A DNA stretch of 64,000 nt from Pedobacter sp. AJM (lineage in GTDB: Bacteria; Bacteroidota; Bacteroidia; Sphingobacteriales; Sphingobacteriaceae): assembly GCF_002197755.1 (NCBI RefSeq), contig NZ_NHOT01000002.1, positions 310,001 to 374,000 of the forward strand, written 5' to 3'. The translations under genes and the position numbers were made by a program. Positions 1 to 64,000 of this stretch are shown piece by piece. Position 1 is the first letter of the stretch. Every line of letters starts with the position of its first letter. The notes below the pieces were generated by a model. That model was not told where the DNA came from. It saw only the letters and a program-made list of their open reading frames with translations, and searched no databases.

Positions 1-481
1 TAATTTCTTTTGATCGGGTCGATTCTGCCAGTTCTTTAGCCAGTTTTGTATAGGCTTCTGCTTTTTCTTTATCTTTCTTTCTTAAGGCAAGATTGGCAAG
101 ATGAATCAGCACATAACCTTTCTGGTTCTTACCGCCCACCGGGAACCGGCTGGCCAGTTGAAAATGGTATTCGGCCTTATCATAATCTTCTTCTTTCAAG
201 GCCATATTGCCCTGCATAAATTCATAATAGCCCCTCCGGTTTCTTGATAATCTTTCTGGATTAGGTACTTCAGCCAACATTAGTTTAGCTTTTACAAAAT
301 CATTATTTTTAAAATATTTGGATGCCATTAAAACAGAACTATGCCTAAAGTGACTCCAAATGATAAAAAGAAAAAGAAAACCAGCGACAGCCGCCAGCTC
401 ATACTGAGTATAAAAGATACAAACCAATGCTGCCAGTAAAAAAACAGCCATCAATACATACCTGCCAAGACTGTTATACAT
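1..481 (-). CDS. TPR-type membrane protein, C-terminus cut by window edge
   Basis: The reverse strand is open from an ATG at 481 to the window edge (160 codons seen). Residues about 8-26 and 29-45 are hydrophobic and look like two membrane spans. After residue 60 the sequence turns into helical, Lys/Glu/Ala-rich text with tetratricopeptide spacing (for example YYEFMQGNMALKEEDYDKAE, then a second helix pair), so the soluble part probably binds protein partners. Its ATG overlaps the TAA of the upstream response regulator (TAATG), which implies translational coupling and one operon with the kinase and regulator. Its function is unknown; a role linked to the two-component signal is inferred from position only. 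The missing end lies outside the window. Confidence 0.7.
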   Translation of the reverse strand, partial: MYNSLGRYVLMAVFLLAALVCIFYTQYELAAVAGFLFLFIIWSHFRHSSVLMASKYFKNNDFVKAKLMLAEVPNPERLSRNRRGYYEFMQGNMALKEEDYDKAEYHFQLASRFPVGGKNQKGYVLIHLANLALRKKDKEKAEAYTKLAKELAESTRSKEI

Positions 482-1185
482 TAATGGATATCAGTGAATT
501 TATAGCCTACCCCCCGAATCGAATGAAAATAAACCGGATTTTTCTGGTCTGGCTCAAAATACTTTCGGAACGTTAAAATAAAGTTATCAATTGTTCTGGT
601 TGATGGATAAACATCATAATTCCAAACGGTTTCTAAAATTTGCTCACGAGAAACGGCATCATTCTTACGCTCAATTAAAAGCTTTAACAACATCGTTTCT
701 TTTTTGGTCAATGGTGTAATGGTACCATCATCATTTTTCAATTCAAAAGAATTAAAATAGATTGTTTTATCACCGATTTTATAAGAGTTTAACTCCTTCA
801 GATCATCAGATTTTAAGCTGCGTTTAACTAAAATACCCACACGAAGAATCAATTCTTCTAAGTTGAAAGGCTTAACTAAATAATCATCTGCTCCTTTTTT
901 TAAACCTAAAACACGGTCTTCAGAAGTGTTTTTGGCTGTCAGGAACATAATCGGAACTTCTGCATTTTCCAGACGAATCGTTTCACACACCTGGAAACCA
1001 TCCATTTCGGGAAGCATAACATCTAATACAATAAGATTAAAACGCTCCTCTTTAAAAACTTTAAGAGCTGTTTTGCCATCTTTAACGGCGTGAACTTTAT
1101 AACCTTCCAGTTCGAGGTTTAATTTGATAGCATCTAACAAGTGATCCTCGTCTTCTACCAATAGAATTCTTAATTTTTGTGACAT
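481..1185 (-). CDS. OmpR/PhoB-type response regulator
   Basis: This 234-aa DNA-binding response regulator has a receiver domain at residues 5-118, with the acidic pair Glu11/Asp12, phospho-acceptor Asp55 (in VLDVMLPEMDG) and the conserved Lys-Pro near residue 106 (LVKPF). A winged-helix output domain follows at about 135-232, ending in the typical RGVGYKF wing. It lies 8 nt downstream of a sensor kinase read in the same direction, so the two form a cognate pair. The stop codon overlaps the start of a TPR protein. In Bacteroidota such kinase/regulator pairs are often compared with RprX/RprY, but I cannot assign the stimulus or the regulon from sequence. Confidence 0.93.
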   Translation of the reverse strand: MSQKLRILLVEDEDHLLDAIKLNLELEGYKVHAVKDGKTALKVFKEERFNLIVLDVMLPEMDGFQVCETIRLENAEVPIMFLTAKNTSEDRVLGLKKGADDYLVKPFNLEELILRVGILVKRSLKSDDLKELNSYKIGDKTIYFNSFELKNDDGTITPLTKKETMLLKLLIERKNDAVSREQILETVWNYDVYPSTRTIDNFILTFRKYFEPDQKNPVYFHSIRGVGYKFTDIH

Positions 1186-1193
1186 AATTGAGA

Positions 1194-2060
1194 TTAACTA
1201 AATGTTACTTCAAAAATACTTCCTTGAGGCAGATTATCTTTTACTGTAATATCTGCATCATGGTATTGTAAAACCTCTTTCACAATAAACAAGCCTAAAC
1301 CTGTTCCTTTCGCTTTCCTGACATTCTCATTACCAACCCGGTAAAACTTATCAAATATCAACATTTTTTCTGCATCTGAAATACCCGGCCCTTTATCAAT
1401 TACACTGAATTGAATATGCCCTTCAACCTGATGCAAAAGCACATTTATCTCATCACAAGGGCTCGAATACTTTACTGCATTTTCTATCAAATTCGTCACG
1501 ACTGACGATAAGGCAAATTTGTCACCTACAATCTGCAGATTTGGCTGAATTTGCGCATTAATCAATTGCTCATTACCGCAGGAGTGAACTTGCAACCTAT
1601 CTGTGATCTTATAAACCAATTCAGAAAAATTAAATTCTTCCTTTGGAAAACTATAGGAACGATTTTCAATTTTAGTAGCCAATAACATGTTTTCAACCAG
1701 ATCATCCAAACGTTCAATATCTTTTAATGAATTATTTAACAAAGAAACCTGACGGGCTTTATCCAGATCTCTTTTAACAATGGTTTGGATAGAAAGTTTT
1801 ATGGCCGCCAGTGGCGATTTTAATTCATGCGTAATCGACATTAGGAAATTCTGCTGTTGTTCACGAAGTTTATCTTCACGTTTAAGCGACTGATGCAGAA
1901 AATAACCGCCGATACAAAGCAAAAAAAGAAAGACGGACCCTTCCCCCATAATCATTGTCATGCGGCTTGGCTGCAAACGCACAACCAAAGTTCCCCATGA
2001 AACTAACTGGATTAATGCGTAAAGCAATAATGCGTAAAATATAATTATAGATTTCTTCAT
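1194..2060 (-). CDS. Sensor histidine kinase, two-span membrane type
   Basis: This 288-aa kinase has two membrane spans (about residues 4-27 and 41-57) joined by a very short extracytoplasmic loop, so it has almost no periplasmic sensor domain. The dimerisation/phospho-acceptor region contains SITHELKSPL with His78. The ATPase domain shows an N box (NLIENAVKYS), a G1 box (DKGPGI) and a G2 box (GTGLGLFIV). It is the first gene of a leftward operon with the response regulator and TPR protein. The minimal loop suggests sensing within the membrane or through a partner, as in intramembrane-sensing kinases; that is inference. Confidence 0.92.
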   Translation of the reverse strand: MKKSIIIFYALLLYALIQLVSWGTLVVRLQPSRMTMIMGEGSVFLFLLCIGGYFLHQSLKREDKLREQQQNFLMSITHELKSPLAAIKLSIQTIVKRDLDKARQVSLLNNSLKDIERLDDLVENMLLATKIENRSYSFPKEEFNFSELVYKITDRLQVHSCGNEQLINAQIQPNLQIVGDKFALSSVVTNLIENAVKYSSPCDEINVLLHQVEGHIQFSVIDKGPGISDAEKMLIFDKFYRVGNENVRKAKGTGLGLFIVKEVLQYHDADITVKDNLPQGSIFEVTFS

Positions 2061-2207
2061 TTGTTCCTTCGGGTTGATTGCACAGATTGTTTGATTACAC
2101 AGATTTATTTAACGCTTTTCTTTATTTCGAGACATGAAGCAATGACAACTTCTAATACAAAACTCTCTGTTCTCTGTGAAATCTCCTTGCTCTCTGTGGT
2201 AAAACTT
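2061..2207. repeat. Cluster of dispersed Bacteroidota intergenic repeats
   Basis: The space between hemL and the kinase gene holds three repeat-like pieces and no credible gene. An imperfect 15-nt direct repeat (TTGATTGCACAGATT, then TTGATTACACAGATT) starts at 2074 and 2091. A piece like the CATTGC..GAAGCAATGACA repeat lies at about 2125-2149. A CTCTCTGT/CTCTGTG-rich stretch lies at about 2162-2200 and ends 8 nt before the hemL stop. Similar sequences recur at 19901 and 24291. They read as decayed dispersed repeats; no function is visible. Confidence 0.5.
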
Positions 2208-3578
2208 TTACTTCTTAAACACCAAATCCAATGCTTCAAAAATAGCACGTTTTGCTTTCTCCAATTCTATTTTGGTATGGGCCGCAGATACGAAACCAAC
2301 TTCATAACCCGATGGGCCTAAATAAATTCCTCTATTGAGCAATTCACGGTGCATGATCTTAAATTTATCCATGCTTCCGGCATCAATATCATCAGCAGAT
2401 TGAATTTTATCTTTCTCTGTAAAGGCAAACCAAAAAATAGAACCTATCGTAAAAACTTTAAATTTATAATTTCTGGCTGTAGCAAATCGTTGAATGCTGG
2501 CTACGAAATCTTGTGTTTTAGCATTTAGATCTTTATAAAAACCAGATCTGCTGAGTTCTGTTAATGTCGCAATTCCTGCAGCCATCGCAACCGGATTGCC
2601 CGATAAAGTACCTGCCTGATAAACACCTCCATCAGGAGAAATATGCCCCATAATTTCAGCAGAGGCACCATACATCCCCACAGGTAAGCCTCCACCGATG
2701 ATTTTTCCATAAGTTACAATATCTGGTGTGATACCATAATGCGCAGCTGCACCTTCAAAGCCAACCCTGAAACCAGTGATGACTTCATCAAAAATGAGCA
2801 GAGACTTGTTATCTGTACAGATTTTACGTAAGAATTTGATATATTCTTCATCCTGCATGATCAAGCCATTATTTGCCGGAATACCTTCGATAATTACAGC
2901 CGCTACCTGATCTTTAAACTGATTGAAAGCTTGTTCAATGGCATTTGTATCATTTAAAGGTATTACGATGGTTTCTTCAGCGAAAGATTTTGGAACCCCT
3001 GCTGATGACGTTTCACCAAAAGTAACTAAACCGGAACCTGCCTTTACTAATAATGAATCGCTATGACCGTGGTAACAGCCTTCAAATTTGATGATTTTAT
3101 CTCTGCCGGTAAATCCCCTGGCCAAACGAATCGCCGACATCACAGCCTCAGTACCAGAACTCGTGAAACGAATTTTTTCTACAAACCGGTTATTTTTAAT
3201 AATCAGTTCTGCCAATTCATTTTCTAAAGCAGTTGGTGCACCAAAACTCATTCCGTTCTGCATCACTTCGGTAACCTTCTCACGGATTTTTGGATGGTTA
3301 TGGCCTAAAATCAGTGGCCCCCAGCTTCCACAAAAATCAATAAATTGATTACCGTCTGCATCCCAGATATAACAGCCATCACCTTTTTCAATAAAAAGTG
3401 GTGTACCATACACCGATTTAAAAGCCCTTACAGGCGAATTTACACCGCCCGGGAAATACGTTTTAGACTTCTCATATAACTCCGCTGATTTTACCCTTGA
3501 AATATCAGGTTTACTTCCTGTGTTAACCGGAATATCGGCCTCATTGCCTGAAAATATTTTCTTTAATGAATCTAACAT
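2208..3578 (-). CDS. hemL: Glutamate-1-semialdehyde 2,1-aminomutase
   Basis: HemL converts glutamate-1-semialdehyde to 5-aminolevulinate, the second step of the C5 route to heme, using pyridoxal phosphate. The 456-aa product shows the class-III aminotransferase fold: the phosphate-binding SSGTEA at 140-145, LIFDEVITGFR with the cofactor Asp at 264, and the Schiff-base lysine Lys292 in YGKIIGGGLPVG. About 25 N-terminal residues precede the usual family start, so a slightly later start is possible. It is the last gene of the hemA-hemCD-hemB-hemL cluster, which supplies precursors from glutamyl-tRNA; hemE and later genes are not in the window. Confidence 0.95.
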   Translation of the reverse strand: MLDSLKKIFSGNEADIPVNTGSKPDISRVKSAELYEKSKTYFPGGVNSPVRAFKSVYGTPLFIEKGDGCYIWDADGNQFIDFCGSWGPLILGHNHPKIREKVTEVMQNGMSFGAPTALENELAELIIKNNRFVEKIRFTSSGTEAVMSAIRLARGFTGRDKIIKFEGCYHGHSDSLLVKAGSGLVTFGETSSAGVPKSFAEETIVIPLNDTNAIEQAFNQFKDQVAAVIIEGIPANNGLIMQDEEYIKFLRKICTDNKSLLIFDEVITGFRVGFEGAAAHYGITPDIVTYGKIIGGGLPVGMYGASAEIMGHISPDGGVYQAGTLSGNPVAMAAGIATLTELSRSGFYKDLNAKTQDFVASIQRFATARNYKFKVFTIGSIFWFAFTEKDKIQSADDIDAGSMDKFKIMHRELLNRGIYLGPSGYEVGFVSAAHTKIELEKAKRAIFEALDLVFKK

Positions 3579-3591
3579 TTTTTTAGTTTTT

Positions 3592-3722
3592 AAGTTGTAC
3601 GTATTAAGTTTTAAGTATTCGCCAAAACGCAGAACCTAAAACCTAAACTTACAATCTTCCTTTTCTCAAACCTATATATTAAGTTTTAAGTCTCTACCTA
3701 AACGTAGAACTTACAACTTTAA
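3592..3722. repeat. Two heptad-repeat hairpin elements between hemB and hemL
   Basis: This spacer is made of units exactly 7 nt long. The first element has AAGT units at 3592, 3606 and 3613 and inverted ACCT/ACTT units at 3633, 3640 and 3647. The second has AAGT units at 3681 and 3688 and ACTT-type units at 3702, 3709 and 3716. In gene direction the second element starts at the hemB stop codon. The arms are complementary enough to form hairpins in the transcript. See the findings for the whole family. Confidence 0.65.
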
Positions 3723-4687
3723 ATCCAATCGTTATTTAAAATATCTTTAATATGATAAGTAGTAATGATACTTGCACCGGCTCTTGCAAAGGCATGCATC
3801 GTTTCCATTACCACCTTTTGTTCGTCAATCCAGCCACGTTCTGCAGCAGCCTTAACCATGGAGTATTCACCTGATACATTGTAAACCGCTATAGGTAGAT
3901 TGGTATCTTGTTTTAACCGTTGGATAATATCCAGGTAAGCTAATCCGGGTTTCACCATCAGTACATCTGCACCTTCCTGTTCATCCAGCTGCGCTTCACG
4001 TAAAGCTTCTAAAGGATTTCTAAAATCCATCTGATAAGCTTTCCGGTCACCTTTGCCCGGGGCACAGTCTGCAGCCTCTCTAAACGGGCCATAATAAGCC
4101 GAGGCAAATTTCGTCGCATGACTCATAATAGCTGCATTTACAAAACCATTATCATCCAACAGATTTCGCATCGCTTCAATTCTGCCATCCATCATATCTG
4201 ATGGCGCAAACATATCAGCTCCGGCTTGCGCATGTGTTAAAGCCATTTTGGCAATTACATCAACCGTTTTATCGTTTTGAACATAATCATTTTCCAAAAT
4301 ACCGCAGTGCCCATGAGTGGTATAAGAACAAACGCATACATCGGTCACCACATATAAATCATCGCCAAATTGTTTCTTTAATTCACGAACGGCTGTTGGC
4401 ACCAGGGAATGATCATGATAGGCAGACTTTGCATCAGCTGACTTTTCATCTCCGACACCAAAAAGCATGATTTTATTCAAGCCCTTTTTCATTCCGGCTT
4501 CCACATCCTTAACCAAAGCATTAACCGAATAATGGTTTACACCAGGCATGGCATCAATCGCATGTGTAACATTTGTTCCAGGCACTACAAAATACGGGTA
4601 CACAAACATATCTTTCGATAGTCGGGTTTCGGCTACCATCTCTCTCACTAACGGATTTTTCCGTAATCTTCGCGGACGATTTAACAT
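3719..4687 (-). CDS. hemB: Porphobilinogen synthase (5-aminolevulinate dehydratase)
   Basis: HemB condenses two 5-aminolevulinate molecules into porphobilinogen. From the ATG at 4687 the protein is 322 aa, the normal length. Both catalytic lysines are present: Lys193 in SHATKFASAYYGPFR and Lys246 (Schiff base) in LMVKPGLAYLD. The zinc-binding cysteines are Cys118, Cys120 and Cys128 (DVCVCSYTTHGHCG), so it is the zinc-dependent type. An in-frame TTG seven codons upstream lies inside a heptad repeat and is unlikely to be the start. It lies between hemCD and hemL in the heme cluster. Confidence 0.95.
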   Translation of the reverse strand: MLNRPRRLRKNPLVREMVAETRLSKDMFVYPYFVVPGTNVTHAIDAMPGVNHYSVNALVKDVEAGMKKGLNKIMLFGVGDEKSADAKSAYHDHSLVPTAVRELKKQFGDDLYVVTDVCVCSYTTHGHCGILENDYVQNDKTVDVIAKMALTHAQAGADMFAPSDMMDGRIEAMRNLLDDNGFVNAAIMSHATKFASAYYGPFREAADCAPGKGDRKAYQMDFRNPLEALREAQLDEQEGADVLMVKPGLAYLDIIQRLKQDTNLPIAVYNVSGEYSMVKAAAERGWIDEQKVVMETMHAFARAGASIITTYHIKDILNNDWI

Positions 4688-4693
4688 ATAATT

Positions 4694-4728
4694 AGTATTT
4701 AGTATCAAGTATCGAGACTTGAGTATTC
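4694..4728. repeat. Heptad repeat upstream of hemB
   Basis: Five consecutive 7-nt units start at 4694, 4701, 4708, 4715 and 4722 (AGTATTT, AGTATCA, AGTATCG, AGACTTG, AGTATTC). The AG-T core is held and the rest varies. The element sits 7 nt before the hemB start codon, inside the untranslated leader if hemB is read from upstream. Confidence 0.6.
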
Positions 4729-4815
4729 ATTTTTCCTTGGAAGTGATTTCACCGATTCCTTATTTAATAGCACTGTTATGAGTAAGTCGTTTTGCTTTCA
4801 GCACTAATCTTTTAG

Positions 4816-4836
4816 CTTCCAAACCCTCAACCTCTA
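4816..4836. repeat. Short heptad element overlapping the hemCD stop codon
   Basis: Three 7-nt units (CTTCCAA, ACCCTCA, ACCTCTA) run up to and over the TAG stop of hemCD. In gene direction they read as a stop followed by AGGTTGAGGGTTTGGAAG. The same kind of sequence directly follows the stops of the LiaF-like gene (15872) and leuS (50610). Confidence 0.5.
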
Positions 4837-6423
4837 TTTAATTTCTATTCCAAAAACGGCCTCTGCTAATCCGATTTCATCAGGAGAATATGGCAAGGCA
4901 TATTTTACGCCCATCTCATCAAACTTTTTCCCTGTTGAATTACCGATGGCAATTACTTGTTGCCCAGGTTCTAGCAAATTATCAGCAAAATAGGCATCTA
5001 CATTGGATGGACTGGTAAAAATTAACACATCAGCATAACTCTGGTCGATGTTTTCTTCAATTACCGTTTCGTAAATGGGTAAATCAATAATTTTAGCATC
5101 AGCTGGCAAAGATTTTTGGATAGACTGCAATGAATCCTGTGCCCTTGGAAACAGGATATTTTTTCCTGAAACCAGCTTTGCAAAATCTTCAGCAACTTCT
5201 GTAATATCACCACTTTCACCTACAAAATTGGCAACATGACCAAACTTACGCAAGGCATCCTCCGACCCCCTACCTACTACGCCAAATTGTGTTTTCTTAG
5301 GTAAATGCGGTTTAAGATTGAAAAAATACTCCACACTATTTCGGCTGCTAAAGAAAATCCAATCAATATTTTTTAAAATAAACTGATCTAAAACCGTTAC
5401 GATAGGAAAAGTACGAATTAAAGAACGGCCTTCAATTTCAATTCCTTTGCTTTCCAGTGCTTTACGAAAATAGCTATGTTCTCCAATTTCGCGTGAGATA
5501 AAAACTTTAGCCGGCTTCTTTCTTTCCTGACTAAACTTGGCAACGATTTTTTCGGCCAAACCTTCCGTCGTTTCTGAGCGCAAAAACAAGCGTTCAGGAA
5601 AATCATCTGCGGTTTCAGCTTTTGATGTCCATACTTCAAAGACACCATCTTCTTCTTTGCAGTAACAGCCTAACGGCATATGGCACCCTCCCTCAAACAA
5701 GTTCAAAACTTTACGTTCCACACCCACTTCTTTAGCAGTTAAGGGATCGTGTAGTGTTTGAAGTGCTTCAAATAGTTCATGATCATTTTCTCTGATTTGT
5801 ATGGCTAAAGCACCCTGAGCCGGAGCCGGAACAAATGTAGTAGGTGCTAATTCCTCTACATGAAACTCACTAACATCTAAACCCAACCGTTTAATACCAG
5901 CTTTGGCGAGCATAATGGCATCATAGCTTTCATCCCTCAATTTCTGGATACGTGTAGGTACATTTCCCCGTAAATCTTCAATTTCCAAATCAGACCGTAA
6001 GCCCAATAATTGCGCTTTTCTCCTGTTTGAAGAAGTACCCACCATGGCACCCTTTTTCAATGAAAGTTTCTGGGATACATCTACGCAATCTTTTAAAATC
6101 AATAGATATTCAGTGGCTTCCTCACGTGGAGGAATAGCGGCAATAGTTAAGCCTACAGGATGATTGGTTGGCAAATCTTTCAGGCAGTGAACGGCCAGGT
6201 CAATTGTACCAGCCAGGAGCTCTTCTTCCAGTTCTTTGGTAAAAAAACCTTTTCCTTCTAATTTATCCAATCTCAAATTCAGGATTTTATCGCCCTGTGT
6301 TTTGATGATTTTAATATCAGCTTCTATTCCAATTGCAGCTAACTCACTTTGAATATGATTAGCCTGCCATAAAGCGAGGTCGCTACCGCGTGTTCCGATG
6401 GTTAATTTCTTCACTATAAACAT
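4834..6423 (-). CDS. hemCD: Fused hydroxymethylbilane synthase / uroporphyrinogen-III synthase
   Basis: One 529-aa reading frame carries two consecutive heme enzymes. Residues 5 to about 300 are porphobilinogen deaminase (HemC): TRGSDLALWQ at the start, catalytic Asp83 in HCLKDLPT, the Arg-rich SSNRRKAQLL, and Cys247 in EGGCHMPLGC for the dipyrromethane cofactor. Residues about 304-529 match uroporphyrinogen-III synthase (HemD): KPAKVFISREIGE, IDWIFFSSRNSVEYF, and VLIFTSPSNVDAYF near the end. HemC makes the unstable linear hydroxymethylbilane and HemD closes the ring, so fusion could pass the intermediate on directly. There is no frameshift at the joint. A HemC/HemD fusion is also known in Leptospira. 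Confidence 0.92.
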   Translation of the reverse strand: MFIVKKLTIGTRGSDLALWQANHIQSELAAIGIEADIKIIKTQGDKILNLRLDKLEGKGFFTKELEEELLAGTIDLAVHCLKDLPTNHPVGLTIAAIPPREEATEYLLILKDCVDVSQKLSLKKGAMVGTSSNRRKAQLLGLRSDLEIEDLRGNVPTRIQKLRDESYDAIMLAKAGIKRLGLDVSEFHVEELAPTTFVPAPAQGALAIQIRENDHELFEALQTLHDPLTAKEVGVERKVLNLFEGGCHMPLGCYCKEEDGVFEVWTSKAETADDFPERLFLRSETTEGLAEKIVAKFSQERKKPAKVFISREIGEHSYFRKALESKGIEIEGRSLIRTFPIVTVLDQFILKNIDWIFFSSRNSVEYFFNLKPHLPKKTQFGVVGRGSEDALRKFGHVANFVGESGDITEVAEDFAKLVSGKNILFPRAQDSLQSIQKSLPADAKIIDLPIYETVIEENIDQSYADVLIFTSPSNVDAYFADNLLEPGQQVIAIGNSTGKKFDEMGVKYALPYSPDEIGLAEAVFGIEIK

Positions 6424-6783
6424 TTGATGAGTAGCAAATTTAAGGTAAATAGTGCTTGAAACTATAAATTGTTTAAAAATGAGACAGTGAGGTTACAGAG
6501 AAGGGAGATTGAGATGAAAGTAGCGTAATTTAAATCACAATGAGAAGCTCCCGTAGCTGGATAGTTATTTATTAATTAGGCTAAAAACCCTTTAGGGAAC
6601 AGTAATTTAAAATGCTAAATTGTAAGTGAAATGAATTCGTTTGACCAGATCAGGAGGGTAAAAAAGTATAAGCTTTAATCGAAGAGCATTACATCTAGAA
6701 TTTGTTCACCCTGATTAAACCCAAAAGAGATAAAGCCTAACTTACGTACTTTGGGCGTACCTTAAGCGTTCTTTGCAGTTAAA
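6424..6783. other. Intergenic spacer hemA-hemCD, no gene seen
   Basis: These 360 bp hold no convincing reading frame on either strand. A reverse-strand TAAATTTG at 6435-6442 fits the Bacteroidota -7 box, but it would put the transcript start only a few nucleotides before the hemCD ATG, so it is weak. A purine-rich stretch at about 6483-6520 resembles the CAGAGA-type repeat text found after hemL. The length suggests that hemCD may have its own promoter rather than relying on readthrough from hemA. Confidence 0.4.
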
Positions 6784-8010
6784 TTAAGATTCTTTAACCA
6801 GAATTTCTTTGGCCATAATCATCGGTACACTGATGCACTTTTTCTCCATATAATTCATTACGCGTTCCAGAACTTCGCGGGAGGCTTCGTCCATCTGGCT
6901 AATTTCATCTGCAAATACGCCATTCAATGCCGTATTTTTGATTTCTTTAATCTTCCGTGGAACATCCTGCATGGCCAGTTCAATCCGGCGTTGTTTCAGT
7001 ACGGTAAAAAACTCAGCAATATTGGCATTGATGATATCCTCAGCGTGAACCAATTCATTATAACGTTCCTGGATATTTTTACGGGCAACTTCTTTTAAAG
7101 ATTCTACTTCAATGTAATGAACCGGGTTGTTATGAATAACAGCGGGGGCCACATCGTTCGGGATCGCTAAATCAACAATTACCTTTTTCCCCGTATCGCC
7201 ATTTAATAGCTTAGCATAAAGGGCTTCATTGATAATGGCCTCAGTAGAACCTGTACAGGTAATAATCACATCAAAGCCTTCCGTAAAATCTTCTAAAGCT
7301 TCCAAAGGATAAGCTTTACCATTCAACTCTCCCGCTAAAGATTCTGCTTTAGATAGGGTACGGTTAAAAATAGAAAAGTTTGAGTATTTATGTTTGTTAA
7401 GATATTTTGCAATATTCTGGTTGGTTTCACCTGCTCCAATGATTAATACACGTGAATTGCCGCACATGTTTAATTCTTTAAGCTTGCGATAAGCAAGAGA
7501 AACTACAGAAACCGGATTTTTTGAAATGTTCGTATGCGTATAAACCTCTTTCGCAGTTTTAACCACCCGCTCCATAATCATACGCATATAATCGCCGGTA
7601 AAACCTGCATCACGGCAGTTTTCATAAGCTTTACGTATCTGTGCAAGAATTTCTTTTTCGCCAACCACCAAACTTTCCAAAGAACAAGACGTTCTTAAAA
7701 GATGGTTGAAAGCTTCTTCGTTTTCGAAAACGGTAACATTATCAAGGAAACGCTCCATAAACTCCGGAGGCAAACCCATGTCCAATACCGTAAGAAACCG
7801 GGTAACAAATTCTTTATCTGTTTTCTCTTTAGTCAAAAAAACAAACTCTACACGGTTGCAGGTTCCAACGTAAAAAATTTCGCTAACAGGAAGCTCAGTT
7901 TGAATATTCTTCAACCTGCTATCCAAACTCTGGTCACAAATAACTAATTTCCCTAAAGATTTCAGGTCGATGTGGTGATGCGTAAAAGCTATTACTTTTA
8001 AATATTCCAA
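6784..8010 (-). CDS. hemA: Glutamyl-tRNA reductase
   Basis: HemA reduces glutamyl-tRNA to glutamate-1-semialdehyde with NADPH, the committed step of the C5 heme route. The 408-aa product has the catalytic Cys51 in GTCNRVEF, the LVVGEKEILAQIR substrate-site helix, an NADPH-binding loop GAGETNQNIAKYL, and the C-terminal dimerisation helices. The reading frame starts at a TTG; the residues after it (EYLKVIAFTHH) match where the family usually begins and no ATG lies nearby, so I take TTG as the true start. It heads the leftward heme cluster and is divergent from the DoxX-like gene. Confidence 0.95.
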   Translation of the reverse strand: MEYLKVIAFTHHHIDLKSLGKLVICDQSLDSRLKNIQTELPVSEIFYVGTCNRVEFVFLTKEKTDKEFVTRFLTVLDMGLPPEFMERFLDNVTVFENEEAFNHLLRTSCSLESLVVGEKEILAQIRKAYENCRDAGFTGDYMRMIMERVVKTAKEVYTHTNISKNPVSVVSLAYRKLKELNMCGNSRVLIIGAGETNQNIAKYLNKHKYSNFSIFNRTLSKAESLAGELNGKAYPLEALEDFTEGFDVIITCTGSTEAIINEALYAKLLNGDTGKKVIVDLAIPNDVAPAVIHNNPVHYIEVESLKEVARKNIQERYNELVHAEDIINANIAEFFTVLKQRRIELAMQDVPRKIKEIKNTALNGVFADEISQMDEASREVLERVMNYMEKKCISVPMIMAKEILVKES

Positions 8011-8040
8011 GTGCTTCCGTTGTTAACTATTATCGGGATA

Positions 8041-8048
8041 CAAAAGTA
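8041..8048 (-). promoter_or_regulatory. Candidate -7 promoter box for hemA
   Basis: The reverse strand reads TACTTTTG, a full match to the Bacteroidota primary-sigma -7 consensus TAnnTTTG, 31 nt before the hemA start codon. I see no clear TTG -33 box at the expected distance. Confidence 0.45.
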
Positions 8049-8114
8049 GCATGGATGATGCATGTCACCGTCATTCATCTGTAATTTAGGTTAATTTAGA
8101 ACGGTTTTAAATAG

Positions 8115-8507
8115 ATGCAAAACACTGACAATCGAAACATTATTTACAAAACTTTCCTAGGGATATATGGCCTTTTGTATATCCTGGGAGGGATTAATCA
8201 TTTTATATCAACACCCGCATATCACGCCATTATGCCAAAATGGTTGCCGGCTCATGCATTTTTAATTTATCTATCTGGTATGATGGAAATTGTTTCAGGA
8301 ATAATGCTGCTTTTTTCAAGAACAAAAAAACTGGCTGCTTTATTTATTATTCTGATGTTAGTTGCATTCCTACCTGCACATATATACATGATTCAGATCG
8401 CACCCTTTCAGCTTGGCAAAATTTTGGTAACACCCCTTATTGCTTGGGTGAGATTACCATTTCAACTATTATTGATCGGCTGGGCCTGGTATTATTATCG
8501 AAAATAG
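8115..8507 (+). CDS. DoxX-like small membrane protein
   Basis: A 130-aa protein with four hydrophobic segments (about residues 12-30, 46-66, 72-92 and 104-126). This is the layout of the DoxX/DoxD-like family, and GLLYILGGINHF in the first span and YLSGMMEIVSGIMLL in the second are typical. Biochemical roles in this family are mostly unsettled. It is divergent from hemA and about 120 bp ahead of a hydrolase gene in the same direction, so the two may be co-transcribed. It has no signal peptide apart from the first span. Confidence 0.75.
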   Translation: MQNTDNRNIIYKTFLGIYGLLYILGGINHFISTPAYHAIMPKWLPAHAFLIYLSGMMEIVSGIMLLFSRTKKLAALFIILMLVAFLPAHIYMIQIAPFQLGKILVTPLIAWVRLPFQLLLIGWAWYYYRK

Positions 8508-8630
8508 GATAAGATAATGAGAATTTACTCCTCCTATTTTTCATAACACCAGCGAAAGGATATGATAAGCGCACACAAATTTACAACAAAATCAGTTTTA
8601 GTAAGTTTATCTTATACACCAATTCCTTAA

Positions 8631-9458
8631 ATGATGATTGTACAAAATGATTTTAGCTTAAGTGGTTTAGATGGAAAACTAATTATTGGAGATATTACTT
8701 TTGATGATAAAAACCCTAATACCCCAATTGTACTTTTCGTGCATGGCTTTAAAGGGTTTAAAGATTGGGGCGCACATCATCTGGTGGCCAGATATTTCGC
8801 CAGCAATGGATACAGGTATATTAAATTCAATTTATCACATGGTGGCGTACCTGCAGATCATCCTGTAGATGTTACTGATATGGAAGCTTTTGCCAGCAAT
8901 ACCATTTCTAAAGAGCTTTTTGATGTAAATGCAGTACTCGATTTTATAACCAAAGCTTATGGTAGTGAAACCCGAGTAAATTTAATTGGCCATAGTCGAG
9001 GTGGTGGATTAGCCATCATTGAGGCCGCAAATGATGTGAGAATTAATAAGCTCATCACCTGGAGCGCTATTTCGAGCTTCAATAGTCTTTGGAAAAAGGA
9101 ACAGGAAGCGGAATGGAAAAAAACAGGCAAAATCTTCGTAACCAATGCAAGGACGAAAGAACAAATGCCCTTAAACGTTACTTTACTGGAAGATTTTGAG
9201 CAAAATACTCAGACATTCAACATCATTGATGCAGCTAAACGCATTAACATTCCGTGGTTAATTGTTCAGGGTGATGATGATGTAAATGTCCCTTTTGAGC
9301 ATGCACAAAAATTAGCAGATGCCAATCCGAATAGCAGACTGGCGAAAATTGAAGGTGCCAATCATGTATATGGCGCATCTCATCCTTATGAAACCGAAAC
9401 CTTACCACCACTTTTATTGAAGGTTTGTGAACGGTGTTTAACTTTTTTAGATGAGTAA
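8631..9458 (+). CDS. Alpha/beta hydrolase (serine hydrolase of the dienelactone hydrolase/acyl peptidase-like type)
   Basis: A 275-aa cytoplasmic hydrolase. An oxyanion-region FVHGFKGFKDWG lies at residues 37-47, the nucleophile elbow GHSRGG carries Ser122, an acidic residue follows in IVQGDDDVNVPFEHA (near 225), and the catalytic His is in GANHVYGASHP near 253. There is no signal peptide. The substrate cannot be told from sequence. Two adjacent ATG codons compete for the start. It converges with the MscS gene, whose end lies 22 bp downstream, and I see no hairpin terminator between them. Confidence 0.85.
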   Translation: MMIVQNDFSLSGLDGKLIIGDITFDDKNPNTPIVLFVHGFKGFKDWGAHHLVARYFASNGYRYIKFNLSHGGVPADHPVDVTDMEAFASNTISKELFDVNAVLDFITKAYGSETRVNLIGHSRGGGLAIIEAANDVRINKLITWSAISSFNSLWKKEQEAEWKKTGKIFVTNARTKEQMPLNVTLLEDFEQNTQTFNIIDAAKRINIPWLIVQGDDDVNVPFEHAQKLADANPNSRLAKIEGANHVYGASHPYETETLPPLLLKVCERCLTFLDE

Positions 9459-9480
9459 ATTGATAGCAAAGCGGGGATGT

Positions 9481-10755
9481 TTAATCATTCCCTTTTTCAA
9501 CAAATTTTCTCATGTCACTTCCACTAGGACTTTGAAAAATCTCCAGATCGAAGTAAGGTACGGCAGCCAGCAGGTGATCGAAAATATCTGCAGCAACCTC
9601 TTCAAATTTTTTCAATGCCTTTTCTTTCGAGAAAACGTATATTTCTATTGGGAGTCCGTTTTCAGTGGCCTGTAACTGGCGAACCATAAAAGTTAAATCG
9701 GTATTAATGGAAGGATTACTTTCCAGATATTTCTCAGCGTAAACCCTAAAAGTGCCAATATTCGTCATGTGACGCCCGTTTACCAGGTTATTGGGATTCA
9801 CCGTATTTTCAGCGTTGAACTGCTCAATTTGTAATTGCGTTTCTTTGAGGTAATCCTTTAAAAAATCAATGCTTTGCAAACGGCTGATTAAATCATCATC
9901 ACAAAATTTTATGCTCGATATTTTAATATTAATGTGGCGTTTAATCCTCCTCCCCTCACTTTCTTCCATCGCCCGCCAATTTTTAAAAGATTCACTCACA
10001 ATGGCATAACTAGGCACAATAGTAACCGTTTTATCCCAGTTTCTCACCTTAATGGTGGTTAGATTAATCTCGGTAACTTCTCCATCGGCGCCATATTTTT
10101 CTACGGTAATCCAATCACCAACACGAACCAAATCGATGGCACTCATTTGCACTGAAGCCACAAAGCCTAAAATTGGATCGCGAAATACTAGAATAAAAAC
10201 AGCGGTAACGGCTCCAAATCCTCCAAAAATATACAAAAGCGACTGGTTAAGTATGATGGATAAAATCAACACAAAACCAAAGATATAAATGATAATTTTA
10301 GCTACCTGCTTGTAACTCCTGATGGGTTTATCAGCATATTTTCGTGACGATTCCATCACAGAAACCAACGCATTTAAAAAGGCATTAATGGCGAACATGG
10401 TTGCCAGCACCACATAAATTTTAGAAAAAATAATGGCGTAGAAATACCAGTTTTTAAAATCAATAAAAACATATGGAACGGCATTATAAATGATGTAGGC
10501 ACCGAATATTAAGGCAAAAGCCCTGAAAACACGAAATTCGTATAAGGCTAGCTGCCAGTCTGATTTAGTTTTTGCACTTTTGACTACACCAATAAAAACT
10601 TGTCTCGTAACAAAAATCGTGATGAACAGAAAAAGTGTAACACCAATTGATCCAAGTAGAAAATAGCTGTAAATTAATGCTCCGCCTGTTAATCCCTGTT
10701 CGATTAAGAGTTTTCTTAATTCATTAAAAATGGATTCAAACTCGAATAGGTTCAT
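9481..10755 (-). CDS. MscS-family mechanosensitive ion channel
   Basis: A 424-aa inner-membrane protein with about five hydrophobic spans in the first 215 residues. The last, glycine-rich segment (VFRDPILGFVASVQMSAIDL) is the pore-lining helix of the MscS family and is followed by the beta domain (RVGDWITVEKYGADGEVTEI) and an alpha/beta C-terminal domain. MscS channels open under membrane tension to release solutes after osmotic downshock. This one has more spans than E. coli MscS, like many YbdG/YnaI-type members. It stands alone between a convergent hydrolase and ispG. Confidence 0.88.
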   Translation of the reverse strand: MNLFEFESIFNELRKLLIEQGLTGGALIYSYFLLGSIGVTLFLFITIFVTRQVFIGVVKSAKTKSDWQLALYEFRVFRAFALIFGAYIIYNAVPYVFIDFKNWYFYAIIFSKIYVVLATMFAINAFLNALVSVMESSRKYADKPIRSYKQVAKIIIYIFGFVLILSIILNQSLLYIFGGFGAVTAVFILVFRDPILGFVASVQMSAIDLVRVGDWITVEKYGADGEVTEINLTTIKVRNWDKTVTIVPSYAIVSESFKNWRAMEESEGRRIKRHINIKISSIKFCDDDLISRLQSIDFLKDYLKETQLQIEQFNAENTVNPNNLVNGRHMTNIGTFRVYAEKYLESNPSINTDLTFMVRQLQATENGLPIEIYVFSKEKALKKFEEVAADIFDHLLAAVPYFDLEIFQSPSGSDMRKFVEKGND

Positions 10756-10805
10756 GAGCGCAATTTAGGTTTATTCTTGGAAAGTTAGACGACTTAAGGA
10801 GGTGA

Positions 10806-12782
10806 TTAAATCTTCTCTATCCAATTGCCGTCATTCTTAATGATTTCAATCAGTTCATCTAAAGCAAAAGCCGTATTAACATTCTTCTTCACCACTTCCT
10901 GACCGCGATATAGCGTAATTTTGTCTGGACCTGTACCTACATATCCATAATCAGCATCGGCCATTTCACCCGGACCGTTTACAATACAGCCCATGATTCC
11001 GATCTTAAGCCCTTTCAAATGATCGGTCCTTGAGCGGATAAGTTGTGTGGTTTCCTGCAGATCAAAAAGTGTTCTGCCGCAACTTGGGCAAGAAATGTAT
11101 TCAGTTTTACTGATACGTGTACGTGTGGCCTGCAAAATACCAAAGCTGGTGGAGTTAATTAATGCAAGATCCAGGCCTGGTGCATCTATCCAGATTCCGT
11201 CACCAAAACCATCCGTAAATAGTGCACCAAAATCTGTTGCAGCATAAAGCATTAAGGTATCTGCATCCAGATTTTCATAACTTCTTCTGATGATCACCGG
11301 AATTTGCATGTTCAGGCTTTGCAAAGCAATAAAAAATGCTCTTTGTTCTGCCATTCCGTGTTTAGCGGATGTTTCGAGAACGAGCACAACATTATCTAGT
11401 GATACAGTTGTTAAAGTGGTTAGTTGGCTCGCATCAATTCTGACGAAATTCAAAAACTCATCCTTCACTTCAGTCCTGCTAAATTCTTCTAGGGAAAATA
11501 GAGGATGACAGTTGTTTTTATCACGAAGATTTAGCCATGTATGATAGTTATAAACCTGCTTTAAATTTCCAGGAAAAGAAAAGGAAGGCAGGTTATCACC
11601 AAGAAAAGCCAGGTCACATGCCTGATCGGCCAGGTTATATTTATCTAATCCCGCACTGTAATTATAGCCAACCGAACTCAAAAAGTAAGGATCTTTCAGG
11701 TTTTCTTTTGAAACATCAATCATGACCAAAGGGTGGTGATGATCACCAATGTGCTGAACAGACTGGGTAATTCTTCTTGAATAGGCGTATGGAGAGTAAG
11801 TTGGAAGTTGATTATTAGGAGTTGGGAGTATAATCGGCGACTCCGCACTCCGAACTTCAAACTCCAAACTCCTTTTCACATACCGATCAGCCAAAGCTTT
11901 TGCTACCGGTGCTTCAAATTCGGGATCTTCGGTTAAGGAAACACGAATGGTATCACCTAAACCATCTTCCAGCAGAGTACCAATGCCTACAGCAGATTTA
12001 ATTCGTCCATCTTCGCCATCTCCTGCTTCTGTTACGCCCAGGTGTAAAGGATAATTCATGCCTTCTTTCACCATGGTTTCAACCAATAAACGATAAGCCT
12101 GAACCATTACCTGTGTATTGCTAGCCTTCATAGAGATCACCAGGTTATAATAATTTTCGGCCTCACACATGCGGATAAATTCCATAGCAGATTCCACCAT
12201 TCCTCTTGGTGTATCGCCATAATGACTCATGATCCGGTCTGAAAGTGAACCATGATTGGTTCCAATACGCATGGCAGTACCATATTCCTTACAGATTTTT
12301 ATCAGTGGAATAAATTTTTTATTAATTCTTTCCAGTTCAGCAGTATAGGCATCATGCGTGTATTCCAGATTTTCAAACTTCTTTTTATCAGCATAATTCC
12401 CCGGATTTACTCTTACCTTCTCAACAATTCTTGCAGCCATTTCAGCTGCATTTGGTGTGAAGTGAATATCAGCAATCAGTGGGACATCATAGCCTCGGAA
12501 ACGTAATTCCTTTTTAATATTAGCTAAATTTTCAGCTTCTCTTATGCTGGGTGCGGTGATACGAACATATTCACAGCCAGATTCTACCATGCGAATGGTT
12601 TGCTCTACTGTTCCAATGGTATCCATGGTATCGGTTGTTGTCATCGATTGGATACGAATGGGGTTATGACCACCTAAAGCGATGTCTCCAATCTTAACTT
12701 CGCGGGTTAAAAACCTGGAATACTGCGTTAAACTGTTGCAATACCCTCCACCTAACTCATGCTTTACCGATAAATTTTCCAT
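10806..12782 (-). CDS. ispG: 4-hydroxy-3-methylbut-2-enyl diphosphate synthase, long form
   Basis: IspG (GcpE) makes HMBPP from MEcPP in the MEP isoprenoid pathway using a [4Fe-4S] cluster. At 658 aa this is the long, insert-containing form found in Bacteroidota and plants rather than the 370-aa E. coli type. The TIM-barrel half starts with the GGHNPIRIQSMTTTDT motif. The cluster cysteines are Cys565 and Cys568 (ISCPSCGR) and Cys599, followed by Glu606 in CIVNGPGEM. Residues about 303-329 are encoded by a heptad repeat (see 11798-11874). They lie in the linker before the middle domain, where extra length is tolerable. Confidence 0.95.
   Translation of the reverse strand: MENLSVKHELGGGYCNSLTQYSRFLTREVKIGDIALGGHNPIRIQSMTTTDTMDTIGTVEQTIRMVESGCEYVRITAPSIREAENLANIKKELRFRGYDVPLIADIHFTPNAAEMAARIVEKVRVNPGNYADKKKFENLEYTHDAYTAELERINKKFIPLIKICKEYGTAMRIGTNHGSLSDRIMSHYGDTPRGMVESAMEFIRMCEAENYYNLVISMKASNTQVMVQAYRLLVETMVKEGMNYPLHLGVTEAGDGEDGRIKSAVGIGTLLEDGLGDTIRVSLTEDPEFEAPVAKALADRYVKRSLEFEVRSAESPIILPTPNNQLPTYSPYAYSRRITQSVQHIGDHHHPLVMIDVSKENLKDPYFLSSVGYNYSAGLDKYNLADQACDLAFLGDNLPSFSFPGNLKQVYNYHTWLNLRDKNNCHPLFSLEEFSRTEVKDEFLNFVRIDASQLTTLTTVSLDNVVLVLETSAKHGMAEQRAFFIALQSLNMQIPVIIRRSYENLDADTLMLYAATDFGALFTDGFGDGIWIDAPGLDLALINSTSFGILQATRTRISKTEYISCPSCGRTLFDLQETTQLIRSRTDHLKGLKIGIMGCIVNGPGEMADADYGYVGTGPDKITLYRGQEVVKKNVNTAFALDELIEIIKNDGNWIEKI
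11798..11874. repeat. In-frame heptad-repeat insertion within ispG
   Basis: Inside the ispG frame the plus strand has AAGTTGG and AAGTTGA at 11798 and 11805 and GAGTTGG at 11819. Then come five perfect 7-nt units of the inverted type at 11840, 11847, 11854, 11861 and 11868 (ACTCCGC, ACTCCGA, ACTTCAA, ACTCCAA, ACTCCTT). The two halves are roughly complementary. It adds a peptide reading SLEFEVRSAES in the ispG direction, without a frameshift. Confidence 0.7.
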
Positions 12783-12843
12783 GCTACGGCAAAGATAGGC
12801 TAAATGTTTAATTGTTAAATTGATGGATTGTTAAAATTTTAAG

Positions 12844-12926
12844 ATAGTAAAAATTTATTTTGCTAATAATTAAAAGCAATATTTCCTTATTTTGCTATTA
12901 TTTTATAGCAATTTTTACTATTTTTG
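12844..12926 (+). promoter_or_regulatory. Promoter/operator-like region of the DUF4143 ATPase gene
   Basis: A perfect 12-bp inverted repeat (ATAGTAAAAATT at 12844-12855, AATTTTTACTAT at 12910-12921) encloses a smaller one (TTGCTAT at 12892-12898, ATAGCAA at 12905-12911) and another TTGCT/AGCAA pair around 12859-12880. TATTTTTG at 12919-12926 fits TAnnTTTG, 19 nt before the ATG at 12945. Dyads overlapping a promoter suggest repressor binding, possibly autoregulation. The spacer also serves the divergent ispG gene. Confidence 0.45.
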
Positions 12927-12944
12927 CTTCTAAATACTATCAAA

Positions 12945-14238
12945 ATGGAAAAGTTACGGCTTAAATCAAATTTAATTGTACAGCAACAAACAATGAATAT
13001 TGTGAGGCCATTATCAAAAAAGATAGACTGGAGCGATAGACTTATTAGCATTTTGGGCGCCAGAGGGACTGGCAAGACTACCTTGATTTTACAGCACATT
13101 AAAGCTAATTATGGTTTAAGTGATGAAGCGTTATATGTTTCTATGGATGATATTTATTTCTCCAATAACAAATTATCAGACTTTGCAGAAGAATTTAGAC
13201 AAAATGGAGGAAAAATATTATTTATTGATGAAGTACACAAATACCCGGATTGGGCAAAAGAAATAAAAAATATATACGATTTTTACAAAGACTTAAAAAT
13301 CGTATTTACAGGTTCATCTATTATTGATATCTCCAGACAAAAAATAGATTTGAGCCGTAGGGCAGTACAATACGAATTAACAGGATTATCTTACAGAGAA
13401 TTTTTAAGTTTTAGTAATATTATAAATCTTGATGCTATTTCATTAGAGGATTTGCTTCAAAATCATATTCAAATTGCACATGATTTAATTTCAAAATTTA
13501 AGCCATTACAGTACTTTAATGAATACTTAAAACATGGTTACTATCCTTTTTTTGTAGAAAATATCAATACCTATCACCTACGACTGGAAAAGGTTGTTAG
13601 ATTAATTATAGAAGAAGATTTACAGTTTATAGCAGGTTTTAACCCACATCATTCCAGAAAAATCTATCAATTACTTTATATTTTATCAACTAATGTCCCT
13701 TTTAAACCTAACATTAGCAATTTAAGCGAAAAAACAGGAATTAGTAGAAATGCAATTGTAGAGTATTTGTATTACTTATACAATGCAAAATTAATAAACA
13801 CGCTTTCGGCGGCTGGTAAAAGCATTAGTACCTTACAAAAACCTGATAAAATTTTTTTAGAAAATACATATCTATCATTTGCATTAAGTCCAAATAACAC
13901 AGAGAAAGGTTCTTTACGTGAAGCCTTTTTTATGAATCAGCTTACAAATGCCGGGCATGCTATTAAAAAAATCATTTGCATTAAGTCCAAATAACACAGA
14001 GAAAGGTTCTTTACGTGAAGCCTTTTTTATGAATCAGCTTACAAATGCCGGGCATGCTATTAATTTACCTCTTAAAGGCGATTTTTATGTTAATGATCAA
14101 TTCACTTTTGAAATCGGAGGTAAGGGAAAATCAACTAAACAATTAACCGGGATTGACAATTCTTTCTTTGCCGTTGATGACATGGAAGCGGGTATAGGCA
14201 ATAAAATTCCTTTATGGATGTTTGGTCTACTTTATTAA
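12945..14238 (+). pseudogene. AAA+ ATPase with DUF4143 domain, frameshifted by a 97-bp tandem duplication
   Basis: The gene starts at the ATG at 12945 and encodes the widespread AAA_14/DUF4143 ATPase: Walker A GARGTGKTTL (about residues 37-46), Walker B ILFIDEVHKY (about 90-99), a sensor region VFTGSSI and a winged-helix segment (ISNLSEKTGISRNAIVEYLY). The frame ends at 13994 because 97 bp are duplicated in tandem (13874-13970 and 13971-14067). The rest of the protein continues in another frame to the stop at 14238 and contains FEIGGKGKS and IPLWMFGLLY of the DUF4143 nuclease-like core. Removing one 97-bp copy gives a 398-aa protein of normal length. Cellular roles of this family are poorly known. 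Res. 309 region: Tyr in NTYLSF is Asn in the downstream copies. Confidence 0.85.
13874..14067. repeat. 97-bp tandem duplication inside the ATPase gene
   Basis: 13874-13970 is repeated at 13971-14067 with an offset of exactly 97 bp, starting at ATCATTTGC. The first unit ends in GCATGCTATTAA plus four extra A residues (13967-13970) where the second continues with TTTACC. 97 is not a multiple of three, so the frame shifts. Confidence 0.85.
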
Positions 14239-14346
14239 TTTATTATAATTTAGAAAATAATCAAAATAGAAGTAATATTATCAAAGCCGGAATATTGATT
14301 TCTGCTATTTGGCTTGTCCTAAATCGCAAAAGTATATCAAGCTTTT

Positions 14347-14453
14347 CTATATCAACCTATCTTTAATTACTAAAGTATCAGCAGTAATGTCGTGCCAGCA
14401 TTGATTTTTTTTATTGAGAAAGCAATACAGATAGCCAAAAAAAACAGGAATTA
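14347..14453 (-). pseudogene. Duplicated 3' fragment of the RDD gene
   Basis: These bases repeat 15174-15280, the last codons and stop of the RDD gene on the reverse strand, at an offset of 827 bp. The fragment was carried by the outer tandem duplication and joins the ATPase sequence at the 15-bp microhomology. It has no start and is not expected to make a product. Confidence 0.8.
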
Positions 14454-15065
14454 GTAGAAATGCAATTGTAGAGTATTTGTATTACTTATACAATGCAAAA
14501 TTAATAAACACGCTTTCGGCGGCTGGTAAAAGCATTAGTACCTTACAAAAACCTGATAAAATTTTTTTAGAAAATACAAATCTATCATTTGCATTAAGTC
14601 CAAATAACACAGAGAAAGGTTCTTTACGTGAAGCCTTTTTTATGAATCAGCTTACAAATGCCGGGCATGCTATAAAAAATTGTAGAGTATTTGTATTACT
14701 TATACAATGCAAAATTAATAAACACGCTTTCGGCGGCTGGTAAAAGCATTAGTACCTTACAAAAACCTGATAAAATTTTTTTAGAAAATACAAATCTATC
14801 ATTTGCATTAAGTCCAAATAACACAGAGAAAGGTTCTTTACGTGAAGCCTTTTTTATGAATCAGCTTACAAATGCCGGGCATGCTATTAATTTACCTCTT
14901 AAAGGCGATTTTTATGTTAATGATCAATTCACTTTTGAAATCGGAGGTAAGGGAAAATCAACTAAACAATTAACCGGGATTGACAATTCTTTCTTTGCCG
15001 TTGATGACATGGAAGCGGGTATAGGCAATAAAATTCCTTTATGGATGTTTGGTCTACTTTATTAA
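14445..15065 (+). pseudogene. Second, 5'-truncated copy of the DUF4143 ATPase C-terminal half
   Basis: This is the copy-2 version of the ATPase 3' half. It starts inside the winged-helix region (after GISRNA) and is itself broken by a 214-bp tandem duplication. The first frame runs NAGHAIKNC and stops at 14743; a second frame from about 14691 repeats YYLYNAKL and reads intact to IPLWMFGLLY and the stop at 15065. There is no Walker A or promoter of its own, so I regard it as a non-functional remnant, although a 124-aa DUF4143-only peptide could be made from the ATG at 14691. Confidence 0.8.
14465..14892. repeat. 214-bp tandem duplication inside the second ATPase copy
   Basis: 14465-14678 is repeated at 14679-14892 (offset 214), starting at ATTGTAGAG. 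The first unit stops at GCATGCTAT followed by A residues, within two bases of where the 97-bp duplication stops in copy 1. 214 also leaves a remainder of one when divided by three, giving the same direction of frameshift. Confidence 0.85.
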
Positions 15066-15173
15066 TTTATTATAATTTAGAAAATAATCAAAATAGAAGT
15101 AATATTATCAAAGCCGGAATATTGATTTCTGCTATTTGGCTTGTCCTAAATCGCAAAAGTATATCAAGCTTTT

Positions 15174-15785
15174 CTATATCAACCTATCTTTAATTACTAA
15201 AGTATCAGCAGTAATGTCGTGCCAGCATTGATTTTTTTTATTGAGAAAGCAATACAGATAGCCAAAAAAAACAGGAATTATAGATAAGATTTTAGAAAAA
15301 TTGCGTGCCATGGAACGACCTGTGGTTATCCTGCTTCCTTCCAAATCTGTCACCTTAATATTCAGCATCCTTTTACCAATGGTAGCTTGCCTTGATGATG
15401 ATTCTGCAAATACACCATAAATTAATTTAACGATAAAAATGACAGGAAATGGCACTATAAAAGCCATAATTCTTTCATCCTTTCCTTGTATAAAAATATA
15501 ACTGGTGAGGATGATAACCGTATAAATTCCAAATATAATAAAGTGATCGATCACTGAAGCAAGTAACCGCTGGTCAAACGCGGCAAAATATTGAGGAGCA
15601 GTTTTTTGATATTTAAAGCCTAAAAGCTCACGCAATTCGGGAATTGCATGAGCTTCTTTATAATCGTCCATTCCGGGTGTGCGAATGAAGGTATTGGGCG
15701 TTATGTTTAACCCCTCCAGATCTGATAAAACGTAAGGGCCTTGTGGCTTACCATTAATTACAACTGTATATTGATCAGGATTCAT
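15174..15785 (-). CDS. RDD-family membrane protein with N-terminal GYF_2-like domain
   Basis: From the ATG at 15785 the product is 203 aa. Residues 3-52 (YTVVINGKPQGPYVLSDLEG and following) match the GYF_2-type domain. The rest is an RDD domain: FDQRLLASVIDHFIIFGIY, three or so membrane spans, and IGKRMLNIKVTDLEG before the last part. The upstream TTG at 15809 is a weaker start. RDD proteins are poorly characterised; some act in ion transport. It is the last gene after PspC and LiaF-like genes in the same direction, which suggests an envelope role. Its 3' end supplied one end of the outer tandem duplication, but the gene itself is intact. Confidence 0.8.
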   Translation of the reverse strand: MNPDQYTVVINGKPQGPYVLSDLEGLNITPNTFIRTPGMDDYKEAHAIPELRELLGFKYQKTAPQYFAAFDQRLLASVIDHFIIFGIYTVIILTSYIFIQGKDERIMAFIVPFPVIFIVKLIYGVFAESSSRQATIGKRMLNIKVTDLEGSRITTGRSMARNFSKILSIIPVFFGYLYCFLNKKNQCWHDITADTLVIKDRLI

Positions 15786-15836
15786 TGGATTTTTAGATTT
15801 TAAGATCAAAGTTTTTAAAGGCCAGGACCATGTATA

Positions 15837-15875
15837 GCCTTCAACTTTCCACCCTCAAACCTTCAACCTTTTTAG
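15837..15875. repeat. Heptad element directly after the LiaF-like gene
   Basis: 7-nt units TCAACTT, TCCACCC, TCAAACC and TTCAACC run from 15841 to the stop codon of the LiaF-like gene at 15872-15874. In gene direction the stop is followed by AAAGGTTGAAGGTTTGAGGG. It matches the sequences after leuS and hemCD. Confidence 0.55.
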
Positions 15876-16849
15876 TATCTACTTACTTCAAAGTTACTTA
15901 ATCCGCCGTCTAAATTGATGAAAATTTTGTTTGTTGATGCTTTATAATTTGAAGTTTCATAAAGTCCGTCACTTATTTTTTCAAATCCTGCGAAATCCTT
16001 TGCCGATAAGCCGGTTTGCGTTTTTATTCTGCAACCAGAATTAACGGGAACTTTAATCTTCACATCTGCCACGCCTGATTTCACAATTACATCAGTAATG
16101 GGCAACAATTCACCAAGTTTAATATCTAAAGCTGCAGCGCCACCATCAAAACGGAATGTGCGCACTTTATAATCCTGAAAATCGAGATCAGCTGAACCTG
16201 CACCTAGTTTCATGAAAATTTCCCAGTTCGCAGTTTTATTTAAATGAAAGTCGACATCATTAGAACCATTATTAAAGTTCCATTTTTTTCTTTTATCATC
16301 CAGCTGGAAAGTAAGAATAGTGGCACTATCCGTTACTGCTTTTTTCAATGAAAAATTACCATTTTTCCCTTTAACATTCGCATCAATCAATTCAGAAGTT
16401 TCTCCATTTAAATTGAAAGATATTCCGCCTCCAGCAATGTTCAATATTGTTTTCTTTGCATTATCTGTAGATACAAAGGGTTCTGAAAGTTTAAATTCTC
16501 TCACGGATGATGTATCTCCATCATTATCACTGTCATCATCATTGTCATCGATATCAATATCCACGCCTTTTTTAAAATGACTGCCCCACCATGAACCACG
16601 CTCAGGAATTTGTTGTCCTCTGATAAAGAGAAATGACAATGCCACTACCAATACAGCTATAGATATAATACTGCCGGTTTGAGAATTATTTCTGTTGAAC
16701 AGAATATTCAGTCCGCCAATGATTAAGAATATTGGCCAGAAGCCCCAGACATTACGCCAGTAAAAGTTGATTATTCCAAAGTTTTCGAGTAGAAGTACAC
16801 CACCTATAAAAAGCAGTAAAATACCCCAAATTAATCTATCTAATTTCAT
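15872..16849 (-). CDS. LiaF-like membrane protein with C-terminal beta 'toastrack' domain
   Basis: This 325-aa protein has N-terminal spans with the LiaF/LiaI-type pattern (LIWGILLLFIGGVLLLENFG, then WGFWPIFLIIGGLNILF and a third span to about residue 76). A very acidic linker follows (IDIDDNDDDSDNDGD, about 95-110), then a beta-rich domain of repeated short strands (FRFDGGAAALDIKLGEL, VKSGVADVKIKVPV) like the C-terminal domain of LiaF/VraT. LiaF proteins restrain cell-envelope stress signalling in Firmicutes; a parallel role here is inferred. It is 5 nt downstream of the PspC gene, so they are co-transcribed. Confidence 0.8.
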   Translation of the reverse strand: MKLDRLIWGILLLFIGGVLLLENFGIINFYWRNVWGFWPIFLIIGGLNILFNRNNSQTGSIISIAVLVVALSFLFIRGQQIPERGSWWGSHFKKGVDIDIDDNDDDSDNDGDTSSVREFKLSEPFVSTDNAKKTILNIAGGGISFNLNGETSELIDANVKGKNGNFSLKKAVTDSATILTFQLDDKRKKWNFNNGSNDVDFHLNKTANWEIFMKLGAGSADLDFQDYKVRTFRFDGGAAALDIKLGELLPITDVIVKSGVADVKIKVPVNSGCRIKTQTGLSAKDFAGFEKISDGLYETSNYKASTNKIFINLDGGLSNFEVSRY

Positions 16850-16854
16850 AAAAT

Positions 16855-17550
16855 TTATAATTGAGGAGGGTGAGTTGTTATAGTTTCTTTAGACTCTTGA
16901 GATGTTGGATCGTCCGGTGTTGCAACAGTATCTGAAAAATCTGCCTTTTTATCTTCTTCAGCAGCTTTCTGTTGCTGCTGAAAAGCCTGCCAATCGTTTT
17001 TTCTTTTTGATTTAGCGATAATACTGATTCCTAAGGCAATAAAGATTAATGGCCACATAAACTTAAACAGGTTTCTGATGGTAAACCAATCGGGGATGAA
17101 ATCCATTTCCCGCATTAAAAAGAAACAACCAATCACCAGCATCACCAAGCCAGCAACTGTACGCCCGGTATCATTAGGCTTATTAAACTTATTGAAATCG
17201 GGCTGGGTTTCAAAAGCCGTTTTTGAAGCACCTTCATTTACAGGCTGCGTCCAGTTTGGATTTCCACTTCCTGCAGGTCCGGTAAATGGAGATGGATTAC
17301 CAAATGGACTGGTATTTTTTTGATTAAAATAATCGTTAAATTTTGAGAACCTGGATGCCGGATCATTGTTAACCGGAACGATGATCCACATGATCACATA
17401 GGCGATCAAACCGGCCCCAGCCATAAAAATGGTTGACAATACAAATAACAATCTGATTATGGTAACCTCAACCTGCATATAGTCTGCAAGTCCTGAAGCT
17501 ACCCCGGCAATCATCTTATCATGTTCGTTTCTAAAAAGCTTCTTTTCCAT
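16855..17550 (-). CDS. PspC-domain membrane protein
   Basis: A 231-aa protein. Residues 4-58 are a PspC domain (KMIAGVASGLADYMQVEVTI, then a span ending IMWIIVP). A Gly/Pro/Asn-rich linker (about 70-125) leads to a two-span module (VAGLVMLVIGCFFLMREMDF and FMWPLIFIALGISIIA) similar to the LiaF/LiaI spans. The C-terminus is charged and cytoplasmic. PspC proteins take part in envelope-stress responses. It is the first gene of the leftward PspC - LiaF-like - RDD group. Confidence 0.88.
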   Translation of the reverse strand: MEKKLFRNEHDKMIAGVASGLADYMQVEVTIIRLLFVLSTIFMAGAGLIAYVIMWIIVPVNNDPASRFSKFNDYFNQKNTSPFGNPSPFTGPAGSGNPNWTQPVNEGASKTAFETQPDFNKFNKPNDTGRTVAGLVMLVIGCFFLMREMDFIPDWFTIRNLFKFMWPLIFIALGISIIAKSKRKNDWQAFQQQQKAAEEDKKADFSDTVATPDDPTSQESKETITTHPPQL

Positions 17551-17569
17551 AATGCTGTTTATTTAGCGT

Positions 17570-18259
17570 TTAAAAATCCAGCGGTGTGATTAAAACCTCA
17601 TCAACATTTGCCCCTTTACTTAAGTTTAAAATGGCATAAAGCGTTTCAGCAATATCGGCGGGTTGTACAAATTTCTCATCTGGTATAGTTGTTCCTTCCC
17701 AAGAAGCTGTTTTTGTTGAACCCGGCAAAAAGGCTGTTACTTTAACATGGTGTGGTGCTAACTCTTGCCGCAATACATAATTAAGACTTAACATCGCTGA
17801 TTTTGTTACACTATAACTTCCACCATTTTCGACAGGGATTTTGCTCGCGACCGAACAGATGTTAAAAATATGTCCACAGCGCCTTGAACGCATTTCTTTC
17901 CCCAAAAATTTACTAATGTAATAAGCTGCATTAACGTTTAGCGCTTGTTGCGCTTCGAAAACTTCATCCGTTTCATCTAACAAACTGCCTGGCATATAAA
18001 CACCTACATTATTAACAAGAACATCTATATCACCAAATTCATTTTTTACCTGGTGAAGAAATTGATAAACCTCTTCCTTAATAGAACAATCTACCAGATA
18101 AGTTTTAATCATTCGGTCTGGCTGCGCAAGTTTTTCACACAGTTCATCTAAATCATGCGAACTTCTGGCTACCAATGCCAAATCATACCCTTCATTATAA
18201 AGTTTAACTGCTATTGCCCGACCAATGCCTTTTGTTGCGCCCGTGATTACCGCTTTCAT
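17570..18259 (-). CDS. Short-chain dehydrogenase/reductase
   Basis: A 229-aa classical SDR. The cofactor loop TGATKGIGRAIA is at residues 7-18, LVNNVGVYMPG is the NNAG-type motif at about 82, and the catalytic Ser-Tyr-Lys set is visible in CSVAS and SYSVTK at about 138-158. A late FLPGSTKT segment lies near 180. Family members reduce carbonyls or oxidise alcohols with NAD(P)H; the substrate is not predictable here. The start is 144 bp from the divergent mlaE gene. It may be the first gene of the leftward PspC group, since only 19 bp separate them. Confidence 0.88.
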   Translation of the reverse strand: MKAVITGATKGIGRAIAVKLYNEGYDLALVARSSHDLDELCEKLAQPDRMIKTYLVDCSIKEEVYQFLHQVKNEFGDIDVLVNNVGVYMPGSLLDETDEVFEAQQALNVNAAYYISKFLGKEMRSRRCGHIFNICSVASKIPVENGGSYSVTKSAMLSLNYVLRQELAPHHVKVTAFLPGSTKTASWEGTTIPDEKFVQPADIAETLYAILNLSKGANVDEVLITPLDF

Positions 18260-18403
18260 TTCCCGTTATTTAATTTTGTTGACAAAAAACCATATTAATA
18301 ATCAAAACCACGAATATTTTTGCAATTATCAAAGACCGACAACTTTTTTATCGTTTCTTTGTAGTAATATAAATGATCATTTAAATTAAGCAATACATAC
18401 GGA

Positions 18404-19138
18404 ATGAATTTTACCAATTTCGGGAGATACATCCTGCTACTCAAATCTGTATTCAGAAGGCCGGAAAAACTTAAAATATATTTGAAGGAAATTGCCAAGC
18501 AAATGGATTATGTAGGTGTGGGCTCACTGGGCCTTATCGCCATCATCTCTACATTTATTGGTGCAGTAATGACCCTCCAGATTGCTTTCCAGCTGGTGAG
18601 TGATTTTATACCTAAAACCATTATCGGTTCAGTGAACAGAGATTCGAGTATTCTGGAGTTAAGTCCAACCATCAGCGCAATTGTGCTGGCTGGAAAAATC
18701 GGCTCTGCTATTTCATCTGAAATTGGCTCTATGCGGGTAACCGAACAAATTGATGCACTGGAAATTATGGGCATTAATGCGCCGGGTTATTTAATTCTTC
18801 CAAAAATCATCTCAGGCATTACCATGGTACCTATGCTGGTAATCATCTCTATGTTTTTAAGTATCTCTGGTGGTTATCTTGGCGGTTCACTATCAGGTGC
18901 AGTTACTCCGGCAGAATATCTTCAGGGAATCACGACAGATTTTAACCCTTATACCATTGTGGTTGCTTTGGTAAAAGCTTTTGTTTTTGGTTTCATCATT
19001 ACTTCAGTGCCGGCATATGAAGGTTTTTATGTTCGTGGCGGAGCTTTAGAAGTTTCTCAGGCCAGTACCAGGGCAGTTGTAATTAGCTGTATCTCTATTC
19101 TTGTTTGCGATTATTTAGTTACCCAATTGTTATTGTAA
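18404..19138 (+). CDS. mlaE: MlaE-family lipid-transport ABC permease
   Basis: A 244-aa inner-membrane permease of the MlaE/YrbE family, part of complexes that move phospholipids between the inner and outer membranes. Five or so spans fit the family. The strongly conserved middle reads GSISSEIGSM-like GSAISSEIGSMRVTEQIDAL (about 104-123), followed by MGINAPGYLILPKI. Its TAA overlaps the ATG of the ATPase gene (TAATG at 19136-19140), so the two are coupled. The MCE-domain substrate-binding subunit is not in this window; Bacteroidota often encode it nearby or elsewhere. Confidence 0.92.
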   Translation: MNFTNFGRYILLLKSVFRRPEKLKIYLKEIAKQMDYVGVGSLGLIAIISTFIGAVMTLQIAFQLVSDFIPKTIIGSVNRDSSILELSPTISAIVLAGKIGSAISSEIGSMRVTEQIDALEIMGINAPGYLILPKIISGITMVPMLVIISMFLSISGGYLGGSLSGAVTPAEYLQGITTDFNPYTIVVALVKAFVFGFIITSVPAYEGFYVRGGALEVSQASTRAVVISCISILVCDYLVTQLLL

Positions 19139-19890
19139 TGATCGAAGTTAAAGATATATATAAATCATTTTCGGGCAATGACGTTTTAAAAGGCATTTCC
19201 GGTAAATTTGAAGAGGGTGTTACGAACTTGATTATTGGAGGTTCGGGCTCTGGTAAAACAACCTTGCTGAAATGTATGGTTGGTTTACATCAGCCAGATT
19301 CCGGTTCTGTTTTATATGATGGCCGCGACTTTACCCCTATGACTTACGAACAAAGGATCGAAGTGCGTAAAGAAATCGGAATGCTTTTTCAGGGATCTGC
19401 CCTATTTGACAGTATGACGGTAGAGGATAATATTATGTTTCCGCTGAATATGTTTACTGATCAAACCAGAAAAGAAAAGCTGGAACGGGTAAATTTTTGT
19501 CTGGAACGCGTTAATCTGGCTGGCAAAAACAAATTGTTCCCGGCAGAACTTTCAGGCGGAATGAAGAAACGTGTGGGTATCGCCCGTGCCATTTCAATGA
19601 ATCCTAAATACTTATTTTGTGATGAGCCTAATTCTGGATTGGATCCAAAAACTTCCATCGTTATTGATGAATTAATTCAGGAGTTAACCGAAGAATTCAA
19701 AACCACTACCATTGTAGTTACCCATGATATGAACTCCGTAATGGGGATTGGTGATTATATTTTATTCCTGCATGAAGGTAAGAAATTTTGGGAAGGTAGT
19801 AATAAGGAAATTGCGCATACAGACATTAAAGAGTTGAACGACTTTGTGTTCGCAAGTCGCTTTATGAAAGCTGCAAAAGACAAGTTTTAA
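19138..19890 (+). CDS. mlaF: MlaF-type ABC transporter ATP-binding protein
   Basis: A 250-aa ABC ATPase that partners the MlaE permease. Counting from the ATG at 19138 it shows Walker A GGSGSGKTTLL (about 34-44), a Q-loop LFQGSALFD, the signature LSGGMKKRVGIARAI (about 138) and Walker B YLFCDEPNSGLD. The FDSMTV segment after the Q-loop is typical of the Mla branch. The frame could extend upstream to a TTG at 19105, but the overlapping ATG is a better start. It supplies energy for lipid transfer at the inner membrane. Confidence 0.92.
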   Translation: MIEVKDIYKSFSGNDVLKGISGKFEEGVTNLIIGGSGSGKTTLLKCMVGLHQPDSGSVLYDGRDFTPMTYEQRIEVRKEIGMLFQGSALFDSMTVEDNIMFPLNMFTDQTRKEKLERVNFCLERVNLAGKNKLFPAELSGGMKKRVGIARAISMNPKYLFCDEPNSGLDPKTSIVIDELIQELTEEFKTTTIVVTHDMNSVMGIGDYILFLHEGKKFWEGSNKEIAHTDIKELNDFVFASRFMKAAKDKF

Positions 19891-19900
19891 ATACAACTAT

Positions 19901-19926
19901 CATTGCGAGGTACGAAGCAATAACGA
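19901..19926. repeat. Dispersed intergenic repeat, CATTGC..GAAGCAAT type
   Basis: The stretch contains CATTGCGAGG and TACGAAGCAATAACGA, an imperfect dyad (CATTGC / GCAAT). A reverse-strand relative lies at 24291-24316 and a decayed one at about 2125. The same kind of sequence is common in Bacteroidota intergenic regions as far as I recall. It sits between mlaF and the methyltransferase gene. Confidence 0.5.
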
Positions 19927-19943
19927 ACTACACATATTAATAC

Positions 19944-20825
19944 ATGATACAATTATTGACCCCAACGCACTGGAAAGATTATGAACTGATTGACTGCGGG
20001 GATTTTGAAAAATTAGAACGTTTTGGAAATGTGATTTTAATCCGTCCTGAACCACAGGCCGTTTGGAAAAAAACATTATCAGAATCAGAGTGGAAAAAAA
20101 CAGCTAACATTACATTCAGAGGTCGGTCTGCAACTTCAGGAGAGTGGGTTAAAAAAAATCAATCCATACCAGATCGCTGGCATGTAGAATATAAAAATGA
20201 CGAAGTGGCTATTAAACTCCGCTTAGGACTAACTTCCTTTAAACATGTTGGTGTGTTCCCTGAGCAAGCGGTTAACTGGGATTTTATTTCTTCTTCTATT
20301 AAAAAATTTAAAACGCCCCAACCAAAGGTGCTCAACCTTTTTGCCTATACAGGTGCTGCCTCTTTAATTGCAAATGCTGCCGGAGCAGAAACCACGCACG
20401 TCGATTCTATTAAACAGGTGGTAACCTGGGCAAATGAAAATCAAGAATTATCGCGTTTGAAAAATACCCGTTGGATGGTGGAAGATGCTTTAAAGTTTGT
20501 AAAAAAAGAACTGAAGAGAGGTAAAAAATACAATGGTATTATTTTAGATCCACCAGCATATGGCCATGGACCGAATGGCGAAAAGTGGAAGCTGGAAGAT
20601 CATATCCAGGAAATGATGCAAGATGTAGTTCAGCTTTTGGATGAAGAGGAACATTTCTTAATTTTAAATACCTATTCATTAGGATTTTCATCTGTGATTG
20701 TCGAAAATTTAATCCGGACCTCTTATCCAAGTGTTCAGAACTTAGAAACAGGTGAGTTATACTTACAAGCTACTGCAGGTATAAAACTACCTTTAGGTGT
20801 TTTTGGTAAATTCTGTAACGTATAA
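19944..20825 (+). CDS. Class I SAM-dependent methyltransferase, RlmI/RlmK-like
   Basis: A 293-aa enzyme resembling the catalytic half of 23S rRNA (cytosine-C5) methyltransferases such as RlmI. The SAM-binding motif I reads VLNLFAYTGAASLIANAAGA (about 129-148), followed by THVDSIKQVVTWANEN with the acidic ribose-binding Asp. The catalytic-loop LDPPAYGHGPNGEKWK is near 199. The N-terminal PUA domain of RlmI is absent, which agrees with the short SAM_MTase subgroup of Bacteroidota. The target base is inferred only. Confidence 0.82.
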   Translation: MIQLLTPTHWKDYELIDCGDFEKLERFGNVILIRPEPQAVWKKTLSESEWKKTANITFRGRSATSGEWVKKNQSIPDRWHVEYKNDEVAIKLRLGLTSFKHVGVFPEQAVNWDFISSSIKKFKTPQPKVLNLFAYTGAASLIANAAGAETTHVDSIKQVVTWANENQELSRLKNTRWMVEDALKFVKKELKRGKKYNGIILDPPAYGHGPNGEKWKLEDHIQEMMQDVVQLLDEEEHFLILNTYSLGFSSVIVENLIRTSYPSVQNLETGELYLQATAGIKLPLGVFGKFCNV

Positions 20826-20917
20826 TTTATTTGTTTTAATTCAGCAAATTTCCATATCTTTTCCGATTAAAAGCCAGTTGTAAAAACTGCAACACTAAAT
20901 AACCCATTATATTATCT

Positions 20918-21964
20918 ATGAAATTCCCCAAATTAGCAGGCACAATTATACTTGGCTTTGCTGCAATCAGTTTATTTGCAAACTGTAACTCAGATGGCAA
21001 GAGCAAAAGTGGTACCGGCCAGAACACATCTGACACCACTAAAAAGAAAGGAGATTCAACCGCAAACGTGATGAAGCCTGTTGATCCAAAACTATATGAT
21101 TCTCTTATAAAAAAACTTGCTAACGGTGATACCACAGGCAAATGGCCGGTTAAAAATCAACCTGTTCCACTTGCTGGCGCCATTTTACCTTTTAAAAGGA
21201 TTGTGGTTTATTACGGAAACCTTCACTCTAAAAAAATGGGGGCTTTGGGTGAGTACGCACCAAAAGAGATGTGGCAACGCCTGAATGCTGAAGTTAAACA
21301 TTGGGAAAAGGCTGACCCTTCTACACCTGTTCAACCGGGTTTGCATTACATTGCTGCAGTAGCAAGCGGAACACCTGGAAAGGACAAAAAATATATCAAC
21401 CGGATGGGTAACAAACAGATTGATTCTGTATTAACCATTGCAAAAATGCAACCTAATACCATTGTTTTTCTGGATTTACAGGTGGCATTAAGCACTATAA
21501 AGGATGAGCTTCCGCATATTGCCAAATATCTTCAATTGCCATACGTGCATTTAGGAATCGATCCTGAATTTTCAATGAAAGATGGTTCTCTTCCAGGCAA
21601 AAAAATCGGAACTTATGATGCTGCTGATGTCAACTATGTAACAGGATACCTTGCAGATATCGTTAAAAAATATAACTTGCCTCCGAAAGTATTTGTTTTA
21701 CACCGTTTTACGAAGAAAATGGTAACCAATGCCGCAAACATTAAATTACGTCCGGAAGTACAGGTAGTTGTACACATGGATGGATGGGGTGAGCCAGAAC
21801 TGAAGAAAGGTACCTATCGCCATTTCGTTTATGGTGAGCCTGTGCAGTTTACAGGTTTCAAGCTTTTTTATAAAAATGATTTGAAAAAAGAACCTAAACG
21901 TTTAATGACTCCGGAAGAGTTATTAAAACTTACACCGAAACCGATCTACATTCAGTATCAGTAA
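20918..21964 (+). CDS. Lipoprotein of unknown function
   Basis: A 348-aa protein with a lipoprotein signal (hydrophobic 8-20, lipobox LFANC with Cys23), so it is anchored in a membrane facing the periplasm or the outside. A short Ser/Thr/Lys/Gly/Asp linker to about residue 50 precedes the folded part. That part has motifs I can see but not name: IVVYYGNLHSKKMGALGEY (about 91-109), PNTIVFLDLQVALSTI, YVHLGIDPEFSM, KVFVLHRFTKKMV and VQVVVHMDGWGEP. Regularly spaced beta strands ending in acidic residues (LDLQ, GIDPEF, HMDGW) suggest a barrel-like enzyme fold, but no family is assigned. It is monocistronic and ends at a strong terminator. Confidence 0.7.
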   Translation: MKFPKLAGTIILGFAAISLFANCNSDGKSKSGTGQNTSDTTKKKGDSTANVMKPVDPKLYDSLIKKLANGDTTGKWPVKNQPVPLAGAILPFKRIVVYYGNLHSKKMGALGEYAPKEMWQRLNAEVKHWEKADPSTPVQPGLHYIAAVASGTPGKDKKYINRMGNKQIDSVLTIAKMQPNTIVFLDLQVALSTIKDELPHIAKYLQLPYVHLGIDPEFSMKDGSLPGKKIGTYDAADVNYVTGYLADIVKKYNLPPKVFVLHRFTKKMVTNAANIKLRPEVQVVVHMDGWGEPELKKGTYRHFVYGEPVQFTGFKLFYKNDLKKEPKRLMTPEELLKLTPKPIYIQYQ

Positions 21965-21997
21965 AAAAAAGCCCATGATGATCATGGGCTTTTTTTA
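21963..21997. terminator. Bidirectional intrinsic terminator
   Basis: A stem GCCCATGA / TCATGGGC (21971-21989, small loop) is flanked by eight A residues on the left and seven T residues on the right. It can end both the rightward lipoprotein gene and the leftward acyl-CoA dehydrogenase-like gene, whose stop is 44 bp further on. Confidence 0.85.
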
Positions 21998-22040
21998 TTT
22001 CATTTTAGGGTCTAAATTAAACTGGAAATTATACCCACCA

Positions 22041-23129
22041 CTAATTTTCAAAAGTGAGCAATGCATGCTGACTTGCGGTATGAATATCTCGCCAAACCCG
22101 GTTAATTTCTGATTCCTTTTTAGCGGCTTCCAACCCACCATAAGGGAAAAGCGTATCAGCAGCTCTTCTACAGGCATGAGCAAGTTTCCTGCTTATGCGA
22201 CTCACCATTTGCAATTGATCTTCTTGTATCGAACCATTTTGAATAAGTTGATCCCATGATTGATCAAAGGTGGTATAAAATTGATTTCTCAACGATTCAA
22301 CTTCGGTTTTGCAACCATTTAATTCAGAAGTAAAAAAAGCAACCTGTTCATCATTGTATCTGCTTAGCCCCGAACGTGCAAAAAAAGAATCTTCTACCAA
22401 CCGGATAAAATGCCTGCCCATCCCTAGGCTATTCACAGCCAGCGTAGTTTCAGCCAGTTGTAAAAAAGGATAATCAAAGCCTTGATCTGCCACTTTAATA
22501 TCGCTATTGATTTTAAAGGTTCTGTTTACTGGAACAAGCAGGTCTTTTACTTCAAATGCATGACTTCCGGTTGCAATCAACCCAAAATATGACCAGCCGG
22601 AAAGAATTTCCACTTCATTTTTCTTAAGGATAAAAGAGATGACTTCAGGATTTCCATCTTCATCTAGAAGATCAGTACCATCTACTTTTTTTATCGTACA
22701 ATTGGCTGTAAAAACAGTAGCATGTAAGGCACCACTGGCATATTTCCAATGACCATTAATCAGGTAACCACTTTCCATTTGAACTGCCGTTCCTCCAACT
22801 GCACCACTGCCCGCAAAACAAACTTCCCTCTCTGAAAAAATTTCCTTCGCAAGTTCCTGATCTAAAAAACCCGCAAACCAGGCGGCACCAGCACAAAGGG
22901 TTACAGTCCACCCTAAGCTCCCATCGGCTTCAGCCAACTCCTCTTCAAGATGTAGAATTTCAGGAAGTTTCTTCCCTGCACCACCATAAATTTGAGGCAC
23001 AAAAAGTTTAAACCAGTTTTCCTTGTAGGCAAGGTCCAAAATTTCCGGATGCAACTCTCCCAACGCTTCAGATTGCGCTGCAAATTCCCTTACCTTATTT
23101 TGCCAGGTTGATGTTAACGTATTTTGCAT
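22041..23129 (-). CDS. Acyl-CoA dehydrogenase-like flavoprotein
   Basis: A 362-aa protein of the acyl-CoA dehydrogenase superfamily: an N-terminal helical part with LFVPQIYGGAGKKLPEILHL (about 37-56), LGWTVTLCAGAAWFAGF, a middle beta domain (CFAGSGAVGGTAVQMESGYLINGHWKYASGA), and a C-terminal helical domain. It is shorter than standard enzymes and I do not see the usual catalytic Glu context. It may be a monooxygenase or dehydrogenase acting on an unknown substrate (DszC/HsaA-like members share this architecture). It follows pnuT by 70 bp on the same strand, so it may fall under the TPP riboswitch. Confidence 0.75.
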   Translation of the reverse strand: MQNTLTSTWQNKVREFAAQSEALGELHPEILDLAYKENWFKLFVPQIYGGAGKKLPEILHLEEELAEADGSLGWTVTLCAGAAWFAGFLDQELAKEIFSEREVCFAGSGAVGGTAVQMESGYLINGHWKYASGALHATVFTANCTIKKVDGTDLLDEDGNPEVISFILKKNEVEILSGWSYFGLIATGSHAFEVKDLLVPVNRTFKINSDIKVADQGFDYPFLQLAETTLAVNSLGMGRHFIRLVEDSFFARSGLSRYNDEQVAFFTSELNGCKTEVESLRNQFYTTFDQSWDQLIQNGSIQEDQLQMVSRISRKLAHACRRAADTLFPYGGLEAAKKESEINRVWRDIHTASQHALLTFEN

Positions 23130-23199
23130 GTTTTTTTATCTAATGAGCATGGAAGGTATTCTATTCAAAGCAAATACTGCCTTTTCCATATTGGTAGTG

Positions 23200-23820
23200 T
23201 TAAGCCACCCTAAATTTCCTCTTGCCGATAATTTTCTTCCAATCTAGAAAGCCAAATATGGCGACTATAAAAAGGAAAGTAGTTAGGCAGGCCATAAGCG
23301 GTAGCTTTTTATGAAATAATAAAGGTATAGCCACTATATTGGAGATGTTGAGGAAAATCCAATTCTCAATTTTACGTTTTGCGAGCAGCCACATTCCGGC
23401 CCATGCGGTTGATGACACAAAGGCATCCAGAAGTGGTACGTCAGAATCAGTGTGGTGTCTTAATGCAAAATATAACACAAAGAAACCAACTACAGCAATT
23501 AATACTGCAATTAACAACTCCTGGCTGGTACTCCATGATACCTGGTTTTCACCGTCAATTTTGCGCTTTTTCCAAATCATCCACCCATAAACACTCATCA
23601 CCAGATAGTAAATGCTAAGCAACATTTCTGCATAGAGCTTAACATTAAGTAAAAGAAACATGGATAATAGAATGGAAATAATCCCGGTAGGATATAACCA
23701 GATGTTGTTTTTTTTAGCCAGTAAAACCTCAGAAACACCGAAACCAACGGCCAGCCATTCTATGATTGAAGTATGTAGAATTTGTTGTTGAAAAAGCCTG
23801 AACCACTCCTGAAAATTCAT
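23200..23820 (-). CDS. pnuT: PnuC-family transporter, probable thiamine transporter PnuT
   Basis: A 206-aa inner-membrane protein with about seven spans and the PnuC fold; examples are SIIEWLAVGFGVSEVLLAKK at the start, NIWLYPTGIISILLSMFLLL, and the Trp-rich AWAGMWLLAKRKIENWIFLN near 140-160. PnuC members carry nicotinamide riboside, but in Bacteroidota the relatives placed behind a TPP riboswitch are thiamine transporters (PnuT). A clear TPP riboswitch lies upstream at 23892-24071, so thiamine is the likely substrate. No thiamine kinase or TonB receptor gene is adjacent. Confidence 0.82.
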   Translation of the reverse strand: MNFQEWFRLFQQQILHTSIIEWLAVGFGVSEVLLAKKNNIWLYPTGIISILLSMFLLLNVKLYAEMLLSIYYLVMSVYGWMIWKKRKIDGENQVSWSTSQELLIAVLIAVVGFFVLYFALRHHTDSDVPLLDAFVSSTAWAGMWLLAKRKIENWIFLNISNIVAIPLLFHKKLPLMACLTTFLFIVAIFGFLDWKKIIGKRKFRVA

Positions 23821-23891
23821 TTACAATAATTTTGCCTCACGGCAGATAAAAATAATTGAAACTGCTTTCAGGGCGAAACAGTATGTTGAAT

Positions 23892-24071
23892 TAACCTCTT
23901 CCCTACGCCGGCATTATCCGGATCAGGTGCATTTAAGTTCAAAGTTTTGGGTTCAAAGTTAAAAGCTTAAACTTTCGACTTTGGACTTTTAACTTTCCAA
24001 TTAAAACGGGTGTAATCTCAGCCTCCGATTGCAACAGCTGTTGCACAATTCAAAAGCACCCCTTTGAGTAA
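23892..24071 (-). promoter_or_regulatory. TPP riboswitch (THI element) upstream of pnuT
   Basis: On the reverse strand the conserved blocks appear in order: GGGGTGC, a P3 stem-loop (GCAACAGCTGTTGC), GCTGAGATTACACCC, then CACCTGATCCGGATAATGCC and GGCGTAGGGAA. These are the P2, P3 and P4/P5 signatures of TPP riboswitches. Between ACACCC and CACCTGATCC, where only a few bases are usual, about 75 nt are inserted; most of it is a heptad-repeat hairpin (23935-23997). The leader to the pnuT start is about 70 nt. TPP binding should turn off pnuT. Confidence 0.92.
23935..23997. repeat. Nine-unit palindromic heptad repeat within the TPP riboswitch
   Basis: Nine consecutive 7-nt units in perfect register: AAGTTCA, AAGTTTT, GGGTTCA, AAGTTAA, AAGCTTA (centre), AACTTTC, GACTTTG, GACTTTT, AACTTTC. 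The left four carry AGT/GGT, the right four ACT, so the block folds on itself around AAGCTT. It is the clearest member of the heptad family in the window. Confidence 0.75.
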
Positions 24072-24234
24072 GGCAAATATAGATTTAAATTTTAAGATAC
24101 GTAATCGAAAGATACTATTCTTTTAAACCCTCAACAGGTGGAGGATTGCCCGACCCACCAATTCTTTAAATGTGAAATAGTCGACTTTACCATCAGTATT
24201 TATGCTACAAAGGAAATCAGCGTTTATATTTCAA

Positions 24235-24265
24235 CCTAATGGTTGGTGTCACATCAACCATTAGG
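24235..24265. other. Strong hairpin downstream of parC
   Basis: CCTAATGGTTG (24235-24245) and CAACCATTAGG (24255-24265) are a perfect 11-bp inverted repeat. The inside can pair further to a 14-bp stem with a 3-nt loop. No T run follows on either side, so it is not a classic intrinsic terminator, though it could help 3'-end formation or RNA stability for parC. The rest of 24072-24234 shows no gene. Confidence 0.6.
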
Positions 24266-24290
24266 TCCTTGTATAGCGATTACATTAAGA

Positions 24291-24316
24291 TTGCTGCGTA
24301 CCTTAGCAATAACGAC
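24291..24316. repeat. Dispersed repeat after parC, reverse copy of the 19901 element
   Basis: TTGCTGCGTACCTTAGCAAT followed by AACGAC is, on the other strand, a relative of CATTGC..AGGTACG.AGCAAT at 19901-19926. It lies 8 nt beyond the parC stop codon. Confidence 0.45.
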
Positions 24317-24323
24317 TTATTGT

Positions 24324-27299
24324 TTAAAAAAGTCCCAATTGACCTTTGTCATCAATTTCAATATCATTGGGATTGGTAATTTCGAAATCTACCTTTTTAG
24401 CCGGCTTTTCTTCAGCTTTCGGCTTATCCTTAATTTTAGGTTCTTCTTTTTTCGCCGGTGCAGGTTTTTCTACTTCTTCAACAGCTTTTTCTTCAGTCTC
24501 GGTTTCTTCCTCTTTAATCCCAGTTGGTTCCTGAGCTGGTTGTTTGATTACCGGCTTTTCTTCCTGTACTATTTTCTCTTCAACAGCAGGCACTATTTTC
24601 CGTTCAAATTTAGGCTTTGGCTGCTCTTTTATTGCTGTTTCGGCAACCTCCTCAACTACTTCTGGTTTAGAAATTTCTTCATTGGTTTCAGGCTCGGCCA
24701 TATCATTAACTGTTTCTGTTTCTACTACCGCCCCTTCAATACCTTCACCTGGCTCATCATTACTTCCACTCTCTTCATTTTCATCAGCATCTTCCACTTC
24801 AATGGCGGGTTCTTCCAACACTACTTTTTGCACATCATGTGGCGATAAGCGGTTGCCATTTGCCTTTAAGCCTTTTACATCAATTAATTCTGCAAGCATC
24901 AAATCTAACGTCTCCGGAATTTGCGTTTTACCTTTAAGCACATCAACAATAATCCTTGCGGCAGGGTGCGCCGTTAAAAACAACAATTTAGATTTTTGTT
25001 CCTCACTGATAAAAATGGTTTTTCTACCAATGGATTGCAGTTCAAAAACAAAACGCTTGATGAAATAATTTTGTGCTTTGCCTTCAAAATGAACCGCAGC
25101 AAATACCTTTTCAGGATCAAACTTTTCGATCAAAATCAAGCCGTCATCAAAGTGGTTACTTAGTTCAAATGAGCTTAATTCATAATAACCGTCTTTATGT
25201 ACCTGTAAAATCCGGTCATCGCCATCAAACTCACCGAGATACTTCCCTCTTCCATCAACGTTTAGGCGCTTTAACAAATCATCATACCAAATTTTTAACC
25301 CTGATAAGGTAGAAACCCCTTTACTTTTTAAGGTGATTTTTTTAACGGGATATTTAGAAATGATATTCCCCTGCGATCCACGACCTTTAATGGCTACTTC
25401 AGCAAAATCCTGATCAAATTGAAGCTTACGCAATTTAGAGTGCGGCTTCAGGGCAACATTTATAATTTCAGCTTCACCATTCGGATTGGCAGTAAAATAT
25501 AAAACTTTCGAGCCTTTTGATCCTTTGGTTAAATCGTATTCCTTATCTCTTGTTACACCGACAACTGCAAAACGCTTAATGTAAGCTACTCCTGTACCGC
25601 CATCTTTGTAAATCATATTGTAGATGGTGCGCTCGTCGTTTTTTTTAAAAACCTGGGCATGAATAATTCCCTTTCCAACAAAGGTTTTATCGGCCACTTT
25701 GGTGATCATACACTTTCCATCTTCACGGAAAACAATCACTTCATCAATGTCTGAGCAATCTGCAATAAACTCATCTTTACGTAAGCCCGTACCAATGAAA
25801 CCATCCTCACGGTTTACATACAGTTTCACATTTGCTAAAGCCACTTTTGAAGCTTCTACCCGATCAAACAAACGGATTTCAGTTTTCCGTTCTCTACCTT
25901 TCCCGTATTTATCTTTTAATTTCTGAAACCAGGCGATGGTGTAATCGGTCAGGTGTTTTAAGTGATTTTTAACCACCTTGATTTCATCTTCCAGATTTTT
26001 CATTTGCTCATCTGCCTTTTTCACATCAAAACGGGTGATGCTACTCATTGGTTTATCGATCAGCTTTTTAAAATCTTCGGGTAAAATTTCCCGGTAAAGC
26101 GAAGGTTTGAAAGGATCAAAAAGTAAATGCAATACTTCAACAACGGTATCGAAATTACTGGAATTTTCATATTCAGGGTTTTTATACATCCCCTCCTGAA
26201 TAAATATCTTAAGTAGTGAACTAAAAAAGATTTTTTCCTGCAGCTCATGCAGGCGAATCTCCAGTTCTTTTTTTAATAAACTTTTGGTGTGTTTGGTATT
26301 TTGAATCAGGATGTCGTTTACACTTAAAAAGTGTGGCTTATCATCCTGGATAATACAGGTATTGGGTGAGATCGAAACCTCGCAAGCCGTAAAAGCATAT
26401 AATGCATCAATGGTTACATCAGGCGAAATTCCGGGAGCCAGGTGCACAATAATTTCTACATGCGCTGCTGTACTGTCTTCAATTTTTTTGATTTTGATTT
26501 TGCCCTTATCATTGGCAGCCAGAATACTGTCGATGACAGAGCTGGTTGTGGTACTGTAAGGAACTTCCGTAATCACAAGGGTTTTCTTATCCTTTTCGGT
26601 GATTTTTGCCCTAACCCTGATTTTGCCGCCGCGCTGTCCTTCATTATAATTCGAAAAATCAGCCATTCCACCGGTAAAAAAGTCAGGTACAATATTCGGC
26701 CTTTCTCCTTTTAACACATCAATCGAAGCATCCAGCAATTCGTTAAAATTGTGTGGCATTACCTTGGTTGCCAAACCAACGGCAATACCTTCTGCTCCCT
26801 GTGCCAATAACAACGGAAATTTAACCGGTAAAGTGATGGGTTCATTATTTCGTCCATCATAACTCAATTGCCATTCGGTAGTATCGGGATTGAAGACCAC
26901 TTCATTTGCGAATTTCGACAAGCGGGCTTCAATATAACGCGGTGCCGCAGCACTATCGCCGGTAATGGGATCTCCCCAGTTGCCCTGCATATCAATCAGC
27001 AAATCTTTCTGACCAATTTGTACCATTGCATCACCAATGGAGGCATCACCATGTGGGTGATACTTCATGGTATTTCCAATTACATTGGCTGCCTTATTGA
27101 AACGCCCATCATCCATTTCTTTCAACGAATGCATAATACGGCGCTGAACAGGTTTTAAACCATCATGAATATGCGGAACGGCACGATCCAGAATTACATA
27201 AGACGCATAATCGAGAAACCAGTTTTCATATAAACCATTAATTGGCGTTACGGTATGCTTGTGTTCTTCGTTTATGTTTTGGTCTAATTCTTCACTCAT
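24324..27299 (-). CDS. parC: DNA topoisomerase IV subunit A
   Basis: A 991-aa type IIA topoisomerase A subunit that cuts and rejoins DNA in decatenation with ParE. The winged-helix breakage region is at the N-terminus: LKPVQRRIMHSL, MKYHPHGDASIGDAMV, and the catalytic Tyr122 in APRYIEARL. A coiled-coil tower and a degenerate C-terminal beta-propeller follow (to about 790). I call it ParC rather than GyrA because no GyrA box (QRRGGKG) is visible and a ParE gene of the topo IV type lies in the same window. The last 200 residues are a Glu/Pro/Lys/Val-rich, low-complexity tail ending IDDKGQLGLF. parE is 11 kb away at 38488. Confidence 0.9.
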   Translation of the reverse strand: MSEELDQNINEEHKHTVTPINGLYENWFLDYASYVILDRAVPHIHDGLKPVQRRIMHSLKEMDDGRFNKAANVIGNTMKYHPHGDASIGDAMVQIGQKDLLIDMQGNWGDPITGDSAAAPRYIEARLSKFANEVVFNPDTTEWQLSYDGRNNEPITLPVKFPLLLAQGAEGIAVGLATKVMPHNFNELLDASIDVLKGERPNIVPDFFTGGMADFSNYNEGQRGGKIRVRAKITEKDKKTLVITEVPYSTTTSSVIDSILAANDKGKIKIKKIEDSTAAHVEIIVHLAPGISPDVTIDALYAFTACEVSISPNTCIIQDDKPHFLSVNDILIQNTKHTKSLLKKELEIRLHELQEKIFFSSLLKIFIQEGMYKNPEYENSSNFDTVVEVLHLLFDPFKPSLYREILPEDFKKLIDKPMSSITRFDVKKADEQMKNLEDEIKVVKNHLKHLTDYTIAWFQKLKDKYGKGRERKTEIRLFDRVEASKVALANVKLYVNREDGFIGTGLRKDEFIADCSDIDEVIVFREDGKCMITKVADKTFVGKGIIHAQVFKKNDERTIYNMIYKDGGTGVAYIKRFAVVGVTRDKEYDLTKGSKGSKVLYFTANPNGEAEIINVALKPHSKLRKLQFDQDFAEVAIKGRGSQGNIISKYPVKKITLKSKGVSTLSGLKIWYDDLLKRLNVDGRGKYLGEFDGDDRILQVHKDGYYELSSFELSNHFDDGLILIEKFDPEKVFAAVHFEGKAQNYFIKRFVFELQSIGRKTIFISEEQKSKLLFLTAHPAARIIVDVLKGKTQIPETLDLMLAELIDVKGLKANGNRLSPHDVQKVVLEEPAIEVEDADENEESGSNDEPGEGIEGAVVETETVNDMAEPETNEEISKPEVVEEVAETAIKEQPKPKFERKIVPAVEEKIVQEEKPVIKQPAQEPTGIKEEETETEEKAVEEVEKPAPAKKEEPKIKDKPKAEEKPAKKVDFEITNPNDIEIDDKGQLGLF

Positions 27300-27471
27300 C
27301 TATTTACAAAATTGGCAGCCGTAAATATAATAAAAATGATCTCATCGAATGAACAGAGGTTATGCACATTCAAAGTTCAAATTTTGATGGAATGACTTGA
27401 ATAATTAAATCTTGCCCTTTTATTGAAGTGGTTATTCTACATAATACCGGATTTTTAGCTTTAATAAAACG

Positions 27472-27960
27472 CTATCTTTCCAGCCTGTCTTCTACAAAAG
27501 AAAAAGGCAGTAAGCTTTTTACACTGGGTACTTTTAAGATTTCACCATTGAGGCAATAAAAAATTACTTCAATTGGTGTTGTTTGTTTACGTTCAAATTC
27601 TGCCATCACCTGCAAACAGCCTCCGCATGAGGTAACAGGTTTTGTGATCTGGAAATGATCAGTTTGCGCAGTAATGGCCATGCTTTCAATAATGGCATTG
27701 GGCTGATTGGATCCGATAGAGAATAATGCTACACGCTCTGCACACAATCCGGATGGATAGGCTAAATTTTCCTGGTTGCTCCCAAGAATGGTTTCACCGG
27801 ATGCCAAACGGATGGCCGTACCCACCCTGAACTTTGAATAAGGTGAATATGAACCCTTTAAGGCCAGTTCTGCATTTTCACAAAGCAGCTTGTCTTTTGT
27901 GTTCAGTTCATTAAGGCCAGCATACTGCTCAAAACTAATATTCAGATTTAATAATTTCAT
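27472..27960 (-). CDS. cdd: Cytidine deaminase
   Basis: A 162-aa zinc enzyme that deaminates cytidine and deoxycytidine to uridine forms in pyrimidine salvage. The active-site motif CAERVALF has Cys73 and the proton-shuttle Glu75; the other two zinc cysteines are Cys112 and Cys115 in SCGGCLQVMAEF. SPYSKFRVG at 39-47 is the usual substrate-side motif. The length fits the homotetrameric class. It is read in the same direction as parC, with 172 bp between them. Confidence 0.93.
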   Translation of the reverse strand: MKLLNLNISFEQYAGLNELNTKDKLLCENAELALKGSYSPYSKFRVGTAIRLASGETILGSNQENLAYPSGLCAERVALFSIGSNQPNAIIESMAITAQTDHFQITKPVTSCGGCLQVMAEFERKQTTPIEVIFYCLNGEILKVPSVKSLLPFSFVEDRLER

Positions 27961-28107
27961 TTATTGTTGATTATTATGCCGCCAATGTTAAATTTTTGCG
28001 GCGGGCGAACAATTTAGTTTATTTTTTGTATTATTTATAAATATGCCCTAAAATTTATTTAGGGGTACGCTTTTAGCATTTAAAGAAACCATCAAACATT
28101 ATCAGCT

Positions 28108-31100
28108 TTGAATAAATACGTACGTAAAAGTTTAAAAATTTTACTCTGGGTAATTGCTTCAATTATCATCCTGGTTGTCGGTATAGCCCTTTCACTAAAT
28201 ATTCCTGCCGTACAAAATTTTGTAAAAGGAAAGGCGATTAACTATCTCAAAACCAAAACTAAAACTGAAGTCAGTTTGGAAAGCATTAAAATTGCTTTAC
28301 CTAAAGATGTGGTTTTAAATAAATTTTACATCGAAGACCGAAAAGGCGATACACTGCTATATGCTGAAAAGTTAGCCGTAGATATCAGTCTGTTTAAATT
28401 ATTAAAGAATACGGTTGAGATTAATAATATTGAGTTAAAAAATATCCGTGCGAATGTGAAGCGCATTAACCCCGATACCACATTTAATTTTTCTTTCCTG
28501 GTCGATGCTTTTATGAGTGACCAGAAAAAACCAGAAAAAAAAGTGGATCAGGATACGACTTCAACCCTCAAATTTTCTGTAGATAAGGTTTCTTTTGAAG
28601 ATATTGGCATTACCTATCGGGATGATGTGGCCGGAAATGATGTGAAACTCTATTTAGGGGCATTTAAAACTAAGTTAAAAACATTTGATTTAGCCAACCA
28701 GCACTATGTGATTAAAGCGCTTAACTTAAATAATACTTCGCTTAAATATCTTCAGCAAAAACCTTTAACCCAATTGGTACAGCACATTACCAATAGTGTA
28801 GATAGTAGCCAGAAAGAAACAGGGAAACTACCTTTAATTGAAGTGGAAAATTTTGCCTTCAACAATGTGAAGGTAAATTATGATGATCAGATCTCCACAA
28901 CGAAAGCCATTGCTACCGTAAATGAATTGGGTCTGGTCCATTTAAAGGTAGATCTCACTAACAGTAAATACACTGTAGAGGATGCTAAATTAAATAAATC
29001 CAATATTCTCTTCGCCTTTAAACCTGCACCAAGCAACAATTTAAAAAAAGTTAAAGATACGGTTGTTCCGGAAAAATCGCCTTTGGGCTTAATGATTAAA
29101 AATATCAGCCTAACAGATAACAATTTTCAGTTTGATAACCTTGGTGCAAAAGCCGCACCTAAAGGAATGGACTTTAATCACCTTAAAATCAGCAGACTTA
29201 CTTTTGGTGCCAGCGATGTAAGTTACAGTGCTGATGGTATTAAAGCCAATGTTAAAAATGGATCATTGAAAGAAAAGAGTGGTTTTGCCTTAAATGAGTT
29301 AAAAGGAAATGCCATATATAATGATAAGCAGATTAAGTTAAGCAACTTCATTTTAAAAACGCCAAACACAACCGTTGAAAACGCGACGGAACTTAACTTT
29401 ACTTCAATGGATGACTTAACTAAACATCCTGAAAAAGTGAAACTGGCACTAAGTTTCAAAAATACGACTATAGGGTTAAAAGATGCCGGTTATTTCAGTG
29501 ATGCCATTCCGGCGAATTACCGCAATGAAAAAATTAAACTGAATGCAAAGGTAAATGGCTATCTTAATAACCTGAACATCCCACTTTTACAAGTCAGCGG
29601 ATTAAAGAATACACAGATAGACATTAGTGGTACGGCCAAAGGCTTACCTGACATAAACAAAACCTTTCTTGATCTGAATATTAAAAAACTTTATATCACA
29701 AAAAGCGACATTCTGGTGGCCGTACCTAAAAAATCACTTCCACCATCTATTGAACTTCCAAATGTAATCAATGCCAGAGGAAAGTTTACCGGATCAATGA
29801 CTGATTTCAACACCAATATGAATATTCAAACGGATATGGGTGGTGCAATAGTAGTTGCAGGAATGAAGGGACCAAAAGGGAGAGAAAGCTATAAAGCAGA
29901 TATTAGTCTGAATAATTTCAATGTTGGTCGATTGCTAAAAATGCAGCCTAAATTAGGTCGTGTTACGGTGAAGGCTGATGTTGCAGGTACCGGCCTTGAT
30001 CCTAAAAAAATTAATGCAAAATTTAACGCACGGGTTTTAAATGCCTATTATAATAAATACACCTATCGCAACCTGAATCTTGCCGGTACATATGCCAATC
30101 AGAAAATAGCCATTAAAAGTAGCATGCCGGATAGCAATGCCAATTTTGCATTGAATGCCAATGTTAACCTGGCGGGAAAATATCCGGCGGTGAAGGCAGA
30201 TTTAAACTTAAAGCAGTTAAATCTACAAGCCTTGAATTTTAGTCCGACAGTATTAAGTGCTGCAGGCCTTGTTAAGGTTGATTTGGCCACCGCCGATGCA
30301 GATTACTTAAATGGCAGTGTTGATGTTACAGGTTTACAGCTGGTAAAAGATCAGCAAAGAATTAATGTAGATACCATATCTGTCAGAGCTAAAAGCACAG
30401 CAACTGAAAATGAGCTGACCCTCAAATCAGAAGTTTTATCAGCAAAAATCGATGGTAAATATCAACTGACGAAAGTGAGCAATGCCATTATTAATGAAAT
30501 TAATAAATATTATGCTTTTGGAGAAGTGACCAAAATCCCAGATCAACGGATGCGTTTCTTTGTTAAGGTTTATGATTCAAAATTATTGAAGCAGTTTGTT
30601 CCGGAGTTGACCGTTTTTAAACCCTCGCAATTTTACGGGTTAATTGATACCCAAAAAGACAGCCTGCTGATTAAAGGGAGCTTCCCACAGGTGGTATATG
30701 GTGATTTTAAAATCGATACCACACTGATAAACATCAATAACGATAACAATAAACTGGATTATGCCTTAACCGTTAAAGCTTTGCAAAGTCCATCAGTTTC
30801 ACTTTTTAATACAGAAGTAAGTGGTGAAGCGGCAAGTAATATCTTAGGTGTTAATATTTTTCTTCGCGACAGACAACGTAAAGATAAATATGTAATCGGT
30901 GGAAATTTTCAATCTATTAATAAAGACTTCAAATTTACTTTAGATCCGCTAAAATTATTGCTCGACTATCAAAAATGGGTGGTATCACAAGATAATTATA
31001 TCCAGTTTGGTGCATCCGGCATATTGGTGAATCAATTTCAGATCAGCAACAGCGGTCAGTCATTATCGATTAACAGTAACCCTACACAACCCAATGCACC

Positions 31101-33102
31101 GCTATCCGTTGAGTTTAAAGATTTCCAGTTAGAAACCCTGACTAAATTTGCAGAAACAGATACCACTTTGGTAGGCGGGCGTTTAAATGGAACAGCAAAT
31201 GTGAAAGATCTGGCTTCATCAGCTAAATTTGAGGCAAACTTAACTATCGATCAATTGCGTTATCAAAAAGATCAGTTAGGCACATTGCGTTTAGCCGTTA
31301 ATAATGACACACAAAATGCCTATGAAGTAAATGTGGCCTTAAGCGGCGTGCACGATTTAAGGGTAAACGGATTCTATTACACGGCTCCGAAAAGTGCATT
31401 GGATTTAACTGTAAACATTGATAAAATAGAATTAAAAAATATAGAGAGTTTATCTGCCGGACAATTAAAAAACGGAACCGGAACCATTACTGGTGCTTTA
31501 AGTGTTAAGGGTGAATTAACTGCACCTAAAATTTTAGGCGACCTTACTTTTAATAACGCCGGGATTAATGTGGCCTATGTTAACTCTTATTTCAGAATGC
31601 CTAATGAAAAGATTTCCTTCACTAATGAAGGCATTAGCTTTAATAACTTTACGCTGATAGATTCTCTAAACCAGAAAGCAACCATCAATGGAAAGGTCAT
31701 GACTACAGATTACAGAAGTTATCGTTTTGGTTTAGATATTAAGATGAATAACTTCAGGGCCATTAATTCTACTGCAGCTGATAATGACATGATTTATGGA
31801 AAGGTTTTCTTAACCAGTGATATTCAGGTTAGAGGAGATATGAATCAGCCAGATGTGAAGATGAATATTAAAGTGAATAAAGATACCAGATTCTTCTTCG
31901 CCCTGCCTTCAAGCGATCCATCCATTATAGATCAGGATGGCATTGTACAATTTATTGATGCAGATGCACCACCATTTAACGGGCAAAAAGCACTTAAAGT
32001 GGATAGCATCAATAAATCTTCCATGAAAGGTATTAACCTGGTCGCAGCCATTACCATTGATCCTGAAGCTGAACTTAATGTGGTGGTAGATCCTTCAAAT
32101 GGTGACGCCTTGAATATTAAGGGTGATGCCAACCTGAATGCCACCATGGACCCAAGTGGAAAAATAAGCATGACCGGCCGTTATGAAGTTATTGATGGTT
32201 CTTATAATTTATCTGTTGGCCCTTTAGGCAAAAAAGAATTTAAGCTGGTTAAAGGCAGTACCATCGTATGGACAGGCGAACCGACATCAGCAAATGTAAA
32301 CTTAACGGCACTTTATGAGGTAAATGCAGCACCTATTGATTTACTGAACCAGCCAGATTTATACGAAGCAAGAACCAAGTTGCCTTTTCAGGTTTATCTG
32401 ATGATGAAAGGTGAACTGTTGAAGCCGATTATTTCCTTCAGGTTAGACCTGCCGGAAAATGAGCGTAATGCATTAGGCGGACAGGTATATACCAGATTGA
32501 TTAACGTTAACCGGAATGAAAGCGAGTTGAATAAACAGGTATTCGCCTTACTGGCATTGAATAGATTTATCGCCAATAATCCTTTTGAAAGTTTAGCCGG
32601 TGGCGGTGGTGGTGTTTCTACACTTGCCCGCTCTAGTGTGAGCAAACTTTTGACAGAGCAGTTAAATAACCTGACTTCTGATTTAATTCAGGGGGTAGAT
32701 CTTAATTTTGGAGTGAATTCATCTGAAGATTATTCTACCGGTTCCATGCAGCAAAAAACTGACCTTGAAGTGGGCTTATCCAAGAAGTTGCTTAATGATC
32801 GGTTAACGGTTACCGTAGGAAGCTCATTTGCATTAGAAGGTCCGCAGGCGCCAGGTGAAAAATCAACAGACATTGCAGGAAATGTAAATGTAGAATATGC
32901 CTTATCGGCAGATGGAAGATATAGGTTAAGAGCTTACAGAAGAAATCAAAACGATGTAATTGTGCAGGGACAGATTATCGAGACAGGTTTAGGATTTACC
33001 CTTGTTGTGGATTACAATAAATTCAGAGAAATATTCCAGAAGAAAAGAAACAGAAGAACAAGAAACATTGAACAGAAAGCACAAAATGAGAAAACTAACT
33101 AG
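28108..33102 (+). CDS. tamB: TamB-family translocation/assembly protein
   Basis: A 1664-aa AsmA/DUF490-type protein. One N-terminal membrane anchor (KILLWVIASIIILVVGIALSL, about 10-30) is followed by a very long run of repetitive beta strands and the TamB C-terminal domain (from about 1200; for example DGSYNLSVGPLGKKEFKLVKGSTI). TamB forms a periplasm-spanning beta groove from the inner membrane and works with TamA/TamL in outer-membrane biogenesis and lipid transport. The start codon is a TTG; the next ATG is too far in and would lose the anchor. Its end overlaps the tamL start by 17 bp. Confidence 0.93.
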   Translation: MNKYVRKSLKILLWVIASIIILVVGIALSLNIPAVQNFVKGKAINYLKTKTKTEVSLESIKIALPKDVVLNKFYIEDRKGDTLLYAEKLAVDISLFKLLKNTVEINNIELKNIRANVKRINPDTTFNFSFLVDAFMSDQKKPEKKVDQDTTSTLKFSVDKVSFEDIGITYRDDVAGNDVKLYLGAFKTKLKTFDLANQHYVIKALNLNNTSLKYLQQKPLTQLVQHITNSVDSSQKETGKLPLIEVENFAFNNVKVNYDDQISTTKAIATVNELGLVHLKVDLTNSKYTVEDAKLNKSNILFAFKPAPSNNLKKVKDTVVPEKSPLGLMIKNISLTDNNFQFDNLGAKAAPKGMDFNHLKISRLTFGASDVSYSADGIKANVKNGSLKEKSGFALNELKGNAIYNDKQIKLSNFILKTPNTTVENATELNFTSMDDLTKHPEKVKLALSFKNTTIGLKDAGYFSDAIPANYRNEKIKLNAKVNGYLNNLNIPLLQVSGLKNTQIDISGTAKGLPDINKTFLDLNIKKLYITKSDILVAVPKKSLPPSIELPNVINARGKFTGSMTDFNTNMNIQTDMGGAIVVAGMKGPKGRESYKADISLNNFNVGRLLKMQPKLGRVTVKADVAGTGLDPKKINAKFNARVLNAYYNKYTYRNLNLAGTYANQKIAIKSSMPDSNANFALNANVNLAGKYPAVKADLNLKQLNLQALNFSPTVLSAAGLVKVDLATADADYLNGSVDVTGLQLVKDQQRINVDTISVRAKSTATENELTLKSEVLSAKIDGKYQLTKVSNAIINEINKYYAFGEVTKIPDQRMRFFVKVYDSKLLKQFVPELTVFKPSQFYGLIDTQKDSLLIKGSFPQVVYGDFKIDTTLININNDNNKLDYALTVKALQSPSVSLFNTEVSGEAASNILGVNIFLRDRQRKDKYVIGGNFQSINKDFKFTLDPLKLLLDYQKWVVSQDNYIQFGASGILVNQFQISNSGQSLSINSNPTQPNAPLSVEFKDFQLETLTKFAETDTTLVGGRLNGTANVKDLASSAKFEANLTIDQLRYQKDQLGTLRLAVNNDTQNAYEVNVALSGVHDLRVNGFYYTAPKSALDLTVNIDKIELKNIESLSAGQLKNGTGTITGALSVKGELTAPKILGDLTFNNAGINVAYVNSYFRMPNEKISFTNEGISFNNFTLIDSLNQKATINGKVMTTDYRSYRFGLDIKMNNFRAINSTAADNDMIYGKVFLTSDIQVRGDMNQPDVKMNIKVNKDTRFFFALPSSDPSIIDQDGIVQFIDADAPPFNGQKALKVDSINKSSMKGINLVAAITIDPEAELNVVVDPSNGDALNIKGDANLNATMDPSGKISMTGRYEVIDGSYNLSVGPLGKKEFKLVKGSTIVWTGEPTSANVNLTALYEVNAAPIDLLNQPDLYEARTKLPFQVYLMMKGELLKPIISFRLDLPENERNALGGQVYTRLINVNRNESELNKQVFALLALNRFIANNPFESLAGGGGGVSTLARSSVSKLLTEQLNNLTSDLIQGVDLNFGVNSSEDYSTGSMQQKTDLEVGLSKKLLNDRLTVTVGSSFALEGPQAPGEKSTDIAGNVNVEYALSADGRYRLRAYRRNQNDVIVQGQIIETGLGFTLVVDYNKFREIFQKKRNRRTRNIEQKAQNEKTN

Positions 33103-35389
33103 ACCTATCCTATTTCTATTGGCTTGTTTAGTTTACGCGGGCTGTAGCAGTACCAAATCTTTAAAACCAGGGCAGATTTTATATACCGGCGCTGAAGTAA
33201 AAATTAATCCTGATTCTACAGGTAAAATTGACGACGAAAAACAGATAAAGGCGGACTTAAAAGGTAAGACACGACCTAAGCCTAATAATAAATTGAAACT
33301 GGCCATTTATAATTTTGCCGGCGAACCTAAAAAGGCAAAAGGTGGATTAAGAAACTGGATTCGAAAAAAAGGGCAGGCTCCTGTGCTTTTAAGTGAGGTT
33401 AAACTTAAATACAATAATGATGTACTAACCAGTTATCTGTTGAGCGAAGGTTACCTGCAGGCCGAAGTAACAGGTGATACAGTGGTTAAAAATAGAAAAG
33501 GAAAAGCCATTTACACTGCTAATACTGGTCAGCGGTATAAAATTAATCAGGTAAATTTTCCGCCGGATTCTGGTGTGCTGACTAAAATTATCAATGCCAA
33601 TAAAGCCAAAACCTTATTAAAAGCAGGGGATTTTTACGACCTTGACAATTATAAAAACGAGCGGATCAGAATCGACAACGATTTAAAAGAAAATGGTTAT
33701 TTCTACTTTAGTCCTGATTATTTAATTATGCAGGTGGATAGTACCATTGGCAAAAACCTGGTTAATGTTTCAATAAAGGTGAAGGATATTGCTCCGGATG
33801 CTGCATTAAAGCCATACACCATTAAAAACATCAATATCTATCCAAACTATTCCTTAAGAAGAGATACGATTTTAAGACGTTTAAAACCCCTGGAGTACAA
33901 GGATTTTAATATTTATGATGATCGAAATACCTTTAAGCCACGCTTGTTTGATCGTTTGGTTTTCTTCCAGAAAGGGGAACCATATAACCGTAAAGATCAT
34001 AACCAATCATTAAACAGGATGGTTAATATTGGTGCCTTTCAGGATGTAAGAGCAGAATTTTTGCCGGTAGACAGTTTTAAAAACAACCAGCTGGACCTTA
34101 ATATTTACCTGACACCATTAAAGAAAAACTCACTGACGTTTTCGGTGACCGGAACCAGCAAATCCAACAACTTTGTGGGTTCGGAAGTGAAGGTGACACA
34201 AACCACCAGAAACCTTTTCAGGGGCGCAGAACAGTTAGACTTAAGTGTAGGTGGTGGTTTTGAAACCCAAACCAGGGGAACTTCACTTGGCCGGAATTCA
34301 CTCTCCCTTACTACCGAAGCTAAGTTAACTTTCCCCAGATTTATTGTTCCCTTTTATAAGCCGAACAGCACCACCGCCTTTATTCCCAAAACCATTGCCT
34401 CGCTCTCATATCAAATGCTGAACCGGGGTAGTGAATATACGCTGAATGCTTTTAAAGGTGAATTCGGGTATAACTTTAAAGAAAACCAGTATAAGGAACA
34501 TAATTTTAATCCAATATCAGTAAGTTACGTTTCAACTAGTTTCCCTTCAGACACTACAAAATTAAGATTATATACAGAAAATCCTCTTTTAAGAACTACC
34601 CTAGAAAACCAATTCATCATTGGAAGTAATTATAACTTCACCTACACTAACCAAATGGAAACCAACCGAAGAAACAATACATTTTTCTTTGGTAGTATAG
34701 AAACCGGTGGGAACCTATGGGGTACATTTGTTCCGAAGGATGAAGAAGGCAAGCGCTCCATTTTTAATGTTCCTTTATCTCAATTTGTGAGATTAGAAGC
34801 CGACTTAAGGGATTATTATAAAATCAACAGAAATTTAACCTGGGCCAACCGGTTAAATGTTGGTTATGGTTATGCGTATGGGAACAGCACTTCTTTACCC
34901 TTTGTACGGCAATTCTTTGCTGGGGGCAGCAACGATATCCGCGCTTTCCCCGCCAGAACTTTAGGTCCTGGAACATACAAAGTACCAGATAATGCTATTT
35001 TTGCCGATCAGGGTGGAGATATCAAACTGATGCTGAATTCAGAATTAAGATTTAAACTCGTCAGTGTATTATATGGTGCATTATTTGTAGATGCAGGTAA
35101 TATCTGGCTCAGAAAAGAGGATGTGGGTATTCCTGGAACGGAAAATACCGGTAGGCCTGGTTCTGAATTTAAACTCAAAAACGCGTTAAATGAATTGGCT
35201 GTTGGTACCGGAGCGGGGTTACGTGTTGATGCAACCATCTTTGTCGTTCGTTTAGATGTGGCATTCCCGGTGCGTAAACCTTATTTAGCAGAAGGACAGC
35301 GCTGGGTATTTGATAATATCGCCTTTGGTGACAAGGACTGGAGAAGAGAGAATTTAATCTTTAACATTGGAATTGGATATCCGTTTTAA
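33086..35389 (+). CDS. tamL: TamL, lipoprotein-type BamA/TamA outer-membrane assembly factor
   Basis: From the ATG at 33086 the product is 767 aa. A lipoprotein signal ends in VYAGC with Cys20; POTRA-like repeats follow (about 80-370), then a 16-stranded BamA-type barrel (from about 370) that ends in an aromatic residue (GIGYPF). TamA homologues of Proteobacteria have a plain signal peptide; the lipid-anchored form paired with TamB is the Bacteroidota TamL described in Flavobacterium johnsoniae. The loop GGSNDIRAFPARTLGPG resembles the conserved VRGF region. Overlap with tamB shows co-translation. A longer frame begins at 33002 but would place residues before the signal peptide. Confidence 0.92.
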   Translation: MRKLTRPILFLLACLVYAGCSSTKSLKPGQILYTGAEVKINPDSTGKIDDEKQIKADLKGKTRPKPNNKLKLAIYNFAGEPKKAKGGLRNWIRKKGQAPVLLSEVKLKYNNDVLTSYLLSEGYLQAEVTGDTVVKNRKGKAIYTANTGQRYKINQVNFPPDSGVLTKIINANKAKTLLKAGDFYDLDNYKNERIRIDNDLKENGYFYFSPDYLIMQVDSTIGKNLVNVSIKVKDIAPDAALKPYTIKNINIYPNYSLRRDTILRRLKPLEYKDFNIYDDRNTFKPRLFDRLVFFQKGEPYNRKDHNQSLNRMVNIGAFQDVRAEFLPVDSFKNNQLDLNIYLTPLKKNSLTFSVTGTSKSNNFVGSEVKVTQTTRNLFRGAEQLDLSVGGGFETQTRGTSLGRNSLSLTTEAKLTFPRFIVPFYKPNSTTAFIPKTIASLSYQMLNRGSEYTLNAFKGEFGYNFKENQYKEHNFNPISVSYVSTSFPSDTTKLRLYTENPLLRTTLENQFIIGSNYNFTYTNQMETNRRNNTFFFGSIETGGNLWGTFVPKDEEGKRSIFNVPLSQFVRLEADLRDYYKINRNLTWANRLNVGYGYAYGNSTSLPFVRQFFAGGSNDIRAFPARTLGPGTYKVPDNAIFADQGGDIKLMLNSELRFKLVSVLYGALFVDAGNIWLRKEDVGIPGTENTGRPGSEFKLKNALNELAVGTGAGLRVDATIFVVRLDVAFPVRKPYLAEGQRWVFDNIAFGDKDWRRENLIFNIGIGYPF

Positions 35390-35394
35390 GCATC

Positions 35395-36417
35395 ATGAAG
35401 TTAGTTAGCAAAATCAGACATTTTTTTATAGCACTGTACCATCTTTTTATAGCAGCAGGTAAGGGTTTTGTGGAAGACAGGATTACGAAACTGAGCGCAT
35501 CCCTTGCTTATTATACAATATTTTCGCTAACACCTTTAATTATTATCGTTTTATCTGCCGCCACCTTGTTTTTAGGAAATAAAAGCAATACCGATACACG
35601 AAACAGGTTTTTTGCTCAGGTTACAGATATGGTTGGTCCGGATGCTGCCGTTCAGATTCAGGGTTTTGTGGAACATTCCACCAAATCGGGTCAGTCTACC
35701 ATTGGCTTAATTATTGGTATCGCCACACTAATTATTGGTTCTACGGCCATTTTCATTGAAATTCAGGACAGCATCAACATGATCTGGAAGGTAAAGGCCA
35801 TTCCAAAAAAGGGCTGGCTGAAAATGCTAACGAACCGGCTTCTTTCTTTCTCACTGATTGTTTCCATGGGTTTTTTGCTGTTGGTATCGCTCGTGATTAA
35901 CAGTGTGGTGGTGGGCCTTGGCGATAAGCTGATTGCTTTACTTTCCAAGAGTGAAATTGATGAGGTGATTCCAGTGGCGGATGATACCATGGCCCTGATC
36001 ATTTATATTTTAAATAATGTGATTACACTCGCAGCAGTAACAGCTGTTTTTACAGTCATCTTTAAAGTGCTGCCCGACGTTGTTATTAAATGGAAATCAG
36101 CCATTATTGGTGCTTTATTCACCGCTGTACTTTTTAGTTTAGGTAAGTATTTAATCGGAATTTATATTGAGAAAGGCAATCCGGGTTCTGCATTTGGTGC
36201 GGCAAGTTCTATCATTGTAATCCTGCTGTGGATTTATTATACTTCAATAATTCTTTATTTCGGTGCTGAGTTTACACAAGCTTATGCAGAAAAGTACGAT
36301 GGCGGAATTGCACCAAGTAAATATGCCGTATTTACGAAAATTACCATTGTAGAGAAAAACGTGGACGTTCTTCCTCCTCAACATCCGGAAGAAACCGTTC
36401 ATGCACCAGTCAACTAA
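35395..36417 (+). CDS. YihY/BrkB-family inner-membrane protein
   Basis: A 340-aa protein with about six spans and the YihY/virulence-factor-BrkB signature: LSASLAYYTIFSLTPLIIIVL (about 33-53), IGIATLIIGSTAIFIEIQDSINMIW, and near the end SSIIVILLWIYYTSIILYFGAEFTQAY. Despite an old 'ribonuclease BN' label the family is a membrane protein; a role in lipid transport alongside TamB-type proteins has been shown in E. coli (YhdP/TamB/YdbH with other factors), and the position 5 nt after tamL fits an envelope role. It converges with a hybrid kinase gene and no hairpin terminator is visible between them. Confidence 0.88.
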   Translation: MKLVSKIRHFFIALYHLFIAAGKGFVEDRITKLSASLAYYTIFSLTPLIIIVLSAATLFLGNKSNTDTRNRFFAQVTDMVGPDAAVQIQGFVEHSTKSGQSTIGLIIGIATLIIGSTAIFIEIQDSINMIWKVKAIPKKGWLKMLTNRLLSFSLIVSMGFLLLVSLVINSVVVGLGDKLIALLSKSEIDEVIPVADDTMALIIYILNNVITLAAVTAVFTVIFKVLPDVVIKWKSAIIGALFTAVLFSLGKYLIGIYIEKGNPGSAFGAASSIIVILLWIYYTSIILYFGAEFTQAYAEKYDGGIAPSKYAVFTKITIVEKNVDVLPPQHPEETVHAPVN

Positions 36418-36453
36418 CTGAAGCAAATCCTTATTTTAGGAGATCGTTTCCCG

Positions 36454-38448
36454 CTATCGGATATATTTTAAAATTTTCTCCAGTAGCTCATGTTCCAGGA
36501 ACGGTTTCAGTACTAATTCATCCATTCCGGAGGCCAGGTATTTCAGCCGGTCTTCTAGTAAAACATTGGCAGTGATCCCCAATATCGGGGTGCTTCGCTT
36601 TTTAGCATCGTTTTCATTTCTAATCTTACCAGCAAGTTCTATCCCGCCCATTTTGAGCATTTGTATATCAGTTAAGATAAGATCATATTCATTTTCGCAA
36701 AATAATTTATAGGCTTCTTCTCCGTTATATACCGCATCATAAGAAATTTTATATTTTTTGAGAATGGTACCAGCCAGCATAATATTCAACTTGTTATCAT
36801 CAGCCATTAAAATTCTTTTTCCTTCCAGTAATGTGGCTTTATCATATAATTCTGTGTTTCCCCTTTCTGTAAAAGTATGGTGAGTAATTTGATAAGGTAT
36901 TTCGAAAGAAAACACAGCGCCCTCCCCTTCCTCACTCCTTACATAAATGGTTCCGCCTTGAAATTCAACTATTTTTTTACAAATGGCCAGGCCCAGGCCT
37001 GTACCATGTTGTCTTTCTTTTGTTGAAGTACCATAAACCTGGGCAAATTCTTCGAAAATAATTTCCTGATCAGCAAGCTTAATGCCTATACCTGTATCAA
37101 TAATATTTACTTTAAGTTTTGCCTGGTTTCTATTAGTTAAAGTGAGCAATGCTTCCAATGTGACGCTTCCACTTGACGTAAATTTGATGGCATTGCCTAA
37201 CAAATTCATCAGCACCTGCTTTAGCCTCAAAGGATCACCAAGAAAATAGATATCCTCGTTTACAGACATATCCAGATAGAAACCAATTTCCTTTTGTAAA
37301 GCCTGAATACGCATGCTTTCAAAAACATTTTTAATGGTAGTATAAGGTAAGAAAGGAACTTGAGCTAAAGTCACCTTACCTGTTTCATATTTTGAAAAAT
37401 CAAGAATATCATTGACAACATTCAGAAGCATCATGGATGATTCGCTGATGGCGGCAACCTGTTCCTTTTGTACAGGCGTAAAGTCAATCTGAATCAACTG
37501 TTCCGAGAATCCGATAATGGAGCTTAGAGGTGTGCGAATTTCATGACTCATGTTTGCCAGGAAGCAGCTTTTGGTGCGCGCATAAGATACCAGTTCATTG
37601 CTGTAATCAATTAAAGCTTTTTCATCCTTATAACAATGGTAGATCATGTAAAAGATAAAAGCCAATAAACCAACAGTGAGCGTAAGCAATACTTTGGTAA
37701 ATTTATCTAAATTAATAACCGCATTCAAGGTGCTTTTATGAGTGATTTGCGATAAGTTGTAATAGTATTCTTTTTCAATGGATTGATATCTTTTTAATCC
37801 TTGAATGATGCCAGAAATTAATTGATAATCAATGTTAAACAATTGTTTTTCTTCATTGATAAGATCAAGTCTTAAATAATCATTAATGGCTTTAAGCTGC
37901 AACTCATTACGGGCTAAGCGGACAGAATCAGTTGTTTGAACCAGTGCGGATGTAGTAATACCATTCTGGTCTTTAATTTTAAAAAGATTAGTTTCCGGAA
38001 GAGATTGCCGTTCAAGTACCTGATCAAGCTTTATTGAAAAACTGATCAGACTGTCACACAAAATTTTCAGCCTGATAAACTCGTTTATAGCCGGTTGGTT
38101 TTGACTGATTAAAGCAGGTTGACCTTTAGATATAAAATCATTTTGCTTTTTCCGGCTGATGGCATTAAGAATGAAGGAGATTTCCTTAATCTCCTTCATA
38201 AATTCGTGGTGATAACAATGCTTTCTATTCACCATGAACATTCTGCAGTTGTTTTCTGCATGATATAACTTTAAAATACAACTATCAAGTTTAGCGTAAT
38301 CATATTCTACCTGAGCAATTTTATCAACCGATTGGAGAAGCGGCAGGTTTGAAAAATTCACAAAAATAACGGCTGTTATTCCGAAAATGATCAAAATTGA
38401 AGAGACAATGATCAGGTATTTGTTTGCTAAACTTTTAGTGGATTTCAA
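36454..38448 (-). CDS. Hybrid sensor histidine kinase/response regulator
   Basis: A 664-aa membrane kinase. Spans at about 11-32 and 251-271 enclose a helical extracytoplasmic sensor region of about 215 residues (CHASE3/four-helix-like by look). His302 in ANMSHEIRTPLSSIIGFSEQ is the phospho-acceptor, followed by the ATPase boxes (NLLGNAIKFTSSG, DTGIGI, GTGLGLAICKKIV). A receiver domain fills residues about 545-664 with phospho-acceptor Asp594 in LILTDIQMLKMGG and the Lys of LVLKPF. It starts at a TTG with no better ATG nearby. No DNA-binding output domain and no adjacent regulator gene, so it likely signals through an unlinked phosphotransfer partner. Confidence 0.92.
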   Translation of the reverse strand: MKSTKSLANKYLIIVSSILIIFGITAVIFVNFSNLPLLQSVDKIAQVEYDYAKLDSCILKLYHAENNCRMFMVNRKHCYHHEFMKEIKEISFILNAISRKKQNDFISKGQPALISQNQPAINEFIRLKILCDSLISFSIKLDQVLERQSLPETNLFKIKDQNGITTSALVQTTDSVRLARNELQLKAINDYLRLDLINEEKQLFNIDYQLISGIIQGLKRYQSIEKEYYYNLSQITHKSTLNAVINLDKFTKVLLTLTVGLLAFIFYMIYHCYKDEKALIDYSNELVSYARTKSCFLANMSHEIRTPLSSIIGFSEQLIQIDFTPVQKEQVAAISESSMMLLNVVNDILDFSKYETGKVTLAQVPFLPYTTIKNVFESMRIQALQKEIGFYLDMSVNEDIYFLGDPLRLKQVLMNLLGNAIKFTSSGSVTLEALLTLTNRNQAKLKVNIIDTGIGIKLADQEIIFEEFAQVYGTSTKERQHGTGLGLAICKKIVEFQGGTIYVRSEEGEGAVFSFEIPYQITHHTFTERGNTELYDKATLLEGKRILMADDNKLNIMLAGTILKKYKISYDAVYNGEEAYKLFCENEYDLILTDIQMLKMGGIELAGKIRNENDAKKRSTPILGITANVLLEDRLKYLASGMDELVLKPFLEHELLEKILKYIR

Positions 38449-38487
38449 ATGCGTCGATTTAATTTTGTGATTATATCAACGCCGAAT

Positions 38488-40356
38488 TTATGCTACTTCA
38501 TCAATTATCTTAGGTTCTTCCTCCACCTCGTCTTTCTCCACACGAAGATTTCTGATGATATGTTGTTGCCTATCAGGGGTATTTTTTCCCATATAATATT
38601 CTAACAGGCTTTTAATGGTCTGATCTTTTAAAATAACAGGATCAAGCCTGATATCTTTACCAATAAACAAACCAAACTCATCAGGAGAAATCTCTCCCAA
38701 TCCTTTAAAACGGGTGATTTCGGGCTTGCTACCTAATTTTGCAATAGCATTTCGACGCTCTTCATCACTATAACAATAAATGGTTTCTTTCTTATTTCTA
38801 ACCCTAAACAAGGGTGTCTGTAATATATAAACATGGCCTGCTTTTACTAAATCAGGAAAAAACTGAAGAAAAAAGGTCATCATGAGTAAACGGATGTGCA
38901 TGCCGTCCACATCTGCATCAGTCGCAATTACGATATTGTTGTAATGCAAACCATCCAGGCCATCTTCAATATTAAGCGCATGTTGCAGTAAATTAAACTC
39001 TTCATTTTCATAAACCACTTTTTTAGTCAGCTCATAGCAGTTAAGTGGTTTACCTTTTAAGCTGAAAACGGCCTGGCAATCCACATCCCTTGATTTTGTA
39101 ATGGACCCTGATGCAGAATCACCTTCAGTAATAAACAAGGTCGTTTCATAGCGTTTTTCATGTGTACTGTTAAAATGAACCTTACAGTCACGCAGTTTTT
39201 TATTGTGTAGCGAAGCTTTTTTAGCCCTGTCGTTTGCTAACTTTTTAATTCCTGCAATGTCTTTACGTTCCCGTTCAGATTGATTAATACGCTTCAAAAG
39301 GGCATCTGCCACATCCGGATTTTTGTGCAGATAATCATCCAGTTCTTTTTTAACAAAGTCGTTAATAAATGTAGCTACAGATGGTCCTTCAGGCCCCATA
39401 TTCTGAGAACCCAGCTTCGTTTTGGTCTGCGATTCGAAAACAGGTTCCTGTACCCGGATGGAAATGGCCGCTATAATAGATGAACGGACATCAGCTGCAT
39501 CAAATTCCTTCTTGAAAAATTCACGAACGGTTTTTACTACTGCCGCGCGAAAGGCCGCCTGGTGTGTTCCGCCTTGTGTGGTGTGCTGCCCGTTGACAAA
39601 AGAATGGTAATCCTCACCATATTGCTGTCCGTGGGTCATGGCAATTTCGATATCATGCCCTACCATATGTATAATCGGATAGCGAATTTCTTCAGGCTTA
39701 TTGAATTTGGAAAGCAAATCATACAAGCCCCTTTCTGAAAAATATTTCTGATTATTGAAATTGATGGTCAAACCCGTGTTCAGAAACACGTAATTCCATA
39801 CCATACTTTCTACAAAATCAGGGATATAATGGTAATTTCTGAAAATGGTTTCATCAGGATAAAAGGTAATGGCCGTTCCATTGCGCTGGGTAGTATCAAT
39901 TACGGGTTGTTCATTTACCATTTCCCCTTTAGAAAACTCTACTTTTTTGGTTTTACCATCACGGTATGATTGTACGGTAAATATGGTAGATAAGGCATTT
40001 ACAGCCTTGGTACCAACGCCATTTAACCCAACAGATTTCTGAAAGGCATTGCTGTCATATTTCCCCCCCGTATTGATCTTACTTACACAATCAATCACTT
40101 TTCCTAATGGGATACCACGACCATAATCACGAACATTTATTTTCTGCTCAGAAACAGTGATTTCAATGGTTTTTCCGGTTCCCATCACAAACTCATCAAT
40201 AGAATTATCTACAATTTCTTTCAACAAAACATAAATTCCATCATCTTGTGCAGAACCATCACCCAGTTTACCAATGTACATACCGGGCCGTAATCGAATG
40301 TGTTCTTTCCAATCTAATGAGCGAATGCTGTCGTCGTTATAAATTACTTCTGCCAT
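38488..40356 (-). CDS. parE: DNA topoisomerase IV subunit B
   Basis: The 622-aa ATPase subunit of topoisomerase IV. The GHKL ATPase domain has [21 protein letters not shown] with the Mg/ATP residues, RDYGRGIP, and [18 protein letters not shown]. The TOPRIM domain shows [13 protein letters not shown] and [14 protein letters not shown], and the C-terminal part has [13 protein letters not shown]. The shortness (no gyrase-type insert) supports ParE over GyrB. It is 40 bp upstream of the hybrid kinase gene, which may be co-transcribed with it. Its partner parC is at 24324-27299, not adjacent. Confidence 0.93.
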
Positions 40357-40737
40357 AAATTTTTTAATTGTTATCAGGTTGGTTGAACTTTACGATTACA
40401 CAAAGGAGCCTTACCGAGGGATGTTCGGAACAAGCCTTAACACTCAACATGACAATAAGTTTGGGATGATTTGATATCGCTTAAATGAGCCATCATCTGT
40501 GATGACGGTTCAAAAGCCGGATAGCAAAATTATTATACAATAATAGTTTTAATCTTTGAAGCTCGCAAATGAAAATTTCAACAATTGTTTTGGGGATTGA
40601 GGAGCACGGAAAATGAGAGATGGAAAAGTGGGAATTGTTGAAATGTTTAATGGTCAAATTACCAGCTGAAAGCGGCCAACCGGAAACTTCTTCCATAATT
40701 TCCCTATCTTCGTTCTCTTTTATTTAAACCTGATTTA
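40357..40737. other. Spacer parE-permease with a 12-bp inverted repeat
   Basis: 381 bp without a credible gene. A perfect 12-bp inverted repeat (ATTTCAACAATT at 40575-40586, AATTGTTGAAAT at 40633-40644) encloses 46 purine-rich bases. A short dyad TCATC/GATGA lies near 40492-40505. The left part (about 40390-40470) has text like the dispersed repeats (GATTACACAAAGG). The right end holds the permease promoter. Confidence 0.5.
40705..40712 (+). promoter_or_regulatory. Candidate -7 promoter box for the APC permease
   Basis: TATCTTCG, one base from TAnnTTTG, lies 25 nt before the ATG. The same octamer precedes the DUF2157-like gene at 62304, and TATCTTTG precedes rhlE and truB. Confidence 0.35.
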
Positions 40738-42096
40738 ATGCAACCTAAAAAGCAGCTCTCACTCTTTGATTTATCCATGATCGTAGTGAGTTTGGTGATT
40801 GGAATGGGAATTTTTCGTACGCCGGTAAATGTGGCTGCAAAAGCTCAGATACCTGAACTTTTCTATTTGGCATGGTTTATTGGTGGCTTTGTGGCATTTT
40901 GCGGGGCACTTACGTATGCAGAAATTGGTTCCAGATACCCTGTAACAGGAGGATACTATAAAATCTTTTCTGCCGCTTATCATCCTTCAATTGCTTTTGC
41001 AATCAATTGCATCGTCATCATTTCAAGCGCGGCATCTGTAGCAGCTATTTCTATTATTGGGGCAGAATATTTAGGCAAAATTGTTTTACCAGCCCATATG
41101 CAAACTGATGTTTACCGGGTAGCCATTGCCATTACCACCATTTTAGTCTTTTATTTCATCAATTTACTCGGTTTAAAAGCAAGTTCAAAAACGCAAAATA
41201 TATTAACCATAGTGAAAATCGGCTTGATTTTACTGCTCATCTCGGCGGTATTTTTTGGTTCACAAACCGAAACCATCATGCCTGTATTTAAAACGCATAC
41301 GGGCACACGACCAGGGTGGACAGATTATGGAAAAGCTTTGGGATTATGTTTAATTGCCGTGTCTTTTTCTTACGCCGGATACGCACAAACCATTAATTTC
41401 GGGGGTGAAGTGAAAGAAGCCAAAAAAGTGATTCCACGTTCAATCATCATTGGCCTATCCATTATTGTTGCACTTTACCTGATTATCAACTACGTTTATG
41501 TTCGGGTAATCGGTTTCGAAGAACTTAAATCTGCCGAAAGTATCGCAGCCATTTTAGCTTCCAGGATATTTGGACCTGCTGGTTTTAAGATGCTTTCAGT
41601 CATTATTTTTGTTTCTGTAATGGGTTATGTAAATGTGAATTTATTGAGCAATCCAAGGGCCATGTTTGCCATGGGTGAAGAAGGGGCACTTCCAAAGATT
41701 TTCAGCAAAATGAATCAGAAAACGGAAGTGATTACCATCAGTTTAACCGTTTTCACTTTAATTGCTGTGGTCATTATCTTTTATGCCAAAACTTTCGACA
41801 AAATTTTAAACTACACCATTTTTCTGGAAAGCATCAGTATGGCCAGTTCTGCCGCCACCATCTTTATTTTAAGAAAGCGGACAGCACATCTTGATCAGAA
41901 AAGCATTTATACCGTCCCTTTATATCCTATATTGCCCATTATATTCATTGCGGCTTATACTTTTGTTGCGTTTAGCATTTATGCAGACGATCCTGGCGCA
42001 GCGCTCAATGGTTTATTTATTTTTACAGGTTTTCTGGTTATTTATTTTGCGACCAAATTATTTCAAAAGAAACGTAATTTTTCTAATAAAAACTAA
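40738..42096 (+). CDS. APC-superfamily amino acid permease
   Basis: A 452-aa inner-membrane permease with about 12 spans. The first span carries the glycine-rich motif MIVVSLVIGMGIFRTP typical of LAT/APC-type amino acid transporters, and FCGALTYAEIGSRYPVTGG is the conserved loop after the second. The long fold ends without an extra soluble domain. The substrate is not predictable; such carriers exchange or import amino acids or polyamines. It is read toward the GPH transporter, with 110 bp between them. Confidence 0.88.
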   Translation: MQPKKQLSLFDLSMIVVSLVIGMGIFRTPVNVAAKAQIPELFYLAWFIGGFVAFCGALTYAEIGSRYPVTGGYYKIFSAAYHPSIAFAINCIVIISSAASVAAISIIGAEYLGKIVLPAHMQTDVYRVAIAITTILVFYFINLLGLKASSKTQNILTIVKIGLILLLISAVFFGSQTETIMPVFKTHTGTRPGWTDYGKALGLCLIAVSFSYAGYAQTINFGGEVKEAKKVIPRSIIIGLSIIVALYLIINYVYVRVIGFEELKSAESIAAILASRIFGPAGFKMLSVIIFVSVMGYVNVNLLSNPRAMFAMGEEGALPKIFSKMNQKTEVITISLTVFTLIAVVIIFYAKTFDKILNYTIFLESISMASSAATIFILRKRTAHLDQKSIYTVPLYPILPIIFIAAYTFVAFSIYADDPGAALNGLFIFTGFLVIYFATKLFQKKRNFSNKN

Positions 42097-42206
42097 TCAA
42101 AAGCATATAGTTTTCAACCACTTTCTGCAAATAAAGTTGTTACTTGAAACTAATTAGAAGCGCACAGGTTCGTTACCAAAAGAATAAATCAAATGGAAAA
42201 AATTTA

Positions 42207-43541
42207 ATGAATAAAACGCTCACTTTAAAACAAGAAATTACTTATGCAGCAGGCATGATTGGCTGGAGTACAATGACAAATATTATCATTGTAATGCTGC
42301 CTTTTTTTTATTTGCCTCCAAATCATTCCGGCTTACCTGCTTTGGTTCCGCAACTTGTTTTTTTAGGCGCGTTCAATATTTTATCCATTATTGCCGCATC
42401 TGGAAGATTGGTTGATGCCTTGTTTGATCCCTTCATTGCAGGCAGAAGCGATGCCAGTAAAAATCCGAATGGCCGGAGGATGCCATTTATGAAATGGGCG
42501 ATTGTACCGGCCATACTGTTTTGCGGATTGGTGTTTTATCCTCTTCAAAAAACAGAGAGCTTACAAAATGCCTGGTGGCTGACCATCACCCTGTGCTTGT
42601 TTTTTATATCTGTAACCACTTATATTATCCCCTATAATGCCTTATTGGCAGAAGTAACCAACACCCCGCAGCAAAAAGTTAAATTATCCAGTTATCAGCA
42701 GGTTGGATTTGTAATTGGCATTATCTTTTCAGCTTGCACCAATAATTTCGCCGATCTCGTTCAGGACTACTGTACAGTGGCAAACCGGAGTGAAGCCATA
42801 CAAATCGCCATTTGGGCTTTGTGTTTATTATCAGGCTTGATGATGGTGATGCCCATATTCACCATTAAGGAAAAAGACTTTTCTGTAGCCAGGCCAACAC
42901 ATGTACCCCTATGGCCCGCCATAAAAAACACCTTTAAAAACAAAAACTTTAAGTATTACCTGATTTCAGATTTTGCCTTTTATACCGCGTTAAGTATCAT
43001 TTCAAGCGGATTATTATTTTTCTGCACCGTTTTACTGGGTTTACCGGAATCAGAGGGCGGGAAATTTATGGGTACCATGGTAATCGCTTCTTTATTATTT
43101 TATCCGCTGATTACTTTCGGATCGGCTAAAATTGGCAAGAAGCCTTTTGTATTACTGGGATTCGGCATCCTGTGCCTGATATTTGTAACCATTTATTTCT
43201 TGGGCAAACTCCCGTTCGGTCCTTACACACAAATTTATCTTCTGGTACTCTCAGCCTCTTTTCCTTTGGCGGCCCTGGGTATTTTGCCCACAGCGATCTT
43301 AGCAGATATAGCTCAAAAGGATACTTTAGAAACCGGTGAAAACCACGAAGGAATGTTTTTTGCAGTGAAATACCTTTTTGTAAAATTAGGGCAGACTTTA
43401 GGCATCGCTATTTTTGCCATGCTCACGATTTACGGGAAAGATCCGGGAAATGATTTTGGCCTCCGCCTGAATGGAATTGTAGGATTCGGACTTTGTTTAC
43501 TGGCACTTTTATTTTTTAGCAGGTTTAAGGAAGAAAAATAA
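42207..43541 (+). CDS. MFS transporter of the glycoside-pentoside-hexuronide (GPH) type
   Basis: From the ATG at 42207 the product is about 444 aa with 12 spans. The GPH/MelB signature is visible: YAAGMIGWSTMTNIIIVMLP at the start, and ASGRLVDALFDPFIAGRSDA in the second span/loop, where acidic residues bind the coupling cation. GPH symporters import sugars or related compounds with Na+ or H+. An in-frame TTG at 42144 would add 21 residues and is less likely. The gene ends at a strong bidirectional terminator shared with the convergent susD. Confidence 0.87.
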   Translation: MNKTLTLKQEITYAAGMIGWSTMTNIIIVMLPFFYLPPNHSGLPALVPQLVFLGAFNILSIIAASGRLVDALFDPFIAGRSDASKNPNGRRMPFMKWAIVPAILFCGLVFYPLQKTESLQNAWWLTITLCLFFISVTTYIIPYNALLAEVTNTPQQKVKLSSYQQVGFVIGIIFSACTNNFADLVQDYCTVANRSEAIQIAIWALCLLSGLMMVMPIFTIKEKDFSVARPTHVPLWPAIKNTFKNKNFKYYLISDFAFYTALSIISSGLLFFCTVLLGLPESEGGKFMGTMVIASLLFYPLITFGSAKIGKKPFVLLGFGILCLIFVTIYFLGKLPFGPYTQIYLLVLSASFPLAALGILPTAILADIAQKDTLETGENHEGMFFAVKYLFVKLGQTLGIAIFAMLTIYGKDPGNDFGLRLNGIVGFGLCLLALLFFSRFKEEK

Positions 43542-43562
43542 ATCCATTAAACGGGCTGGCAT

Positions 43563-43602
43563 AAAAAAAACGCATGAAACAGTTCGCTTCATGCGTTTTT
43601 TA
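43563..43602. terminator. Bidirectional intrinsic terminator
   Basis: CGCATGAA (43571-43578) and TTCATGCG (43588-43595) form a stem flanked by eight A residues on the left and six T residues on the right. It can end both the GPH transporter transcript and the leftward susCD transcript. Confidence 0.85.
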
Positions 43603-43614
43603 AAATTAAGGCTA

Positions 43615-45330
43615 TTAGTACCCTGGACTTTGTTTCAAGGTTCCGTTACTTCTGTCAATCTGATCCTGAGGTAATGGAAAATATTCGTCTCTTGATTCAA
43701 TCGTTATACCATTCAGATAGTTGAAGTATTTTCCTTCAAAAGTAAAATAACTCTCCAGTGTCTGCTTGGCAATCCCCCAGCGCACCAGGTCAAAAAAGCG
43801 GTGTCCTTCCATCGCCAATTCCAGTCTGCGCTCAAAACGAACCGCATTCCTGGCATAAGTAGCATTTGGAAATGATGGATATGGGCTAACTTTGTAAGCT
43901 GCCGCCGGCGTACCGTTAATTGTTGTCGGGGTTATTTTAGCTGCCCGAAGTCGAACAGCGTTCACTAATGTTAATGCTGTAGAAAGGTCATTTGTTTCAA
44001 CAGCACATTCTGCAGCCATTAGATAAACATCACTTAAACGGATAAGATTAACATTCAAACCGGTGACGTTAGTCATACCCGGACCAGTACCCGACGCAAT
44101 CTGAGAAGACTCAATTGAATTTTTTACCGCTACAAACGGGCCACCATTACTGGCATCCCTGATCCAGCTATCGCCAGCCATAATTCCCCAATCACGATAA
44201 GGTACACCGCGGCGTCCGATGGTGGATTCTATTCTTGGATCAAATGCTATTGAACGATCTAACTGATAACTCGCTTTCTCAGCAGCTGATAAATTTAAAT
44301 CAGAAGTATAAGCATTGGTTCGGTAGCTACCATCTAACAGTGGTAAGCCTGAAGCATCTACTTTAAAGGCATTTGCTAAATCAATAGTTGGCTGAAAAAA
44401 TCCGCAGCAGTTAATTGGTGTTACCCCTCCATAAGGGAAATTTAACATATCACCCACATTGCCATTATCACCACCTGTTCCGTCTGTACCTACCGAATGC
44501 TGTACAGCTACGATAGATTCTGGTCCGTCTTCTTTGGTAATATCAAAATTATCACCATAAGGCATATCTACCAAACTTCCTTTTGCCGTAATGACGGCAT
44601 TAAGTTGAGCATAAGCTTCAGCATAGCGTTTTTGGTACAATAAAACCTTTCCAAGGTAAGCCTGAGCAGCATATTTATCCATACGACCCTTTTGACCTTT
44701 AGGTTTAGTGGTTCCAAGGTTGGCTACTGCAGCCTGAAGATCCTCAATGATATTCGGGTAGATATCCTTGTCGTTGGGAATAATGGCTCCGTTTGAGGCT
44801 TCGGTAACATAAGGCACCATTTTAAAAACCCTCACGAGAAAGAAATAATAATGTGCCCTGAGCAGCCTGGCTTCGCCCTGGATTTCTTTCGCCCTGCTAT
44901 CTGAAAACTTTGTAGCCCCACTTCCAGATTGTAGCGTTGCAAGTACCTTTAAAGTATTGTTACAACGTTGAACACCTTCAAAGCATCTATCGTACAAGTT
45001 AGCGAGGTTATCATTTGTGCTGGTAGGCGAGTGTTGCTCTATGGCATTCATATTAGGCTGATCTCCATTACTACTGCCTTTGTGCGCATTATCAGAAGCT
45101 ACTTCACCAAATAACCATTGGCTCGGTGCTGCACCATAATTACCCCATGTGCCATTAATATTACCATTGAGCAGACCGTATGCACCTACAAGTAAACCCT
45201 CTACCCCATCCTGTGTGGTCAATTGCTCTGCTGTAAGCTCAGCCTGCGGGTTTAGCGAAAGAAAGTCCTTTTTGCACGATACGCTACTTAAAATGAATAT
45301 GGATAAGAAAATATATTTTATATGTTTCAT
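43615..45330 (-). CDS. SusD/RagB-family outer-membrane nutrient-binding lipoprotein
   Basis: A 571-aa lipoprotein (signal with lipobox SSVSC, Cys19) of the SusD family. The N-terminal part (ELTAEQLTTQDGVEGLLVGAYGLLNG) and the TPR-like helices (EIQGEARLLRAHYYFFLVRVF) are typical, and the C-terminal RRLELAMEGHRFFDLVRWG is the best-conserved family motif. SusD caps the SusC channel and captures nutrients, often glycans, at the cell surface. It is 15 bp behind the susC gene. No glycoside hydrolase, sulfatase or regulator gene is next to the pair, so the substrate is open. Confidence 0.93.
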   Translation of the reverse strand: MKHIKYIFLSIFILSSVSCKKDFLSLNPQAELTAEQLTTQDGVEGLLVGAYGLLNGNINGTWGNYGAAPSQWLFGEVASDNAHKGSSNGDQPNMNAIEQHSPTSTNDNLANLYDRCFEGVQRCNNTLKVLATLQSGSGATKFSDSRAKEIQGEARLLRAHYYFFLVRVFKMVPYVTEASNGAIIPNDKDIYPNIIEDLQAAVANLGTTKPKGQKGRMDKYAAQAYLGKVLLYQKRYAEAYAQLNAVITAKGSLVDMPYGDNFDITKEDGPESIVAVQHSVGTDGTGGDNGNVGDMLNFPYGGVTPINCCGFFQPTIDLANAFKVDASGLPLLDGSYRTNAYTSDLNLSAAEKASYQLDRSIAFDPRIESTIGRRGVPYRDWGIMAGDSWIRDASNGGPFVAVKNSIESSQIASGTGPGMTNVTGLNVNLIRLSDVYLMAAECAVETNDLSTALTLVNAVRLRAAKITPTTINGTPAAAYKVSPYPSFPNATYARNAVRFERRLELAMEGHRFFDLVRWGIAKQTLESYFTFEGKYFNYLNGITIESRDEYFPLPQDQIDRSNGTLKQSPGY

Positions 45331-45345
45331 CTTGAAATCTTTTAA

Positions 45346-48300
45346 TTAAAATCCAACATTTATACCTAATAAAAACTGTCGAGGTGATGGATATACCCCC
45401 TGATCAACCCCCGGAGCAGTGAAGCCATCCGTAATCTGACTAACTTCCGGATCTACGCCTGTATATTTGGTGATGGTAAATAAGTTACTCGCTGCAACAT
45501 ATACCCTGAATTTGCTGATACCTGCTTTAGATCCAAAAACTTTATCAGTAGGGATGGAATATCCGATCTGAAGATTTTTAAGCCTTAGAAAACTACCATT
45601 CTGAATATAGTAACTGGAAGAAGCAAATTCTACATCAGATGCACCTGTATAGGCAGAAGGGATAGTACTGGTAGGGTTGCTTGGACTCCAGGCATTTAGC
45701 AAACGGGTACTTTTGGCCCCATCAAATGATGGGAAATCGGTAAAGTAACGGGTAGCTTCGAAGATATCATTACCTTGTACACCATATAAGAATGCTGTAA
45801 TATCAAAATTATGATAAGAGGCGTTCAGATTAATACCATAAGTAAAATCAGGATTTGGATTTCCAATAATGGTACGGTCTTTCGGGTCAATCACACCATC
45901 TCCGTTAATATCCATGTATTTTAAGCCACCTACACGGGCACCAGTATAAGATGGGCTGTTCTGGATATCTGCTGCACTCTGGTAAATTCCATTGGTTTTA
46001 TATCCATAGAAAGATCCGAATGGGGCACCTTGCTGTAGAACACTGGTTTGCAAACTTCTGTAATTACCATACACCTGGTTGAAAATTCCGGGAGCAAGCT
46101 GATCGATTTTATTTACGTTTCTTGAAAAGTTAACACCAATATCAAACTTAAATGGATTATCGGCTTTTCTGCCATAGTGATAGGCTACATTAAATTCGAT
46201 CCCTTTATTGCTCATGTCACCAATATTCACAAATGGAGAACTTCCGCCTCCAACTGCACTTGAAGGTAAAGGCAGGTTATAAAGCATATCAGTAGTTTTC
46301 TTATTGTACCAGTCTACTGATCCATCAAAAGCCCCCTCAAATAAGGTAAAATCTATACCCACATTCAGGGCTTTTAATGATTCCCATTTCACATCGGAAT
46401 TTAGATAAGCATTTTGCCATACACCAGTGGTGAGCGTATTTCCACCTCCAACGGCATAAGCTGCATTCGTGATCGAACTTTGGTACCTGTTGATATACTG
46501 ATATGGCGGAATCCGCTGGTTACCCGTTTGACCGTAACCTACACGAAGTTTTAAGTCACTTACCCATTTAACACTCTTCAAAAACTCCTCTTCCGATAAT
46601 CTCCAGGCTATACTCCCTGCGGGATAAACACCGTATTTGTTTGCCGGACCGAAGTTAGATGATCCATCCCTCCGAACGGTTACGCTGGCCAGGTAGCGGT
46701 CATTAAATGAATAATCTACTTTTCCAAATATGGAGAATAGGGAACCGATAGCGCCTGTGCTGGAATTACTGATATTGGAAGATCCGGTGTTGAGGTAATA
46801 ATAATCCAGATCGCCTAGTAAAAAGAAATCATTTCTTGATCCATTTAATTGTCTGGATCTTGAACGTATGGCTTCAGTACCAACCAATACATTTAATTTA
46901 TGCTTTTCATTAAAGGTAGCACTATAATTTAAAGTATTAGACCAGGTCCATTCTGTATTATAACCCTGGTATTCGCTTAAATTATTAGAGTTATTTCCTT
47001 CCGAGAATTCGAGGTTTGGATAACGCATAGACATCCCGTTATAATTTTCATAACGGATACCGAAATTGGTTCTCAATACCAAACCTTTCAGAATATCGCC
47101 TTCGGCAAACATATTACCGAAAAAGAAATTGCTTTTGTTTAAGTTATCCTTTGCCCTGTAAAGAAAAGCAACAGGATTTTCAGCATTTCCGAGCTGACTT
47201 CCACGGCTTCCGGCAAAATTTCCGTTAATGTCATAAACCGGAATAATTGTCGGAATCCTGTAGGCCCAGCTTAATGCACTACCCTGATCCTGGTAACCAC
47301 CTGGCGTATTTGGATTTACACCAAAACCATATCCTTCAGAATAACTGTATTGCGCGTTTTCACCAAAACGAACGTGTTTGTTGAATGCACTAACGGTTGT
47401 ATTTGATCGAAGGTTATAACGTTTAAAACCTGTATATTCAATTGTTCCCTTCTGATTAAGATAGCCTGCAGACAAGGCATAGGTTGAATTTTCAGAACCG
47501 CCTGTTGCGCCCAGCTGATAATTTTGTACCGGAGCCGAACGGGTAATCTCATCAAACCAGTTTGTTCCTTGTTTGTTGGCCTTGGTTATCTGGTAAAAAA
47601 GCGAAGGATCCCGGCTGTAATTGTATCTTGACGGATCAGCATCTGCCGAAGTAACATCCTGCCCTAAAACAGATCCTGCGACCAAATATTCTGGTAGTAC
47701 CGGCGTTGTTCCAGAACCATAATTTCTACCTGCAGCAATTGCTTTCCCGGCATTGGTATAGCTGTCAAATACATATTGCGCATATTGTTGCGGATTCATC
47801 ATTTCTGGAAAACTGCCTTTCCGGGGTACCTGCGTGCCATAATAAGAATCGACGGTGATTTTTGGTTTGCCGGAGGTTCCTTTCCTGGTAGTGATAATTA
47901 CAACCCCGTTATTTGCCCTGGAGCCATAAATTGATGCTGATGATGCATCCTTCAGCACCTGCATACTTTCGATATCATTCTGATTAAGCCAGGAGAGTTT
48001 ACCTTCAAACGGCACACCATCAATAACATATAGCGGCTCATTATTATTAATGGTACTTGTTCCCCTGATTCGGATCTGCGGTGTTGAACCTGGTGCACCA
48101 TCATTAATAATCTGTACACCAGTAGCCTTTCCCTGCAATGCTTCCACCGCACTTGCTGCAGGCTGAGCTTTTAAAACACCCATATCCACTACGGCTACGG
48201 CACCGGTTAAATCTTTTTTACGTTGCGAAGAATAACCGGTTACCACCACCTCGGTTAAATTGTTATTCTCCGCCTGTAGTATTATTGAAATATTGGTCTG

Positions 48301-48576
48301 GTTGCCAACTGTTACTTCTTTATTTGTAAATCCGATAAATGAAATTACCAATACATCTGATGGCTTTGCACTGATTGAAAATGCGCCATTAGCATCAGTT
48401 GTTGTACCTCCTGCCGCATTTTTAAGTTTGATTGTTGCACCTATAATAGGAAGTTGATCATCACTGGCAATAACCTTACCAGTAACTTTAGTTTGGGCAG
48501 TTGCGCCAACGGCATACAACAAACCCAAGCACAGAAGAAGGAATCCCCTCCTGAAAAAGGATAGATTTTGTTTCAT
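45346..48576 (-). CDS. SusC/RagA-family TonB-dependent outer-membrane transporter
   Basis: A 1076-aa protein with a signal peptide (cleavage after GATAQ, about residue 28), a carboxypeptidase-regulatory-like beta domain (TKVTGKVIASDDQLPIIGAT, about 29-110), a TonB-box/plug start (LTEVVVTGYSSQRKKDLTGA), the plug (VIDGVPFEG, SIYGSRANNGVVIITTRKG), and a 22-strand barrel ending in aromatic residues (LLGINVGF). No N-terminal STN signalling domain is present, so it is not of the anti-sigma-coupled type. It forms a channel with the SusD lipoprotein and is powered by TonB-ExbBD. Confidence 0.94.
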   Translation of the reverse strand: MKQNLSFFRRGFLLLCLGLLYAVGATAQTKVTGKVIASDDQLPIIGATIKLKNAAGGTTTDANGAFSISAKPSDVLVISFIGFTNKEVTVGNQTNISIILQAENNNLTEVVVTGYSSQRKKDLTGAVAVVDMGVLKAQPAASAVEALQGKATGVQIINDGAPGSTPQIRIRGTSTINNNEPLYVIDGVPFEGKLSWLNQNDIESMQVLKDASSASIYGSRANNGVVIITTRKGTSGKPKITVDSYYGTQVPRKGSFPEMMNPQQYAQYVFDSYTNAGKAIAAGRNYGSGTTPVLPEYLVAGSVLGQDVTSADADPSRYNYSRDPSLFYQITKANKQGTNWFDEITRSAPVQNYQLGATGGSENSTYALSAGYLNQKGTIEYTGFKRYNLRSNTTVSAFNKHVRFGENAQYSYSEGYGFGVNPNTPGGYQDQGSALSWAYRIPTIIPVYDINGNFAGSRGSQLGNAENPVAFLYRAKDNLNKSNFFFGNMFAEGDILKGLVLRTNFGIRYENYNGMSMRYPNLEFSEGNNSNNLSEYQGYNTEWTWSNTLNYSATFNEKHKLNVLVGTEAIRSRSRQLNGSRNDFFLLGDLDYYYLNTGSSNISNSSTGAIGSLFSIFGKVDYSFNDRYLASVTVRRDGSSNFGPANKYGVYPAGSIAWRLSEEEFLKSVKWVSDLKLRVGYGQTGNQRIPPYQYINRYQSSITNAAYAVGGGNTLTTGVWQNAYLNSDVKWESLKALNVGIDFTLFEGAFDGSVDWYNKKTTDMLYNLPLPSSAVGGGSSPFVNIGDMSNKGIEFNVAYHYGRKADNPFKFDIGVNFSRNVNKIDQLAPGIFNQVYGNYRSLQTSVLQQGAPFGSFYGYKTNGIYQSAADIQNSPSYTGARVGGLKYMDINGDGVIDPKDRTIIGNPNPDFTYGINLNASYHNFDITAFLYGVQGNDIFEATRYFTDFPSFDGAKSTRLLNAWSPSNPTSTIPSAYTGASDVEFASSSYYIQNGSFLRLKNLQIGYSIPTDKVFGSKAGISKFRVYVAASNLFTITKYTGVDPEVSQITDGFTAPGVDQGVYPSPRQFLLGINVGF

Positions 48577-49117
48577 AATTTATATTTTGGTTAGTATTCG
48601 TTTTTAGATCCGACTCACCTACTTATAAAGGAGTTCGAAGCTATTGGCCCTATCATAGATCTGTTAGTAACGGAGAATGGTTGTTCGCCCGATGTGAGGA
48701 TTTAAAGGTGTTACGAGATAGGTTAAGGAACCAATTTGTGGATAAAGTACAGGTAATGCCATACGTAGAATTTTATTTGGTTAGTTAATAAGTTTATTCG
48801 TAGTTTAAATCATACTTTACAAACAAATTGTGTATATTTCTGATTATAAACTGATTACAAATTAATCATAAAATCATTACAAGCCAAATAATATTTTTTT
48901 TAATCGGATTAATACAGCCGTTTATAATGGGGAGCATTATTTTCATCCCTGATCTTTTGTAAAAATAATTTTTCTCGTCTCTCCGATTATTTCCCTATCT
49001 TTGTTGCCGAAGCAGGAATAAGGGCTTGCCATTCTGAATGGCATATTCTCTCCGCAAGTTAGTCCTTCAACAAATGATTGTTCTAGCTTCTTCAATAAAT
49101 ATTACAAAAATTCATAC
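48577..49117. other. Spacer between divergent susC and rhlE
   Basis: 541 bp without a credible gene. It must hold both divergent promoters. For rhlE a TATCTTTG box is at 48996-49003. For susC I see no perfect TAnnTTTG on the reverse strand; the AT-rich stretch 48790-48900 is the likeliest promoter zone. A short dyad GCCATTC/GAATGGC lies at about 49028-49042 in the rhlE leader. Confidence 0.4.
48996..49003 (+). promoter_or_regulatory. Candidate -7 promoter box for rhlE
   Basis: TATCTTTG fully matches TAnnTTTG. It would give rhlE an untranslated leader of about 105-110 nt containing the GCCATTC/GAATGGC dyad. Long leaders are common for cold-regulated DEAD-box helicase genes, so post-transcriptional control is plausible but unproven. 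Confidence 0.45.
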
Positions 49118-50419
49118 ATGTTATTCAAAGAATTAAACCTCATAGCGCCTATTTTACAGGCACTGGAGAAAGAAGGTTATACACAACCTACCCCTATTCA
49201 GGAGCAATCCATCCCAACCATATTAAAAGGAAAAGATTTATTAGGCTGTGCGCAAACCGGAACCGGAAAAACTGCTGCCTTTGCCATCCCGATGTTGCAG
49301 CTATTACACGAAAAACACATCAATACCAAGGCAAATAAAAATATTAAGGCCCTGGTTTTAACACCAACCCGCGAGCTTGCTATTCAAATTGAAGAAAGCT
49401 TTAAGGCTTATGGCAGTAACCTTAACTTGCGCAGGCTGGTTATTTTTGGTGGCGTAAACCAACACTCACAGGTAGAAGCACTTAGAAAAGGTGTTGATAT
49501 TTTAGTGGCAACTCCCGGCCGTTTACTGGATTTAATGAACCAGGGATTCATTAGCCTAAGTACCATTGAACTTTTTGTGCTGGATGAAGCCGACCGGATG
49601 CTGGATATGGGTTTCATTCACGATGTAAAGAAGGTGGTGGCCAAATTACCGGCAAAACGCCAGACTTTATTTTTCTCGGCCACGATGCCTGATGAAATTC
49701 AGAAATTGGCCAATACCATTTTATCCAGTCCGACAAAAGTAGAAGTTACACCAATTTCTTCTACAGCTGAAACCATTGTGCAATCTGTTTATTTTGTGGA
49801 TAAGCCTGATAAAAAGAAATTATTAATCCATCTGCTGGAAGATAAAAAAATCGAGACCGCTTTAGTGTTTACACGTACCAAGCATGGCGCTGACCGGATT
49901 GTGAAAGATTTAGCTCATGCCGGAATCAAAGCAGCCGCCATTCATGGCAATAAATCGCAAAATGCCAGACAAAGGGCTTTAACTGATTTTAAAGATCGGA
50001 AAATTCGTGTGTTGGTGGCAACAGATATTGCAGCCCGTGGTATTGATATCGACCAGTTATCTCACGTTTTTAACTATGAGTTACCTAACATACCTGAATC
50101 ATATGTACACAGAATTGGTCGTACAGGTCGTGCAGGTGCAAATGGTATTGCCATTTCTTTTTGCGATGCAGAAGAAAATGAATATTTGTTAGATATTCAG
50201 AAACTAATTAAAATCACACTACCTGTTGTTGACGATCATCCTTATCCGCTTAGCTGGGAAAGCATGCTGGCTAAAAACCAGGTTAAACGTAAACCTCAGG
50301 CACAATCCAAAGGTGGTGGTGGCGGTAAAAGAAGCGGTGATGGAAATATGAGTGGCAAACCGCGTAACGCCAGCAATAATAGAAGATCAGGTGGAAATAG
50401 AAATAAGGCGAAAGCTTAA
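49118..50419 (+). CDS. rhlE: DEAD-box ATP-dependent RNA helicase, RhlE type
   Basis: A 433-aa RNA helicase. Motifs in order: Q motif YTQPTPIQEQSIP, Walker A AQTGTGKT, PTRELAIQ, TPGRLLDLM, DEAD (in VLDEADRMLDMGF), SAT, VFTRTKHGADR, ATDIAARGIDI and HRIGRTGRAG. The last 50 residues are a Gly/Arg/Lys/Ser/Asn-rich basic tail likely to bind RNA. RhlE-type helicases act in ribosome assembly and RNA turnover, especially in the cold. It is divergent from susC and ends at a 12-bp-stem terminator. Confidence 0.92.
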   Translation: MLFKELNLIAPILQALEKEGYTQPTPIQEQSIPTILKGKDLLGCAQTGTGKTAAFAIPMLQLLHEKHINTKANKNIKALVLTPTRELAIQIEESFKAYGSNLNLRRLVIFGGVNQHSQVEALRKGVDILVATPGRLLDLMNQGFISLSTIELFVLDEADRMLDMGFIHDVKKVVAKLPAKRQTLFFSATMPDEIQKLANTILSSPTKVEVTPISSTAETIVQSVYFVDKPDKKKLLIHLLEDKKIETALVFTRTKHGADRIVKDLAHAGIKAAAIHGNKSQNARQRALTDFKDRKIRVLVATDIAARGIDIDQLSHVFNYELPNIPESYVHRIGRTGRAGANGIAISFCDAEENEYLLDIQKLIKITLPVVDDHPYPLSWESMLAKNQVKRKPQAQSKGGGGGKRSGDGNMSGKPRNASNNRRSGGNRNKAKA

Positions 50420-50427
50420 ACCCTGTC

Positions 50428-50454
50428 CGTCGTTCTGAACTTGATTCAGTATCC
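50428..50454. repeat. Dispersed intergenic repeat, TTCTGAACTTGATTCAG type
   Basis: GTCGTTCTGAACTTGATTCAG and following bases contain the dyad CTGAA/TTCAG. A sequence like this is common between genes in Bacteroidota as far as I recall. A second dyad, ATTCCC/GGGAAT, follows at about 50480-50499. Both lie between the rhlE stop and its terminator. Confidence 0.45.
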
Positions 50455-50515
50455 AATATGATTTAGATGCTGAATAACGATTCCCCATAAAATTGGGAAT
50501 GAGGATAGCCTAAAG

Positions 50516-50559
50516 AAGCAAATCCCGAATTGATTGCTCAATCCGGGATTTGCTTTTTA
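50516..50559 (+). terminator. Intrinsic terminator of rhlE
   Basis: AAGCAAATCCCG (50516-50527) pairs with CGGGATTTGCTT (50544-50555), a perfect 12-bp stem with a 16-nt loop, followed by a short T run. Confidence 0.85.
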
Positions 50560-50586
50560 TTAAAGAATAGAAAGAAAGACCCTATG

Positions 50587-50614
50587 CCTTAAACTTTCCA
50601 TCCTCAACCTTAAA
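50587..50614. repeat. Heptad element at the leuS stop codon
   Basis: Four 7-nt units (CCTTAAA, CTTTCCA, TCCTCAA, CCTTAAA) run into the leuS stop codon at 50610-50612. In gene direction the TAA is followed by GGTTGAGGATGGAAAGTTTA. It matches the elements after hemCD and the LiaF-like gene. Confidence 0.55.
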
Positions 50615-53435
50615 CAACTACATTAATAATCTTTCCCTTAACAAAAATGATTTTTTTCGGTGTTTTGCCATCCAAAAATTTCTGGAATTGTTCATTCGCA
50701 AATAGAATGGCTTCTACTTCTGGTTGTGCCAGGGTTAAACTCAAATTCAGGTTCATTTTCATTTTACCGTTCACTGAAACGGGATAAGCAAACTCATCCT
50801 CCACTAGGTGATCCGGATTAAAGGTTGGGAAAGCTGTATAAGATAAACTTCCTGCTTCATTCCCCAACTGTACCCAAAGTTCTTCACAAATGTGCGGTGC
50901 ATATGGCGATAAGATCACCACCAGATCCTGCAAAACAGCACGTTTGTTACATTTTAAATCGGTCAGCTCATTTACCGCAATCATAAAACTGGATACAGAA
51001 GTATTGAAAGAGAAACGCTCAATGTCGTCCTGCACTTTTTTAATGATTTTGTGTAAAGCTTTCAGTTCTGCCTTGGTTGGCTCCGCATCAGAAACCGTAA
51101 ATTCCCAGGCTTCATTGTGGAATAATCTCCAGAATTTCCGCAGGAACTTAAATACGCCTTCAATCCCATTGGTATTCCAGGGTTTACTTTGCTCCAACGG
51201 ACCTAAGAACATTTCATACATCCGCAAGGTATCAGCGCCATAACGTTCAATCAAATCATCCGGATTCACCACATTGAATTTTGATTTCGACATTTTTTCG
51301 ACTTCAACACCGCAAATGTATTTGCCGTTTTCCAGAATGAATTCGGCATTGGCATATTCTTCTCTCCACGACTTAAATTTATTCAAATCTAAGGTATCGT
51401 TCTCCACAATGTTAACATCAACATGCAATGCTGAAGTTTTGTATTCCCTCCTTAATCCTGCGGAAACAAAAGTACTAGTTGGCTTTCCATTCTCGTCATT
51501 GATGCGGTAAACAAAATTACTCCTACCCTGAATCATCCCCTGGTTAATCAGTTTTTTGAAAGGCTCTTCTTCCTTGGTATAACCTAAATCTTTCAAAAAT
51601 TTATTCCAGAAACGACTGTATAGTAAGTGGCCCGTTGCATGTTCAGAACCGCCGATGTATAAATCAACAGCCTGCCAGTAGTCAATCGCTTCTTTAGCTG
51701 CAAAATCAGTATCATTATTGGCATCCATATAGCGGTACCAGTACCAGCTGCTTCCAGCCCAGCCTGGCATGGTGCTTAGCTCGTAATGATCACCGGCAGA
51801 AGGCGTCCAGTTGCTTGCCCTCGCCAAAGGTGGCTCACCCGTTTCAGTAGGCAAATATTTATTAATTTCTGGTAATATGAGGGGTAATTCCTCTTCTTTT
51901 ATTAAATATGGTAATCCATCCTTAAAATAAACCGGAATCGGCTCACCCCAATAACGCTGACGGCCAAAAATAGCATCACGTTGACGGAAATTTACTTTTG
52001 CTTTTCCAACATTTTCTTCTTCTAACCAGTTATTTAAAAGTGGAACCGCTTCTCTATAGGTTAATCCATTGATGAAAGCTGAATTAATATATTTCCCCTC
52101 TTTGGTTGGGTCGGCCTGCACATCAATGTCTTTCTGTGCGTCTAAAATTTGAATAACCGGCAGATTAAAATGCGTCGCAAATAACCAGTCACGCTGATCG
52201 CCGCTCGGCACACCCATCACCGCGCCTGTTCCATAACCTGCAAGTACATAATCTGCAATGTATAATGGAACACGTTCACCACTCACCGGATTAATGACAT
52301 AGGTACCGGTAAAAGCACCTGAAACTGTTTTAGTGTCCGCCATGCGGTCTAATTCAGATTTCTTTTTGGTTTGGGCTATATAATTTTCTACTTCAGCTTT
52401 TTGCTCAGGTCTAGTTAATTCAGCAACCCATTCGTGTTCAGGCGCTAAAACCAGGTAAGAAACCCCGAAAATGGTATCTACGCGGGTGGTGAAAACCTCA
52501 ATGTAGTCTGAAGTACGGAGTACAGCATCAGAAGTCTGATTTGTAGATCGTAAATCTTCAATCTTAAATTTAACTGATGCGCCTACACTCTTTCCAATCC
52601 AGTTGCGTTGCATTTCCTTCACGGGTTCCGGCCAGTCGATGGTATCTAAACCTTGTAAAAGTCTGTCAGCATAAGCAGTGATTCTCATGCTCCATTGCAT
52701 CATTTTTTTCTGTTCCACCGGAAAACCGCCACGTTCAGAGAAACCATCTTTAACTTCATCATTGGCCAGAACTGTTCCTAAAGCCGGGCACCAGTTCACT
52801 GTACTTTCCCGTAAATAGGTTAAGCGGTATTTCAACAATTCAGTTTGCTTTTCTTCTTCCGTAAAGGTTGCCCAATCACTTGGCAGGAATATTTTTACGT
52901 CTTCGTCGCAAGCGGCTTTTACATCAGCCGACCCTGAAGCATTAAATTTCTCAATTAAAGTGGTGATGTCTTCTGCACGATCATTTTCAAGGTTGTACCA
53001 GGAATTGAACAATTGCATAAAAATCCACTGTGTCCATTTATAGTATGATGGCTCGCTGGTACGCACTTCTCTGCTCCAGTCAAAAGAAAAACCAATCTGA
53101 TCTAACTGGCGACGGTAAGTGGCAATGTTTGCCTCAGTGGTAATGGCCGGATGCTGACCAGTTTGTATGGCATACTGTTCTGCAGGCAAACCGAAAGAAT
53201 CATAGCCCATTGGATGCAAAACATTAAACCCTTTAAGGCGTTTGTATCTTGAAAAAATATCAGATGCAATGTAACCCAGTGGGTGACCAACGTGTAAACC
53301 TGCTCCTGATGGATAAGGAAACATATCTAGCACATAATATTTTGGTTTTTCAGAATTGCTTTCGGCTTTAAAGGTTTCATGATCTGCCCAAAATTTCTGC
53401 CACTTTTGTTCTATTTCTTTGAATTGGTAATCCAT
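50610..53435 (-). CDS. leuS: Leucyl-tRNA synthetase
   Basis: A 941-aa class Ia synthetase that charges tRNA-Leu. The HIGH-type motif is in FPYPSGAGLHVGHPLGYIA (about 38-56) and the KMSKS loop is in VEKMSKSKFNVVNPDDL. The CP1 editing domain is present (TTRVDTIFGVSYLVLAPEH, GTGAVMGVPSGDQRDW). Residues about 290-311, at the entry to the editing domain just before the YIEVFTTR strand, are encoded by an in-frame heptad repeat (52505-52567) that I would not expect in other LeuS proteins. It is a single gene, with a heptad element at its stop. Confidence 0.95.
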   Translation of the reverse strand: MDYQFKEIEQKWQKFWADHETFKAESNSEKPKYYVLDMFPYPSGAGLHVGHPLGYIASDIFSRYKRLKGFNVLHPMGYDSFGLPAEQYAIQTGQHPAITTEANIATYRRQLDQIGFSFDWSREVRTSEPSYYKWTQWIFMQLFNSWYNLENDRAEDITTLIEKFNASGSADVKAACDEDVKIFLPSDWATFTEEEKQTELLKYRLTYLRESTVNWCPALGTVLANDEVKDGFSERGGFPVEQKKMMQWSMRITAYADRLLQGLDTIDWPEPVKEMQRNWIGKSVGASVKFKIEDLRSTNQTSDAVLRTSDYIEVFTTRVDTIFGVSYLVLAPEHEWVAELTRPEQKAEVENYIAQTKKKSELDRMADTKTVSGAFTGTYVINPVSGERVPLYIADYVLAGYGTGAVMGVPSGDQRDWLFATHFNLPVIQILDAQKDIDVQADPTKEGKYINSAFINGLTYREAVPLLNNWLEEENVGKAKVNFRQRDAIFGRQRYWGEPIPVYFKDGLPYLIKEEELPLILPEINKYLPTETGEPPLARASNWTPSAGDHYELSTMPGWAGSSWYWYRYMDANNDTDFAAKEAIDYWQAVDLYIGGSEHATGHLLYSRFWNKFLKDLGYTKEEEPFKKLINQGMIQGRSNFVYRINDENGKPTSTFVSAGLRREYKTSALHVDVNIVENDTLDLNKFKSWREEYANAEFILENGKYICGVEVEKMSKSKFNVVNPDDLIERYGADTLRMYEMFLGPLEQSKPWNTNGIEGVFKFLRKFWRLFHNEAWEFTVSDAEPTKAELKALHKIIKKVQDDIERFSFNTSVSSFMIAVNELTDLKCNKRAVLQDLVVILSPYAPHICEELWVQLGNEAGSLSYTAFPTFNPDHLVEDEFAYPVSVNGKMKMNLNLSLTLAQPEVEAILFANEQFQKFLDGKTPKKIIFVKGKIINVVV
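52505..52567. repeat. In-frame heptad-repeat insertion within leuS
   Basis: Nine consecutive 7-nt windows in register: AGTCTGA (52505), AGTACGG, AGTACAG, CATCAGA, AGTCTGA (52533), TTTGTAG, ATCGTAA, ATCTTCA, ATCTTAA. The AGT core holds in four units and an ATC core in three. In the leuS frame it encodes a Ser/Thr-rich stretch (RSTNQTSDAVLRTSDY). Confidence 0.55.
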
Positions 53436-53550
53436 TGCAAGTTTTAAATTTTTAAAGGAGCGAAAATACGGAAATAAAAAGCTTAAAAAAACAGAATAGA
53501 TGACTATTCAAAATCCTTTAGGTTTTTAAAAACCCATAAGGATTGAAATA

Positions 53551-53587
53551 TAAAAAAGCGCCATTGGCTATCAATAACCAATGGCGC
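53551..53587 (-). terminator. Intrinsic terminator of the small lipoprotein gene
   Basis: GCGCCATTGG (53558-53567) pairs with CCAATGGCGC (53578-53587), a 10-bp stem. On the reverse strand it is followed by six T residues. It lies 25 bp beyond the stop of the leftward lipoprotein gene. Confidence 0.85.
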
Positions 53588-53611
53588 AAGCAAACACTAG
53601 GGAATTAGATT

Positions 53612-54016
53612 TTATCTGGTGAGGTAATATACCTTTACAATGTTGGTTTTATCTATTTTAGCAGTAAACTGAAATTGCGACTGTGTCAGGCTTTTAACGG
53701 TTGCATTTGAAACACCTTCGGGAAAAGACATCACGAAATCGTCTCCAAGGGAGGTTGTGTACGTACCTATGGTACGCTGATTATTTAAACTCAATTCCAC
53801 CTGGTCATCATTATCAGCTTTGAAATCCAGATAATCATTAATGGTATAATTAAATGTTCCGTTAAGAGATGGGTTTGTATTCCCGGAAACTTCGATTTTA
53901 TTGACGGTCCATTTCCCCATGATCCGGGCTTTTAAAGAAACAGTATCTTTTTTACAGGATAATAATGCTGTTGTTGCAATAAATAATAAGCCAATTACGG
54001 TAATTTGTTTTTTCAT
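53612..54016 (-). CDS. Small lipoprotein, lipocalin-like
   Basis: A 134-aa protein with a lipoprotein signal (hydrophobic 7-19, Cys21 in ALLSCKK). The mature part begins with KARIMGKWTVNKIEV, the G-x-W strand typical of lipocalin-like domains in Bacteroidota, and continues as alternating beta strands (YLDFKADNDDQVELSL, GTYTTSLGDDFVMSF, FQFTAKIDKTNIVKVYYL). It probably binds a small hydrophobic ligand or is structural in the outer membrane; this is inference. It is monocistronic with its own terminator. Confidence 0.72.
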   Translation of the reverse strand: MKKQITVIGLLFIATTALLSCKKDTVSLKARIMGKWTVNKIEVSGNTNPSLNGTFNYTINDYLDFKADNDDQVELSLNNQRTIGTYTTSLGDDFVMSFPEGVSNATVKSLTQSQFQFTAKIDKTNIVKVYYLTR

Positions 54017-54190
54017 TCAGAATAGATTTTAGGTTTTTACTAGCATTATAAACGCCTGATCTCCGGATTTCGTACCGGTTTCAAAAATTTGGGTACTGCG
54101 CTGCAATATTTTCAAGTGAACTAAATCACGGGCAGGGCCGTTATATTCATTTAGAATAGCTTTATATTGGTGTTTATCAGGTATAATTTA

Positions 54191-54198
54191 TATTTTCG
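54191..54198 (+). promoter_or_regulatory. Candidate -7 promoter box for ftsX
   Basis: TATTTTCG, one base from TAnnTTTG, lies 20 nt before the ATG at 54219. Spacing to the start is like that of the permease and truB boxes. Confidence 0.3.
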
Positions 54199-54218
54199 CA
54201 AAAACAAAATTGAAATAC

Positions 54219-55097
54219 ATGGAAGAATTCGAAGTAAGTGACGCATCTAAGAAAACCAAAACCGTATATATCTCTACCATTATTAGTATTGCGCTGGTTT
54301 TATTGATGCTGGGCCTGCTTGGGTTGGTACTTGTACACGCCAAAAACCTGTCCAATTACGTTAAGGAAAATATTGTTTTAAATATTATTGTTGATGAAGG
54401 TGCAAAAGAAACGGATGTGCTGGCTTTTCAAAAAGAATTAAATGCCAACCGTGCCGTAAAGCAAACACAATATGTAAATAAAGAACTGGCAGCGAGAAAC
54501 CTGACCCAGGATTTAGGTGAAGATTTTGTTAATTTTCTAGGCTACAACCCGCTTACTTCTACTTTTGATGTTTATCTGAAAGCGGAATATGCCAATAATA
54601 AAAGTATTGAAACTTTAAAAGCCAACATTGCTAAAAACCCTGTTGTGAAAGAAGTGGTATATCAGAGTTCTTTAATTGATATGGTGAATAAAAATATCAA
54701 TACCATTGGCTTAATTATCCTGGCATTTGCGGCATTGCTTTTAATTATTGCCATTGCACTAATTAACAACACCATACGCTTAGCCATCTACTCACAAAGA
54801 TTTTTAATTAAAAGTATGCAGCTCGTTGGTGCAACGAAAAATTTTATCCGACGTCCTTTTCTATTATACGCAGCCTTACATGGTTTAATCGCAGCTTTCA
54901 TCGCGATTATTATCTTACTGGCTACATTAATATATGCACGGAAAGAAGTTCCTGAAATTATTATTTTAAACAACTATAAAGAGTTTGGCTTTGTATTCGT
55001 TGGCTTAATTATTATGGGCATTTTTATTACGGGCATTAGCACCTGGTTTGCGGTAAGCAGGTATTTACGTTTAAAATCTTACAATCTTTATAGATAA
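54219..55097 (+). CDS. ftsX: FtsX-family cell-division permease
   Basis: From the ATG at 54219 the product is 292 aa. One N-terminal span (about 19-41) is followed by an extracytoplasmic domain (VLNIIVDEGAKETDVLAFQK and on, about 50-150), then three more spans, the FtsX topology. With FtsE it regulates peptidoglycan hydrolases at division. ftsE is not adjacent, as is usual in Bacteroidota. Its stop overlaps the ATG of the DUF3098 gene (TAATG at 55095-55099). An in-frame TTG at 54210 would add three residues. Confidence 0.9.
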   Translation: MEEFEVSDASKKTKTVYISTIISIALVLLMLGLLGLVLVHAKNLSNYVKENIVLNIIVDEGAKETDVLAFQKELNANRAVKQTQYVNKELAARNLTQDLGEDFVNFLGYNPLTSTFDVYLKAEYANNKSIETLKANIAKNPVVKEVVYQSSLIDMVNKNINTIGLIILAFAALLLIIAIALINNTIRLAIYSQRFLIKSMQLVGATKNFIRRPFLLYAALHGLIAAFIAIIILLATLIYARKEVPEIIILNNYKEFGFVFVGLIIMGIFITGISTWFAVSRYLRLKSYNLYR

Positions 55098-55327
55098 TGG
55101 CATTAGAAAAAAAGACAAGTCCGGTAACGAAGGACGTAAAAAGTGAATTGGTTTTTACCAAAAAAAATTATCAGCTATTGTTAATCAGCATGGGTATTGT
55201 AGCACTGGGCTTCATATTAATGATGGGCACCACTGGGGATATTTATGATTTTAGAAGGACCTTACTCGCACCCCTCGTTGTGCTTTTTGGCTTTGTCTTC
55301 GGCATTTATGCAATTCTTAAAAAATAA
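55097..55327 (+). CDS. DUF3098 small membrane protein
   Basis: A 76-aa protein with two spans (about 29-48 and 57-74) separated by GTTGDIYDFRRTLLAP. This is the DUF3098 pattern, regularly found directly after ftsX in Bacteroidota. It is coupled to ftsX by overlapping stop/start codons. No function is known; an accessory role in FtsX work or division is suggested by position only. Confidence 0.82.
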   Translation: MALEKKTSPVTKDVKSELVFTKKNYQLLLISMGIVALGFILMMGTTGDIYDFRRTLLAPLVVLFGFVFGIYAILKK

Positions 55328-55362
55328 CTTTGCTTTAAATAAAGTCTTTTTTAACTTATGAT

Positions 55363-55566
55363 ATGACGACTACAAATCTGCAAATAGAAATAAATTCTTT
55401 GCCCTTGGATCTGAGACAGGAGGTGGCAGATTTTGTAGAATTCTTAAAAACGAAAAAAGCAAATAAACCAAAATTAAAGTCACGAGAATTTGGTTACGCA
55501 AAAGGTAAAATCAAGTTAGCTGATGACTTTGATGAACCATTGGAAATGTTTTCAGATTACATTTAA
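55363..55566 (+). CDS. DUF2281-type antitoxin
   Basis: A 67-aa protein with the DUF2281 pattern: a helical N-terminus (INSLPLDLRQEVADFVEFLK) and a C-terminus reading FGYAKGKIKLADDFDEPLEM. Such small proteins precede PIN toxins in type II toxin-antitoxin pairs. Here the stop TAA overlaps the toxin ATG (55564-55568), so the two are made together. It probably neutralises the PIN RNase and may repress the operon. Confidence 0.85.
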   Translation: MTTTNLQIEINSLPLDLRQEVADFVEFLKTKKANKPKLKSREFGYAKGKIKLADDFDEPLEMFSDYI

Positions 55567-55952
55567 TGGCTTTTTTGTTAGATACACATACTTTCTTTTG
55601 GTTTGTTGCCGGCGATAATCAATTGTCTGAATTGATAAGAAAAAAAATATTAAACCTTAATGAATCTTGTTTCCTAAGCATTGCATCACTTTGGGAGATT
55701 GCCATCAAAAAGCAGATTGGAAAATTAGTATTAAATGTAGGTTTTGATGAATTATTTAGATTTGCAGAAAGAAATCAAATTGAAATCGTTTCAATTAATG
55801 AAACCCATCTAACAACTTTACTAACTATTGCCTTGATCACCCATGACCCGTTCGATAGAATTATTGTATCTCAAGCACTATCAGAAGATTTAACTCTCAT
55901 TTCAAGAGACAAAAAACTCAAAAATTATAAGATAAAATTACTTTGGGACTAA
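55566..55952 (+). CDS. PIN-domain toxin (VapC-like RNase)
   Basis: A 128-aa PIN-domain protein. The acidic active-site residues are visible: Asp6 in LLDTHTFFW, Glu44 in SLWEIAIK, Asp94/Asp97 in HDPFDRII and Asp115 in ISRDKKL. PIN toxins of this branch cleave RNA (often tRNA or rRNA) with Mg2+. Partnered with the DUF2281 antitoxin. The pair lies between ftsX-DUF3098 and uppP-truB, in an otherwise housekeeping stretch, which suggests insertion. Confidence 0.88.
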
Positions 55953-55968
55953 CCCACATTTACGTACT

Positions 55969-56763
55969 ATGAACTATTTCCAAGCCATTATCCTTGCCAT
56001 TATTGAAGGACTGACGGAGTTTTTGCCTGTATCAAGCACCGGTCACATGATTATTGCGTCATCATTTATGGGCATTGCTAGCGACCCCTTCGTAAAGCTC
56101 TTTACAATTGCCATTCAACTGGGGGCCATACTCTCCGTGATTGTATTGTATTTCAAAAGGTTTTTCAAATCGATCAACTTTTATATTAAACTTTTGGTAG
56201 CTTTTATCCCGGCAGCGGTTTTCGGATTGCTTTTAAGTAAAAAAATTGATGAGCTTTTAGAAAGCCCGATGGCAGTTGGCATCTCTTTACTCGTTGGCGG
56301 AGTAATCCTTTTATTTGTAGATAAATGGTTTAATCAACCTACCATTCATGAAGAAGAAGAAATAAATTATTTAACGGCCCTGAAAATTGGTTTTTTTCAA
56401 TGTATTGCCATGATTCCAGGTGTTTCACGCTCCGGAGCCACGATTGTTGGTGGCATGAGCCAAAAATTAAGCCGAAAATTAGCGGCAGAATTTTCATTCT
56501 TTTTAGCCGTGCCAACCATGTTTGCGGCAACAGGCAAAAAACTATTTGATTTTTATAAAGAAGGAAATACCATTACGCATGATCAGGCTAATCTTTTAAT
56601 TATTGGAAATGTAATCGCTTTCATTGTCGCACTTTTAGCCATTAAAAGCTTTATCGGTTTTTTGAATAAGCATGGCTTCAGGGTATTTGGCTGGTATCGT
56701 ATTATTGCAGGTTTAATCCTCATTATTCTATTGTACACCGGACATAACTTGCAAGTGATATAA
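55969..56763 (+). CDS. uppP: Undecaprenyl-diphosphate phosphatase
   Basis: A 264-aa integral membrane enzyme (BacA/UppP) that recycles the lipid carrier for peptidoglycan and other polymers. The two active-site motifs are present: [16 protein letters not shown] (about 13-28) and [14 protein letters not shown] (about 150-163), with Glu/Ser/His and Arg residues. About eight spans fit the family. It starts 17 bp after the toxin gene, so the toxin-antitoxin promoter may also serve it. Confidence 0.94.
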
Positions 56764-56775
56764 TCCGTATCTTTG
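56749..56775 (+). promoter_or_regulatory. Candidate promoter for truB
   Basis: TTG at 56749-56751 and TATCTTTG at 56768-56775, 16 nt apart, fit the -33/-7 elements of the Bacteroidota primary sigma factor. The -7 box ends 14 nt before the GTG start. Confidence 0.5.
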
Positions 56776-56789
56776 CGGAAAAAAGATTT

Positions 56790-57515
56790 GTGAGTACAGA
56801 AAATTCTAAGTTTAAAGATTTCAATTTTGCCGAGGGCGAACTGCTTTTAATTAACAAACCTTACAAATGGACTTCATTTGATGTGGTGGGCAAAATCCGT
56901 AACGCTCTAAAACCATTAAAACTAAAGGTTGGTCATGCGGGCACATTAGATCCGCTCGCTACCGGCTTATTGATCATTTGTACAGGGAAACTCACCAAGC
57001 AAATAGATACTTTTCAGGCAGAAGAAAAGGAGTATACCGGAACCATGATGCTTGGTGCCACTACCCCATCATTTGATATGGAGACAGAAGTTGATCAGAC
57101 CTTCGACATTTCAACCATCACTCCTGAACAGATATACAATGCTACAGCACCATTTATTGGTGATATTGAGCAATATCCGCCTGCACATTCAGCTGTAAAA
57201 ATCAACGGCGAACGTTTATATGTCAAAGCCCGTTTGGGTGAGGCCGTAGAATTACGTAAACGTTTCGTAAGTGTCCCGGAATTTGAAATTACCAGAGTTG
57301 AACTGCCCGAAATAGACTTCCGCATTGTTTGCAGTAAAGGCACTTATATTCGTTCTTTAGTGTCTGATTTTGGGAAAGCATTAAATAATGGTGCCTATCT
57401 ATCTAAACTCACCCGAACAAGAAGTGGAAACTTTTTGCTTTCAAATTCGTTTGAGGTTCTGGAGCTCGTTAATTATATTCGTAGCAGGAAAGAGGAAACT
57501 AAAATCCAGGAGTAA
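56790..57515 (+). CDS. truB: tRNA pseudouridine-55 synthase
   Basis: A 241-aa TruB that converts U55 to pseudouridine in the T-loop of tRNA. The catalytic Asp54 is in VGHAGTLDPLATGLL; LLINKPYKWTSFDVV precedes it and SKGTYIRSLVSDFG is the third conserved motif. The C-terminal PUA domain is short or absent. It starts at GTG. A candidate promoter lies directly upstream, and yitT follows after 3 nt. Confidence 0.94.
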   Translation: MSTENSKFKDFNFAEGELLLINKPYKWTSFDVVGKIRNALKPLKLKVGHAGTLDPLATGLLIICTGKLTKQIDTFQAEEKEYTGTMMLGATTPSFDMETEVDQTFDISTITPEQIYNATAPFIGDIEQYPPAHSAVKINGERLYVKARLGEAVELRKRFVSVPEFEITRVELPEIDFRIVCSKGTYIRSLVSDFGKALNNGAYLSKLTRTRSGNFLLSNSFEVLELVNYIRSRKEETKIQE

Positions 57516-57518
57516 AAA

Positions 57519-58379
57519 ATGAACCGAATAAAAAACAAGAATGCCCGGTTTGCAAAAGAAATTCTCTTAATTGTGGCGGGCGTTACTTCAGCTTGTTTTG
57601 GTTTAAAGAGTTTCCTGATGCCCAGTCATTTCATTGATGGTGGCGTGACGGGTATATCCCTGCTTTTAAGCACATTAACCGGATGGAACCTCTCCTACCT
57701 GATCGTCATTATCAATATACCTTTCGTTATCCTCGGTTTCAGGCAAATTGGAAAGGGCTTTGCCATTAAAACGGCAATAGCCATAGCAGCCTTATCCATG
57801 GCCTTAATTTTTTTGCCGTTTCAACCCATTACCCATGACAAACTCCTTATCGCCTTCTTCGGTGGTTTGTTTTTGGGAGGAGGAATTGGCATGGCCATGC
57901 GCGGCGGTTGTGTGATTGATGGAACAGAAGTACTGGCACTTTATATCAGTAAAAACAGTATCCTTACAGTGGGCAATATTATCCTGATATTAAACATCAT
58001 CATCTTTGCCTTTGCAGCATACTTTTTAAATATCGAAACGGCACTTTACGCCATATTAACCTACCTCTCAGCCTCGTATACCATAGATTTTATTATCAAC
58101 GGTATAGAGCAATACACCGGCGTAACCGTTATTTCAGAACATCAGGAAGAAATAAAAGATTATATTATTACAGAGATGAAACGTGGTGTAACCATTTATA
58201 AAGGAGAGGGTGGTTATGGAGAAAGAAAAGATATTGACATCCTTTTTACAGTAGTCACCAAGTTAGAAATGAGCAAATTGCAAACAGCCATCAGAAACAT
58301 AGATGCTGATGCATTTGTGATACAACAACAAATTGCAGACTTAAAGGGTGGTGTTGTAAAACGCCATGCTTTGCATTAA
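57519..58379 (+). CDS. YitT-family membrane protein
   Basis: A 286-aa protein with about five spans in the YitT_membrane part (KEILLIVAGVTSACFGLKSFL, GGVTGISLLLS, GMAMRGGCVIDGTEVLAL) and a C-terminal soluble DUF2179 domain (about 205-280; GVTIYKGEGGYGERKDIDIL). The function of this widespread family is not established; transport has been suggested. It is 3 nt behind truB, so they are co-transcribed. Confidence 0.88.
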   Translation: MNRIKNKNARFAKEILLIVAGVTSACFGLKSFLMPSHFIDGGVTGISLLLSTLTGWNLSYLIVIINIPFVILGFRQIGKGFAIKTAIAIAALSMALIFLPFQPITHDKLLIAFFGGLFLGGGIGMAMRGGCVIDGTEVLALYISKNSILTVGNIILILNIIIFAFAAYFLNIETALYAILTYLSASYTIDFIINGIEQYTGVTVISEHQEEIKDYIITEMKRGVTIYKGEGGYGERKDIDILFTVVTKLEMSKLQTAIRNIDADAFVIQQQIADLKGGVVKRHALH

Positions 58380-58400
58380 TAAATATAATTATAGAAATTT

Positions 58401-58513
58401 GGGCGTGCCCCCAAGCTATGCAAGGGGTCGGGCTGTACGCAATATACTTTTCGTTTTTATGTACTGATATTATCCGTTAGAACGAAAAGGTATACCGCTT
58501 CCATCCCTCACGC
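58401..58513. repeat. Structured Bacteroidota intergenic repeat upstream of ribF
   Basis: A compact element with nested complementarity: GGGCGTG (58401) against CACGC (58509-58513), CCCC/GGGG near 58408-58427, GGGGTCGGGCTGTACGC on the left against ACCGCTTCCATCCCT on the right, and a central hairpin TATAC-TTTTCGTT / AACGAAAAGG-TATA (58443-58455, 58481-58494). Elements with GGGTCGGGCT...CGC, a variable hairpin and ATCCCT.ACGC are, from memory, scattered in many Bacteroidota genomes. It contains no reading frame. Confidence 0.6.
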
Positions 58514-58542
58514 AAACCCCATAGTTTAAAAAGATTATCCCA

Positions 58543-59541
58543 TTGAAAATATACCATAACCTATCCGAATTTACCAGGCTTAGCAACGCAATCGTAACCA
58601 TAGGTACTTTTGATGGTGTTCATTACGGACACCAGAAAATCATCAAACAGTTAGTTGCAAAAGCAAAAGCAGATCATGGTGAAAGTGTTATTTTAACTTT
58701 CTTCCCTCATCCACGGCTGATCATTGATCCTGAAAATCAGGACCTTAAAATGATCAATACCATCAACGAAAAAGCTGAAATCTTAAAAAGCCTTGGTGTT
58801 GATCATTTAATCATCACCCCCTTTACCCGCGATTTTTCAAACCAGCTTCCGGATGATTATATCAAGAATACATTGGTTAATAACATCGGGACCAAACATA
58901 TCATTATTGGATACGACCATCGTTTTGGAAAAGACCGTACCGGAAACCTTGCTGATTTAAAGGCAGCAGGTATTCATTTTGGTTTTACCGTTGAAGAAAT
59001 TATGGAGCAGGATATCCACGATGTTGCGGTGAGTTCAACTAAAATCCGGCAGGCACTTCTAGCTGGTGATGTCGGCCTTGCATCAGATTATTTAGGCTAT
59101 GCCTTTTCTATTTTCGGGCGCGTAATTAAGGGTGATAAAATCGGCAGAACCATTGGTTTCCCAACGGCCAACATTTTTGTAGAAGAAACCTATAAACTGA
59201 TTCCAGGCGATGGCATTTATGCGGTAACGGTTGAAATGAATGTCAGGAGTCAGAAGTCAGAAGTCGAGAGTCAGAAGTCGGGAGTTAATGCCTCAGCTCC
59301 TCAACCCTCAACCTTTAAAGGTATGGCTTATATCGGTCAAAGGCCAACCATCAATGGCATGACGAGAAACATTGAAGTAAATATCTTCGATTTTAATCAG
59401 GAAATTTATGGGCAAGATATCAAAATGAATTTCTTAAAATTTCTACGCCATGATGTAAAATTCACTGGTTTAGAAGCTTTAAAAGTTCAACTTCAAAAAG
59501 ATAAAGAAGATACACTGGCTTTCTTTTCATCTCTTAAATAG
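58543..59541 (+). CDS. ribF: Bifunctional riboflavin kinase / FAD synthetase
   Basis: A 332-aa enzyme that makes FMN and then FAD from riboflavin. The N-terminal FAD synthetase (nucleotidyltransferase) half has TFDGVHYGHQKII and ISSTKIR-like VSSTKIRQAL; the C-terminal riboflavin kinase half has IGRTIGFPTANI and AYIGQRPTING. Residues about 233-259, between two kinase strands (GIYAVTVEMN and KGMAYIGQRP), are encoded by a heptad repeat and read as Ser/Gln/Lys/Glu-rich filler. The start is a TTG; no ATG is available before the HxGH-type motif. Confidence 0.93.
   Translation: MKIYHNLSEFTRLSNAIVTIGTFDGVHYGHQKIIKQLVAKAKADHGESVILTFFPHPRLIIDPENQDLKMINTINEKAEILKSLGVDHLIITPFTRDFSNQLPDDYIKNTLVNNIGTKHIIIGYDHRFGKDRTGNLADLKAAGIHFGFTVEEIMEQDIHDVAVSSTKIRQALLAGDVGLASDYLGYAFSIFGRVIKGDKIGRTIGFPTANIFVEETYKLIPGDGIYAVTVEMNVRSQKSEVESQKSGVNASAPQPSTFKGMAYIGQRPTINGMTRNIEVNIFDFNQEIYGQDIKMNFLKFLRHDVKFTGLEALKVQLQKDKEDTLAFFSSLK
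59241..59319. repeat. In-frame heptad-repeat insertion within ribF
   Basis: Seven exact 7-nt units from 59241 (TGTCAGG, then AGTCAGA, AGTCAGA, AGTCGAG, AGTCAGA, AGTCGGG, AGTTAAT) with AGT at 59248, 59255, 59262, 59269, 59276 and 59283. A right arm has CTCAGCT, CCTCAAC, CCTCAAC. Because 7 and 3 have no common factor, three units give a 7-residue peptide period (SQKSEVE then SQKSGVN). Confidence 0.75.
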
Positions 59542-59599
59542 TTAATCTTAATCGAAATTTAACTTTCAAAAAAGCCTCATTTTCGCTATATTAGCAGCA

Positions 59600-59941
59600 A
59601 TGAGGCTTTTTTATATCCTATTTTTTTTTAGTACGCTGGTGAGTTTCGCAAACTTTGCTGCTCCAAAAAAAGATAATGCCTTAAAAATTCAATTGGTGCA
59701 GTGCGCTCCTACCTTAAAAAAAAGCATTTTTAAATTACACTTTGGTAATAATCAGGAAAGTCTTCAAAAAGACCTGATCGATCATACCTTAGCTAAAATC
59801 CGTTTAGATCTACTTATTGTTGTACTGATTGCTTTGCCTTTCTTTTTCTATTTGAAGATAGATGAGTTGGTATTAAGTCGACCTAGATATAAATATTGGT
59901 TTCTACTTAAAATGCTTTACCCGAAACACGTTTTCTGGTAA
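59600..59941 (+). CDS. Small membrane protein, unknown
   Basis: A 113-aa protein with an N-terminal signal or anchor (RLFYILFFFSTLVSFANFAA), a short hydrophilic section (about 22-65) and one span (about 70-88, LDLLIVVLIALPFFFYL), ending in a basic, aromatic tail. I do not recognise a family. It starts 58 bp after ribF and its ATG comes soon after an AT-rich leader. Codon use is like that of its neighbours. Confidence 0.6.
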   Translation: MRLFYILFFFSTLVSFANFAAPKKDNALKIQLVQCAPTLKKSIFKLHFGNNQESLQKDLIDHTLAKIRLDLLIVVLIALPFFFYLKIDELVLSRPRYKYWFLLKMLYPKHVFW

Positions 59942-60023
59942 TTTACAAAGCCCACCACCATCAGGTGGAATACAACAACCGGTTTAGCCGGAAATCATTT
60001 TACCATTATACCGATTACCACCA

Positions 60024-62237
60024 ATGCACTTACCAGATTTAATTGCCGATTTAGGATTAATCCTCGCCGCAGCGGGAATTACCACACTCATATTTAAAAA
60101 AATTAAACAGCCACTTGTTTTAGGTTATATTTTAGCAGGCTTATTGGTTGGCCCGCATTTAGATTTTTTTCCCTCCGTTACCGACACCAAAAATATTAAT
60201 ATCTGGGGCGAAATTGGTGTGATCTTCCTCCTATTCAGTTTAGGATTGGAATTTAGTTTTAAAAAACTGGTTAAGGTTGGCGGTTCCGCTTCGGTGACGG
60301 CCATTGTCGAAGTTGTTTTTATGCTTTTAATCGGTTTCTCAGCAGGTAAACTAATGGGCTGGAAAACCATGGACAGTATTTTTCTTGGTGGAATTTTATC
60401 TGTTTCTTCTACCACTATTATTATCAGGGCTTTTGAAGAACTTGGCGTAAAACATAAAAAATTCGCAGGTCTGGTTTTTGGTGTGCTCATTGTAGAAGAT
60501 TTAGTGGCCATCTTGCTACTCGTTCTCCTCTCTACCCTTGCGGTGAGTCAGCAGTTTGCCGGTAGCGAAATGCTGATATCAATCTTAAAACTGGCATTTT
60601 TTTTAGTACTCTGGTTTTTAGGTGGAATATTTCTGATTCCGTCTTTCCTGAAAGCTACCAGAAAGCTGATGAATGACGAAACCATGCTCGTGGTTTCTCT
60701 GGCCTTATGCCTGTTAATGGTGCTCCTGGCTGTAAAGGTTGGATTTTCTCCTGCATTAGGTGCCTTTATTATGGGCTCCATCCTTGCCGAAACTACACAG
60801 GCCGAAAAAATAGAACATTTAACCAAATCTGTAAAAGATTTATTTGCAGCAGTATTTTTTGTTTCAGTAGGCATGCTCATTGATCCAAAAATACTGATAG
60901 ATTACAGCATCCCGATTGTAATTGTAACACTAGCCACTATTTTTGGAAAGTTTTTGAGTTCAAGTCTAGGCGCACTCCTTTCCGGCCAGCCGCTCAAAAC
61001 TTCTGTTCAATCTGGAATGAGCCTGGCACAAATTGGTGAATTTTCGTTCATTATTGCCACATTAGGATTAACCTTAAAGGTAACCAGTGATTTTCTCTAC
61101 CCGATTGCCGTGGCGGCATCAGCCATCACTACTTTCACTACTCCCTACCTCATAAAACATTCTGAGGCATTTTATAATTTCCTTAACCGGATTCTGCCTA
61201 AAAAATGGCTGGATGGGATTTCAAGATACAGTTCCAGTACGGCAGGAATGACCACCTTGAGCGACTGGAAAATTCTTTTGCGGAGTTATGCCTTTAATAC
61301 AGTTATCCATTCCGTTATTATTGTGGCAGTTATTTTTCTGGCATCGCGCTATATTCAGCCTTTCATTGCCAAAAATTTTGTAAATGGAATTAAATCGACC
61401 ATAATCAGCCTGGTGGTTTCATTTATTATCATGGCGCCTTTTTTATGGGCATTATCCATCAGAAGGATTCAAAAAACGGCTTATTCACACTTGTGGCTGA
61501 ATAAAAAATATACCCGAGGACCATTAATCGCGATAGAAGTATTCAGAATCGCACTAGGCATCTTTTTCGTTGGATTTTTAATGTACGAATTTTTTGATAC
61601 CTGGATTGCCGCCGGAATTGCTTTAGCTTTGATTGTGCTGATGATGTTTATTTTCTCCAGGAAACTCCAGGCTTTTTACAACCAGCTGGAAAAACGTTTC
61701 ATTTTAAACCTGAACGCACGAGAAAATCAGAAACCAGATATTTTACCCTGGGATACCCACCTGACAGAATTAACGGTTTCGCCAGAATCTGAGGTGGTAG
61801 GACAAACACTCGCAAGCCTGATGATCCGTGAAAAATTTGGTGTAAACATTGCCATGATTGAACGTGGCAGAAACAGCATCCCCACACCTGGAAGAGATGA
61901 AAGACTTTACCCCAATGACAAATTGCTGCTCATCGGTGCAGACGATCAATTGGCAGCAGTAAAGGCGATTTTAGAGGTGGATATACCGGAAACAGAAAGT
62001 GAGAAAAACTTCCCTGATAAGGAAATGACCTTACAGAAAGTGGTGGTAAATATGGAATCTCCGGTTTATGGACTGAGCATCCGGAATGCAGGAATAAGAG
62101 AAAAAGCACAGGCATTAATTGTTGGCATTGAACGCGGATCAGAACGCATTTTAAACCCCTCATCAGACTTCACATTTGATAATGGGGATATCATCTGGAT
62201 TGTAGGGAATAATAAGAAAATTAAAGAGGTGATATAG
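60024..62237 (+). CDS. CPA2-family monovalent cation:proton antiporter (KefB-like)
   Basis: A 737-aa antiporter. Residues about 5-385 form the Na+/H+ exchanger fold (12 spans; PLVLGYILAGLLVGPHLDFF, LLFSLGLEFSFKKL, FILSVSSTTIIIRAFEELG-type text). About four further spans at 420-545 follow, then two TrkA-C (RCK_C) domains, at about 572-650 (LTELTVSPESEVVGQTLASL) and 668-737 (QKVVVNMESPVYGLSIRN). The NAD-binding RCK_N domain of KefB/KefC is missing. It probably exchanges K+ or Na+ for protons. A heptad element follows its stop. Confidence 0.9.
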   Translation: MHLPDLIADLGLILAAAGITTLIFKKIKQPLVLGYILAGLLVGPHLDFFPSVTDTKNINIWGEIGVIFLLFSLGLEFSFKKLVKVGGSASVTAIVEVVFMLLIGFSAGKLMGWKTMDSIFLGGILSVSSTTIIIRAFEELGVKHKKFAGLVFGVLIVEDLVAILLLVLLSTLAVSQQFAGSEMLISILKLAFFLVLWFLGGIFLIPSFLKATRKLMNDETMLVVSLALCLLMVLLAVKVGFSPALGAFIMGSILAETTQAEKIEHLTKSVKDLFAAVFFVSVGMLIDPKILIDYSIPIVIVTLATIFGKFLSSSLGALLSGQPLKTSVQSGMSLAQIGEFSFIIATLGLTLKVTSDFLYPIAVAASAITTFTTPYLIKHSEAFYNFLNRILPKKWLDGISRYSSSTAGMTTLSDWKILLRSYAFNTVIHSVIIVAVIFLASRYIQPFIAKNFVNGIKSTIISLVVSFIIMAPFLWALSIRRIQKTAYSHLWLNKKYTRGPLIAIEVFRIALGIFFVGFLMYEFFDTWIAAGIALALIVLMMFIFSRKLQAFYNQLEKRFILNLNARENQKPDILPWDTHLTELTVSPESEVVGQTLASLMIREKFGVNIAMIERGRNSIPTPGRDERLYPNDKLLLIGADDQLAAVKAILEVDIPETESEKNFPDKEMTLQKVVVNMESPVYGLSIRNAGIREKAQALIVGIERGSERILNPSSDFTFDNGDIIWIVGNNKKIKEVI

Positions 62238-62239
62238 GT

Positions 62240-62296
62240 AGTCCAGAGTTTTTAGTCAGTAGTCTGAAGTCTATATAACCTCCTGACTTCAGACTT
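62240..62296. repeat. Heptad element with perfect hairpin after the antiporter gene
   Basis: Two nucleotides after the stop codon, five units AGTCCAG, AGTTTTT, AGTCAGT, AGTCTGA, AGTCTAT start at 62240, 62247, 62254, 62261 and 62268. AGTCTGAAGTC (62261-62271) pairs exactly with GACTTCAGACT (62285-62295), followed by a T-rich run, so it can also act as a terminator. Confidence 0.7.
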
Positions 62297-62303
62297 ATTT
62301 TTA

Positions 62304-62311
62304 TATCTTCG
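62304..62311 (+). promoter_or_regulatory. Candidate -7 promoter box for the DUF2157-like gene
   Basis: TATCTTCG, one base from TAnnTTTG, 16 nt before the ATG at 62328. It is the same octamer as at 40705. Confidence 0.35.
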
Positions 62312-62327
62312 TGATAGAACCTAACCT

Positions 62328-63362
62328 ATGAAAGTTGATATAGAAAAAAGTGAGTTTCTTAATGAAATGATTGAGCAATGGCAAAACGATGGCTTAATTA
62401 ACGAAGAAACAGGCTACAAACTTCGACAAAGCTATGAAGCTAAAAATTTCGACTGGTTAAGACTTGCCCAGTATGCCTTTTGGGTAGCATTGGCCTGTGG
62501 TTTTATCGCTTTAGGATCGCTCTTAATTGATAACGCTATACTCAATTATCTTAAACGCGTTTACAATACTCCAAATATTGTTATTGCACTGGTATCTGCC
62601 GGGATTGCCGGATGGCTTTATATATTGGGTTTCCGAAGGAAGAAAAAATTGCCTAATCTCAGATTTAGCAATGAGGCCATTGTATTTTCAGCCATTTTAC
62701 TTACGGCGAATGCCATTGCCTATTTTGGCAAATCACTGGATAACGGTTCTGGAAATTTCACCATTCTGATATTAATTTCTGTATTTATTTACGGCGGACT
62801 TGGTTACTTCTTCAACTCAAGATTGATCTGGATATTTGCATTAATATCTTTAGGTGCATGGTTTGGTACGGAGACAGGTTATCTCAGCCGCTGGAATTAT
62901 TATTTCCTGGGTATGAATTACCCGCTCCGGTTTGTCGTTTTTGGAGCCGTTTTAACCGCTGGTTCCTTTATCATGAAGGCCTTACCTAAAACCAGGCAAT
63001 TTTTTCAAGTCACCTACATTGCAGGAATGGTTTATCTATTCATCTCATTATGGGCCTTATCGGTTTTTGGCAATTTCGCCAGTTTAGAAAAATGGTATGC
63101 AGTGCGACAGTTAAGTTTATTTTACTGGGCTCTAATTTCTGCGGCGGTCTGCGTACTCAGTACCTTATTTGGGTTAAAATACCGTGATGACATCGCAAGG
63201 GAATTTGGGATTACATTTTTGTTTATCAACCTCTATACCCGTTATTTTGAATATTTTTGGGATAGCTGGCACAAGGCGCTTTTCTTTTCGGTATTGGCCG
63301 CTTCATTTTGGCTGATCGGCAGAAAAGCAGAGAAAATATGGAATGTAGAATTTTTAAAGTAA
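62328..63362 (+). CDS. DUF2157-like polytopic membrane protein
   Basis: A 344-aa protein with a cytoplasmic N-terminus (WQNDGLINEETGYKLRQSYE, about 18-37, the short helical start seen in DUF2157 proteins) and about nine spans (for example YAFWVALACGFIALGSLLI, IVIALVSAGIAGWLYILGF, LRFVVFGAVLTAGSFIM). No catalytic motif is visible and the function is unknown. It is separated from the antiporter by the heptad element and probably has its own promoter. Confidence 0.72.
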   Translation: MKVDIEKSEFLNEMIEQWQNDGLINEETGYKLRQSYEAKNFDWLRLAQYAFWVALACGFIALGSLLIDNAILNYLKRVYNTPNIVIALVSAGIAGWLYILGFRRKKKLPNLRFSNEAIVFSAILLTANAIAYFGKSLDNGSGNFTILILISVFIYGGLGYFFNSRLIWIFALISLGAWFGTETGYLSRWNYYFLGMNYPLRFVVFGAVLTAGSFIMKALPKTRQFFQVTYIAGMVYLFISLWALSVFGNFASLEKWYAVRQLSLFYWALISAAVCVLSTLFGLKYRDDIAREFGITFLFINLYTRYFEYFWDSWHKALFFSVLAASFWLIGRKAEKIWNVEFLK

Positions 63363-63407
63363 GTCTTTCTTTGTATTAATTTATTGAAAGATTTAGCCAG
63401 CTGTATT

Positions 63408-64000
63408 ATGAAAATCGACAATCAAAATTTGTACAAAAAGGTAATTGAACTACTCAACCAAGCCAGACAAAGCATAGTACAAACTATTAACAATACAATG
63501 GCCATGACCTACTTCGAAATTGGTAAAATGATTGTAGAAGAAGAGCAGCATGGTAAAGAAAAATCTGAATATGGAAAACAAGTTTTAAAGGAACTTTCAG
63601 AAAAGTTAGTCAATGAATTTGGCAAGGGCTTTTCGGAAACTAATTTAAAGCAAATGCGGCAATTTTATATCAATTATTCAATTCGTCAGACGGTGTCTGA
63701 CCAATTCAAACTTACCTGGTCTCACTATCTTAAACTCATGAGGATAGCTGATTTGAATGAGCGTAATTTTTACGAAATAGAAGCCATAAAAAATAATTGG
63801 AGCTTACGAGAATTACAACGCCAATATGATTCTGCATTATATACGCGTTTAGCCTTAAGTAAGAATAAGAAAGAAGTGATTTCTCTTGGACAAAAAGGTC
63901 AGATCATTGAGAAAAACAAAGATTTAATAAAAGACCCTTATATTTTAGAATTTTTAGGCCTGCCAGATAAAAGTTTCTACTCTGAAAGCGATTTAGAGCA
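63408..64000 (+). CDS. DUF1016/YhcG-type PD-(D/E)XK nuclease, C-terminus cut by window edge
   Basis: From the ATG at 63408 the frame is open to the window end (197 codons). The visible part is the DUF1016 N-terminal domain: KVIELLNQARQSIVQTINNT, YFEIGKMIVEEEQHGKEKSE, YGKQVLKELSEKLVNEFGKG, FSETNLKQMRQFY, then LTWSHYLKLMRI and the linker before the nuclease domain (KDPYILEFLGLPD). In full-length members a PD-(D/E)XK nuclease domain follows. They occur as accessory genes, often near restriction or mobile loci, so the region beyond the window may be an island. The start comes 45 bp after the previous gene. Confidence 0.88.
   Translation, partial: MKIDNQNLYKKVIELLNQARQSIVQTINNTMAMTYFEIGKMIVEEEQHGKEKSEYGKQVLKELSEKLVNEFGKGFSETNLKQMRQFYINYSIRQTVSDQFKLTWSHYLKLMRIADLNERNFYEIEAIKNNWSLRELQRQYDSALYTRLALSKNKKEVISLGQKGQIIEKNKDLIKDPYILEFLGLPDKSFYSESDLE

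Follow-up and report, generated by a model that had tools for sequence, protein, structure and literature searches.

Introduction

Cyanobacterial STRR are tandem repeats with a unit of 7 nt, and REP/REPIN elements are short palindromes that lie scattered in one genome and are associated with RAYT transposases. A GTAG or CGTC tag at the hairpin is given as a feature of REP/RAYT systems in the excerpt of PMC3733652 that we draw on. Heptameric SSR/LSSR, that is over-represented 7-nt tandem units for which polymerase slippage was proposed, go back to Mrazek 2007 (as cited in PMC4679880 and PMC4692102), and bacterial heptamer repeats have been noted since 2007 (as cited in PMC4692102), slippage being a proposal without a shown mechanism. 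As far as the excerpts of the respective papers go, direct repeats of TAACTGA occur in Beggiatoaceae, Cyanobacteria and five Bacteroidetes, mostly in intergenic positions and, in the Bacteroidetes, with other heptamer repeats beside them (MacGregor 2015, PMC4679880); S1, Csp and Csr are named there as candidate binders. Heptamers are likewise reported from Xanthomonas and Nostoc, those of Xanthomonas being G-rich, quadruplex-forming GGGAATC repeats (PMC4692102, in part). Within reading frames, RPE are palindromes inserted in frame in unrelated genes, forming families of about 150 bp that each have a conserved peptide (PMC10969869, in part), and coding palindromes are known from mitochondria of Nematomorpha (PMC6649704, in part).

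Here we analyse a 64,000-nt stretch of Pedobacter sp. AJM (contig NZ_NHOT01000002.1, positions 310,001 to 374,000; hereafter the window), in which an earlier note, made from the letters alone, had listed 11 loci built from 7-nt units with an AGT or ACT core. They belong to a set of degenerate 7-nt tandem arrays that is genus-wide. With heptameric SSR/LSSR these arrays share an excess over chance of tandem units that are exactly 7 nt long, and differences in unit number between relatives (42, 41, 21 and 7 nt); in contrast to them, as excerpted, the Pedobacter units are degenerate and fall into several motif families, many have an inverted partner arm, and some lie in reading frames. TAACTGA repeats resemble them in being heptamer arrays, mostly intergenic and present in Bacteroidota, but consist, in the excerpt, of one fixed unit where the Pedobacter arrays have several motifs; two consecutive TAACTGA units were found neither in the window nor in six 400-kb stretches of related genomes (2.4 Mb). 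The GGGAATC repeats are similar in that two related species have most of them between the same pairs of genes, with much variation in length and sequence and with an inverted pair among them, yet they differ by their G-rich, quadruplex-forming sequence (PMC4692102, in part). In-frame insertion in ORFs, here ribF, leuS and ispG, is shared with RPE as excerpted; unlike RPE, the arrays have no master sequence, and ribF loops of 36–186 nt, against 33 nt where there is no insert, differ in sequence. The resemblance to REP/REPIN-RAYT lies in the presence of Y1 genes and of short palindromes scattered in a genome, whereas around the Y1 genes examined (20 of 118, weaker class) heptads occur at background density only. 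STRR, by their general description, are similar as 7-nt tandem repeats.

The view of the earlier note that no such repeats had been described in Bacteroidota was too strong, given the TAACTGA heptamers of five Bacteroidetes in the excerpted PMC4679880. Heptamer repeats as such are known in this phylum. For the palindromic, coding, multi-motif form we found no description in the open-access literature, subscription journals being mostly outside the scope of the search. The in-frame arrays of ispG, leuS and ribF, the TPP riboswitch site, the fixed polarity and the other period-7 motif families had not been part of the earlier note.

Results

A 7-nt register in the window and in related genomes

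No strand-collapsed trinucleotide of the window stands out as strongly at any period from 4 to 30 as AGT/ACT does at period 7 (14 triples against 0.21 expected); GTC/GAC at the same period comes second. Chains of AGT/ACT units, with one skipped unit permitted, were compared with 300 dinucleotide shuffles of the window: 9 chains of at least 3 units were observed (shuffle mean 0.96, maximum 4) and 7 of at least 4 units (mean 0.03, maximum 1), and 100 local 1-kb shuffles gave a similar result. The shuffled control that the earlier note had proposed, run here on the window, thus bears out that the 7-nt register is real and that it stays fixed while the unit varies. All 11 loci print in 7-nt blocks, but the list stands only in part: the nine runs map to seven of its loci (3592, 4694, 11798, 23935, 52505, 59241 and 62240), whereas 3681, 4816, 15841 and 50587 are weak and fail the run test.

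In a core-agnostic test the window had five lag-7 segments, and no other period from 4 to 30 gave more than 1. Over 80 related loci (1.0 Mb) the test found 41 segments at lag 7 with harmonics at 14, 21 and 28, while none of the remaining periods exceeded 4. When the threshold was relaxed, five of the six 400-kb stretches had more segments at lag 7 than at any other period (10–18; Markov controls 0–2), the exception being genome G053, in which lag 9 exceeds lag 7 (13 against 6 segments). Loose chains of at least 3 units with skips were no better than the reversed control in G000 (21 against 26 per 400 kb), while the other five stretches had 21–29 against 12–17. When perfect arrays of period 5–12 with at least 3 copies were counted in the 2.4 Mb, leaving aside 66 tetramer arrays, 10 of 13 had period 7; they comprise six motifs, and some lie at one site in two species. 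Separately from the arrays, the window has exact tandem duplications of 97 and 214 bp (13874–14063 and 14464–14887), in and after an open frame at 12924–13994 whose translation contains, by eye, a GTGKT motif; the duplications may be recent or an assembly effect.

Hairpin arms have a near-fixed polarity

To describe the inverted partner arms we used 94 strong arms from about 3.3 Mb, namely the six stretches and 75 of the 80 loci, with perfect arrays and arms near ends dropped. ACTN4ACT occurs within 90 nt downstream of 44 of the 94 arms and upstream of none, so that in every recognised pair the AGT arm is 5' and the ACT arm 3'; the pairing of an AGT with an ACT arm that the earlier note saw at several loci is thus supported. 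For the remaining 50 arms no partner was recognised. The best complement was downstream of the arm in 66 cases and upstream in 16, with 12 ties. Since both strands were scanned, an element with two strong arms is counted twice, and because the species are related, p-values from this test are too small. The polarity extends to other cores, with AGTC at 15:0, AAGT at 10:0, AGTT at 10:1, AGAT at 6:0 and AAGG at 4:0 (lag 6 and 8 controls 0–0.5); it is weaker for AAAG (10:4, control 4.5) and was not seen for A/T-only cores in the same count of arm directions.

Folding energies were less informative. In fixed 120-nt windows, fold z-scores of 127 elements, a set that includes weak 3-unit runs, did not differ from those of 240 intergenic controls (p 0.18), and this measure was dropped as proof of hairpins in favour of the directional arm test. 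In the window itself, z is below -2 in 3 of 10 stretches; of the 10, the stretch 62238–62285 lacks the 3' arm, so that its fold is uninformative.

Arrays outside coding frames

The intergenic locus at 3580–3718, with one or more heptad palindromes, lies between an aminotransferase gene (2208–3578, minus strand) and hemB/ALAD (3719–4690, minus strand; Pfam names). It consists of an AGT run at 3593–3616 followed by ACC/ACT units, with a lag-7 segment at 3578–3621, and its fold z is -3.04 for 3580–3680 and -1.83 for 3660–3718. On the 5' side of hemB, facing a hemC/hemD-like gene (4834–6423, minus strand), a plus-strand run of 4 AGTATTT/AGTATCA-type heptads spans 4694–4724 (lag-7 segment 4682–4735); the fold of 4685–4834 is no better than that of shuffles (z 0.52). 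A weak minus-strand array of CCTTCAA type at 15838–15870, between two minus-strand genes, is found by TRF with period 7 but fails the AGT/ACT run test (fold z -0.22).

Directly 3' of the stop codon of a Na/H-exchanger-type antiporter gene (60024–62237, plus strand) a heptad hairpin occupies 62240–62300 on the plus strand, with a run of 5 units and then TATTTTTATA. The 100 nt after the stop fold with -21.3 kcal/mol (an energy without shuffles). The hairpin is terminator-like and may have a terminator role. We located the slot after this gene in 76 sources; judged by eye and energy, some species have heptad hairpins there, others have different palindromes or terminator-like hairpins, and in the remaining species no clear structure stands out. 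In three relatives' loci (L046, L061, L114; L labels denote relatives' loci and G labels genomes) the slot holds a palindrome with CATTGCGAG where other species have the heptad hairpin. Nearby, between an ORF ending at 58379 and ribF, a Flavo-1 RNA (RF01705, 48 bits) lies at 58422–58518 on the minus strand.

In-frame arrays in ispG, leuS and ribF

IspG, LeuS and RibF are essential proteins, and each of their genes has a heptad insert in the window. In ispG (minus strand; product matching GcpE in Pfam with E 8.6e-122) the insert at 11799–11870 is palindromic, with an AGT run at 11799–11829 and an ACT run at 11840–11870, both arms being translated; its fold z is -3.33. Among relatives its length and sequence differ while the frame is kept open, the stretch measuring 138–222 nt across 30 loci, with heptads visible in part of them. 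A different in-frame repeat, encoding CHPELVEG, occupies this stretch in L153, L154 and L171. In the one-contig genome G009 (C1:3800391-3802366) the ispG match is divided, at the insert position, into two pieces that overlap, the second of which contains stops; this is either a real break or a sequencing error.

The leuS insert (52505–52573, minus strand) lies at the start of the editing domain as placed by Pfam and comprises an AGT run at 52505–52535 and a TRF array at 52547–52573 (fold z -1.89). The corresponding stretch was readable in 42 of 81 sources, the window included, and measures 33 nt in 17 and 39–108 nt in 25, with pairs of 51 and 72 nt and of 33 and 75 nt (differences of 21 and 42 nt); the 33-nt form is found in array-rich genomes too, for example L073.

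In ribF (59242–59313, plus strand) an AGT arm is followed by CCTCAAC-type units within the flavokinase loop, with a run of 6 units that TRF also detects; the fold of the window copy is no better than that of shuffles (z 1.11). An alignment of 81 RibF sequences shows one loop of 33 nt in 23 and of 36–186 nt in 58, the rest of the protein being conserved. Many loops have AGT units in the first half and ACT/ACC in the second, L100, L104 and L108 being among the exceptions, and the loops of L044 and L054 (90 and 69 nt) differ by a 21-nt gap. In an AlphaFold run with 30 of the 81 sequences (mean pLDDT 74, pTM 0.54), residues 237–252, between predicted strands 224–232 and 256–269, have pLDDT below 50 and form the longest of four low segments.

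Across the six 400-kb stretches 28 of the 127 elements lie in called ORFs, some of them probably chance 3-unit runs. Since ORFs cover 82–85% of these stretches, coding copies are a minority.

A heptad hairpin inside a TPP riboswitch

Ahead of pnuC, on the minus strand, a TPP riboswitch at 23883–24062 is split by a heptad hairpin at 23936–23997, which separates ACCC, in the 5' half of the riboswitch, from ACCTGAT, in the 3' half (fold z -2.23 for 23930–24000). Both halves are visible: the 3' half matches RF00059 with E 4.6e-6 and 38 bits, below the gathering score of 54.3, and the 5' half, upstream on the minus strand, was recognised not by Rfam but from its letters GGGGTGC...CTGAGA...ACACCC. 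The RF00059 consensus has about 5 nt between ACCC and ACCTGAT. A loose TPP pattern matched 10 of 30 pnuC loci, the window's included, all with 70–96 nt from CTGAGA to ACCTGAT, while two stricter versions matched 1 of 30. By eye, the riboswitch insert of L121, L122, L125, L146 and L147 has AAGG/CCTT heptads, not AGT/ACT, both arms being changed.

Units are related within a locus and arrays differ between species

With perfect arrays set aside, 36 arms from four of the six stretches have a unit similarity within a locus of 0.450, against a mean of 0.337 and a maximum of 0.383 when units are shuffled among loci (2000 shuffles). Free positions within a locus are only 45% identical in these arms; the 10 perfect period-7 arrays of the 2.4 Mb stand apart from them. 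Adjacent units are no more alike than non-adjacent ones (0.425 against 0.467). Hence, of the earlier proposal that units are copied from their neighbour with errors, local relatedness without one master copy holds, whereas copying from the immediate neighbour is not supported, nor is the statement that units differ mostly by transitions, with 112 transitions against 203 transversions (36% transitions; 39% between loci). The similarity of an arm to its own partner (0.441 against 0.342) comes from 5 arm pairs only.

Forty strong elements were mapped in three species pairs with median flank identities of 94.8, 95.0 and 88.1%. Nine are conserved, 2 differ by a multiple of 7, 14 show another change in length, 2 match in length but have diverged, and for 13 no counterpart was recognised in the other species, some of these cases being mapping errors (the G065 element at 292728 sits in G070 at 102157). 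Only 2 of the 16 length changes are thus exact multiples of 7, one of them being a switch to another motif. Single sites illustrate the range. An ACTAAAG array of G053 has 7.6 copies, whereas the G000 site contains roughly two seed units by eye, a difference of 42 nt; G073 and G081 differ by about 9 against 3 copies at the same site (41 nt) and, at another, by an AGTTGAG array in G081 against GGTTGAA in G073, with lengths of 117 and 116 (median flank identity of this pair 94.8%). The ispG inserts of these two genomes are unlike, and elsewhere a GAGATTT palindrome and an AGTNNNN palindrome occupy one site in close species. Species with about 95% identical flanks therefore differ at arrays in length, motif or presence. 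The unit-number differences that the earlier note had proposed to look for among strains exist between species (7, 21 and 42 nt), together with many others that are not multiples of 7. Because related species differ in them so much, the arrays appear to grow and to be rewritten in place.

Arrays are largely a whole-genome property

Two sets were used, a genus set of 60 genomes and the 80 loci, 50 of whose genomes were counted; G005 of the first and G084 (P. changchengzhani) of the second have identical match coordinates. Most of the 80 loci are from Pedobacter, P. petrophilus having the RibF nearest to that of the window (89%). In the genome of the window itself AGTN4 repeated four times has 138 matches against 26 for the reversed pattern, matches overlapping within an array, and over the 50 genomes the counts are 5957 and 1080, with AGT above the control in 43. 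In the genus set, AAGTN3 repeated four times occurs in 35 of 60 genomes (473 against 62 control matches), AGAT arrays in 32 (410 against 18) and AAGG arrays in 35 (465 against 98). These genome sets nearly coincide: at least one family is found in 37 genomes and none in 23, and AAGT and AAGG arrays occur together in 34, singly in 2 and not at all in 24.

Among the 50 counted genomes, all 10 with a 33-nt RibF loop have 0–7 AGT matches, whereas of the 39 with a loop of at least 60 nt, 38 have 10–624 (624 in the array-rich P. rhizosphaerae) and one (L100) has 0. Ten of the 11 genomes with fewer than 10 AGT matches form one clade on the RibF tree, which midpoint rooting sets inside array-bearing ones, although the rooting of this single-gene tree is weak. 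Array presence is largely a property of the whole genome that spans several motif families, and is probably governed by an activity in replication, repair or clearing. Loss of SbcD was considered as a permissive factor and rejected: SbcD matches above the cut-off occur in 3 of the 35 genomes with arrays and in 7 of the 25 without (p 0.077), and since 50 of the 60 have no match above the cut-off, its absence is not sufficient.

Over the phylum the AAGT pattern occurs in 132 of 395 genomes. In several of them the reversed control is far commoner (225 against 9 in G259), so that other cores dominate there. G259, G401, G409, G411 and G497 have the reversed control TGAA every 7 nt, 158–349 times per genome, which is a different heptad core.

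Discussion

In quasipalindromes, intrastrand template switching copies one arm from the other. We propose, with about an even chance of being right, that Pedobacter arrays arise by 7-nt slippage and homogenisation in place together with copying between hairpin arms, and that most of them are tolerated passengers. DNA slippage in 7-nt steps would let heptanucleotide arrays grow, shrink and homogenise where they are, and intrastrand template switching between hairpin arms would make and refresh the inverted arm. Point mutations would supply new unit variants and turnover would spread a variant through an array, so that the sequence of the units changes over time on an unchanged 7-nt lattice. Arrays would persist where insertion is harmless, in intergenic spacers, loops of core proteins and the riboswitch junction; as loop length is held to multiples of 3, a whole-unit change there would come as 21 nt. 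Most copies would have no function, although a few, such as that at 62240, may act as terminators. Several results stand against this reading. Plain slippage and template switching do not predict the near-fixed polarity, in which the AG-containing arm is 5', and the 13 of 40 elements unrecognised in the partner fit insertion or deletion too; in addition, adjacent units are no more alike than others, fold z does not differ from controls, 50 of 94 arms are unpaired, and lag 9 leads in G053.

The main rival, possible but in our judgement rather unlikely, is that short non-autonomous hairpin elements of REP, MITE or RPE kind are moved in trans, perhaps by a Y1-type transposase, and that their arms then vary by mutation and slippage. 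Hairpin anatomy and near-fixed polarity would suit such elements, as would the in-frame positions in three enzymes, the one riboswitch and the 13 unrecognised elements, mapping errors among them aside; yet no master sequence is shared between loci, and no target duplication was noticed by eye at the compared sites. Y1_Tnp is present in 34 of the 35 genomes with AAGT arrays and in 4 of the 25 without (Fisher p 3e-11), a link that may reflect shared descent, since the array-poor genomes fall so largely in one RibF clade, and among array-bearing genomes the number of Y1 genes tends to fall with rising array count (rho -0.33, p 0.05). Around 20 of the 118 Y1 matches, all of the weaker class as opposed to the strong, IS200-like one, heptads occur at background density (4 of 20 loci; 5 lag-7 segments against 5.8 expected), none of them within 1.5 kb of the Y1 gene, and several Y1 flanks have, by eye, other, non-heptad palindromes. 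A Y1 transposase as mover was therefore set aside: the correlation is strong, but heptads are not enriched near the 20 weaker-class genes. As an observation of its own, the Y1/RAYT-like genes of L299–L318 have several different non-heptad palindromes in their flanks by eye, for example in L306, L313 and L315. Slippage alone accounts neither for the near-universal polarity nor for presence or absence by genome, and a trans-acting enzyme may be involved. A dedicated trans-acting activity that much of Pedobacter has and one clade lacks as a unit, and that writes or spreads hairpins of any motif on a 7-nt lattice with AG...CT polarity, and so remodels core-enzyme loops and a riboswitch junction, seems to us unlikely.

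Selection on the arrays, in which the AG core every 7 nt would offer a DNA- or RNA-binding protein a series of sites, an idea put forward for TAACTGA repeats, is improbable. The core is kept while the other four positions vary, but the arms were chosen by that core, so that its conservation is partly built in. Several arrays adjoin starts or stops by eye, and others lie in protein loops; moreover, a Pedobacter clade nearly without arrays has the same genes, and different cores occupy one site in close species. That the arrays are ordinary intrinsic terminators or mRNA hairpins with an incidental period is the most improbable of these readings. It has the 62240 stem with a T-rich tail 3' of a stop codon in its favour, and a hairpin of some kind occurs there in many relatives (by energies without shuffles), yet it accounts for neither the coding nor the riboswitch positions, period 7 is also found in single-arm and perfect arrays, and some array-free genomes have ordinary terminator-like hairpins in the antiporter slot.

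In summary, one genus holds many arrays, several motif families and a nearly array-free clade, which makes the cause of the 7-nt step open to genome comparison and culture tests. The pnuC case is a structured RNA that took up a hairpin. Judging from the in-frame cases, a mutational process may be remodelling loops of the core enzymes RibF, LeuS and IspG, which would be a natural experiment in loop tolerance.
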